A DNA stretch of 64,000 nucleotides, from the NCBI RefSeq assembly GCF_041381155.1, contig NC_091139.1, positions 6,944,383 to 7,008,382 of the forward strand, written 5' to 3'. Made by a program: the position numbers and the translations under genes. Positions 1-64,000 of this stretch are shown piece by piece. Positions within the stretch are counted from its first letter, which is position 1. Each line of letters opens with the position of its first letter. The notes below the pieces were generated by a model, which saw only the letters and a program-made list of their open reading frames with translations, had not been told where the DNA came from and made no database searches. Source of the stretch: Argopecten irradians. Lineage: Eukaryota; Mollusca; Bivalvia; Pectinida; Pectinidae.

Positions 1-986
1 CATAATCAATACTTGATCTGTATTTAACCATATTCATTTAATGGTTTGTATGTAAAGTTAAATTTTGACCGAATCAAAGGGCATAAGAATTTCATTTTCG
101 ATGTCACACCATCCTGTTACTAATCCGAATAATAAACACTATCACAAACTAAGTATAGTAAGGTTAGTCGTGGTGCAATAACGTTAGTTTTGTGCCATCA
201 GGCGACCGAGGTCAGTCGCCATATCAGAGAAGGTTCGAATGGATGATAATTCATAAAAAGGTAAGAATGACTACCGCATCGACCTTTTGTTAAATAGTAA
301 CAATGTTAAAACCAGTGTGGCAGATATCTAATTTAGAGAATAAATAAGTAGATGGAGATATATGTTTTAACACAACCTACTTTATATGTCTCTGTCTTAT
401 AGGCACAATTGATATACATTTGTATGATATACATCAATAGAAATGTATGACTCAATTTGAAATGTACGCGAATGGAAATTTTGCGACAAATAAAAGGATT
501 TTTACCGTAGGACAAAGTCCTTATGAGCATTAAACAGTCTAATTCAGATTCAACGTAAGAAAAAGATATGAAAGAAGAACAGGTAATTTGAAAATGAAAA
601 AATGAATATGACAAAACGCGATCAATCTTGTTTTACCTAAAGAGATTCGAAATAGGGACTTTCCTATCCAGTGCAAATGTAAGGGAATATTTTAATTCAT
701 TATCAAAGTATATTATGCTGTACATTACCATTAATTCACAAGCTGTTTAGAATCAAATTGTTTTTAGCGTGCAAAAAGCCCCGAGAATTGGGTGTACATT
801 AATTTTCATTTCATTGCTCATTGGTTTTATCTAAAAGAAAAAAAACCCCGGAATATCAGCTAAAAATCGTCCACAAGAAAATATTTCTAGTAATTTTGTA
901 ATATCTTTGCACTATCATGTCCTCATTACTTTTTATATTCAGACTTTGCCTAAAACAAGTGATGTTTCTTTAATTTCTTAAATATA
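1..986. other. Non-coding upstream region of the SRCR gene
   Basis: AT-rich DNA with no reading frame that looks like a protein family; the 93-codon minus-strand frame at 333-614 is low-complexity and hydrophobic and is not supported. The last part is presumably the upstream regulatory region of the SRCR gene. Confidence 0.5.
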
Positions 987-996
987 TATATAAAAG
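987..996 (+). promoter_or_regulatory. Putative TATA box of the SRCR gene
   Basis: TATATAAAAG lies about 215 bases before the signal-peptide ATG at 1203. A start of transcription near 1015-1025 would be expected. An acceptor-like TTTTAG ends at 1190, just before GAGGAG and the ATG, so the 5' UTR may be spliced or may be one piece. The promoter call is inferred from spacing only. Confidence 0.35.
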
Positions 997-1202
997 ACAG
1001 CTTCATTATGACCTCTTTTCACAACACAACACTTACTTTTCTCTTTGCATTTTCTTTTAAGAAACTGTTTTTCTTCGCCTCAAATGATAAATACATATAA
1101 CCTAACAATTCAAATATCTAAAATCTTTTGTCGTTTATATACTACGCGGAGTCCTAATTATTTTGATAATATCTTTTGTTGTAATTTTAGGAGGAGTTTG
1201 AC

Positions 1203-4200
1203 ATGTTATCATCATTTCTCCGAGACAGACCGTGTAATGAACGGTCTGTGGCGATGGGGATTTTTGTAACTCTGATATTCGTCTCCCTAACAACAACGAC
1301 TTATGGTAAGATTTCAGAAATTCTTTCTACATGTTAAAATACTAAATATAAAACACAAACACACACACACACATATATATATATAAACAGAAAGCCCGTG
1401 CATATGACGTAATTTTATACAGCTAAATTTGTCTGCTATTATGCACTGAACGCACATCATTAAGACCAAGGCGGTTAAACACTATATTGGCTGAACCGAA
1501 GGTTCATAATTGTTATATTAGATATGTAGGTAGTTTTACAAATGTCAAAGAACTATCATATGGTATGTTAATTACACGAACATCCATGGTCATAGGTCCT
1601 CATCGTGAAGAAGAACTCAACCTTTGGGTAATGACGTCACCGAAGGAATACTTTATTTAATGTACTTAACCCACTTCGTCCTGGAATCTCTTTTGCTCTT
1701 TGTTTTGTTACTGTAGTTCTTCTATGATAAGAATAGAAACACTTTTTACAACTATTTTAAAGTCTAACATAACTTGTGTTTCCTCAGTTCATATCATCAA
1801 ACATTTTTTGACGTTTTGGTAAGTGTTCATGTGCGCGGCACAGCTTTATTTACATTTCTACTTGCATGCCGGTATCGTCAATTGCAGACCGCTTAATATA
1901 CCATTCAAACTTTTTATACCACTAATAGGAACAATTATAGTTTTTATGCATGTACTATGTATGTATTTACTAGGATACATAGCTTCCATCAAATTATTAA
2001 AATTGTTGATGAATTGATCTTCCGAAATCCCAAACTATTTTAGGTCAAGTACATGTGGAGCCTGATGGCCGAGTTCTCATCACAAGCAATTCCTTGTCAA
2101 CTTTCGGTACGATATGTGGAGACTTTTGGAACGATATATCAGCAGCAGTAGTATGTCGGAATGTGGGGATGTCGAATGGCGGCACAGCCATTCTATTACC
2201 ACCCTCTTCCGCTTACCCCACTCGATCCTTGGTTTCATTGATATGCACAGGGAAAGAAGTAGACTGCAACCAGTGTGATAAGGAGGAATTTATTTTCGGT
2301 AAATCTATGTGTTTTATTAACATGGATGCTGGAGTGGACTGCTTCGGCGGAATGGCGACACCAACGCCTGCCCTGAAAGCCTCCTCTACACAAGTACCGA
2401 TGCCACGTGAGTATCAAATCAGTGATAAAGATCGTGTAGGAAACAACCAACTGAATGAGAAATAGACCTTCGAAATGATCCCTGTGTATAGGAGATTGAA
2501 TTATGGATAGAAGTTTGATCCAACCACTGGTTGTCGGGTTTATAATGAATTTCAAAACTACAAATATTTTCTGTCTGATAATTATATCAGGTAATGATGA
2601 TATGAGTTTGGAAATACAGATTGAGATTTAAGTTCAAATATCAATTTTGATAACGAAAAAGTTAAAAATGCATCTTATTTCAAAATGACTTTCCTAGTTG
2701 GGGTATGAGCTGAAAGACCCCATCTTTCTTTTTTCTTTCTAGTTTTATATGCAAATCTAGACATTCGTTTTATAATACAATAAATAAAACTCATTCAGCA
2801 GTTTTAATGATAGTATTTCGCCGGTGTTAATCCTGGATTTTATAGTAACAATCCTGCTAGTTTTTTTTTATTTCAATCTTTATAACGTGTCTGTTGTTAA
2901 AAAAAAAAAAAAAAAAAAACACTAACGATTTATTTGTCTGTTGTTGTCGTCGATAAAACATTTGCTTTCTTAACATCTGTTTAAAGCAACATCTGAAAGA
3001 ATGTTTTGCTAATGTCTTTCATAAATATTAATAAACGATTACATTTGATTTTAATTTGTTTTCATACGAAATCCGACTTTTTGATTGGCATATACTATGA
3101 AGAATAAATCCAAGAATAGCACGAAAATCTCACGTTATCACGACATCACAATAATGACGTCGACGTTGCGCTTTGATTTCCATTTGAAAATGAAATCAAA
3201 AGACTAGATTTACGCCAGTATAAAAAACAGTTAGAGAAATGGATATAAGTACGCCAGTATAAAAAACAGTTAGAGAAATGGATATAAGTGTTGTATTTAT
3301 TCTTGTATATCCGGTTTGCCCAGGGGAAAATTTAATTCATTGTTACTAGTTTTTTTGTTGACAATGGAACCATTCTAATTTCCCACCATTTAAAACAAAT
3401 TTTTTATATATTTCAACAGTAACTCTCACTGTTGAGCCCGATGGACGAGTTGTGACCATATCGCCAAATATGATGATGGGAACTATTTGTGCTGACCACT
3501 GGAATGATGCATCAGCTAGTGTTGTCTGTCGCTCGTTAGGTCTATCTAACTCTGGAAGTTCCATGAGTCTACCAACGTCGTCAATGTATCCTTCTCGGTC
3601 ACTCATGACACTGGAATGTATGGGGACAGAGTCCGACTATCACCAGTGTCATCAAGAGGTTTTCACAACTGGTATGTCGGTATGTTCAAGCTACATGGAC
3701 GCTGCAGTGGACTGTTTCGGTGGAATGGCGACTCCAACGCCAGGAGGACCTCATCCCAGTGAGTACTTCGGCCACTTATTTTAGGTTTACTTGGCTGTTT
3801 TAAAGAGACAAATAATAGGCATGATTATTTCTTTTATAAACTTTTACGAACTTCCAAAGTTATTTATAGACACGAGACACCTGATATCAATCTTATTAGA
3901 TATGATCATCAAAAACTAATTGTTTATTATCGTTGATGTTTTACAAAAATTATATGCCATTTGTGTTTATTGAAGCATGGATTTTCTTTTCCTTTAAAAT
4001 AGTGACCCTGACAGTTGATATTGACGGTCGAGTTTTGGCCATGTCAAATATGACGATGGGAACTATTTGTGCTGACCACTGGAATGATGCATCAGCTAGT
4101 GTTGTCTGTCGCTCGTTAGGTCTATCTAACTCTGGAAGTTCCATGAGTTTACCAACGTCGTCAATGTATCCTTCTCGGTCACTCATGACACTGGAATGTA

Positions 4201-7200
4201 TGGGGACAGAGTCCGACTATCACCAGTGTCATCAAGAGGTTTTCACAACTGGTATGTCGGTATGTTCAAGCTACATGGACGCTGCAGTGGACTGTTTCGG
4301 TGGAATGGCGACTCCAACGCCAGGAGGACCTCATCTCAGTGAGTACTTCGGCCACCTATTTTAGGTTTACTTGGTTGTTTTAAAGAGACAAATAATAGAC
4401 ATCATTATTTCTTTTATAAACTTTTAAGAACTTCCAAAGTTATTTATAGATAAGGGACACCTGATATCAATCTTATTAAATATGATCATCTAAAATTTCT
4501 TGTTTATTATTGTTGATGATTTGCAAAAATTATATGCCATTTGTGTTTATTGAAGCATGGATTTTCGTTTCCTTTTAAATAGTGACCCTGACAGTTGATA
4601 TTGACGGTCGAGTTTTGGCCATGTCAAATATGATGATGGGAACTATTTGTGCTGACCACTGGAATGATGCATCAGCTAGTGTTGTCTGTCGCTCGTTAGG
4701 TCTATCTAACTCTGGAAGTTCCATGAGTTTACCAACGTCGTCAATGTATCCTTCTCGGTCACTCATGACACTGGAATGTATGGGGACAGAGTCCGACTAT
4801 CACCAGTGTCATCAAGAGGTTTTCACAACTGGTATGTCGGTATGTTCAAGCTACATGGACGCTGCAGTGGACTGTTTCGGTGGAATGGCGACTCCAACGC
4901 CAGGAGGACCTCATCTCAGTGAGTACTTTGGCCACTTATTTTAGGTTTAGTTGGTTGTTTTAAAGAGACAATTAATAGATATCATTAATTCTTTTATAAA
5001 CTTTTACGAACTTCCATAGTTATATATAGATATGGGACACCTGATATCAATCTTATTAAATATCATCATCAAAAACTACTTGTTTATTATCGTTGATGAT
5101 TTGCAAGAATTGCATGCCACTTGTGTTTATTGAAGCATGGATTTTCCTTTCCTTTCAAACAGTGACCCTGACAGTTGATCCTGACGGTCGAGTTTTGGCC
5201 ATGTCAAATATGATGATGGGAACTATTTGTGCTGACCACTGGAATGATGCATCAGCTAGTGTTGTCTGTCGCTCGTTAGGTCTATCTAACTCTGGAAGTT
5301 CCATGAGTTTACCAACGTCGTCAATGTATCCTTCTCGGTCACTCATGACACTGGAATGTATGGGGACAGAGTCCGACTATCACCAGTGTCATCAAGAGGT
5401 TTTCACAACTGGTATGTCGGTATGTTCAAGCTACATGGACGCTGCAGTGGACTGTTTCGGTGGAATGGCGACTCCAACGCCAGGAGGACCTCATCTCAGT
5501 GAGTACTTTGGCCACTTATTTTAGGTTTAGTTGGTTGTTTTAAAGAGACAATTAATAGATATCATTAATTATTTCATAAACTTTTACGAACTTCCATAGT
5601 TATATATAGATATGGGACACCTGATATCAATCTTATTAAATATCATCATCAAAAACTACTTGTTTATTATCGTTGATGATTTGCAAGAATTGTATGCCAT
5701 TTGTGTTACATTAAGCATGGATTTTATTTTCCTTTCAAACAGTGACCCTGACAGTTGATCCTGACGGTCGAGTTTTGGCCATGTCAAATATGATGATGGG
5801 AACTATTTGTGCTGACCACTGGAATGATGCATCAGCTAGTGTTGTCTGTCGCTCGTTAGGTCTATCTAACTCTGGAAGTTCCATGAGTTTACCAACGTCG
5901 TCAATGTATCCCTCTCGGTCACTCATGACACTGGAATGTATGGGGACAGAGTCCGACTATCACCAGTGTCATCAAGAGGTTTTCACAACTGGTATGTCGG
6001 TATGTTCAAGCTACATGGACGCTGCAGTGGACTGTTTCGGTGGAATGGCGACTCCAACGCCAGGAGGACCTCATTCCAGTGAGTACTTCGGCCACTTATT
6101 TTAAGTTTACTTGTTTTTTTTAAGAGCCAAATAATAGACATAATTATTTCTTTTATAAACTTTTACGAACAACTTCCAAAGTTATTTATAAATATGGGAC
6201 ACCTGATATCAATCTTATTAAATATGATCATCAAAAATTTCTTGTTTATTATCGTTGATGGTTTGCAAGAATTGCATGCCACTTTGTTGTGTTTATTGAA
6301 GCATGGATTTTCCTTTTCTTTAAAACAGTGACCCTGACAGTTGATCCTGACGGTCGAGTTTTGGCCATGTCAAATATGATGATGGGAACTATTTGTGCTG
6401 ACCACTGGGAATGATGCATCAGCTAGTGTTGTCTGTCGCTCGTTAGGTCTATCTAACTCTGGAAGTTCCATGAGTTTACCAACGTCGTCAATGTATCCTT
6501 CTCGGTCACTCATGACACTGGAATGTAAGGGGACAGAGTCCGACTATCACCAGTGTCATCAAGAGGTTTTCACAACTGGTATGTCGGTATGTTCAAGCTA
6601 CATGGACGCTGCAGTGGACTGTTTCGGTGGAATGGCGACTCCAACGCCAGGAGGACCTCATCCCAGTGAGTACTTTGGCCACCTTATTTTAGGTTTAGTT
6701 GGTTGTTTTAAAGAGACAAATAATAGACATCATTATTTCTTTTATAAACTTTTACGAACTTCCAAAGTTATTTATAGATAAGGGACACCTGATATCAATC
6801 TTATTAAATATGATCATCAAAAACTACTTGTTTATTATCGTTGATGGTTTGCAAGAATTGCATGCCACTTGTGTTTATTGAAGCATGGATTTTCCTTTCC
6901 TTTCAAACAGTGAATCTGACAGTTGATCCTGACGGTCGAGTTTTGGCCATGTCAAATATGATGATGGGAACTATTTGTGCTGACCACTGGAATGATGCAT
7001 CAGCTAGTGTTGTCTGTCGCTCGTTAGGTCTATCTAACTCTGGAAGTTCCATGAGTTTACCAACGTCGTCAATGTATCCTTCTCGGTCACTCATGACACT
7101 GGAATGTATGGGGACAGAGTCCGACTATCACCAGTGTCATCAAGAGGTTTTCACAACTGGTATGTCGGTATGTTCAAGCTACATGGACGCTGCAGTGGAC

Positions 7201-9546
7201 TGTTTCGGTGGAATGGCGACTCCAACGCCAGGAGGACCTCATCTCAGTGAGTACTTTGGCCACTTATTTTAGGTTTAGTTGGTTGTTTTAAAGAGACAAA
7301 ATAATAGATATCATTAATTCTTTTATAAACTTTTACGAACTTCCATAGTTATATATAGATATGGGACACCTGATATCAATCTTATTAAATATGATCATCA
7401 AAAACTACTTGTTTATTATCGTTGATGGTTTGCAAGAATTGCATGCCACTTGTGTTTATTGAAGCATGGATTTTCCTTTCCTTTCAAACAGTGAATCTGA
7501 CAGTTGATCCTGACGGTCGAGTTTTGGCCATGTCAAATATGATGATGGGAACTATTTGTGCTGACCACTGGAATGATGCATCAGCTAGTGTTGTCTGTCG
7601 CTCGTTAGGTCTATCTAACTCTGGAAGTTCCATGAGTTTACCAACGTCGTCAATGTATCCCTCTCGGTCACTCATGACACTGGAATGTAAGGGGACAGAG
7701 TCCGACTATCACCAGTGTCATCAAGAGGTTTTCACAACTGGTATGTCGGTATGTTCAAGCTACATGGACGCTGCAGTGGACTGTTTCGGTGGAATGGCGA
7801 CTCCAACGCCAGGAGGACCTCATCTCAGTGAGTACTTCGGCCACTTATTTTAGGTTTAGTTGGTTGTTTTAAAGAGACAAATAATAGACATCATTATTTC
7901 TTTTATAAACTTTTAAGAACTTTCAAAGTTATTTATAGATAAGGGACACCTGATATCAATCTTATTAAATATGATCATCAAAACTATTTGTTTATTATTG
8001 TTGATGGTTTGCAAAAATTATATGCCATTTGTGTTTATTGAAGCATGGATTTTATTTTCCTTTCAAACAGTGACCCTGACAGTTGATCCTGACGGTCGAG
8101 TTTTGGCCATGTCAAATATGATGATGGGAACTATTTGTGCTGACCACTGGAATGATGCATCAGCTAGTGTTGTCTGTCGCTCGTTAGGTCTATCTAACTC
8201 TGGAAGTTCCATGAGTTTACCAACGTCGTCAATGTATCCTTCTCGGTCACTCATGACACTGGAATGTATGGGGACAGAGTCCGACTATCACCAGTGTCAT
8301 CAAGAGGTTTTCACAACTGGTATGTCGGTATGTTCAAGCTACATGGACGCTGCAGTGGACTGTTTCGGTGGAATGGCGACTCCAACGCCAGGAGGACCTC
8401 ATCTCAGTGAGTACTTTGGCCACTTATTTTAGGTTTAGTTGGTTGTTTTAAAAAGACAAATAATAGACATAATTATTTCTTTTATAAACTTTTACGAACA
8501 ACTTCCAAAGTTATTTATAAATATGGGACACCTGATATCAATCTTATTAAATATGATCATCAAAAAAATTCTTGTTTATTATTGTTGATGATTTGCAAAA
8601 ATTATATGCCATTTGTGTTTATTGAAGCATGGATTTTCCTTTTTTTTAAATAGTGACCCTGACAGTTGATATTGACGGTCGAGTTTTGGCCATGTCAAAT
8701 ATGATGATGGGAACTATTTGTGCTGACCACTGGAATGATGCATCAGCTAGTGTTGTCTGTCGCTCGTTAGGTCTATCTAACTCTGGAAGTTCCATGAGTT
8801 TACCAACGTCGTCAATGTATCCTTCTCGGTCACTCATGACACTGGAATGTATGGGGACAGAGTCCGACTATCACCAGTGTCATCAAGAGGTTTTCACAAC
8901 TGGTATGTCGGTATGTTCAAGCTACATGGACGCTGCAGTGGACTGTTTCGGTGGAATGGCGACTCCAACGCCAGGAGGACCTCATTCCAGTGAGTACTTC
9001 GGCCACTTATTTTAAGTTTACTTGTTTTTTTAAGAGCCAAATAATAGACATAATTATTTCTTTTATAAACTTTTACGAACAACTTCCAAAGTTATTTATA
9101 AATATGGGACACCTGATATCAATCTTATTAAATATGATCATCAAAAAATTTCTTGTTTATTATCGTTGATGGTTTGCAAGAATTGCATGCCACTTGTGTT
9201 TATTGAAGCATGGATTTTCCTTTCCTTTCAAACAGTGAATCTGACAGTTGATCCTGACGGTCGAGTTTTGGCCATGTCAAATATGATGATGGGAACTATT
9301 TGTGCTGACCACTGGAATGATGCATCAGCTAGTGTTGTCTGTCGCTCGTTAGGTCTATCTAACTCTGGAAGTTCCATGAGTTTACCAACGTCGTCAATGT
9401 ATCCCTCTCGGTCACTCATGACACTGGAATGTAAGGGGACAGAGTCCGACTATCACCAGTGTCATCAAGAGGTTTTCACAACTCCCTTCTGGTATGTCGG
9501 TATGTTCAAGCTACATGGACGCTGCAGTGGACTGTTTCTTTTATAA
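1203..9546 (+). CDS. Secreted multi-domain SRCR (scavenger receptor cysteine-rich) protein, 13 exons
   Basis: Proposed coding exons: 1203-1305, 2044-2406, 3420-3758, 4003-4338, 4583-4918, 5163-5498, 5743-6078, 6329-6665, 6911-7246, 7492-7827, 8071-8406, 8654-8989, 9236-9546. Exon 1 gives a 34-residue leader with a hydrophobic run (MGIFVTLIFVSL) typical of a signal peptide. Each later exon is one SRCR domain: GTICADHWND, VVCRSLGL, LEC.G.E..YHQC, and DAAVDC, with six cysteines (unit residues 23, 36, 66, 76, 88, 98), the group A count. All internal borders are phase 1 with GT/AG ends, so whole exons can be gained, lost or skipped in frame. Exon 8 has an extra G and reads into a stop; skipping it gives 1267 residues by my count. 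No transmembrane segment or other domain follows, so a soluble pattern-recognition or mucosal protein is likely (family knowledge plus inference). Domain copy number may depend on assembly quality. Confidence 0.85.
2044..2406 (+). CDS. Exon 2 of the SRCR gene: divergent first SRCR domain
   Basis: Reads from the split glycine codon after the leader into VEPDGRVLITSN and an SRCR fold with GTICGDFWND, AVVCRNVG, CTGKEVDCNQC and DAGVDCFGGMATPTP. It has the same six cysteines and the same linker start as the array units but is clearly different along its length. It was therefore not homogenised with them. Acceptor AG is at 2042-2043 and donor GT at 2407, both phase 1. Confidence 0.85.
2438..2790. 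mobile_element. MITE-like element copy in SRCR intron 2 (same family as 36535-37014)
   Basis: Starts with GGAAACAACCAACTGAAT about 30 bases after the splice donor and runs co-linear with the element in NXPE intron 1. Shared blocks include ACCTTCGAAATG/ACCTTTGAATGG, TATCAATTTTGATAA, TTCAAAATGACT and GAGCTGAAAGACCC. The right terminal repeat seen in the other copy is not recognisable here, so this copy is worn or truncated. Confidence 0.6.
2899..3419. other. Remainder of SRCR intron 2: poly-A tract, repeat fragment and short duplication
   Basis: Holds a 20-base A tract near 2899-2920, an inverted fragment of the nested-inverted-repeat MITE near 3050-3200 (TTTTCATACGAAATCCGACT and CGACGTTGCG blocks, opposite in strand to 16880-17110), and a perfect 39-bp tandem duplication at 3211-3288. 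The acceptor at 3418-3419 ends it. Confidence 0.5.
3211..3288. repeat. Tandem duplication, two 39-bp copies
   Basis: TACGCCAGTATAAAAAACAG and the following 19 bases occur twice in direct succession, starting at 3211 and 3250. The copies look identical, so the duplication is recent. Confidence 0.85.
3420..9540 (+). repeat. Tandem array of eleven ~580-bp exon-plus-intron SRCR units
   Basis: Exon starts fall at 3420, 4003, 4583, 5163, 5743, 6329, 6911, 7492, 8071, 8654 and 9236, a period of 579-586 bases. Exons of 336 bases are almost identical, and the ~244-base introns differ by small indels. In the first unit (3420) only the part from about 3469 on matches the rest; the first ~50 bases are different. 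Marker changes are shared in mosaic patterns: ATTGAC for CCTGAC in units at 4003, 4583 and 8654; AATCTG for CCCTG in 6911, 7492 and 9236; and AAG for ATG after LEC in 6329, 7492 and 9236. This is what unequal crossing-over or gene conversion leaves. Confidence 0.9.
6329..6665 (+). other. SRCR exon 8 with a one-base frameshift
   Basis: This copy is 337 bases where its neighbours are 336. The sequence ACCACTGGGAATG has one G more than ACCACTGGAATG, so the spliced frame reads His-Trp-Glu and then TGA. Both splice sites are intact (AG at 6327-6328, GTGAGT at 6666). Because both borders are phase 1, skipping the exon would keep the rest of the protein in frame. It may be a true null unit or a base-call error. 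Confidence 0.8.
9236..9546 (+). CDS. Terminal SRCR exon, truncated, with stop codon
   Basis: Follows the unit consensus to TTCACAACT (ends 9483), then has seven extra bases (CCCTTCT, 9484-9490) that shift the frame to a new 23-residue tail ending at TAA 9544-9546. The last two consensus cysteines of the domain are lost. Sequence similarity to the exon stops at GACTGTTTC and continues with TTTTATAAA, which matches the unit's intron, so a deletion joined exon to intron through the shared TTTC. Confidence 0.75.
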
Positions 9547-9551
9547 ATAAA
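9546..9551 (+). terminator. Polyadenylation signal AATAAA directly after the SRCR stop
   Basis: AATAAA overlaps the last base of the proposed stop codon, so the 3' UTR would be only a few tens of bases. The signal arose at the exon/intron deletion junction. Use is inferred. Confidence 0.45.
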
Positions 9552-10398
9552 TATACTTCCAGAGATGCATCTTTAAACAAAGATGTAAAAATAGAAATTT
9601 TTAAAACTCAGGCCTACGGATAAAAATATGTATAACACTTAAACAGTTTTCACTATGACAAAAAGGGAGAGCAAAAGATATGAGACCAAACAACTTATTA
9701 AATCCAATACAGTATATATAACGAAATAATGCCACTAACGAGATTTATCTTTCCTTAATACAGTACATTTGTTTATTGTATTTCTGTCTCTTCGGAGTCT
9801 AAGTGGAGCTTGTTATAATATTCCAAGCATAAACTGTAAAAGACTTTGTATACCGACAAAGTGTTGAATATCAGATAGGAGAAATTTGCCGGATTATCCA
9901 GATTTGGTCTAAGAACGACCCGCTCGCGTCGAACCCGCTCGCTCGAACAGGGTCTTATGACACGAAAAATGGCGGTTGATGACAAAGAAACCATAGAAGA
10001 CCGAAGAGAGCACAGAACAGAGAGAGGTAGACAATGCAAATCCGGTAACCAGGCCTATAAAATAGACCGATTGAAGATCCCTCAAATCACGTATCAATTC
10101 ATCCTACAAACCATATTATATGATTGACCAATTAAAAAAAACTAGCATGGTTAGGTGCCTGAACAACGTTGCAATAAGATCCAATCCAACATTTGCATAC
10201 AACAGTGAGGAAGGATAATAAAAGAAAGGTATATCACAATTAAGAATGTAGCTTTATGTTCTGAAAGTTAAATGATAATCAGAACATCCACGTACTAAAG
10301 GGATTATGTCCTGAGAAAACGTAGATGAAAATTTTCTTTGATTTTTTTTGTTCGTTTTAGTCATTGCGCTGTCCCTTGGCCTTAAAAAATTTTCCGTA
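9552..10398. other. Intergenic; short CpG-rich patch with a weak 52-codon ORF
   Basis: Around 9910-9960 the DNA is unusually CpG-rich for this window (repeats of CGCTCG). Directly after it, an ATG at 9969 in good context (AAAATGGCG) opens a 52-codon frame to TGA 10127 that starts MAVDDKETIEDRREHRTER. The R-G codon there carries a GTAGAC donor-like site. It could be a promoter with a first exon, or chance. No downstream partner exon was found. Confidence 0.2.
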
Positions 10399-10681
10399 GA
10401 CCCAGGTGAAGTAAAATTGTATGAAGTTGGATCAGGCATACAGCAATAAATATCCATTCTTTTAAAAACGAAATTTGCGTTTTAATCAACAGTTGACAAT
10501 CGAGAAATGTGATCCTCAAATATTGCTGTTACGACGTCCCCAGACCCAGGTGAAGTAAAATTGTTTGAAGTTGGATCAGGCATACAGCAATAATATCATT
10601 CTTTTAAAAACGAAATTTGCGTTTTAATCAACAGTTGACAATCGAGAAATATGATCCTCAAATATTGCTGTCACGACGTCA
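10399..10681. repeat. Tandem duplication of a ~144-bp segment
   Basis: The block beginning GACCCAGGTGAAGTAAAATT at 10399 is repeated from 10543, with a few substitutions and two small deletions (for example AATAAATATCC versus AATAATATC). Nothing coding is seen in either copy. Confidence 0.85.
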
Positions 10682-12092
10682 TAAACACATTAACGCTACA
10701 ATTGTCCATTGTATGGTATACAAAGTTAATATAGCATACATATGGCTCAGTCGATTTAACTAGGTACTATGCAGTGAACATCATAAGGTAACAGATATGT
10801 ATTGATATTTAGCATTGATTCAGTATTGATATCCTATCTATTATCTAAATTCAATACAATATTAAGAATATTGTAAAAAGAAATTTTAAAAAATCACAGA
10901 AAAAAATATTTTCTTTAAAAACCCCTTATTTAAAAAAAACTGTATAGTAACTTTACGTTATTTAACTCTCCAAAACACTGAACTTATTATTTAATCCGAT
11001 GTAACTTTGGCACTACATCTCTCTTGTTTCTGGCTTAATGTGACATTGCACCCTGAAGAGAAATGGCCAAAATAGTGACTTTGACAATATATATATTTAA
11101 TCAACTAAAAGCGATTGATTTAATGCATATAGCAACAATCGTCATTTTTATAAATCAATTGACATGAGCTATAGAATGTTTGGCTAGTCGTCAGAGATGA
11201 CTGTTAAAAAAAAAAAAACGACTGGAAATAAACGACGAGGATGGCTGTTTCATAAACATACACTTTTGAAATAAGTTAAAGTTATATCATTTTACCACAT
11301 TGTAGTCAAATGTAATCTAATAACACAAACATCAATCGTGAGACATAGAATTATAGCCTTCCTATTGTTTGGTCGTAAAGTCTATTGTTCTCATGTGAGG
11401 TGGATGGACGGAATAGGAGGTCAATAGCCCCTTATCGATCCCTTTTTAATTTCGGAACTTATCACACATTTACACTTTCATAACTTATTGTGTTTGTTGG
11501 TTGTAAGGTGTTGATTCGTAGATTTGTATAGGTGTAATGTCCTTCGATAATCTCGGACATCTACCTTTAGAAACGGTCGAATGAGTCCTTACAATGGTAT
11601 GATTGTTTAATAATACTGCGCATTTAAATACTCTTCTCGGGGCTTTGTCTTGCTTAGGTTATTTTCTTCAATGTTTTACTTTAAAAAACATTATACAATG
11701 TCCTTTATTTTATTACGTTTACGTTTATTTATATAATATTCAAAATTTCTTGACTTTATAAGATTACCAATGACTAAAATCTAATTAATCCGAAAAAATA
11801 TTGAAAACCTTAGTTTAATTTCATCATAAAAATAACTAACTGGTTTCCATTTCCAATGACGCAAGTATGTAAAACAGTGGAACAATGTATTCCTTTCTAC
11901 ATTTAAATATCATCATTACCTTATCAGATCTGTCAAAATAGGGAAATTTTGAAATGAAACAATCGTATAATTTTCATTGGCCGAGCATACCACATCCGTC
12001 TTGAACTTGCCACTTCATTAGGCGCCAGGTTTGCTGGCTTCTTTGTAATCGTCTTCTAGTAGACTACCGGGCTTTGTTTGCAGACCGATTGT
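10682..12092. other. Intergenic, no gene seen
   Basis: AT-rich with an A tract at about 11207-11218. No reading frame or terminal repeat was recognised. The last few hundred bases are presumably upstream regulatory DNA of the small gene at 12455. Confidence 0.5.
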
Positions 12093-12100
12093 TGACGTGG
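12093..12100 (+). promoter_or_regulatory. TGACGTGG element upstream of the 12455 gene
   Basis: TGACGTGG matches the core described for ATF6/XBP1 (unfolded-protein-response) sites and is also a half-CRE. It lies about 130 bases upstream of the TATA box. One short match can be chance. Confidence 0.25.
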
Positions 12101-12222
12101 ATTATGGGAAAGGGGAAGTGAACCAATATTGGGTACACTTGAAGAATTTCCTGCCTTTGTGTGGTATGTTTACATGTCACCTTAAGGTCAGTACACCTTA
12201 CCTAGCTATTGTCGCGGGTCAA

Positions 12223-12230
12223 TATAAATA
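12223..12230 (+). promoter_or_regulatory. TATA box of the 12455 gene
   Basis: TATAAATA is followed 25-30 bases later by TCATTAC (12247-12253), an initiator-like sequence. Transcription would start near 12249, before both candidate ATGs (12260 and 12455). Confidence 0.5.
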
Positions 12231-12454
12231 CAGGCCCCAGCCACTCTCATTACAAACTGATGCCACTAGGAGCCGTCAGCACTTCACTGACTTCATTCCA
12301 TTCACTACCGATTGATTTTCCAAAGTCGGAGGTCCAGTATATCCTCCTCATTATAAGTGTTGTATACTTAATATACCGAAAACCAATCCAAGTTAAAGAC
12401 ATTTCAAGAAAACTAGCTGTTATTAAGATATTTTTATACCGACACAAAGAAACT

Positions 12455-12826
12455 ATGGATAAACGCACACAGTTTGCTGGAAAAGGACGAAGAGAGTCTT
12501 ATCTTATCAACGACCCACTGCTGGAATTCGAACACAAGAAATTCCAAAATGCTTTAGATGATCAGCTGGTATTCGAACAAGATGACAGTGACGAGATTAA
12601 CAGACTAACATTTAGGACATTGGAGAATATCACTCGTGGTGACCTCCCAAAAGGGTCAAATCTTTTCCAGAAGGTGATGGGTGACTTGCATACAAACGGG
12701 AAAGACCGTGGGGAGAGAAGATGGAACCCCAGAACAAAGTCAATGAGTGGAAATCTACACACCGTGAGGTTTGAGAAACAAACGTTCAAGCGAAGCCACA
12801 CTTCCATGAACAACCATCGGTCTTGA
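12455..12826 (+). CDS. Small single-exon gene, LPKGS-motif family member 1
   Basis: 123 residues from ATG 12455; an in-frame ATG at 12260 would give 188 residues with a hydrophobic run (YILLIISVVYLIY). I prefer 12455 because the paralogue starts lie at a similar distance from the conserved core, but 12260 is the first ATG after the predicted start of transcription. Visible blocks: FEHKKFQNALDDQLVF (about residues 28-43), an acidic stretch, GDLPKGSNLFQKVMGDL (about 65-81), and HTVRFEKQTFKRSH near the C-terminus. All three blocks recur in the gene at 24332, two of them in the gene at 18467. The product is charged, has no signal peptide from 12455, and is probably nuclear or cytosolic. The family is not one I recognise; function unknown. 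Confidence 0.65.
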   Translation: MDKRTQFAGKGRRESYLINDPLLEFEHKKFQNALDDQLVFEQDDSDEINRLTFRTLENITRGDLPKGSNLFQKVMGDLHTNGKDRGERRWNPRTKSMSGNLHTVRFEKQTFKRSHTSMNNHRS

Positions 12827-13870
12827 GAATTTAACCAGAGCTTCCATCATGTTTTTGTGTGGACTTTGCCAAAAAGTATTCCACAATCATCGTTTGAAGC
12901 GATCTTGAGAGATTTTCCTACAGTTTCTTACAACAGGACATTTCAATGGATGCAGAAAAACGGACGATGATAGCGACAGGTTCGTGACCTCCACCTGTGA
13001 TATTAACTCCTACCATCTGGACCCAGCTGTTCCTAAATTTATAAGAATGGTCATGTGTGTAATTCAGTATTGTAAAAGTGATGGACACTGACATGTTGCT
13101 GTAAGCAGATAAAGCAGGTTAAGCCATAATATGTAGTGAAAGATGGCTTTTACTGATATAGTTAATGTTCGTGTACAAATTGACATTTCAATTATTTATT
13201 TTCAGGTGCTAAATAATGTCATCCTGTCACATACTTTACGACTACACATACTTACATTTCTTTAGCATTTGATGGTTCATTATACGTGTATTTGATTGTG
13301 ATCGTGATTATTATATTTGATTATACAAGAGAACTACTTTCTACATGATCTGTCCAACAATGTATGCCTATGTACATGTATGGGTACGATGTACTGACAA
13401 TTTAATATTATGAATGGGTAAAATGCATTTACAATTTAAATTTTAGACCGATTATATAGCCAGATATAAATGTACATAGGTAGACAATTATGTGATGTCG
13501 TTTGCTGTATATAGCAAAATTGACAGTAGTGGTTTGAGCGAAATCAAGCATAATAATTTAGTTATGTAGGCGTATAAATATACATACCTTTCCTCGACAA
13601 TTTATTATGTACTCTATTGAAATGTAAACCGGTTATTAATTTAAAAGTGTTCATGATAAGATATCAATGGTGCTACAATGATATTCTAAATGAGGAAAGC
13701 TAATGATAGAAAAAAGATGAATACAAACTGCATGATAGGTATACAGTCTTAAAACTAGAATTCCAATGTTTTGTTCACAAAGAATACGTCGTGAAGAAAT
13801 TAATACAAACCTATATACCGGACGCCGAATCTGGTTTGCATTGATCGATGAATAAAGCTCTGCCTGTTGA
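12827..13870 (+). other. Probable 3' UTR of the 12455 gene
   Basis: No further reading frame. An AATAAA at 13851-13856 would give a 3' UTR of about 1 kb; another (CCAATAAAAC) lies near 14390. Long AT-rich 3' UTRs fit an unstable, induced transcript, but this is inference. Confidence 0.4.
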
Positions 13871-15136
13871 ATTGGTATATCCGGGTGTGATTTTTTTATG
13901 GTTACTCGATATTGAGCTTCAATAAAATTTTAGATACGCGTAAAGAAATGATATTTGATTTATGGACTATGAGGTAAAGAATTATTGAAACTGATCTTCC
14001 GAGAGCTGAACCTGTTTCACTGGTTAATTATTGAAAGTTGATACGATATGTTTTTGTTTATTAAGGTGATAGAACAATTTTAATATTAGAAATTGGATGA
14101 TGATTTATCTCATTTTATCAAATCATCATCACAATCAGTTTTTATACGTTTTCTCTCCAGTTGTCTTTATTTATACATTATATTGCCATGTATATCGACC
14201 TAGTTGTTTGTGATATTACTTGTGATATTCAAGCTTACATATAATTATGCTGTATGCAAATTTAGACTGCAGAGATTACAACATGTGCAATACTATAAAA
14301 TTAGTGGTACTTTCTAATCAAATTTATTTGATATACATTGTACACGTTCTAATATCTTTACATCTTGTAAGTATTTAGTTGGTGCGCCAATAAAACTATT
14401 TCGCAATCAAATTCTGAATTGTTTTTGTTTTACTTTAGCTGAGTTAGGATTCAACATTGCGCAATTATAAAACCTGTGCTATGATATTTTGTGGGTTGTA
14501 GAAGGAACTCATCCAATCTCACGTCATTTGTTACGGGAATCTACTAGTATTTTATAGTAATTTAGGTAAGACAATCATACCCAAAAATAAATAAAAGTGA
14601 TTAAGTTCTTTGTACAATCTAGACAATGTCATATTAAAACTGAAGTCTCTGTGTGCAAAAACAGATGAGACATGTAATTTAGACCTTTCATGTACATCAA
14701 TAGAATCAAATAACGGTACACTGTGGTTGAATGTATGACTTTGAAATTGGGCGTCGTTCTCTACAGAAACTTCAAGGACCATGATTAGTCAGTTATCTTC
14801 TTATAAAACATCTTTAGTTTTGATATGACATTGTCAAGAATTGATATTACGATAGGGCTAACATTAGTCATCAGTTTATCATTTACTATCCACTGCAAAC
14901 CGCTTTATGTTCGCGTACTGTATAACATGGAATTTCCGTTGGTTTTTACCTTCGTGGTTGAGTGGTTTGAAAGGATTTTGTGTGTAGAAATTTTCGTGGT
15001 CCCACAGCTCCCACAAAAACAATGAAAGTTTCTTCAGAAGGAATACACAGGTCCGCGATCAAGGGATTTTACTGACAATAGGGTATTCAGAAATAGTCAA
15101 CCCTATCTATAAAGATCAACTAAGAGACGAAGGAAA
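13871..15136. other. Intergenic, includes a degenerate dispersed repeat
   Basis: No gene. The stretch at about 14905-15010 (TACTGTATAACATGGAATTT, then TTCGTGG blocks) resembles 16505-16600, which has GTACTACTGTATAACATGAA and the same TTCGTGG/TAGAAAT series. The short frames over both places (66 and 74 codons) are therefore repeat-derived. Confidence 0.45.
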
Positions 15137-15300
15137 AATATTTATTTATTTATTTATTTCCAATTCACCAGACCAGAAGGCTGACTTACAGAATGGATAA
15201 CAAATTAATACATTCAACATAAATTTAAAATATCACAGATAAGTACTAGGTAAAAGAGAAACAGAAGTAAACACCCAGTTACAAACTAATGTAAGATTGT
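15137..15300 (-). mobile_element. Possible 3' end of a LINE-type retroposon (minus strand)
   Basis: Read on the minus strand, the sequence ends in CCAATTCACC-reversed DNA followed by a run of AAAT units (plus strand TTTATTTATTTATTTATTT at 15138-15158). A short tandem tail of this kind is typical of CR1/L2-like LINE 3' ends. No reverse transcriptase reading frame is present, so it would be a 5'-truncated copy. Class is tentative. Confidence 0.3.
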
Positions 15301-16879
15301 TTTTAAACGGATTTTGAATGGCACAATGGTCAAACAAAACAGTCAGACGCAGAGTTTATACCATAAACGAGATTGCATTCGGTTTAACATACCGTACTTT
15401 CTCACATAAACTCTATTACGCTGGCAATAAAACTGATTCGAACGACTTGGACGTAAATTACGACTAGGAACTTAAATACACAATTGGTTGACTAATACAG
15501 CCTCAATAGCCAAAAATTTATACACAGGCCAAATTGAGGTTAATAAAGGCCTTTAAGGGCCTCAAAATATGATTTTATTATGTAGATGGTCTTTATACAA
15601 AGGTGTTCGGTATGCCAGGATCAGTGTATACAATCATTTGCGAAACACTTGAATTTTGCAAGTGATCTCGTTCGCGAAATTACGCGAAAATTCGTATCTC
15701 GTGAAAATAAAGTGTTCTGTAGTTCTTCTAAATAATGTATATTGATTAACGTAATTCATTACGTCAATGAAACAAATAGTGGTAAAACGTGCTATGGTCC
15801 GCGTGGGGTGCTGATGTAATTCTTGTTTAATTTCGTCATCTCATTATTATGGTCGATAGAAGTAAAACAAACACGTAATACAATCTAAGGATATATTATG
15901 AAATATTGAGAGCCTTGGTTTATATCAATACTGTACACATAAGCGGGCACGACGCGCGTCACTACATTGAACCAACATTTAGTCTAATATTTGAACCTTA
16001 TGACATTTTGAAAAAGAATGACCAATTTCAAGGCTGTTCCCTTATTTGTTGTTATTACAGCTTTTCTTGGCATGTCGACACAGCGAAAAAGACAAATTCT
16101 GACAACAATGTGTCAAAAATTAAGTAGAACTCTTATCGATATGGACATGCGACCATGCACATAGCTACCTAAAGTTATTGGAAATGTTCCGTACAATGAT
16201 GAGCCCCCAATGTACACGGAATGGGTATCAGATGACATAACGATCTTCACTTGGCGACCTCTCTCATTGTTTACAAAGCGAACGAGTGGGCGAGGGAAAT
16301 CTAGTCAACAACTAGGAAGTACTGATAATATACCAAGATAATTGTCTGACAACTGTCTTTGTTCATACACATGCCATATTACTATATATATTACTATTAT
16401 TGATATACCCCCTAGTATTACTTATTAATATTCTACTTTTCAATACAGTAATTACTGAGTTATCCCACATATCCATGTTATATCTGTCATTGCTTTTGAT
16501 CGTCTCGGTACTACTGTATAACATGAATTATTCGTGTGTACTTTCTTTCATGGTTTTGAGATTTGATATAATTTCGTGGATAGAAATATTCCTGGTAAGC
16601 CGACGGAACAATAGTGACAATTAAATTAAAAACAGAATTCGTTGTTTTTATATTTGTGGTCTCGCAATAAAAACGTCAACAACTTAAGTTTCTGTGCTAC
16701 GAACATTTCATGTAATGCAGTATTACTTCACCTATATTTTGCGGATTCTTAATTTCGCGCTTTCAATAAACCATACATAAACTCGCAGCAAATTAATTTC
16801 GCAAGTTCTGGTTAAGAGGTTTTACCCGGGTTCTTACAAAAACAAAAAAAAAAAAAAAAAAATGAAAACAAAAATTCCA
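15301..16879. other. Intergenic, degenerate GCGAAAT-type repeats
   Basis: Carries dispersed GCGAAA/TTCGCG blocks at about 15640-15710 and 16735-16810 and a TTAATAAAGGCC segment near 15536 that resembles the element in KRI1 intron 3. An A tract lies at about 16842-16862. No gene is supported. Confidence 0.4.
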
Positions 16880-17110
16880 TAACCCGCCTATAATTCATTT
16901 CAGACTACTTGTTTACATACTATACAATTGATTTCCCAATGGATTATTTTTGTCCTTAATCTATACGCCATGTCGCCGTCTGCGATGTGACGTCATGTTA
17001 ACGTCGAGTTTTCGCGCCATTCTCGGATTTTTTTCCCATACTAGTATGAATATAAAGTATACGCCTATCAGAAAGTCGGATATAGTATGAAAACAAATAA
17101 AAATTAATTA
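16880..17110. mobile_element. Partial copy of the nested-inverted-repeat MITE (family of 21203-21708)
   Basis: Shares with 21385-21540 the run TCAGACTACTTG, ATTGATTTTCC-like, GGATTATTTTT, TGTGACGTCATG, AACGTCG and TTTTCGCGCC, and with 21725-21770 the run CAGAAAGTCG, GTATGAAAACAAATA. Outer terminal arms are missing or unrecognisable. Contains the octamer TGACGTCA at 16988-16995. Confidence 0.7.
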
Positions 17111-18466
17111 TTTGTAATTGTGTTCGTCACGATTACAACTTTCTCGATATCCTGCTTACCTCATTATTCGTCAAATCGCACGTGAAAATAATCCAAGATA
17201 TCTGATTGGTACGTCATCAACTTCATTGTAAACATTTACGACTGTAAATATGCCATTATGCTCAAATGACGTTAAATGAGACTCTCACTAGTAGATATAA
17301 ATATATGTTGTAGCAATACAATATATGACAATATTAGCATTTTGAAAGAAAAGATACAAGGGGGCGTAATATCATATTTTGTAAAATGGTAAACCAAATA
17401 AGGCCAGAAATTATACGAGAATCTAGTTATCCTAGAGTAATTGATATTAGGAGGATTTTGACCAAACATCGTCAAAATATGTATCTAAATATATATTCAT
17501 AATAAAATCAGGGCATTTATTTTAGTTCTTATCTAATATTTCTTTGTAAAGTAACCAATAACAATACAACTTTTAGACATACCGTATATCTGATTATTTT
17601 TGCGAAGATACTTTTCGCGATTTCGCCGGATATTTCTATGATTGCGAAAATTTGATCAGAGAAATATTGAAAAATGGTTGTATCACACAGAATATATCTT
17701 GTACGCCAGATAGCGACAAATACAGATGCTTAAAACTTCAATTTTCTCGTTTATCATTTTGGCGTGTGTAAATAACAAGCTATATAGTAATAGTGTAAGT
17801 GTAGAAATCTAGCAGCTATAAGATATGTTCACCTATACATAGATATGAACCTTAATCACACAAAGGCCAGCTATCGTTCCGAAAAGTGCAAGGGTGGTAC
17901 GCATAGAATGAAAGCTTGTTATCGGGTGCTTTATGCATGGGCGGTATATCAACTTGGTATGTATGTTTACTTAAGACATCACGGATAACGATAATTTTGA
18001 CCTTAAACATGGGTTTTAGAGCGATCTATTTCGTCTCATGCCTGTTAATAATAAGGTATTATGGACATTCAGCTGGCATGTTGTGATAGCCCGTTACCGG
18101 TTTATTCGCATCAATAGAGCACCTGTCCAACGTTCGCCTTCCCTGATGACAGACCTTTAACCATTAATTTAGTTCGTATTTACATTACACCTTAGATTAA
18201 ACACAAATGTGAATACAATCTATTGAACTGTTAATCAGATAGTGGCCAAATTCGTAAATATTATCTTTAGAATTCAACCTAGTCGGCCACAACAAAATCG
18301 GAAAGTCAGCCGGGCTGGTACAGTATTGCTGAAATGTCGCCAAATTCATGAAGAAATATTCAAAAATATGGTTTAGGCCGACTTGTATGATGCTGGATGT
18401 TGTAATTTACTTTGGACTTTGAAAAGTATTCTAACCATTTTTAGTGATATCGATCGTTTTAGCAAA
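17111..18466. other. Intergenic, upstream of the 18467 gene
   Basis: Mostly featureless, with a TTCGCGATTTCG patch near 17612. I did not find a clear TATA box at a fitting distance from 18467. An acceptor-like TTTTTAG at about 18443 and another TTTTAG at 18461 precede the ATG, so a spliced 5' UTR is possible. Confidence 0.35.
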
Positions 18467-18922
18467 ATGACTTTCAGGCCTAGAGGATATACCTATGTCC
18501 GGGAAATGGACATTGCTATAGAACTTGGTTTCCAAAAGTTAGAGACAGAAACGACACTCATCAAGGATAGAGTTTTACAGCGAAACCACGAACAATTTCA
18601 AAAAGCTATTTTAGAGCAAATCTTCTTCACGGAGCAGTTCTGTTTTGTTGATCAAAACGACTGGATGAAAATTGAGACAAAAAGTAAAGGAAATCTCCCA
18701 AGAGGTTCCGAAACACTGCACCAAGTGATCGAAGACTTGTGTTTCCTACGTCATTCAGATAGTACTGAATCAGATGCTAATCGGGATACCTCGGACATAA
18801 GTGATGATGTTTCCTTATCCATAGGGGATGGCAGTTCATCGGAGTGTGAATCCGGTCCCAATTCGGATACCGGAAGTCAAAATTCAGAAAATGTTGACGA
18901 TATTGATGACGACGCCAGTTAA
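18467..18922 (+). CDS. Small single-exon gene, LPKGS-motif family member 2, acidic serine-rich tail
   Basis: 151 residues from ATG 18467 (MTFRPRGYTYVREMD); the frame is open back to an ATG at 18383. Core blocks match the 12455 product: NHEQFQKAILEQIFF against EHKKFQNALDDQLVF, and KGNLPRGSETLHQVIEDL against RGDLPKGSNLFQKVMGDL. After residue ~95 it has a serine/aspartate-rich acidic tail (for example SDISDD, SENVDDIDDD) instead of the TVRF block. Acidic Ser/Asp tails often carry CK2 sites or activation domains, but no function can be assigned. A possible poly-A signal ATTAAA is at 19212-19217. Paralogy to its neighbours is supported by motif order and by the even spacing of the three genes. Confidence 0.65.
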   Translation: MTFRPRGYTYVREMDIAIELGFQKLETETTLIKDRVLQRNHEQFQKAILEQIFFTEQFCFVDQNDWMKIETKSKGNLPRGSETLHQVIEDLCFLRHSDSTESDANRDTSDISDDVSLSIGDGSSSECESGPNSDTGSQNSENVDDIDDDAS

Positions 18923-19440
18923 AGGTGTATTAACATATGTAATTAATATATGTTAGAGAATGTAAACAAAAACAATGTGATTATCAATGCATCTAGAAAA
19001 ATATAAATAGAAATAACATTTGACAAGTTAAATGGAAGAACTAGCGCTTTACAAATGCTTGAAATTAATGTACGGTTTGCTCAATTATTGAATGTCCTAA
19101 GTTTAAGATTATTAAAATATTGAAATGGAACAGAGGCAGTTGAAGTATTAACTTACAATGTATTAAAGAAAATAGATATCATCTTCAGTCATCGCGTGAT
19201 ATGGGGAGCCGATTAAATATTCATTTAAGACAGGTTTATGAAGAAAAATATGGAATTGTTACAACAGCATATACATGTTCTGTAATTGTTATTATCCGTA
19301 CTCTAATGTCATTACATTATATTTTTATATAGAGATATTTTCACACGATGCTTATATTTTTTTCATTCTTATCAAAGCGAAACACACATATGGTTTAAGC
19401 TAAATCAGGTCTAATAGAATCTGACATGGGTCTGTGAAGT

Positions 19441-19545
19441 GGACAGGGATATCTCAACCCGAGTGAAAGATTTTGCCGGTCAACCCGAAACCCGAGGCTT
19501 GCCGAGGGTTGACGGCCAAAATCTTTTTCATCGCGCCATTATCGC
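19441..19545. mobile_element. Hairpin end of a palindromic repeat element
   Basis: TGAAAGATTTTGCCGGTCAA (from 19464) pairs with TTGACGGCCAAAATCTTTTT before 19530, around the core AACCCGAGGCTTGCCGAGGG. The same core and the GGATAGGGATAT lead occur in the element at 29988-30468, so they are related. Two TGACGTCA octamers follow at 19573 and 19624. Confidence 0.65.
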
Positions 19546-21202
19546 AGGAACGTCGTTTTGCGTCAAAATTGATGACGTCATCTACAATGCGCGGCGCAGT
19601 AACGCCAACGCCACATGTATTGGTGACGTCACGTTATTGTCTAGCGCGTGTTAGCTGTCTTACACCCCCCCACCCCCCCTCTGTGTAAGATAGAGTTATC
19701 TTTTCCCTAGCAACCGCGGAATATCTCTGTGAAGTATGGGAGAAATAGTTTTCTGTTTGGACGTAACTATAAATAATCCATAACCACGTGACGGTGCCAT
19801 TAATACCATTATCAACATTAACATTGTTCAATTTTCAATTTCCAAAACAATTATGATTTTCAATGTATTAATTACCTACTCTTGTTATTTGTTAAGAAAG
19901 GAAAAATAATCAGAATACCTTTTCAAGGAAATTAGTATCATCCGCTGACTATTATAAAATGTACATATAGACTGAATTATGTAATCCAAATTATTTTCGT
20001 GGCGTCTAAATCTGTTTTAATTCCGAATCTTTTTTCACGACAATTTAATTTACCGATTCAGAGTACTTCTGTACCTATATGCTTGACACATTTTACAAAT
20101 ATTTATTCCATTGAGTTTTAAATTAGCCTGCGATAAACGTGAAATTTAATGACACACAAGTTTATTAACAGTATGTCATTTTGTTAGTCATGTCAGTTCC
20201 TAATCAAATAATACAACGTTGCAACTCATAAGAAGATGACTTCATACCACAGTCTCCCTAAAATGCAGATGCACTTCATGCACGCAACACATCTCAGACA
20301 TGGGAGGCCGTCCTTGCATGACCCTGGCTGTTAACCAAATCAAATGACTCCATGCTGAAGAAAGTGTTAAATGGTATATATGTAATGTCCGCTGATGTAC
20401 AACTTTATCAATTCTGTTACATTTTTATGCGCAAAGACATTATTGTATATTTGACATAACCGATGAGTGGGTCATAGGTCACAGAGCAAAGAAAGGGACA
20501 GAAGGCATCGACCTTTTATGGTCATTATATGTGTCCAAATCAATAGACCGGACACATCAGAGAAAGGGGCCGGCGACAACGACCTGCTATAGTCACTGGT
20601 GACTGCACACTCTTACATCAACTGAAGGGACGGATATGGTGTGGTCATCAATGTTTCTACGTTCATAGACCGATCATACTATAGAAATTGACGAAATTCG
20701 GAAACCAGTTACTGTTTATTACGCTTACTCCTACATCGATTTATTTGTTCAGTTCAATACACGAGAAAGCATTGAACTACCCATGAACCGTTACTTACAG
20801 CTCGTAGCTATGCATTTGTATATATCGTAATTTTAAATGTTTAACCACCAATTCAAAATACGTTACTGGCACCGTTAGGAACACATTACAATTAAAAAGA
20901 AATCATAAAAAGGTTAAAAGTCCTGCGAACCGGTGATACGTATAGGTCGAGTGGGTGTAAGTGTCTCATTTTATCATTAGTGAATGTGATATCCTTGTTC
21001 CTAAACATTTCTATTCGATGAAGTCGGGGCATCATTTTGAGGGCAAAAAAAAAAAAAGAAAAAAAAACAGAAAAAAACAACATACGTCTATTTAGGGTTA
21101 CTCGACGTACCGACCCTATTTTTTTGCAAATGTAACCCTTAATCAAACATTTTGTTTGGTCCGATATCAGACACGTGAGGCTATCACCTCGGTTTTATTA
21201 TT
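19546..21202. other. Intergenic with C-tract and SINE-tail fragment
   Basis: Contains a C-rich tract near 19663-19680 and, at about 20298-20345, GGGAGGCCGTCCTTGCATGA followed by CCCTGGCTGTTAACC, which I take as a SINE 3' fragment. The reversed motif GGACGGCCTCCCATGAACAT appears at about 63494. A-rich low complexity at 21045-21080. No gene. Confidence 0.4.
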
Positions 21203-21708
21203 TAAGTATTGATGTCACTATTTATTTAAAACTTCAACGGGGTATGAAAGAAATTTTGTTCGCAACTTTTTGTGAGATTCCATTACGCTAATTCATAGTT
21301 TCCTAACAAAATGTCTTTCATAACCCGTTAAAGTTATAAAATACTTACATCAATGCTTATAATTGATTTTTCAGACTACTTGATAACATTAAATACGTTT
21401 ACACGTACGATTCCATTGATTTTCCAAGGGATTATTTTTTCTAAATCAATATACGCAACGTCAGCATCTCTACTGTGACGTCATGATAACGTCGGATTTT
21501 CGCGCCGTTCTCGGATTTTTTCTGTATGGTAGTATAGTTAATTTTCATTTGTTTTCATATTAAATCCATGTTTAAACGTAATCTGTATTATCAAGGAGTC
21601 TGAAAAATTAATTATAAGCATTGATGTAAATAAAGTATTTTGCAAACTTTGCAAAAAAGTTTCTTTTATACCCCAATGAAGTTAAAAATAGTGACATAAA
21701 TGCTTAAA
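21203..21708. mobile_element. MITE with nested inverted repeats (~500 bp)
   Basis: The outer left arm TAAGTATTGATGTCACTATT..GGGGTATGAAAGAAA (21203-21254) is matched, reversed, by TTTCTTTTATACCCCAATGA..TAGTGACATAAATGCTTA (21660-21705). An inner pair, ACTTACATCAATGCTTATAA (21344) and TTATAAGCATTGATGTAAAT (21612), forms a second inverted repeat. No reading frame lies between, so it is non-autonomous. Holds TGACGTCA at 21476. Superfamily not determined. Confidence 0.75.
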
Positions 21709-24073
21709 TGAAGATAAAGAATCTGAAAATCAGAAAGTCGAATTTGGTATGAAAACAAATAGAGATTAATTATAGATTCAAAACTATTCCATCAAATGCT
21801 GCTTAGGTTTCTTACAAAGAGTCATGTGGTTAACTGACATAGGTCAGTATACAGCTCTGAGGTTAAGTGGTATTTGGTTTGTGTATCATATCTGGTCAGT
21901 AACCTATTGTAAATACTACTGTTTATTGACAATGATTAGGTATATATCGACCTCCTTACAATAGTGTTTACTTGTTGTGATGACATTTAAAGTTATATTT
22001 TATCGTTCTTGTTGCTGCTGAAATGTCAAACATATTGAGTCTAACGCTTTTATCGTTTAGTTTCATAATTCTAGTACAAACATTCAGCAAACTTGAAACT
22101 TTACTGGTAGTCTATCTTTATGTTTATGACAATATATCATAGGTTTTAGATATCATAGATCACATAATTGGTGAGATGGAATAAACTCTCAATCACAAAC
22201 CTTAATATAGGTTTTATGATATGGACTCGCTTTCCCAAAATAAACCTTAATAATCTTCAGTGAACGTACAACTTTTCGTGACCTCATCGGGTCACGTTAA
22301 ATAGTGAATTGACTTTGTGAAATAGGTCATATTGATAATTTGGTATAAAGATGTTTGATGTTTATACATTTGTTTCTCAAACGGATTATATTACTAGAAC
22401 ATATACACCAAACCACGCAAACCCTAAACTTTTCTTATACTTTGATATTAATTTACTTAGGAGATGTATGTTTTCTTTGATTTAATAAGGAGTTCTAGAA
22501 AAATATGTAAAGATATATAAATTGTTCTATATTTATGAGAACAACAACCAAACTCAGACTAGTCTACAAAGACTTAAACGCTAACAACAACAGTAATAGT
22601 AAGCTAACTAATGTCCCGCTACCTCTCATTTGAGACCATAACAGCCAAATTACATGTTATTTTGGACATACATTATCATGTACGACCAAATATGCTCGCC
22701 AATCATCGATACATTACAATTTCCTGTATGATCATTTTGACTTTTCATTTTTTTTTTATTTAAAAATCCTATACAAGAACCTTTAATCAATCAGATAATA
22801 TATCAAAATTGACCACTTAGAAGCCTCCTTGGGTGGAGGAGGGGGAGGGGTTGAGTTATAATAAAACCCTATAACAACTAAATCAATGTTATTTTGATAA
22901 ACTATCAATACAATGTGTAATGGTTTACCTTACGTGATGGTGGTTTTTCAGTACAAGCATAAATTCACTGTTTAGACTAGTATGTATCGTACAAAAGAAC
23001 TTTGCTTCATCAATCATAGTGCAGCTGAAATAAATTTTAATTCGTGACTTGTGCTTCATTTCGTTCGGAAAATTGTAAAATGCACTCAATCATATAGTGT
23101 ATGAAAAATCACCGGAATTCCCAGGCTGACTGGGATCGATATAGATGGAAAACAATTGTCTAGAAAAATGTAAACCGTATAAAGACATAATATGCTTAGA
23201 CATTTCAATAACGTAAAGTGACTAGTCAATGTCATATAAATGGATATCGTATTTCCAAATTTGGATATTTCAATCAAACTGTCGGTGATTATCATATTTC
23301 TATCCCGCTTTACTATTAGCTTATATATCTATCGGTTCGATAGAAATCTAGAGAAAATTTTAATTACGTTTTAAATTGAAATCTATTTAAATATGATCTA
23401 CGTGAGAATTGCTAATAATTTAAGCATTGAAATGTCATCAACTATATACGTCACTGTTGTATAATAAAAATAAATGAATTGATAAAAGCTATTCATCCAA
23501 AATCTACGATACATGAAGTGCAATTGTCACAATTTAATTTTCCTAATCACATGTGAATTCTTGCATAAAACCCATAAATATTAATTTTTAATTTGATGTA
23601 TTACACTCAAAACTGTATTTGAAAATAATAATGACTACATGATTGGCGCGAAGTTGACAATTTAGTAGCATAATTGATTCGTAAGATTCAACGCGGACAC
23701 ATAAAGGTTTGGTGTAACATTACCTTCGGCATAAAGCCTTCGGATATATCAAAGCGAATGTGTAGTCATGTTATATTAAAACACCAAGGTCCTTCACCTT
23801 TTGCATGTTTACGACATATTTTGCCATCTTTAGTACACACATATATTGAATTTGTTCAGAACGGGAAGCCAGGCGCGACATGTAGTAATTGCTCTCTAAT
23901 CCCGAGCTCTTTCTTCTCGACTGTTTGTTTGTCAAACGTATTAACAATAAATGATATTCAATAGATTACAGTCAATTTAAAAGAAAAAGAAAATCTGTTT
24001 TGACACTTTTAAATACTGTATAGATACAAGGGATAATTGACTTGTTATCGATATATACCATCTTGTAAACAGG
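21709..24073. other. Intergenic, no gene seen
   Basis: AT-rich; a purine-rich GGAGGAGGGGGAGGGG patch at about 22834-22851. The 96-codon plus-strand frame at 23674-23964 matches nothing I know and lies in a stretch without splice or promoter signals. Confidence 0.4.
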
Positions 24074-24081
24074 TATATAAG
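24074..24081 (+). promoter_or_regulatory. TATA box of the 24332 gene
   Basis: TATATAAG followed by a relatively GC-rich stretch (GTGCGTTCGCTTCGGG). Start of transcription expected near 24103-24110, giving a 5' UTR of about 225 bases, similar to the ~205 bases of the 12455 gene. Confidence 0.5.
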
Positions 24082-24331
24082 CCTGTGCGTTCGCTTCGGG
24101 TACACATATAGTAGAGAGTCTTGCTGGAGAGTACACACAACTGAACGGTACAGATAACCTCAACGCCGTGATACACTCACAAGGACAATTCATCATATAA
24201 TTGTATAAGGTGAAATTGCGCTAGTTTAGAAACATTCATCAAAACCTGTGCTCATATATCGTCAACAAAGACGTAAAGCAGTGTTTGAGAACGTTTTAAA
24301 GCTATATCTGGATTAATTAAGAGAAGGGTTC

Positions 24332-24721
24332 ATGATGATCATGGACGGTTCCAATGTCTATGACTACCAGTCTGCCATCCTTCCTAGAAGCAGACCTCGT
24401 GCAGACTCGGAGTCTAATTACTCCGATTGCAGTGACCGCTCAAGAGACTCAACAGACTCTACGGATACCATAAAAAGCATATCCAGAGACAAGTTGCCGA
24501 AAGGATCAGATATTTTCCAGAAAGTGTTAGATGAACTGATGCCGAAACCAGTGGAGGAAATTCCTATAAAGGTAGACCGACCCAAAAACGCAATGTCAAA
24601 ATCTACGAGAGCCAAGCAGAAGGCGTCGTTGCGAGCTGTGGCATGTACTATCAGATTCAAGAAAATGTTTGAAGCATCACACCAACAAAAAACAAACGTT
24701 TCATCACATGAAAAAGTATAG
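24332..24721 (+). CDS. Small single-exon gene, LPKGS-motif family member 3
   Basis: 129 residues from ATG 24332 (further in-frame ATGs at 24335 and 24341 are equally possible). Blocks: YDYQSAILPRSRP near the start, matching the FQ.A(L/I) block of the other two; a serine/aspartate stretch (SDCSDRSRDSTDSTD); RDKLPKGSDIFQKVLDEL (about residues 51-68); a basic region rich in K and R; and CTIRFKKMFEASH near the end, matching HTVRFEKQTFKRSH of the 12455 gene. An AATAAA at 25276-25281 is a suitable 3' end. The order of motifs, intronless structure and TATA promoter make this the clearest sister of the 12455 gene. Function unknown; a small inducible nuclear regulator is a guess. Confidence 0.7.
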   Translation: MMIMDGSNVYDYQSAILPRSRPRADSESNYSDCSDRSRDSTDSTDTIKSISRDKLPKGSDIFQKVLDELMPKPVEEIPIKVDRPKNAMSKSTRAKQKASLRAVACTIRFKKMFEASHQQKTNVSSHEKV

Positions 24722-25290
24722 GAAAGAGACCAACAGCATAGTTAAGTTACAGTGAGATATGATCTCGTTCATAAAGAAAGTTTCCTAAAAGGATGTGTAA
24801 CGTGCCTAAGCATACTACCTCAGAAATGAACGCGTATCACTTAGCGGTATTTCGGGACTGTCATGGTGAACCGGAACAATGTGCGTAATTGGATGTGCAA
24901 TATGACAGACCTCTTTGTCTGATGTGATTTTGCTGTGGACGTGAGCAAACTGAACTTCATTGTGAGATAAAGTGTTCAGCTTAGCATGCGATACGTTGTG
25001 ATTGACGAAGCGACAAATTGCAATTTAATAATGGTATATCATTAAAATGTAGATTTCAAAACAATTGAAATCACATCACATATATAATCACATAATTTGT
25101 ATATAACTTTGCTCATGAATATTAATCCAACTTTGCAATGTGATATTTTTGTATGTTTACACTTCTTAGATATCATTTTTCATAATGTTTACATTTATCA
25201 TATTTTTTCGCATATTTTCAATAATCTATTTTTTTTCATTATTGCAAGCTGTATTTCATACTATTCAATGTTTCAAATAAAGCTTTCGAA
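24722..25290 (+). other. Probable 3' UTR of the 24332 gene
   Basis: No reading frame of note and AT-rich towards the end; AATAAA at 25276-25281 followed by GCTTTCG. The small hydrophobic frame at 25097-25339 is a by-product of T-rich DNA. Confidence 0.4.
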
Positions 25291-25391
25291 ACGTATTTCG
25301 GAATTTATTGTTTCAATATTCGTAGAAAAATTTCCATAATTTGAGAAATTCATACTTCTTCTTTGCTGTTTCTGGTGTGTATATTTATTGT

Positions 25392-25612
25392 AAAGGGTCG
25401 CGGTGGTAAAGTGGTTACGATGTTCCGATATATAACCATTATCCCTTCACCTCTGAATTGCGAGTTTGAAACTCACATGGAACAGTTACCGGGCACTGAT
25501 CATTGGCCAGTGGTTTCTCCCTGGCTCCTCCAGCTATATTAAACCTTCTTATCCTGACACATCCTGAAGTGATCCCAGCTGTTTGTAAGACGTAAAACAA
25601 AGGCAAATAAAA
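25392..25612 (+). mobile_element. tRNA-derived SINE
   Basis: Starts GGGTCGCGGTGGTAAAGTGG with an A-box-like TGGTAAAGTGG, has a B-box-like GAGTTTGAAACTC near 25462, then a tRNA-unrelated body (GGCCAGTGGTTTCTCCCTGG, CTCCTCCAGC) and a tail with GTAAGACGTAAAACAAAGGC and AAATAAAA. The layout is that of molluscan SINEs with a conserved body. Boundaries are approximate. Confidence 0.75.
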
Positions 25613-28600
25613 TGCAACGTCTTCTGAAATCGTATTGTGACCATTTTAAGGCTTTCAAGTTGTATGAAGTATATTCAAATCAAAGACTTTACATTAAATC
25701 ACTGACTTGATGATAACCTGAGAGTCGTCGCCAAAATGTCTACTCCATTTGTAATAATTTTTATAGCCGTACAATACAGAAATAAACAGCTATAAACAAC
25801 AATGTGATAAAAATTTTATGGACCTTTGATATCGTCAATACCACAGGTCTCTTTTTACGTGTAGGTGGGACTAAGTTTTAAGTATAGAAAAATCTATTTC
25901 ATATAGAGTAGTCTTTTTAGGCAATTAAATTAAGAGCAATATATATTTGAAAACTTTTTATTCAAAGTTTAAATCATGCTTTGAGATCGAAATTTAATAC
26001 TAGTTTATTTCTTCTACGTGTTTTTAAATTGAGGTACGTGTATATTTAAGGTATCAAAAATGCGATGGATAAAAATGATTTAACACTAATTAGAAGTAAA
26101 TACAGGTACTGAAAACAGTAATCAATATAAGCTATGCATATATTTCGATTCCATTTATTCATCAATTTGTATGTACATGGCTTGAATGATGAAGAATAGT
26201 CAACTGAAAATCACTTGAAATAAGAAAATAAAAATACAGAATAGTGAGTAGAAGGTTGAACTAGAACAGTTGAAATAGAATAATAGAAATAGGACAAAGG
26301 GAGAAGAACAATGAGAACAGATCTATGGAACCAGAACCAGATGGATCGGAAAAGAAAGCGCTATCTTACTCCTTGAAGACACCTTCAATACAAAATGGAT
26401 CAGCTCATTCATCGTCTCAAATACATCTTAAATGAGCATATACTGTAATTTTAACAATAGAAGAAATATGTCAACTCGCTATCTCGAGCAATGAGCCCAG
26501 TATTTAATTACACTTATGCGAATGAATAATGAAACACATTTGAACGTAAACAAATACGGGGAACAGTGATCAACTGACAATTGAAAAATTATTATTTCAC
26601 TTTTACTATAATTACGTAATAACTATATTGACATTACAAGAAGCCCAATTTTGTTGTACAAAACTTTCAAATATTCAGCTCATTAAGAGTATGGCTTGTT
26701 GAATTGATCAGAAGTGTTTTATCATTAATATACAGTAGTTAGTTTTATGTACACATTATCGTTAGAAGTATTGTAAAATGATGTGTAGGTGAACCACCTG
26801 GTCATAATCATAAAAGGGGAGACGCGCGAATATAGATTATGTTATTTTACTTATATTGTCGTTATAATATACGCTATAGGAATGAATAAATCGGTACATA
26901 TTGTATGTATTTTAATAAATGAACCAATGATATTTATTTCATTTGAATGTATGTAGGAGTAAGGATTTATTACTCATATACGTCCTTGGTAGGAATAACA
27001 AATATACTGATATTCTAAGCAAATATAATCGGGTTGACTGCATGTTACTACTTTTTAAGAAATCACAGTAAAATGAATGAAATTCTGTTCAGATTATAGT
27101 TTCAACTAGGTTTCTTTGATTAAGATTCACAATCGTTCAAAATCAAGCACACTCCCATATGCTTTGGCATCAACAGCTATATCCCATATGCTTTGGCATC
27201 AACAGCTATATGCAAAAATCTACAATAGAAAAAAAACAACATTTCAATTTATATTGTCAGTATGATATACAGTTTAAGAAATTCTGAAATTCATTAATCA
27301 TGCAAATATCTCAATATGTGAATGACATCTATTTTAATTAGATAAAAAACCATATGGATAGGTAAGGAAAAACTAATTAATATATTTCCTAATATGTAAA
27401 TTTGTTGATAAGTATATACATGTATATTGTTCAAATTTATTTATCCACTTCGTGATAGTTTATTTTTAATTTATTTTACATACTTGACGGTCTACTAGTA
27501 AAGCATGAAAAAATTTTGAATCAAGAATCGATTTCCTAACTTTATATTTAACTGAATCGTTTAAGTACATGTATATGGTAACATTTGACTTTAATCAGTT
27601 ATTTCAATCTATTTATACGTAAACTACATGTACATTATTGATAGTAAAATGATAAAAGAAGACTTTTTAGAAAAAAAAAAACTTATAAACTTGGATATAC
27701 ATTTTTCATTTCGACACAATGACTTGAAAAAATTATTAATAAATACACTAATAGCTGATCAATGCACCCATATGTAAGCTAGCTAATTCTACTGCAGCAC
27801 ATACAGGTAGCATGCTTGCAGTTATGAAAATTCGTGCACTTTATCATTCATAAATATATCCTATTTATAAATACGCTGTATTTGTTAATTATATTACAAT
27901 GTTATCTGAAGGAACATTCTCGAGAAAAAAAAAACCAGCAAAATAAGTTTCTGTAACATATTAGTTTTAGATAAAGGCACTTTAAACCTTAAGGTGTGAT
28001 TATAACGAAACATCGTAATTGTATTTCTCAAGGATAACCCTCGTGATATACAGATTAAAGAAAAGCATAGTGAACAGTGATAGAAACACCACAAATGTGT
28101 TTAAAACGTTTGAATGATTACGTGACAAAAGCAATGTACCGGTCAGTAGGCGGTCACTTAAACGTAAACACGAAAAGGAAATAAACACATTAAAACTCTC
28201 AAAGAAATATTGGTTTAGTAATACGATACAACGCTTTATGAAAGCAATATTTACCGTTTATATAAATCAGAAGGGAAATACGTTAGGTAAATACTTGCAG
28301 ACGCACCTTCTTGACTTCATTGAAGGTGTGATTGGCTGTGCCCTTGGCCTTTACATGGGCGTGACGTTGTCAGAAAGGAGAGCTTTGTGAGCTATGACGT
28401 ACTTTATTTTTGTAGCTCAACCTTCAACCTCCCTTGACTGTCAATACTTATATATACTTCATTAGTGTTTATTCTGTCGACCTTTGCTTTTTGCCATATT
28501 GGCATATATGTATATAGCACTCATGTGGTATTTGGTACTCTCTTAATTAGTAGTTCTAGTGTGATACATAAGTGTTCATTATTAATATAACTTACTGTTT

Positions 28601-29477
28601 ATTGTGACCATGCATTCATTGTACATTATAGAATATTTTAATGATGATTTATGTGGCATTGTTATTTATTAATTACCAAATGCTGTGTTTACATTTATTT
28701 CGTCGGAAGAATAGCACTACAGTGCTTATATTGCATCTTGCAACGTTAGATAATATTTCTTGAATCTTGTTATTATTTAGATGTAAATAACTCCCAACAA
28801 CCTTATTTAACTGTTGGTATCCAAAGGGTCGACTTGGGCATGTTATGAAGATAATACTGTAAAAGGCGTTTCAGAAAACATGTCCCGACTTAAAACTAGA
28901 AATAAATCATAATTGCACAAATTAAGTTATTTTTATAAGCTTATGATACCAATATTTGTTGGAGTACAATCATTTACAGCTAAGATTTCACAATAAAACA
29001 TTATCACTTAAAATAATGATCTACTCGTTTTTACCAAGGTATATTCGATCACACAGATTTACAGTATTGTTATTTTGGTATTGTTAATATAACTATTTTA
29101 ACAATAGAACCCTATCAGAGGTCATTTAAGCAAATGGATGTACCTAAATGCTACACAGAAACAAAACAATTGTTTTTCTTACATCAATATTACAGTTGGA
29201 ATTTTTGCAATAAATTCTCGAAGAATAAAGGAGATCTTTCGGAAGGTTATTGACAAGTGTCCAGATGATCATTTCAGAAATGTTTGAAATTACATAACTC
29301 GGTTTTATATAACATACAACTGCATGTGTTAAACTACTCTTTTGAATACATATAAATGTATAATCAAAGTCTATGGATATCCAGAATGGTAGATGTTATG
29401 TCTGGATTTTTGGTTTGGGTTTAATAAGCATTACAATCGACACATGTTTTCTGAAATTACACCCTGTATTCTGTTAA
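25613..29477. other. Intergenic, no gene seen
   Basis: Very AT-rich. The only structure noticed is a perfect 29-bp tandem duplication at 27153-27210 (TCCCATATGCTTTGGCATCA...). All reading frames are short and hydrophobic or low-complexity. Confidence 0.45.
27153..27210. repeat. Tandem duplication, two 29-bp copies
   Basis: CCCATATGCTTTGGCATCAA and the following bases occur twice with no difference, starting at 27154 and 27183. Confidence 0.85.
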
Positions 29478-29637
29478 ATTCTATTCCATAACTATAGCAT
29501 GTGTCGCTGTATTTAAATTCTAGTCCATAACTAGAGAATGTGTCGCAGTATTTAAATTCTAATCCATAACTAGAGAATGTGTCACAGTATTTAAACTCTA
29601 GTCCATAACTAGAGAATGTGTCGCAGTATTTAAATTC
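29478..29637. repeat. 39-bp tandem repeat, four copies
   Basis: TCCATAACTAGAGAATGTGT and CGCAGTATTTAAATTCTA repeat with CCATAAC starts at 29486, 29525, 29564 and 29603, an exact period of 39. The first copy is the most diverged. Confidence 0.9.
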
Positions 29638-29987
29638 GCGAGTTTTAACTTAACCGCAAATATAGCGAAGTGAAATCCCCGCGAATAAAAAAAACATCAG
29701 TTCAGTAACTGGGCTAAATTTGATTTTCCAATACCTTCTTAATTGACATTCTTGTCTCTGTTTTTTGACTTAACAAAATATAAAACTTGTTCAATTATAT
29801 TTATTAGAATCCACATAATATGCGAGGTATCTATTTGTATTTAATTGTTCATTTTGAGCATCAATCATTATATATTTACGCCACAGATAATACGTCACGG
29901 TTGCGTCATATTTGAAACCAAAAACCAAACTGCGATACCAGTACTTATCAATGACAGTCATATCTACATGAATATTTTTTCATACCT

Positions 29988-30468
29988 ACACGTGTAATAA
30001 TGGCTGGTCTAGGGCAATATACTCATGTCGCCTGAGGCTGTATTGCATGGCTACCCATGCATTAAAGCTTCGTGACGTCATGGCGTCAACAAATCTCTAT
30101 TTCCTCGGTAAAATTTTAACATTTTTTCACAAAATTGACTGGTTGTACTATAAAAGATGCAAGCAACGGAATTTGTATTGAAAATATCACGTAATTTTTC
30201 ATGTTTGGAAATTGACTTCCAGTCGTGGATTTCTTCGAATTTATTTCAAAATGGCGGGATGTTATAGTTGTAAAATTGCAATAAAACGTCAAGGTATGAA
30301 AGAAAAATACTCTTTCATTAGTGAATATGAAGGATAGGGATATTCTACCCTCGGGATCACAAAATGTTGCAAAACCCTCGGCAAGCCTCGGGTTTTACTA
30401 CATTTTGTGACCCTAGGGTAGAATATCCCTATCCTTCATATCCTCATATGAAAGAGTCTTATAATCTA
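29988..30468. mobile_element. Palindrome-ended dispersed element, copy 1 (~480 bp)
   Basis: Matches 59325-59745 in reverse orientation over its length (CAATATACTCATGTCGCC, TGGCTACCCATG, CGTGACGTCAT, AAAATGGCGGGATGTTATAG, ATTGCAATAAAA, AGGTATGAAAGAAAAATACT). The right end is a ~160-base palindrome (30306-30468): ATGAAGGATAGGGATATTCT pairs with AGAATATCCCTATCCTTCAT around the core CCCTCGGCAAGCCTCGGG. No reading frame, so non-autonomous; superfamily undetermined. Confidence 0.75.
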
Positions 30469-32763
30469 CCATGATCGCGCTTGATGGTTACTTTACATGA
30501 TGTCGTGAAACTCTACTGCTAGTCATTCTTCTCCGATATACGAGTCCGAAATCCAAGTGGGGTAGATTCCAAGTAACAGTTGGCCAGAGTGATGGTTTTC
30601 CTCCGCTTTGTAGTCAAAACATTCCTTGAGTGACCATGCATTGGTGTAAGACTACAGAAAAGGTAAATTAAACTTAAGAACACTAGTTTAACTCTTTCAA
30701 AAAATATTTAATTTCAATCAAATGTCAAGTGTTACACTCTCAACAACTGTTTTGTTTGCGATTTAATTTGAAGAATATATCAACGTAACTACGTCACTAG
30801 CGATACGTATGATATAGGGAACATGACCTTGACCTTTTTGTATGGGTATAACGAATGTAACATTAAATAGAATGTCGCTTTGAGCAAACATAGATGTTTT
30901 GAAGTCAAAAGTGGAGTATTTCAATAACAAATATTTACAAAATGTTAAGTGAATCTAACATCCTGGGACAAAGTAGACTACTGTAAAGACTAAGGAGCTC
31001 GCACGTAGCCAAGTTGTCATACTAAAATTGGATATCTGCGAAAGCTGTTAGTGGCAACTAAAAACATGAATAGTAAGCAAAAAACGTGTGGAAAACAAAA
31101 AAATGTATGTGCGAAATGAAAAAGAGTTGTAATTAAATACCTAGCTAACATTGAATTAGTATCCTCCGAACACAACTACAGTCTTGGCTACGTGCGAGTT
31201 CTCTAGTCATGAAAGGGAGCATCAGAACTCACACAGTTGTCGATTTCACGAGCAATGAGTTCCGCAACACATTTTTTCACTGCATGACCATATGTTTTCA
31301 TTTATGAACATAGAAACTCTAAACATCTATATTATTTCTCCCTAAACAATTTTGGAAGCACAATGTGGGTGTACATGTATATCTATCTAGTTACCACGAC
31401 GCAACTTCAACTTTATTATCATGATCAGTAAGCCTCTGTGAGTAAATCGAAGTATAGTAGAATGCTACAGTGTTGCTAGAAGTTAATGAAGGTAAAAGTA
31501 AGAGAATTACCAAAATTCGCCTTATCAAATTTATCGCGATTTTTTTCAAAAGCCACAGTTTTACATATCAATTAATGTTTCATGAATGGCACTTTCAAAG
31601 GACTATATTGATGATTCGCAACAATAATACCCCACAAAAAACATTTCACAAGTAAATCGTGAAATTTTACATCCGCGAACTTAACAACTAAGCGTTAAAC
31701 CGTTTAGTAACCGTTAAATATGGAGATATATACCGGCCGACATAGTGACTATCTCGATCTCAATATCAACAGCATTAATTCATTCACTGATGTGTCAATG
31801 TTGGTTTATGATAGGCAGCCGTGTAATTTTATGACTTTGACCTAATTCAGTAATACTTTGGTTCATTATGTAGCAGGGGCGGCGGCTGATTTCGGAAGAT
31901 TTGAGACATTCTATACCTATTCGACATACAACAGAGTATTGTTGTATAGGTGATTGAAGTCGGTCAGATGGATGATACGATATGATACGAGCGAAAGTGA
32001 TCTTTAACGACTTCTGAATTGAACGCTTGCCAAAAAGTCGACCTTGACATTATTTTAAATCGGGTAGGGAGACTGAAATTCTGTGTTGTTGCTATTTTAG
32101 CAAGACAATAGTACTGGCTAGTTCATGTCTTTCGACGGGACATTTAAAAGTAGATTTCTGAATATTAAATATTACAATGGTAATATTGTCTTAGAAATTT
32201 ATCGTATAGGTGATGTTTCACTTCATATTAACGTCATTTATTAAAAGCAGGTCAAAATTAAAAAAATAATATTAGATGTAAAAAGGTGAAAGGAGTTTAT
32301 TAGTAAATAAAAGGTGTATATATTATATATTCCCAAGGAACAAAGTATTCTTAACATGTGGATGTCTTTAAATCTTATGTTTATGACTTACTCTACGTGG
32401 AGACGGGGGTGAAATCAGCTTTAACTGATAGTTTTTATAACAAATTTGTGCTATAACGAATGTTCGTTATAGCAAGGATTTACTGTACTTTATCCATCCC
32501 AACATATAGTAAACATAACGCTTGCGTATTAATTAGTTATGCATATATCAGAATATGTAGGTATTCGACTATGGCTGTATATAACCTAGCCAATATGATT
32601 TCCAGAATATCGTACTTGATTCTATTTTAATGTATGGAATCATTGTTATATTACTTGATCTGTTCAGCCTTTAAACACACTGAAATACATATAATTTTAA
32701 TGTATTTCATTTGTAGTTATATCATAGTAAAGCAGATTTGGTAAGCGTTTTGCTTTACGTTTA
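30469..32763. other. Intergenic, no gene seen
   Basis: Holds GCGAAATT-type degenerate repeats near 31650-31680 and a perfect 24-base palindrome at 32450-32473 (GCTATAACGAATGTTCGTTA plus TAGC). The last part is the presumed 3' region of the minus-strand NXPE gene, with a minus-strand ATTAAA at 32696-32701. Confidence 0.4.
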
Positions 32764-35700
32764 TCAATTATCTTTGTCACTACACGCGAACGCCATGAAA
32801 TAACGAACCATCTGATCCACTATGTGGAACGATGGATGGACATTATCATTCTCCATGGCCTCGGTCAGCTCCCATCCTTCGAGGTATCTGATTTTATCTT
32901 GCAGGTCAGCGAATTCCTCATACAAAACCTGTTCCACAAACCGTCTAATGTACTCTAATGGCATGAACTCTTTCTTATAAGTATGTGAGTGTGTACCTTT
33001 AATGAAAATCTCAATCTTGGGCGAGCGTTGTAATAGACGAACGATGGCTGATTTGGCCTTCTGAACGTGTTCTCGAAATGCGTTGTGGTCGCATGACCTA
33101 GCTATATGTAAAAGCCAGTTGATTACCACGATATCCGTGCTGTTTGCTCCTATTCTGTCCAGTCTATATTGTACTGACTTTAAGTTTGTTATCGAGGATC
33201 CAGGCGTTCCAGCAAACGGATGTTCATGTGGCATCCACTCCATTTTTATTCCATATTTCTTTGACCTAGCACTGATGTATTTCTGCCAACTTTTCGAATC
33301 ATTCTTGGCAAAATCTGAATTATCAAGGTCCAAACCTAATATATGAACAAGATGTTTAAACCATTGTCGCGACGTGGAATCTCCAACAAATATTGTTCTT
33401 CGAGAGGCGAGACATTTTATGTATGTCTCTTTGCGTCTGGCGATACGGTTAGAGCACTGTAGTGAATGCCAGAGTGACATGTGTCTAAAGCCAACAGGAA
33501 CACTGGCGGTCCATGTAGACCGCTTGTCCAGTAGATGGCATGGTAAAGTGGGCGGAGGTATATTATCTCGTCCTGTGAAAACAATAAAAAAAATATTGAT
33601 GTGGGAATTAAAGGAATTTTAGAAGCACTAGTTCTGTCTTAACGCACATCCTCTTATGAACAATTCATTTGTACGATGATTTAGTCACATAGTCATGTTT
33701 CATTGACTTAAAACCAAAGAGATAACCAATTTTGAGATTGATATACGATGAATGTTCTGCAATAACCCCCAATAAATAAATAAACATCTTATTTGCTATT
33801 TTTGAATAACAAAAAAAAAACAATAAATACGTTAACTCTATGTAAAAAAAAAAAACAACAAAATAATCTTGAAAATATTACACACTGTTTTTTGATCCGT
33901 TGAGAATGTACCATAGTATTTACATTAACCAAAGTGAGCTGTTAGAATACATCCGTTTATATCATGACTAATTTTGAAATAGCAAATAAAATAAAGATTT
34001 TTGGATCTAAAAACGAAAGTAGTTGTAATATTCAAAGTCAAATAAATCGCAAACAAAATGTTTACAAAATAAATAAATTTTAAGAAGTTTTAAGGATTTT
34101 CTAAAATCATTTATGTAAATTTAAACTTAAATTATTCCATATAATTTTTGTTATAGGTCAATCTTTATACTTACTTATTTGGATTCTTAACGGAACTTTG
34201 TCGATCAGCGCGTGGGAGAATGCCCTGTAAGAAAATTTATTGTATAACATACATTGTACATAAATATTTTTAAAGACTCTCTTTGATTTTTTTTTCTATT
34301 GTCGCATTATTGACTTTATTGCCGTAATACTCGTGTGTTTTCAATATAAGCAATACAAATTTCGATCACTACCTAAATTGGACCAAATCGCAGATATGCG
34401 ATAGTGATGCATTTACACAAGTAACTATTCAGTAACGGGTAATTAACTTACTGCATTATATGAATCTCCCGGCGGTCCAAATACATAACATCGTCCCAGC
34501 CATATTGTTTCCAATCTGTACACTCAAAGTACCTTGGCTCTCCACAATAATACGAAATGTTGTAGTTTTGGGCTGTAAAGTTACAGTAACCACCATATCG
34601 TCGTTCGACTTGCCAGTGAGTTGAACTGCACTGAGTGGATTCCGTTACTTTGGGGTGTAACGAATAAAAGGTAGCATTTGTGTACTTATATGCGCCATAT
34701 TTCTGGAAATATTTGGCGTATAATGACACCTGTTCCTTAGTGTGTCCTATAGAGACTTTCAAAGTCGCTCGACCTTTCCATGCGGCCCTGACAACGCCAG
34801 TGTAAGTCCCGTCCATGTGGTCCACGACGTATCCGGCCACGCTTGAATGACTGTGATCGTCATTCATCCATATCCGGAGAAAGTCTCCTCCAGTCTCCAT
34901 CCTTTTTCCTAAGCCGTTACGCAATTCAATATAAACTGTTATGTTGTCGTCAATGAAAATATTATAATTCTTTACTTTTATGAACGAATTAGAAGCGTTT
35001 GCTATTTCATATGAGTGATCCAAGTCAACTTTTAAAGATGAGTATTCAGAATATCGAGATATGATGTTTCTGGCCAAGGATGCTGATGGCTGGACAATTG
35101 GAGTAAACCTTACTACTTCTTCTATAGCTAAATTGTCTGCGGTTGATGTCTCCTTTGAATGCTTTTCTTCCTCAACTGGGCCCAGGAACGTGGTGGCCAG
35201 ATTAACAATTCTGTATGTATAAACTAGATATATGAATCCTTACTTCATGTTTTGTCTTCTCTCATTTCTGATTAACACTGAATGTATTTAAACACATGCA
35301 TAATACTGAAATAAGACTTTAAAATATTTAAACATAGAAAGGGACGTTACTCTTACTTTAAAAGATGCTCCAACGTTGACAAATAGTATTTTTTCTCTAT
35401 TGAAAACAGAAGCAGACGAATTAGTGTTTCTCTTCGGATACAAAAGTTACTTACTTTACACTATAACCCCCATTAAAAGTGTGAGCTTCTTATATTATTT
35501 CAAGATTAAAAAAATATTTTATGTGTATTTTTGTGCTAATTCGACGCATATATACACGATTAAACATCAATTATTGTTCAAATGACGGGTATCGTTTATG
35601 CTCTGTCGGCTGTGGAGCATCTTTAAGCAACATATTCTGATAGGCCTTATCTCGATGACTGACAGAACATATTCAATGTTTATTTTCTATAAATAGGATA

Positions 35701-37614
35701 GGCAAAAACGACTCTTTTGTCTATTTTCAAAACAATATAAAATTTAATTTTGATTTGGTTTTAGTCGCTATAGTCAATTTACTTGCATTTCAAGCAATTA
35801 AGCATAATCAAAATAATACGACTAGAAAGTACTGTATAGCAACAGCTTGGAATGTGATAAGGAATAATTTATTTTGATTTTAAATACTGTATTTTCGATA
35901 TAAAAATATCTGCTTTCTCTATTATCATTGGTTATTGGGTTTTTGGGTAAAGCCGTAATATGTGCAAAGGTAGAATACTAGGATTAGATAACAATGCATA
36001 GTAATGGCTAGAATATGATCAGAGAATGATTTTGATATTTTTTTCATATAGAAATACAGTACCATACTCATACATTTGTATATCAAAATATTATGAGATT
36101 GAATTTTGATTTGGGGATAGCCTGGGGAAAAGCCGTTTCACATGCATTCCAAGCAAAAGCAGAATAACAGGACTAGCGAGCATAATGGCTTGGAATTTGA
36201 TGAGGAACTATGCTTTTAACATTTTTCAAATATAAATACATTGTACTATACTTTCGATATAAAAACAAATAATTACTATCTCTAATTTCAAAATATCATA
36301 AGATTATATGGGGTTTGGGTATAGTGGGTAAAGCCAATTGACATGGATTCTAAACAAAGCAGACTAGCGGGAACAATGCTTTTGATAATTTTCAAATACA
36401 AAACACAAACAACACCTACTTTCTGTGATGATATGTAATGGCCTGCCATCCCACCGACTCCTTGATACGGTAGACATTACCAGGCATGGTCTCACTGATA
36501 CTGTGGAGGGGAGACAGAGCATCAGGTACTTATAGGGAACAACCAACTAAATAAAAAAGACCTTTGAATGGCCCCTGTGTATTAATACACGATTGAGCCT
36601 AGGATAAAATTTTAACCTTGCCGCTGATTGGCTGGCTAATTATGAATTTCAAAAGTAAACTTGTTTTTTGACAGGTAGATAACTATGATATGAATTTGGA
36701 AATTCAGATTGAGATTCAGGTTCAAAATATCAATTTTGATAATGATCAAAATATCAATTTTGATAATGAATTGGTAAAAACATTAGAATTTCAGGATTTT
36801 TCTAGTGCAAAATGCGTCTGATTTCAATATAGCTACCCTGGTTGGAGTTTGAGCTGAAGGACCCAAACTTTTTTTCTATCTAGTAAAAGAACCTAGACTT
36901 TAATTATAGAACACAATAGTTAACTAATATTCCTTTGTTTTAATAACACATTACAAAACTTTAACAAACTTTAACACTATGGTCTATGTAAAATTATTTA
37001 GTTGGTTGTTCTCTATATAGCAAATGATTCAGATACAGTCCTTATTGGCTAATCATTTATTATCAAATGCACTCAATCAACTTCATTTAAGTTCAAAACG
37101 AGAGCTTAAAAATATGGCCGTGTGTTCCAAGTAAATAATCAAAACATTCATAGGTGTTTACACAATGACTAAAGAAAAAGAAAAATGACATTGCATTTTA
37201 CAAATAACGTAAAAAATAAAGTTAATGGTATAATATTATCTGTACTTAATTTAGTATAAAAACGTTTTAGATTTTCTAGTCTGAAAAGTAGTACATGATT
37301 TAAGTCTTACTCGTGTTAAAGAAATCCTTAGTATTGTTTAAAAACGAAATCGACTTCATGTTTACACATGCTTCGTCTACCAGCTGAAATGCACATGCCA
37401 TTGTTATCAAAAAATGAAACAAACTTTTAAATACCACTGTGGGCATTTTACACAGAAAACATATATATACATACCTTACTAGCGTAAAGAATGCTGAGAT
37501 GAAGAAGGTCGCCAAAAGTACCAAACAGGTATTTTTCTTCGACATACAATAAGGTATTTTTGCATCAGCGACAGACAATCCTTTGATTTTGCTTTTCCTT
37601 TTTCTTAGAGCCAT
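32764..37614 (-). CDS. NXPE-family type II membrane protein with PC-esterase domain, 4 exons
   Basis: Exons on the minus strand: 37475-37614, 34452-35210, 34175-34224, 32764-33572; borders are GT/AG with phases 2, 2 and 1 that join cleanly into 585 residues. Residues 1-28 are basic and cytosolic, 29-46 (CLVLLATFFISAFFTL core) are a signal anchor, then a Glu/Ser-rich stem. About 120-225 is the immunoglobulin/filamin-like NXPE domain (GGDFLRIWMNDD, VVDHMDGTYTG, WKGRATLKV). From ~318 the C-terminal domain has the family signature G F..MSLWHSLQC, then FVGDSTSRQW (GDS block, Ser ~382) and DNVHPSFH (DxxH, ~559-562), the catalytic residues expected of PC-esterases that act on cell-surface or secreted glycans. 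Length is normal for the family. Mammalian NXPE1 was reported to acetylate mucin sialic acid (from memory), so a glycan O-acyl activity in the Golgi is plausible but inferred. Confidence 0.9.
35358..35626. mobile_element. TTAA-flanked MITE, short copy, in NXPE intron 1
   Basis: Left end TTAAAAGATGCTCCAACG.TGACA and right end TGTCGGCTGTGGAGCATCTT plus TAA are inverted repeats. It is an internally shortened version of 56879-57249. The 69-codon frame over it is not a gene. TTAA at both ends would fit piggyBac-type insertion, or could be part of the terminal repeat. Confidence 0.75.
36535..37014. mobile_element. MITE with GGGAACAACCAACTAAAT termini in NXPE intron 1
   Basis: Left terminus GGGAACAACCAACTAAAT (36535) and right terminus ATTTAGTTGGTTGTTC (36996-37011) are inverted copies, flanked on both sides by TATA/TATAG, so a TA target duplication is likely. 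Inside, TCAAAATATCAATTTTGATA is tandemly doubled (about 36731-36770). A worn copy lies in SRCR intron 2 at 2438-2790. Confidence 0.75.
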
Positions 37615-40086
37615 GATGATATATCATTCTATATCTAATAAACATCAATTTAATTCTCATTGGACCCTTTCAAACAAACATAAATATTTTACCAATAAAA
37701 TACAAAAACTTAAAGAGGAAAATGGCTCTGTAGTGCACCGCCACGAGATTCCTTGAAGTGAAAGATTAGACCTAGATAGCCATAAAACAAAGAACAATAT
37801 AACATTTCAAACTAATGATCAAATATACTATAAATTGTTACTTGTATATTGTTTCTCAGTGGAATTCAAGAATATTCTGGTAAGATTATTATGTATTATA
37901 ACGATAAACGCTAACAAAACATATATTTTAAAGTATTCTAATAAAATATATTTTAAAGTATTCTAATAAAATACAAATGAATAAGTACTAATGCATGCAA
38001 TACCTTGACGAGTAAATCGAGTCCCCTTCTATCCACACTATGGCAGTTTTTAAGACAATGGGAAAAAACATATGTATATTTTGTTTTACGTACAAAGTTA
38101 TATATAGAATTAAACCATTATCAATTAAATTCTTACAGATCTCTTCAGTCTAACTAAGGGACATACATTATCTTCCAATCACGTTATACATGGCTTGTGA
38201 TTCGACATACAAAACAATAGAAATACGTATCGTCTATCTGAACTCGTTTGGGAGGACATTACCAAAACATATAATCAAGGTATTCAATACCTTACGATTA
38301 TTGTAACCGTATCATGTTACAAAACGTTTTTTCATTATTACAAAGTTTAATACTAGGATTAGATTGGTCAACGAATAAGAAGATATCAACCATTGAAAAC
38401 ATATTCTACAAGTAGTTTTTTTTTTTTTTTTTTTTTTGTCTATTATATGTAAATCTAAATTTCTCCCATTTGCATATAAATCTAAATTTCTCCTGTTTAT
38501 TAATGCCATGTTTGTAATATTGTGTTTTTATTTATTGGTGACTATTGTTTAAGTTTATTTTCGGTTTTGATTTAGATTATAACGTACAAATGAGGAACTG
38601 GTAGATGTAGGGTTACTGCTACATTATAGGAGTCAGTCAAAACATCTTCTAAATGTACTCCACAATTTCATTTTGACATCCGGATGTAAAAAAATATTTT
38701 TATAGTTGAGTATGCGACGAAATTTACTAAAGGACACCTTAAGAGGTGTTCATGCGTTCCATTTCAATTTCAAACAATTTTTTTGATAAAAGTAAATCAA
38801 TGACATCAGATAGCAGACATTGTCATAGAATTTTTTTTTTTATTTTTTATTTTTTTTTATTTTATAAATTTATTCCTAAAAGAAGATTAGTTAGTCATCT
38901 CTGTAATGAATGAGGCCTATACCTGCAAGTGTGCCATGTGTAGGGAAAAGAATACAGAACTATGTAGATGGGTTGAAGCTAAAAGACATTGTCTAAATAT
39001 ATGTGACCGTGACCACTATGCAGTGCAATAAATACCACATGATCTTGGAGATTTTTGGACCAGAGAAGTTGTACCCAGAAACAACAATCTAATTAAAGCT
39101 GTCACTTTATGCTTCAAAACATCGCTACATGGACACGACAAAGATTCGATCTTCATTTTATAAAATAGGATTGACCATAATGTTTTAAAAATATCACAAA
39201 CCTGTTTACTATATATAAATATCGATACAACACACACGTACGGAAGTCAATTACATTCAACAGAAGAGCTACTTCTATGACAGATGTTTCATTTTTATGC
39301 TAAAAAAATGATATGTATGATATATTCAACGTCATGTGAACCTCTGTAAGATGAAAGATGATGAAAGAAGAGTAAGCAACTTTTAACTAAAATAATTTCC
39401 GTCGATTATTTGGGTATTTTTTGTTTCAATGGGCTGTCAATAGGAAATACAAGTCTGTTTCTGTCCTTCCTTTAATACTCACAAAAACCTAGCAATCGAT
39501 CAAATGTTAAAGCCTCAGACACACAAATATATATGCATTTGCCTCCAAAAAGAAATAATACAATGCGCAAAAATGAATTTCAAATTAAAATCCTTTAATT
39601 GGCATAAGCTAACATAAAGGATATGGCACATCAACGACCATCAAACCTTCAGACAATTATACGAATCTATCCGCCATTTCTCTGACGCCCAAATGATGTT
39701 GGCTAATATGTCAAAGTGTGATTAGTAGACTATAGCAAAACCTTCAGACATGGTTAGCATTATCATCGTCGGTTATATATATACCCACGTTCATCAGCCT
39801 TAGGCGGAGCGTAGTTGAGTTTAGACGCTGGGTTTCCGAGAGTGCAAGGTTAGGGCAATTTCTGGAACTGATGTTGTTGATTTGGATTCACAAACGTCCT
39901 AATATACATAATATATTCGTGCACGTAACTAGCCGTAACAAAATGTGAACTTTAAATTGCCCCAAGATATTACTACCATTTGTAGATGAAGTTACATTTA
40001 TCATAAAAGTTCATCTCTATAGCACGTATATGTATAGTAAACCATATAAACCGACTATCACTTCGTCATTGAAACATTCTTTTTAG
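37615..40086. other. Intergenic, no gene seen
   Basis: Upstream of the NXPE gene. Shows a 27-bp tandem duplication at about 37917-37970 (TATATTTTAAAGTATTCTAA), T-tracts near 38418-38441 and 38830-38870, and no reading frame of note. Confidence 0.45.
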
Positions 40087-40185
40087 GGGATGTGGATGTG
40101 GCGCAGTGGTAGAAGGCACAGGTATGTTTGGCTAGGCGATTGGATGCCGTAGATCGTGAGTTCGAGGCCTGGATAGGGCACGAGT
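40087..40185 (+). mobile_element. tRNA-related SINE head
   Basis: GGATGTGGCGCAGTGGTAGA has an A-box (TGGCGCAGTGG) and, about 70 bases on, GTGAGTTCGAGGCC is a good B-box. The region between does not fold into a normal anticodon arm that I can see, and the 3' side is not a tRNA acceptor, so a SINE is more likely than a functional tRNA. Confidence 0.55.
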
Positions 40186-41101
40186 CAATAAATTGTCATG
40201 CTTTGTTAAATTGTATTTCTTTGATATTTATAGTATACCATATTGATATGCAATTTTTAAGATGTTGAATATCGATACAGCATGCATGCCTTATTTCATT
40301 ATTATCCAGAATATATCGGCATAAATCACTATGCCCTTAACGTTTTTCTGATTTTATTTACATTGAATACCTGTGAATGATTCCTCTTCTGTAGTATTTG
40401 ATATGATATACTTATGCGATACAAATTGGAAACTCCGCCATGTATAAATATAAATTACTATCGGCGTTTTGGACATTTTAACTGTCTTAATTCTTTTGAG
40501 TACATAAGTATGGACTCGTTATTTTGCGTTAATATCACGATTAATCTGGTATTATTGTTTTAAGTTACTAGGTTTTTTTTTCTCTTATTAAGATATTTTA
40601 TATGATTTTGTCGCAGTTTAACTTTTTTTACTTATTTATTCATTTTGTACTATATATTTAGATATCTTCTAATATCCTCGTCTAATTATTTTTTTCATTT
40701 ATTTATTAATTTTTTTAAAATTTTATCTTATTTTTCTAATTTCTTATTTTTTTAACCTAAGGCCTATTTATCTATTTCTTTCTTTATTTTTTTCACTTTC
40801 TAAAAACGTGTTCAAGCTAGCTAGATTTTGTGTATGTTGTACTTTCTTTCTGATGACTTGTTAAAAATTACATGCAAATTATAATTTATGTTATTAGATA
40901 TAAATCAGGTCTCTATATATGTGTTTGTACAGTATATTTTTATTTTTATGTGATTTTTTTTTTTATATACGAAGGGAAGTAACTCTGAGAGATCAGATAT
41001 TTTTTATTCGAATGCACCGGTAATGATGTGGTCTGGATCTTTTGAGCGTTTTCTTAAAAGCTCAAGTCAAGCGCGAAAGTGATTGTGATTCTGCAGAAAG
41101 C
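40186..41101. other. Upstream region of KRI1
   Basis: T-rich low-complexity DNA (about 40560-40800) and a GAAGGGAAGTAACTC block (about 40971) of a kind common in molluscan repeats. No TATA box is obvious near the ATG, as expected for a housekeeping gene. Confidence 0.4.
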
Positions 41102-51110
<10,009 letters not shown>

Positions 51111-51330
51111 TACATATATATCTATATATCAATATCTCTAACCTAACTTTTCACTAAGACTGACTGTGATATTGTAATTCATTATTATATGGTAAAATCG
51201 GGGTGATAGGATGAATCTTACTGTTATTGATCATAATCTGTGTAAAAAAATAATACTTATGATGATGCCAGGTCCAGTATTAGTTGTACATGTTTCTTAA
51301 AATTAACCTTGACTAATAAAAATGACAATG
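51111..51330 (+). other. KRI1 3' UTR
   Basis: Follows the stop TGA at 51108-51110. AATAAA at 51315-51320 is a fitting poly-A signal, giving a 3' UTR of about 220-240 bases. Confidence 0.55.
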
Positions 51331-54266
51331 TTCTGTGCTTGTCATTAAATGTCATTTATAAATTTAAAGATATTGTAGTTTTAAATTTTTGATTTTTAAA
51401 TTTATGATTGATGAAGACATTATAAATAATTATAAAAAAAAAACCCAGTATATTATTAAATGACAAATTCAAAGTTACTATGACATCTAGAAGTCTGCTG
51501 GAGAAACTACATTTTTTTTGCACTTGGTTTCAAATTTTATAATCCTACAGAAAATTCTTTAAGTTCAGTTTAATTAGAAGTTTCACGAGAGGTACATGTA
51601 CATGTTTATAACAATTCAAATACTGCTATTGTTTCCTTGATGATTTTTATATGGTTATGAATTTCTTGTTTCTGAAAATGTGATTGGGGGAATGTGACCA
51701 GCCTGATAACGGCATTGATGTATGGTTTTGACCTTTACAAGGTTATATGTGAAGAGATACATTTCTTTAAAGATGGATATGAGAAAGTTGTCTGCCTTCT
51801 ATAAAAAAAAAGTTAACATTCTCATTCTCTTGTTGTTTTTAATAAAAAATTGAGCCTAGATAGTGAGTTTAACTATAGACAAAATACTTATTTATAGTTA
51901 TTGCCCATAAATGAACTTGAATATTGGGAGACTAAGTTCAAATATTTTTAGCTCCTGATAATTTCTAGAAACGGAAATACATATATAATAATGTTAAGTG
52001 TCTGTGTCAAAAGTGCTTGAAATAAGATTGTAACAAGGACTTGGAAATTTTGAATTATTTTGAGGGCAGCCATCAAATCAAGTATTAGCCTTTGTTTGCA
52101 TAGAATATCAAGAAAAACGGCTTCACTCTATTATAGAAAATACAATACATTATCCAAAGTTAGCTATGAAAACTTAACATGTTGGGTACTGTAAACCGTT
52201 TTTACGCATGCGATTGACTTTCACGAATTTTGTCGTGCAAATATATTTTTTAAAATCCGTGAATGTTAAGTCGTGCTACCCCAACTGAGAACGACTCGAC
52301 CGCTGACTTGTATCGATGTATTGAATGAGTGTACTGTAGCCGTTATTTATAGACTCGAGTATAGTTACTGTCACCAATCTACGTTTATATACAGCGTCGT
52401 TCTCACTTGGTTAGCACGGCTGTAAATTCTCTACTTTGTATTGAAATGAAAACTACGAAATAAGAAGCCTCGCAATAAAGTTGGTTTACAGAATATTTTT
52501 TGTATTATTTTAATTTATTTAACAGTAGTAGATACAGTGGCTGTTTAATATTTAAATGTAAATGAAATAGAGAAATATTGTCGAAAATTAAACGTACATG
52601 TTGTGGGATAACAAGATACAATGTAGGTACCTACAGGAGTTAGAGGTCTCAATGCTATTATCAAAAATTCTTGACAATTATAGTATAAACCACTTTTGAC
52701 ATTTGACGAGTTTAAGTTCAGTTAGGTCGCGTTTATACATAGATGATTTGGGATATCATTGATCAAATTCATGTATTCTTTAATAGCTGGGGACCTTTAG
52801 CTGTCAAATTATTTTTCTCGGAGTGTAAAAGTTACATGTATGTCTGTATAATTACGTTAAACCTGTATGAATTATTTTATTATTAATTAGTTAGTTAATT
52901 CTACATTGTTTTTCAAGGTAATGAATGGATGATTAAGGGTGGAAAATATTGTTTTTCAATATTTTGACGATAATTGAATTATGATCAATGCCTAATATTA
53001 GGACCCAGTTCTAAAACTCATTCGGCTAAATTATTATGAAAATTTCAAATCAAGGTTAAATTGATTTCTTGTGATACCAACTTTACAAGATTACATAAGA
53101 TTCCACTCTGTACCTACATGGGGACTTAAGTGAATAAATATACAGTTTTCCATCAAATGATAACTGGAAATTTCACTGATCAATTGACTAACCTAATCAC
53201 CCTTTTATCTTATGTAAGTTATTGACAAGAAGTCGGTCAAATATTTAAGTTTGTATATCTTTGTTTTTAACCACCACTCACTTCATCACACTACATATTA
53301 GACTCCTGCCCAGGTAAGCAATTTATTCTCCTAACTACAAACATCAGCCTCTGATTTTTCTGCCCAAGTAACCACAATACATCACAAGGTTCCGTTAGCC
53401 TTCGTTCCTAGTTTGATGTATACAAAGGTTGACTGATAGTCGCCAGTCTATTATATATATATACCAGTGGCTAAGCAAAGTTAACACATGCATGACCATA
53501 TATTACATCATTCAGGCTGCCAAATATAACCTAATCTTAACATCAAAGCAAATCTGATTCTCAAACTCTCAATTCATGGGCCATATACAGTAAAGGCGTT
53601 GACTTGCACGATTTCTCTTCTTTACTTCTCAAAAATCAGATTTTAGCACCATCACTTTCAACTATAGTAAAATTTATGTAATGAATGATTTTGAATTAAG
53701 CCTGAATTGAATATCAAAGTTGGGAACAGTGGACAGTTTTACTTTAAGTTAGTACATCATGACAAAAAGTTGAAAAATAAATGATGTATACTGCGACTAT
53801 CTCACTGATCATATCGTTTCTCTTTTACTCACCTTTATGAATATATTTTGTTGACCTTTAAGAAAAATGTAACGAATACGAATCGAATACTGTCAACGAA
53901 CTTATACCAAATGTTAGAACAAAAGTGGTTTTGCACATCTAAGCGCAATGATTTAATTCGCACCTTCATATTTATTGATTTATCAAAGACTAAAAATACA
54001 ATAAGTGAAATTTTTATTTAAACATATTTTATTGTGTAATTTTATATGCAATGGGACTGGGCACAAGTTTTCAAATTATATGAAGCCCTCTCTCTTCAAA
54101 ATTATAACAAAGAACACAAAAATGGCAAATATATACATATTTACATATTTACAAGATTTGAGAAAGAGAGAGGAGGGGAGAGAGAGTTTGAGTTTATTTT
54201 AACATGTGTATATAATTGCTTAATTTATTGAAATGTATGTATTTGTGATCACTCCCGCATCGGGAA
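51331..54266. other. Intergenic, no gene seen
   Basis: AT-rich, with TTCACGAATTTTGTCGTGC-type repeat DNA at about 52200-52250 and the small MITE at 52272-52421. No reading frame of note. Confidence 0.45.
52272..52421. mobile_element. Short MITE, ~150 bp
   Basis: Left CGTGCTACCCCAACTGAGAA (then CGAC) and right GTCGTTCTCACTTGGTTAGC (then ACGG) are imperfect 24-base inverted repeats. Inside no coding content. Confidence 0.65.
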
Positions 54267-54335
54267 CAGCGACAAGAACAGCAATCAGTACATCTGACGA
54301 CCGAAGTTGTACTGATCGCTGTTCTTGTCTCGCTG
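54267..54335 (+). other. Strong hairpin, 26-base stem and ~15-base loop
   Basis: CAGCGACAAGAACAGCAATC (from 54267) pairs with GATCGCTGTTCTTGTCTCGC and TGTACT pairs with AGTACA, with one mismatch and a small bulge. The stem is more GC-rich than its surroundings. It could be a microRNA-like precursor, a palindromic element, or a chance fold; no further copy of the stem was noticed in the window. Confidence 0.5.
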
Positions 54336-54824
54336 CTTTACTTAAAGTTCATAATTGCAATCGTATTCCAGTGAAAATTTTCTAGCGCGAAATGCAAAAT
54401 AATGTTAGTTCAGTAAGCCTAGATTTAAACATCATATGAATTTACTGAGAAATAATAAGTGTAAACTAAAATATCATTAGATTACATTAGTTACATCTCG
54501 ATATCGAAATTGAATTTTAAAAAATGAAGTACATTATTCGCGTTCTTTTAGATACTACTTTTATCAATTTAACTTTTAACTCCCGACAAACACTTGTTTG
54601 TCATTTCGAGCTAGCGTTGTACGCTATTTTTTGTAAAATATTGATATGTATTCAGTAAGCAGTTTGTCGTTCTTACCACAATTATGCATACATTTGTTGC
54701 TCAAAACAGGCAACTTCAAACCTTTTCGTACCTCTAGCATACCAGTTTAGTTTTGGTTTCATCGTGGGTCCAAACTTTCGCGATTTGATTGAAAAATGAT
54801 CCACATGTGACAGCATAAACTTAT

Positions 54825-54965
54825 CATTTGAACAGTAATTGGTGTTTACTCGTGTAAATGGATGTCTAATTAACACTAACAATAATATCAAATAAGTTAA
54901 TTTGCTTTTGGCAGACTCGCAACCAGTACTTAATTTCGTATAGGGCATTGGGACATGATTTTTTT
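54825..54965. mobile_element. Half copy of the TTAA-flanked MITE, inverted
   Basis: CATTTGAACAGTAATTGGTG, AACACTAACAATAATATCAA and GCAACCAGTACTTAATT match the reversed right half of 56879-57249. The terminal GATGCTCC end is missing. Confidence 0.6.
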
Positions 54966-55195
54966 TTACGGGAGGCCATTAATTATTTTTAATATTTTCA
55001 TCTTGAAGGAAAATAAGAAGTTCAAACTTTTCAATGGTTGTAACGGTGTAAAGAAAGTAACTTTTGTAACTGATAAAAAATACTTATTTCTCTGATCACG
55101 TTTTTGATAGAGAAAAATACCATTCGTCAGCGGTGGGGAATCTTTACAGAAGTCGAGGAAATCAATGCGTATCGGCTTTGATATTTTGCTACCTT

Positions 55196-55570
55196 TTCAT
55201 TCATTCATTCATTCATTCATATCTTTATTCCTCCGTAAACGAAGAGTTACATGAACATATAAGAATACAAACAAAAATAGGTGCAAGGTAATAACAAAAC
55301 AAAAAAAGGTGAGATAGCATTTTAAGGAAAGGGAGAACACAAAGCAAAAAAGTAAAAAGGAAATAGAATAGAAATAGTAGAATAAAATTGTAATCTATAG
55401 AATAAAATAGAATATATGAATGCACAGGAAAGCAACGATATCCAGCGAAATCGCTATCTTCCCGCGAAAAATAACTTGCTATACGGAATTCATAAGTTGT
55501 TTTGTTTATTAAAACTCTCTCGAGAGTATTTAATGTTGCCCCAAGTATTCCTCCTACGTATTTAAACATT
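55196..55570 (-). mobile_element. Possible LINE 3' end (minus strand) with ATGA-type tail
   Basis: On the minus strand the sequence ends CTCTTCGTTTACGGAGGAAT, AAAGATATG and then a run of AATG units (plus strand CATTCATTCATTCATTCAT from 55196). GGAATAAAG plus a short tandem tail is typical of L2/CR1-like LINEs. The 114-codon minus frame here is T-rich and hydrophobic and shows no reverse transcriptase motif. Tentative. Confidence 0.35.
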
Positions 55571-56878
55571 TAAATAACAACCTTTTCTGACACGGCTGTC
55601 ATTTCAAAACAATCAGAGAAAAAATATCATAGTCGATCTGGAGACAGCTCAATATTGGCAATAACACGGTTCATGGAGTAACAGTACAGTCTTTGACTTA
55701 ATTTTATGATAATTTATTGGCTTGAGTCGAAAGATGACGCCGATTTGTGTCCGATATAAAAACGCCATGTCAGAAGGTTTTATAGTTGGCACGAGCGCAT
55801 ACATCAGTGGATTGAAGGTAATGCACTTATTTACATTAGAGGTTTTTACACTGGATGTCATACGGCTCGAGCCTTCGTGTCTATATCTGTTGTATATCTA
55901 CAGGTGATTTATGTCTAACTATCGTCGTGTGGAGCAAATAAATATTTGCTTAATTATTGATTACACAATACACTCGAGATGTTCTGGGACCATTTATTAA
56001 GTTGAGTCACGCTAACCTATTATTGATGTTTTCTGATAGTATTTATATGCCGTATATTTAGAGCATTTTAATAGGTATACAACAAAATCGTTATCGGGTC
56101 TAATTTATATTTAAACAGAAATTAGGAAAATACAATGCAATTTTTTATCCTATTTTTGCGTAAAGATTCGCAATGCATTCTGTCCTGTAGATACTTTTCC
56201 CCACGTGATTGCAGCATTAGATCATATGTCCCTATCTTAAACCTCTTTTACAAACCTTTATAGAAGGCTTTCTTCAATCTATGGTGAGATTGACAAAATA
56301 TTGGATCTTAAATCTGTGGCGATGTATTTCGTATCGATGCTTATTTCTGTGGGGAACAGGTACATGGTGAATTAGATCGATGATAAACTGAATATGCTGC
56401 GTATGCTGTCCTATTGATCTCGTAAACACAACTCCTTCATACAGGCAACGATAAATAGCAAGAGAGACCACAGGTTAATTGTGTGCATTATGATCCGCCA
56501 AAGATCTAAATATGTAAGATAGTTTTGGTTTCTATTCTATGTAAATGTAATTAAATGCGCTAGGAACGAGTCATCAGTTGTGACAGGTTTCTAGTTTTAA
56601 AAATATCGAATGGATTCTCATTGTATCATCTAACGCATTAAACGTGTGTTATGAAAATAAATGTCTCTTTCAAGCAAATTTGATTTTTAAAAACCAACGA
56701 TGTTCTAAATATTAAGCAAGTTGTCATGACGTTTTATTTGGAAGTCTGCATAAATTTTGTATAATATGCATATACATATACATGCATTACCCATGATGCA
56801 TTGCTGCAAGAGTTGGATGGTCAACAACATTTGTTATTAAAGCATTAAGTCTAGACTTATACATTAAACTGCCACTAC
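55571..56878. other. Intergenic, no gene seen
   Basis: No reading frame or repeat of note. A frame at 55722-55907 (MSRKMTPICVRYKNAMSEGF start) is short and unlike any family I know. Confidence 0.4.
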
Positions 56879-57249
56879 TTAAAGATGCTCCATCGCTGAC
56901 AAATGGTATTTTTTCACTATCAAAAACAGGAGCAGACGATTTTGATTTTTTTTTCTTCAGTTACAAAGTTACTTACTTTACACCATTACCACCATTGAAA
57001 AGTTTGAGCTTCTAATTTTACTTTTAAGTTAAAAATATAATAATATATAATTGCATCCCAAAAAAAAATTGCGGCACTATATCCGACATGGAATGTAGAC
57101 TAGTACTGATTGGCATGCACCAAAGGCAAGATAAATTATTTAATATAATTTTTTCTTGTTAATTATTCAGATATATACACGATTTAACACCAATTATTGT
57201 TCAAATGATGAATATCAGTTATGCTCTGTCGGCGATGGAGCATCTTTAA
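56879..57249. mobile_element. TTAA-flanked MITE, fullest copy (371 bp)
   Basis: Left TTAAAGATGCTCCATCGCTG and right CGGCGATGGAGCATCTTTAA are inverted repeats, with GACA also shared inside. Non-coding interior. Relatives at 35358-35626, 54825-54965 and 58317-58510. Confidence 0.8.
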
Positions 57250-59324
57250 TGCATTTTTAGTCAATCTATGAATATTGGTTAAGTTTGACACATTTGTGCT
57301 TATTATTAAATGACAGCATGGGCTATAACGTATTGGCATTGATAAATCGAAACTATATTATAGCATACAAAACCATGGATAGAACTCATAAAACCTAACG
57401 ATGAACAAATGAACGTCTGTATTAGGGATAGTTATAAATTTTCATTAATTTACGGAGAAATTCTTATTTCATTGTGTAATCAAAACCAATATCATGTTTT
57501 TTTAAGAACGTTTGCTATCTCACTTAATTTCTTCAAAAGATATCTCAATACGTTTTGAATTATACAATGATTGAAATATCATCTAAGGAATTTTATATAA
57601 TAAAACTAATTAATGAATTTTTTGTTAGTCTGTATTTGTAATGGTCTATATTGTTCCATAACTGTATTTAAAGACTGAACGATGCAAAGAACAGATGTCA
57701 ACCAATTTTATTGCAAATAAGATGCAAATGGATTTGGCATTAGGCAAAGCCTATATTAGCCATAAGAGCCGTTATTGTGACGTCGGAGACAATAAATATA
57801 TTGGCGTTGTATGAATAATTGAAAAAAATATATCTTGATAGACAAATGATTTCGTAAATTATAATATGTTCTCGGTTTTTAAAATAGTCTTTAAAGTGGT
57901 AATAAGCATTTATGTAACTTTACAATATCGTTGGTTGGTGAGTTTGTTGACAAACGTTGAAAAAACCTGCTGCTACGAAGATTAATTTGATTTTGAAACA
58001 TTTGCATCCATGTTGGAATGAAAAATGATTAATTATGTTATTATTTCTATTGATCTTCAATGTAAAACAAATACAAGACGCAATATTTGATTATGGAGTA
58101 TATACATCTTTGTTGGTACTTAATGAGCTCGATCGGCTGAGGACATTAAAAATATATCGGGCAATTAAAGATCAGAGAAAATAATGTCTGCGGTATTAAT
58201 AAACATCGTTCTGCTTCGACCTCGTGACTATGTTTTCTATGACCGACATATGTGCCTAGTTCGAAATACATCGTATCTGTACAATATATTGAGGATTTGG
58301 AGACCTAGTCGAAATTTTAAAGATGCTCCACCGCCGACAGAGCATAAATGATATTAATTATTTGAACAATAACTGGTGTTTAATCGTGTATATATATGCC
58401 TAATTAACACAAAAAATATATCAAATAATTTATTTCGCCTTTGGTGCATGCGCAATCAGTACTTCATTCCATATAAGATATAGAGTCAAGGAATTTTTTC
58501 GGAATGATGTGTTTTTACGCCATTATTAATTTGAGATTTCCCATTAACTAATTCAATTGAAATCGCTTGAGCTAGGATATTATTAATTTCTTTTCACTCT
58601 GGTGTGAACATATGTGAATATTCAGGAGACAAAATGGATGGTTCTGCTTGATTTACGACATCTGTGACGTCATGCTGTCATGACACACATACCATTTGCA
58701 TACCTACACCTATAGCGACATCTATCACAGTTAGGTGTTCTATGTTGAAGTACTGTTCATTTCATGAATAATACATTTCGACTTAAGGATTATACCTATG
58801 GCGGCAAAAGAAATATATTTTCTATTTTAATTTTTTAACTGGAAAATTATATTAACACTTAAGGTCGGTGTTATCAGATTATACTTAATTGTTGATTAAG
58901 TGGAATTATTATAAACTAGTCATTAATCTAACAAGTCTGTTCTACATTTATATAGAACAATGGATAAATTATCATAGTGACACTATATACGCTATAAACG
59001 TCTTAAATGGAGACGACAAACTTTGAAATAAAGAGATTTTTACTGGTGTGTGCGGAGATGGACGTCTATATCTCGATGTTGGAGGTGCAGTTTGGACATG
59101 AATATTAATGTTATTTTTTGACCATATTTCACATTACACCATGCAACAGTAACACTGTACAAATTCATAATTAAAATATGTAAATATATTTATTTCATTA
59201 TTATTTGTTTATTTATTTATTTTTTATCTATTTATTTCATTTGAAGGAAATTGTCTATGAGACCAAATTTTTGGTACGTAGGTCAGAAAATTATTATTCA
59301 AATTTGTTTTATGTATGTCATTTC
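57250..59324. other. Intergenic, contains a half MITE and a TGACGTCA site
   Basis: The segment at about 58317-58510 begins AAAGATGCTCCACCGCCGAC and is the reversed right half of the TTAA-flanked MITE. TGACGTCA lies at 58665-58672. No gene. Confidence 0.45.
58317..58510. mobile_element. Half copy of the TTAA-flanked MITE, inverted
   Basis: Starts with the terminal repeat AAAGATGCTCCACCGCCGAC and continues CAATAACTGGTGTTTAATCG, CCTTTGGTGCATGCGCAATC, matching the right part of 56879-57249 reversed; it fades before a second terminus. Confidence 0.7.
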
Positions 59325-59745
59325 ATAAGACTCTTTATTATGTGGATATGAAGGATAGGGATATTGTTGCCGAGGGTAGAATATCCCTATCTTTCATACC
59401 AACATATGAGAAAGTATTTTTCTCTCATACCTCGACTTTTTATTGCAATTTTATAGCTATCATATCCCGCCATTTTGAAATAAATTCAAAAAAGTGACTG
59501 AAATCAATTCTACATACCCACTATTACATGAAATTATCAACGCAGATCCTGTTGTTTGTATCTTTTATAGTAAAACCAGCCTAGTATTTCTAAAAAAAAT
59601 GTTTAAAATTTCACCTGGGAAATAGTTATTTCGTCGTGACGTCATATGACTGTATTGTATGGGTAGCCATGTAATACAGCCTTTGGCGACATGAGTGTAT
59701 TGTATGAGACCATCCAGTATTACACCGGTGTGAGAGAAATAGATA
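59325..59745. mobile_element. Palindrome-ended dispersed element, copy 2 (reverse orientation)
   Basis: Reverse of 29988-30468. Its hairpin end (about 59325-59415) has ATGAAGGATAGGGATATT and AATATCCCTATCTTTCAT with a shortened centre. Contains TGACGTCA at 59637-59644. Confidence 0.75.
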
Positions 59746-62194
59746 TACATAAACAATCGAGAGGTTATCATCACTGTCGTTATATCCATCCATGAACTAT
59801 GTCACAGAAAATTGGGATTTCAGGAGAGGGAAAAAATGACCAATCATAAGCCTAGAGATGCAATGTACGATTATTCGATGAATCGATTTATTCAAGCGTT
59901 GATGGAATCCCAAGGGATTTTCAGTTTATAATGAAGAAATCATTAGTTATCGTCAAGGATGGAACAGTCATTTTAACAGCCATTTCCCGTAATCGGTGGC
60001 ACGACAATTGTGACGTCACAATGATAAAGACATCAAAATAAATGGTTTTAGTTCATAGACGATATGATATATGATATATATATTATTGTTAGTGCTGTGA
60101 TGGGTATGAACATTCATTTTAAGAAAGGAAATGCTAGATTTTGATAATTCCAAGAAGCCCAAAGGGTCGAAATGACCAGGTTAAGGTTTTGGTGCTTATT
60201 GTGAAATGCTGTAATCTCACAACTGACATGGATGTTTACATAAAGATTGAAATATAAGTAGTTGTTGGGTGTGGACAAATACTTTAAAGATGAAAAAAAA
60301 AGTTTTTGTATTTCAGCTGACATTGATTTCTGCCTTGATTTAGCGCTTATAATTACATATGTTGATATGGATATGGGCTTTCATATTATGACTAAAGCAC
60401 GGGTTTTGAGAATTTCTAGAGGCTCAAATCGATGAAAATGTACTTACATAGTCAAACTCTTGGATTTTAAAAGACTGCCAGAGGTGAGGTGTTCGCAAAC
60501 AGCTCTATTAGAAATATTTGTTTTGGAAATCCTCTTATAAGCAGAAGATTTCATACAGAGGTGAATATTTCGGAGTCTGCTGATTGGGCATTCAGGGCGT
60601 ATCAGTTTCAAAGGTTTAATATTCGTTGTTTGGCAATATATATATATAGATATAAAATGTATGAAGAAATTTTGATCTTTTTTAAAGTGTTTCTGTCGGG
60701 AGAGATAATTAAAGTGCAATTTTATGAAAATTTGTCATATTTAGTGCGGAATTCAGCAAAATATGGAACCTCACATAAACTATGGTACTTCTTTCAAAAT
60801 TTTTATTCACAGTTGTGTGAAATGACCTTCTTCAAAATTTGTGATTAATGACCAGACATGAAAACTTCATTTAACCTGAACAGTGGCAAACGTTAACATT
60901 TTTGTCCTATGACGAAAAAATTGTTCTGCGGTCTCGTTAACAAGAGATAGAAGGTATCGCCAATGCACACGAATAGTATGACCTGTATTAGAAGTGTGTT
61001 ATAATAGGTTTATATGTATCATCTATCATACATTATCGCTAAAAATTAGTAACGATTGCACGAAATTTGGAATTAAATGACATGCATGGCAGCCGTTTTT
61101 GTCAACTATTTTAAAGATATATTAGTACTATTTAACGTACATATATCAGTTCAAGAAAGCATTTTTCTTTTACTACCAATGTACACTGCCCTATACAAGT
61201 TATATCCTTGCAAAGCAGAGGAATACAATCAGCAATATAGCTTTCAAGTATGATTGATTGATGTTATACACAAAAGATTGGGAAAAAAATAATTCAGCAT
61301 TATGCCCGTTCTATAGTCACGCATAAATGATTATATTGTAACTGCAACAGAACCAGTGGAGGATAGTGTATAAGTATGTATCTAATATGCCTTTATTTCT
61401 CTATAAGTTCTCTGTGCTCCCTTTGCATATAAATCAACAGCGCAATAAATACTTTAATATTGGACTTACTGAGTAATTACGTGTCGTTCTCATTTTCCAT
61501 TAAACACATTTGAATTTAATATAGAATATTAAGCGTTCTTAATGTTCTAATATCCCGAAAAATATTAATATACTTCAGTTATGGTTGATGTATCCTCAAT
61601 ATAAATTTGCCATTTTTATATCCTTACTTCCTCGCACCGTGTTCATTGTCCTGACCCACATATATCATTGGTAAGCCTCCACAAATAACTAATAGCATCA
61701 TATCTATTTCTCGGCAGGTACATTATTTTAATTTTAATTTAAAGGTGTAATCCATTTTAGTGTCTTTTGTTCTAGCAATAAAGGCACTCGTTTGACTAAC
61801 TATATATTATGAAGAAATTACGTTTCAGATGAGTCGTACAATGATTATGATAATGTTATTGTAATGTATTCTTTTTCACACTGTTTGCGTGATAAGGTCT
61901 GCTTTTATTTTATTTTAATGCTTCATTACATAACCATCGTTATAAAAGAGTAAATTAAACAATTATTGTGGCGACAGGAAGTGCTAATACATAAGAAAGT
62001 TCAACATCTGTTGTTATTGTTAAATGGTTCAATTTCAGAGATACTACTATCTATATCATCACCACAGTTCCACAGTTCGAAAATTAATGAAAACAAAAAA
62101 AAAACAAAGATGCAAATTATCTAGGCAGCAAATGACTGTAAACATATTGTTTTTGCTATACTTATTATTTTAATTATAAAATTATTACCATAAT
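59746..62194. other. Intergenic, no gene seen
   Basis: Has a perfect 16-base palindrome ATTGTGACGTCACAAT at 60007-60022 containing a CRE. The 119-codon plus frame at 60489-60848 is open on both strands over AT-rich DNA and matches nothing known to me. Confidence 0.4.
60007..60022. promoter_or_regulatory. Perfect palindrome with full CRE octamer
   Basis: ATTGTGACGTCACAAT is symmetric over 16 bases around TGACGTCA, a consensus CREB/ATF dimer site with symmetric flanks. No gene start is close by, so any function would be distal. Confidence 0.35.
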
Positions 62195-62433
62195 TTTTTC
62201 TCTGACCCGATAAAACGAGTGCCATAAGTACAGGTTTTTTTTCTGAGACGTTAGTCACCGGGGCTAATCTTACAGACCGGGCCACGCTATTTACGCTCGT
62301 GGAAACACTTCTTTTACTTAGAAAACTGTCGTCTGGGGGAGCGTATGTGATAAATATTTGCTCGGTGTTCAATTCATGGTCAAGAATCCAAATATGCAAG
62401 TTGCCCACGGAACAGTCGAGTGTTTGGCTAATG
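62195..62433 (-). other. Weak candidate coding exon (minus strand)
   Basis: On the minus strand, GCTTCTACCCATTAG precedes an open stretch starting QTLDCSVGNLHIWI and continuing through TEQIFITYAPPDD and KKPVLMALVLSGQR to a GTAATA donor-like site. It is more GC-rich than its neighbours and looks less random than other frames, but I recognise no domain and found no partner exon. Confidence 0.15.
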
Positions 62434-62566
62434 GGTAGAAGCAAAATTGATGTTTTATTGTATTATACTTTGTCCTGTATTTCTCACACAATATAGACGA
62501 GTATGTCATATCATGGTTTAAAAGTGTTATTTTTGTTATATATTCAAACAGATATATATATATGAA

Positions 62567-62695
62567 CAAGAGACGGAGTAAAAACTGGATTCGGTTCATT
62601 GAATTATCATAGATTTCAATGATTAGATGACTTTTCTTGTTGAATGTTACTGTTATAACTACATTTTCTAAATTACGCATGCGAAAACGCTACGG
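62567..62695. repeat. Left arm of a long inverted repeat
   Basis: AGATTTCAATGATTAGATGA, TTGTTGAATGTTACTGTTAT and CGCATGCGAAAACGC match in reverse at 63868-64000. Arms are about 130 bases with scattered differences. Confidence 0.8.
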
Positions 62696-63867
62696 ATTTG
62701 TATAGCTGTACGCATATGGAACACTTATAAAATTAATAATACAAGGCAGTGGATATTAGTTTTTGAAATATAATTTCTTAAATCAAAAGTAATTTCCATG
62801 ACAACATACATGTATATGTATATATACACGTGATATTTTATTTGTTTTATTGTTCGAATCTAGTTTATCTTTTCTTATGGAAACAGATCAAGTTCGTTTA
62901 ATTTTGATATTCCCAAGAATTGGACTAGCAACATATGTCCCTATAAGAGAACCTTTTCCATTTTTAGGAACGAATCTGATCATGACGTTCCATCAAACTG
63001 AATACCACGTTCCGTTTGAACGAAACCGGTTCATCTGGTACTTCTCGTTTGAGGGTTCCAAGTTCTAAGACGCTTATCCGTCATCTTGAATAATGCATGC
63101 TTAGAATGTGATTGTTTCAAAACGTTTAAACGAGAATGTTTCCCAAAATGTTTATTTCGCTGTTCACAGATGAAGCGTTGAACTATTTTCAATTGGCTAT
63201 AAAATCAGAATAGGTTGGATTACAATTTGAAAACGTGACTTAATTTATTTTTTATACACTGCATTTCAATTCAAAACACGTGATAATCATATATGGTATA
63301 GTAAATCTTTGATCAGATGATTTGAAGATTGTCTTATACCTTATTGGATTATATACATACATTTATGAAAATGCATAAATTAAAAAAATAGTTTCTGCGA
63401 TATCAAACCAAGAAAAAATATACTTTAGAATCTACGTTATGTTATCAGCAAATTATTGCGCGCATATGATCATTGACTGTCAGGGTAATATAAGGACGGC
63501 CTCCCATGAACATGCTGTGTGTTTTGGAAGGCTGTGGTATATTCGTGTTGTATCTTCTTGTATAGTGAAACTCTTGTCCTTTTTATAGTGATATAAGCTT
63601 TAGTATACATCAGAAGACATCATGCAACACACCCTACCGGTCACGTTAACCCGGTCGCTAAGAGCCTTAATCATACCTCGTGTCAGGCGGTGTCAAGGGA
63701 GACGTTTCGAAGAAGAAAATAAGTAGAAAAAAAAGTTAAGAACCTAACTTAAATTTAGTTGTTCGATCATGCGATAGGGGCAGCACGTACTATTCTACTG
63801 AAAACTGAAGAAATGATTTAGGAACTAAAATGTATCCGTTGTCTTGTATGTTGTTTACTATGCTGGT
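62696..63867. other. Interior between the long inverted repeat arms
   Basis: About 1.2 kb without a transposase or other recognisable gene. A 72-codon frame lies at 62850-63068, and a GGACGGCCTCCCATGAACAT fragment at about 63494 resembles the reversed SINE-tail fragment at 20300. Confidence 0.4.
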
Positions 63868-64000
63868 AAGCGTTTTCGCGTGCGTGATTTAGATAATATA
63901 GTTATAACAGTAACATTCAACAAGAAAAAGTCATCTAATCATTGAAATCTGCGATAATTTTATGAACAGAATCCGGTTTTAGCTATGTTTCTCGTTTAGA
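63868..64000. repeat. Right arm of the long inverted repeat, running into the window end
   Basis: Reverse match of 62567-62695. The match continues to the last bases, so the true outer end may lie beyond the window. Confidence 0.8.

Follow-up and report, generated by a model that had tools for sequence, protein, structure and literature searches.

A stretch of 64,000 nucleotides of Argopecten irradians DNA (bases 6944383-7008382 of contig C6, hereafter the window) raises the question of whether three short open reading frames on its plus strand belong to one gene family, and what the proteins of such a family might do. The frames, named gene 1, gene 2 and gene 3 in their order on that strand, are present at the positions given in the preliminary description, with starts 6012 and 5865 bases apart. 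Gene 1 (12455..12826) encodes 123 amino acids (pI 9.7), gene 2 (18467..18922) encodes 151 amino acids from its first ATG (pI 4.3), and gene 3 (24332..24721) encodes 129 amino acids from its first ATG (pI 9.4). No stop was found within these frames or within that of a further member, gene 4, located outside the window. An M-D or M-A-D start is possible in all four genes (ATGGAT, ATGGAC or ATGGCGGAC), and the context of these ATGs is good by the Kozak rule. In genes 2 and 3 this family-type start is an ATG downstream of the one initially chosen, at 18506 (ATGGAC) and 24341 (ATGGAC) of the plus strand, respectively, and would give proteins of 138 and 126 amino acids. The family genes are apparently single-exon; 5′ introns are possible, most of all in gene 2, whose upstream 500 bases contain no TATA-like word.

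Relatedness of the proteins was examined by Smith-Waterman alignment and by searches of frames and of the whole genome. The score of gene 1 was 90 with gene 2 (shuffle mean 30.8, maximum 58) and 82 with gene 3 (shuffle mean 26.9, maximum 55), neither being reached by any of 3000 shuffles, and the score of 47 between genes 2 and 3 was reached by 39 of 3000. Among 591 stop-to-stop frames of 40 or more codons in the window, the genes included, the top matches of each window gene after itself were the other two, with the single exception of a 41-codon antisense frame inside gene 2, which scored 49 against gene 2 compared with 47 for gene 3. Searching the 846-Mb genome with gene 1 revealed gene 4, of 89 amino acids, on the minus strand (C6:776424-776690) at E 1.1e-11, and gene 2 at E 0.0047. 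The 67-residue core of gene 1 matched gene 2 (E 0.01) and gene 3 (E 0.93). That such weak matches, from a search of the whole genome, lie only 6 and 12 kb away from the query we consider strong evidence of kinship. Applied to 8154 frames, a profile made from genes 1, 2 and 4 recovered gene 3 at E 1.3e-5 (24 bits); the next non-family frame stood at E 0.15. A profile scan of 284 kb surrounding the cluster, 10 kb at gene 4 and the short loci recovered the four genes alone, the best others being at E 0.15. We regard it as next to certain that the family is real.

Comparison of gene 1 with gene 4, which lies on the same contig as the cluster at a distance of 6.2 Mb, bears on coding and on the history of the family. 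The two are identical at 31 of 67 residues. Their aligned codons agree at 64% of first, 66% of second and 37% of third positions, and the same codon is used at 11 of the 31 identical residues. This pattern argues that the frames code for protein and that the duplication is old, with synonymous sites nearly random, and we read it from the aligned codons as protein-level selection after an old duplication. The family had been described as evolving fast, a claim that we do not maintain, since third codon positions have become almost randomised between genes 1 and 4, so that the divergence may simply be old. Gene 1 scores 155 with the distant gene 4, against 90 and 82 with its neighbours genes 2 and 3. 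The cluster is therefore not a simple recent tandem array, and its simple tandem origin appears doubtful from these scores. The even spacing of about 6 kb holds for the gene starts, but the 900-base flanks of the four genes gave no sign of a repeated 6-kb unit. Comparison of these flanks by blastn (plus strand) gave five matches at E≤1, of which the best joined genes 1 and 3 over 30 bases (83%, E 0.039) inside coding block 2 (see below) and the remaining four had E 0.51-0.53. No fifth member was found among the matches listed in searches of the own genome with whole proteins and pieces, the counts being lower bounds. Candidates rejected as a fifth member were a region beside a frame that looks C1q-like by eye (E 0.54, stops inside), a frame that looks coiled-coil-like by eye (E 1.2), and a stretch matching at E 0.25 that contains a stop.

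The one block common to genes 1-4 is block 2, LPxGSxx(F/L)(Q/H)x(V/I)(M/I/L)x(D/E). It reads LPKGSNLFQKVMGDL in gene 1 (residues 64-78; 12644..12688), LPRGSETLHQVIEDL in gene 2 (residues 77-91; 18695..18739) and LPKGSDIFQKVLDEL in gene 3 (residues 55-69; 24494..24538), all on the plus strand. Presence of the LP(K/R)GS block in the three window genes, as previously noticed, was confirmed, and gene 4 has block 2 as well, with LPAGS in this place. When stretches of 27-28 residues spanning block 2, picked after seeing the alignment, were compared, each of the six pairs outscored all 2000 shuffles. The 14-residue pattern of block 2, drawn from these same four genes, gave 19 matches among the 8154 frames (41 partly overlapping sources), all of them copies of genes 1-4; LPxGS alone occurred in 10 frames outside the family in the same set. 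In 5000 shuffles, the hydrophobic moment of block 2 was attained 224, 19, 70 and 173 times for genes 1-4, which are related and hence not independent. The alignments, the codon pattern and block 2 together demonstrate that the four genes form a coding family with a shared motif.

Outside block 2, resemblance is confined to subsets of the members. Block 1, LIxDxxL......FQxA, is found in genes 1, 2 and 4, and in gene 1 it spans residues 17-40 (12503..12574, plus strand), where a helix is predicted. The N-terminal pieces of the proteins gave scores reached by none of 2000 shuffles for the pairs 1-2 and 1-4 and by 47 of 2000 for the pair 2-4. An FQ.A(I/L) block had been assigned to all three window genes; the assignment is supported for genes 1 and 2, and gene 4 has the block too, but it is not supported for gene 3, whose N-terminal part aligned with genes 1, 2 and 4 at chance level (reached by 1957, 287 and 1081 of 2000 shuffles). 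Gene 3 thus lacks a convincing block 1, and by eye has YQSAI alone in its place. Amphipathicity of block 1 was unremarkable; out of 5000 shuffles, 2311 reached that of gene 1, 497 that of gene 2 and 1438 that of gene 4. Gene 2 has an acidic tail, whereas the tails of genes 1 and 3 are basic and gene 4 has almost none; the Ser/Asp-rich tail noted in one gene is that of gene 2, and is rich in Glu as well. Genes 1 and 3 both carry a T(V/I)RF motif in the tail (TVRFEKQTFKRSH, residues 103-115, 12761..12799, and TIRFKKMFEASH, residues 106-117, 24647..24682, both on the plus strand), with a score of 36 that was reached by 17 of 5000 shuffles. This weakly supports the common tail block that had been proposed, and judged from the two sequences the kinship of the tails is suggestive. 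The RVxF consensus of protein phosphatase 1 regulators consists of a basic residue followed by V/I-x-F; by eye, HTVRF of gene 1 is a loose fit, and CTIRF of gene 3 has no basic residue.

Structures of genes 1 and 3 were modelled by AF2, with an input alignment made of the three window proteins only. Confidence was low, with mean pLDDT of 57 for both and pTM of 0.21 and 0.17, respectively. In the gene 1 model, helices span residues 21-58, with mean pLDDT of 83 in residues 21-30, 73 in 31-40 and lower values after, and residues 69-80, the block 2 helix, with pLDDT of about 68. The gene 3 model has a helix at residues 60-69 (pLDDT about 76) and a four-residue turn at 114-117 of very low confidence. 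In both models the block 2 helix begins one residue past the Ser of LPxGS. Structure prediction of the LPKGS block, recommended in the preliminary description, thus returned a helix in genes 1 and 3, but one predicted with low confidence.

On this basis, we propose, as the simplest account, that the family proteins, of 89-151 residues, are intracellular and mostly disordered, and contain one invariant docking helix. LPxGS would close a loop, its Ser would N-cap the block 2 helix, and the face F/L-x-x-V/I-M/I/L-x-D/E would bind a conserved partner. A second, upstream helix, LIxDxxL...FQxA, would be present in genes 1, 2 and 4. The differing tails would lend each paralogue its own reach; against this reading, they could instead mean that the paralogues differ in task. 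The proteins would serve a single partner protein, as its small adaptors or modulators; we infer both the adaptor role and the intracellular location. As a whole, this explanation is plausible while falling somewhat short of an even chance, and its docking mechanism is put forward tentatively, as possible rather than probable.

Searches of family libraries and of the literature were in accord with the earlier view that the family is unrecognised, since no convincing match was obtained in Pfam-A, NCBIfam or PDB. In Pfam-A, genes 1-3 matched no family at E≤10, a range in which the HMMER filters discard most matches above about E 0.1, and gene 4 matched Fer2_BFD alone, at E 0.083 and 13.7 bits, below the cut-off of 26. 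Among six neighbouring frames used as controls, two SRCR matches and one NXPE4_C match passed the cut-off, one neurexophilin match fell narrowly below it (26.2 vs 27), and two frames had no match. NCBIfam yielded one family for one of the four members at a chance-level E of 0.026, and nothing for gene 1. In PDB, the best match of gene 1 had E 0.61, gene 3 had none, and the four-member profile reached E 0.22 at best, with a VPRGS stretch that opens a glutathione transferase and looks tag-like by eye. Pattern matches in viral contigs (6 for gene 1 and 2 for gene 3) and in genome contigs (31 for gene 1) included no relative, in collections that hold no animal genomes. Membership of the endosulfine, SERTA, IER-type and BH3 groups was considered and rejected after visual comparison with their known motifs, no Pfam match having been found. 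A literature search found no description of the family, which is no proof of its being unpublished, and none of intronless immediate-early genes of bivalves. Animal genomes contain many small uncharacterised families of this kind, and the present family is probably one of them. Its undescribed status is limited to Pfam-A, NCBIfam, PDB and the literature searched. A cuttlefish sequence containing LPKGS is an antimicrobial-peptide candidate, unrelated by sequence (PMC7551771).

Other accounts of these genes have to be weighed against the docking adaptor. Were they chance open frames or dying pseudogenes, their motif would be fortuitous. The low similarity seen outside the blocks fits such an origin, and frame length is not decisive, since the window has 24 frames of at least 120 codons (including 206, 181 and 134), some of them antisense or low-complexity; the codon-position pattern of genes 1 and 4 and the absence of internal stops in all four genes nevertheless make such an origin extremely improbable. 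The genes could also be divergent representatives of a family that bears a name in other animals, with motifs too short for the libraries. We see this as a substantial possibility, if still an improbable one: the collections searched contain no animal genomes and short disordered proteins are often missed by profiles, but none of the four members passed a cut-off in Pfam-A or NCBIfam, and PDB yielded no relative when searched with gene 1, gene 3 or the four-member profile. In a separate proposal, the genes would be relatives or mimics of Fis1, a protein of mitochondrial fission, with LP(K/R)GS proteins competing at the Fis1/Drp1 interface. PMC10356917 presents ELLPKGS of human Fis1 (residues 60-66) and DLLPRGT of Drp1 (residues 49-55) as a shared interaction word, and the P110 peptide DLLPRGS as designed from the Fis1/Drp1 words. 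In human Fis1, LLKFEKKFQ precedes LLPKGS in the order of blocks 1 and 2, and lax-gap alignment with Fis1 was reached by 114 (gene 1) and 126 (gene 4) of 3000 shuffles, the corresponding numbers for genes 2 and 3 being 1595 and 503. Under standard alignment, however, the score was reached in 543 (gene 1), 1700 (gene 2), 275 (gene 3) and 993 (gene 4) of 3000 shuffles. In lists that otherwise contained only shuffled versions of Fis1, the family profiles placed Fis1 260th (of 1943 sequences) and 53rd (of 1731). Of 3000 shuffles, 99 attained the ordered two-block score, for which the best block 2 window was out of register with LPKGS. BLASTP gave single short pieces at E 2.2 and 0.14. The Fis1 exon of the own genome (contig C14, Pfam 46.9 bits) reads KFETMYNDQL where human Fis1 reads KFEKKFQSEK, without the KKFQ word, and gene 4 reads LPAGS. 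The Pfam model Fis1_TPR_N matched none of genes 1-4. Membership in Fis1 was rejected on the lack of significant similarity over the N-terminal TPR region, and kinship or mimicry of this kind is scarcely credible.

A different proposal concerns expression and is compatible with an adaptor function. It takes the genes for rapidly induced stress or immediate-early regulators, intronless and TATA-driven, with unstable mRNAs and proteins. The genes are single open frames with no visible introns, and TATA-like words occur upstream of genes 1, 3 and 4. Candidates are located at position -232 of gene 1 (12223..12229, plus strand) and at -267 from the ATG at 24341 of gene 3 (24074..24080, plus strand). 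Clear TATA boxes had been reported; the TATA-like words at genes 1 and 3 do exist, but TATAWAW is frequent in the local A+T-rich DNA (2.1 per 500 bases, both strands), so that its presence proves little, and the 5′ UTRs of about 200 bases deduced from these words are putative. A FOX-like word, GTAAACA, with a background of 0.17 per 500 bases, is a candidate element about 50 bases upstream of the TATA-like word of gene 1 (12167-12173, minus strand) and just upstream of that of gene 3 (24065). Also upstream of gene 1 are the CArG-like CCAATATTGG and the word TGACGT, and an ARE-like TTATTTAWW is found downstream of genes 1 and 4. Against rapid induction, words common to at least three of the four promoters (500 bases each) were at chance level, with 22 7-mers versus a random mean of 29 and one 8-mer versus 4.8, and AP-1, HSE, NF-kB and STAT words were absent from all four. 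Thirteen upstream motif classes were tried, and single matches are therefore expected. Gene 2 has no TATA-like word, and TTATTTAWW is absent within 1000 bases downstream of genes 2 and 3. That the genes are quickly induced is a guess, and the proposal as such is rather unlikely.

Returning to the docking adaptor, it is conceivable, though doubtful, that these genes represent a previously undescribed animal family, possibly confined to one lineage, whose paralogues have all kept an N-capped helix of 15 residues while nearly all else around it was replaced, leaving a minimal docking module. If undescribed and functional, the family would be a clean test case of lineage-restricted small proteins plugging into conserved machinery, with one short helix kept and the remainder free to change. 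If it is merely another uncharacterised small family, its value lies in annotation.

Among known systems, the small intronless regulators IER2/IER5 and SERTAD resemble the family by layout, without being sequence relatives: the proteins are short and apparently single-exon, show no signal-peptide-like start by eye, and would have a short conserved helix in an otherwise disordered chain. Genes 1-3 differ from them in matching no Pfam family, and to our knowledge the LPxGSxxFQxV motif is not that of IER2/IER5 or SERTAD. Fis1 is similar in that its LPKGS word is followed by a helix and, in the human protein, preceded by LLKFEKKFQ, but it aligns significantly with none of genes 1-4, and the Fis1 exon of the own genome has no FEKKFQ. 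The F/L-x-x-V/I-M/I/L face of block 2, present in all four members, recalls Phi-x-x-Phi-Phi docking helices such as the nuclear-receptor and KIX-binding motifs; taken alone, the F/L-x-x-V/I-M/I/L pattern is frequent, with 1922 matches among frames totalling 354184 residues. Lineage-restricted (orphan) gene families exist in animals, and the present family resembles them in its lack of a recognisable domain, the few paralogues found and its low conservation.

The in-frame ATG at position 12260, upstream of gene 1 (the small-protein coding frame at window 12455-12826, + strand), would lengthen the protein by 65 residues, a hydrophobic stretch included, if translation started there (extension at window 12260-12454, + strand). 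This upstream ATG is probably not used, because it would lie only about 5-10 bases downstream of the transcription start expected from the putative TATA word of gene 1.

We also inspected other features of the window. Twelve SRCR-like frames form an array on the + strand (window 2055-9546), two of which were scanned against Pfam and both matched SRCR (E 2.2e-14 and 1.8e-10). Eleven of the 12, spanning 3452 to 9546, appeared by eye to be near-identical, and the remaining member (window 2055-2465) is divergent. The array may reflect recent duplication, gene conversion, or a single gene with many exons.

Tandem repeats were present at window 10398-10680 (142-base unit, 2 copies, 96%) and 29474-29637 (39-base unit, 4.2 copies, 92%). 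The peptide word LPSGSQNVAKPSASLG is common to frames at window 30300-30407 and, about 140 kb apart, at 9288-9374 of the further sequence L021, and a similar word occurs in another sequence, L027; together these suggest a dispersed repeat. By eye, window 19439-19690, downstream of the neighbouring family member gene 2, resembles a dispersed repeat element.

A Lys-rich frame of 261 residues (window 50325-51110, + strand) resembles a nucleolar protein on inspection, and its Pfam scan returned no matches. Pfam matches further identified two frames of an NXPE-type gene on the − strand (window 32764-35077), with a neurexophilin match just below the cut-off (26.2 versus 27 bits) and a match to NXPE4_C at E 2.5e-50.
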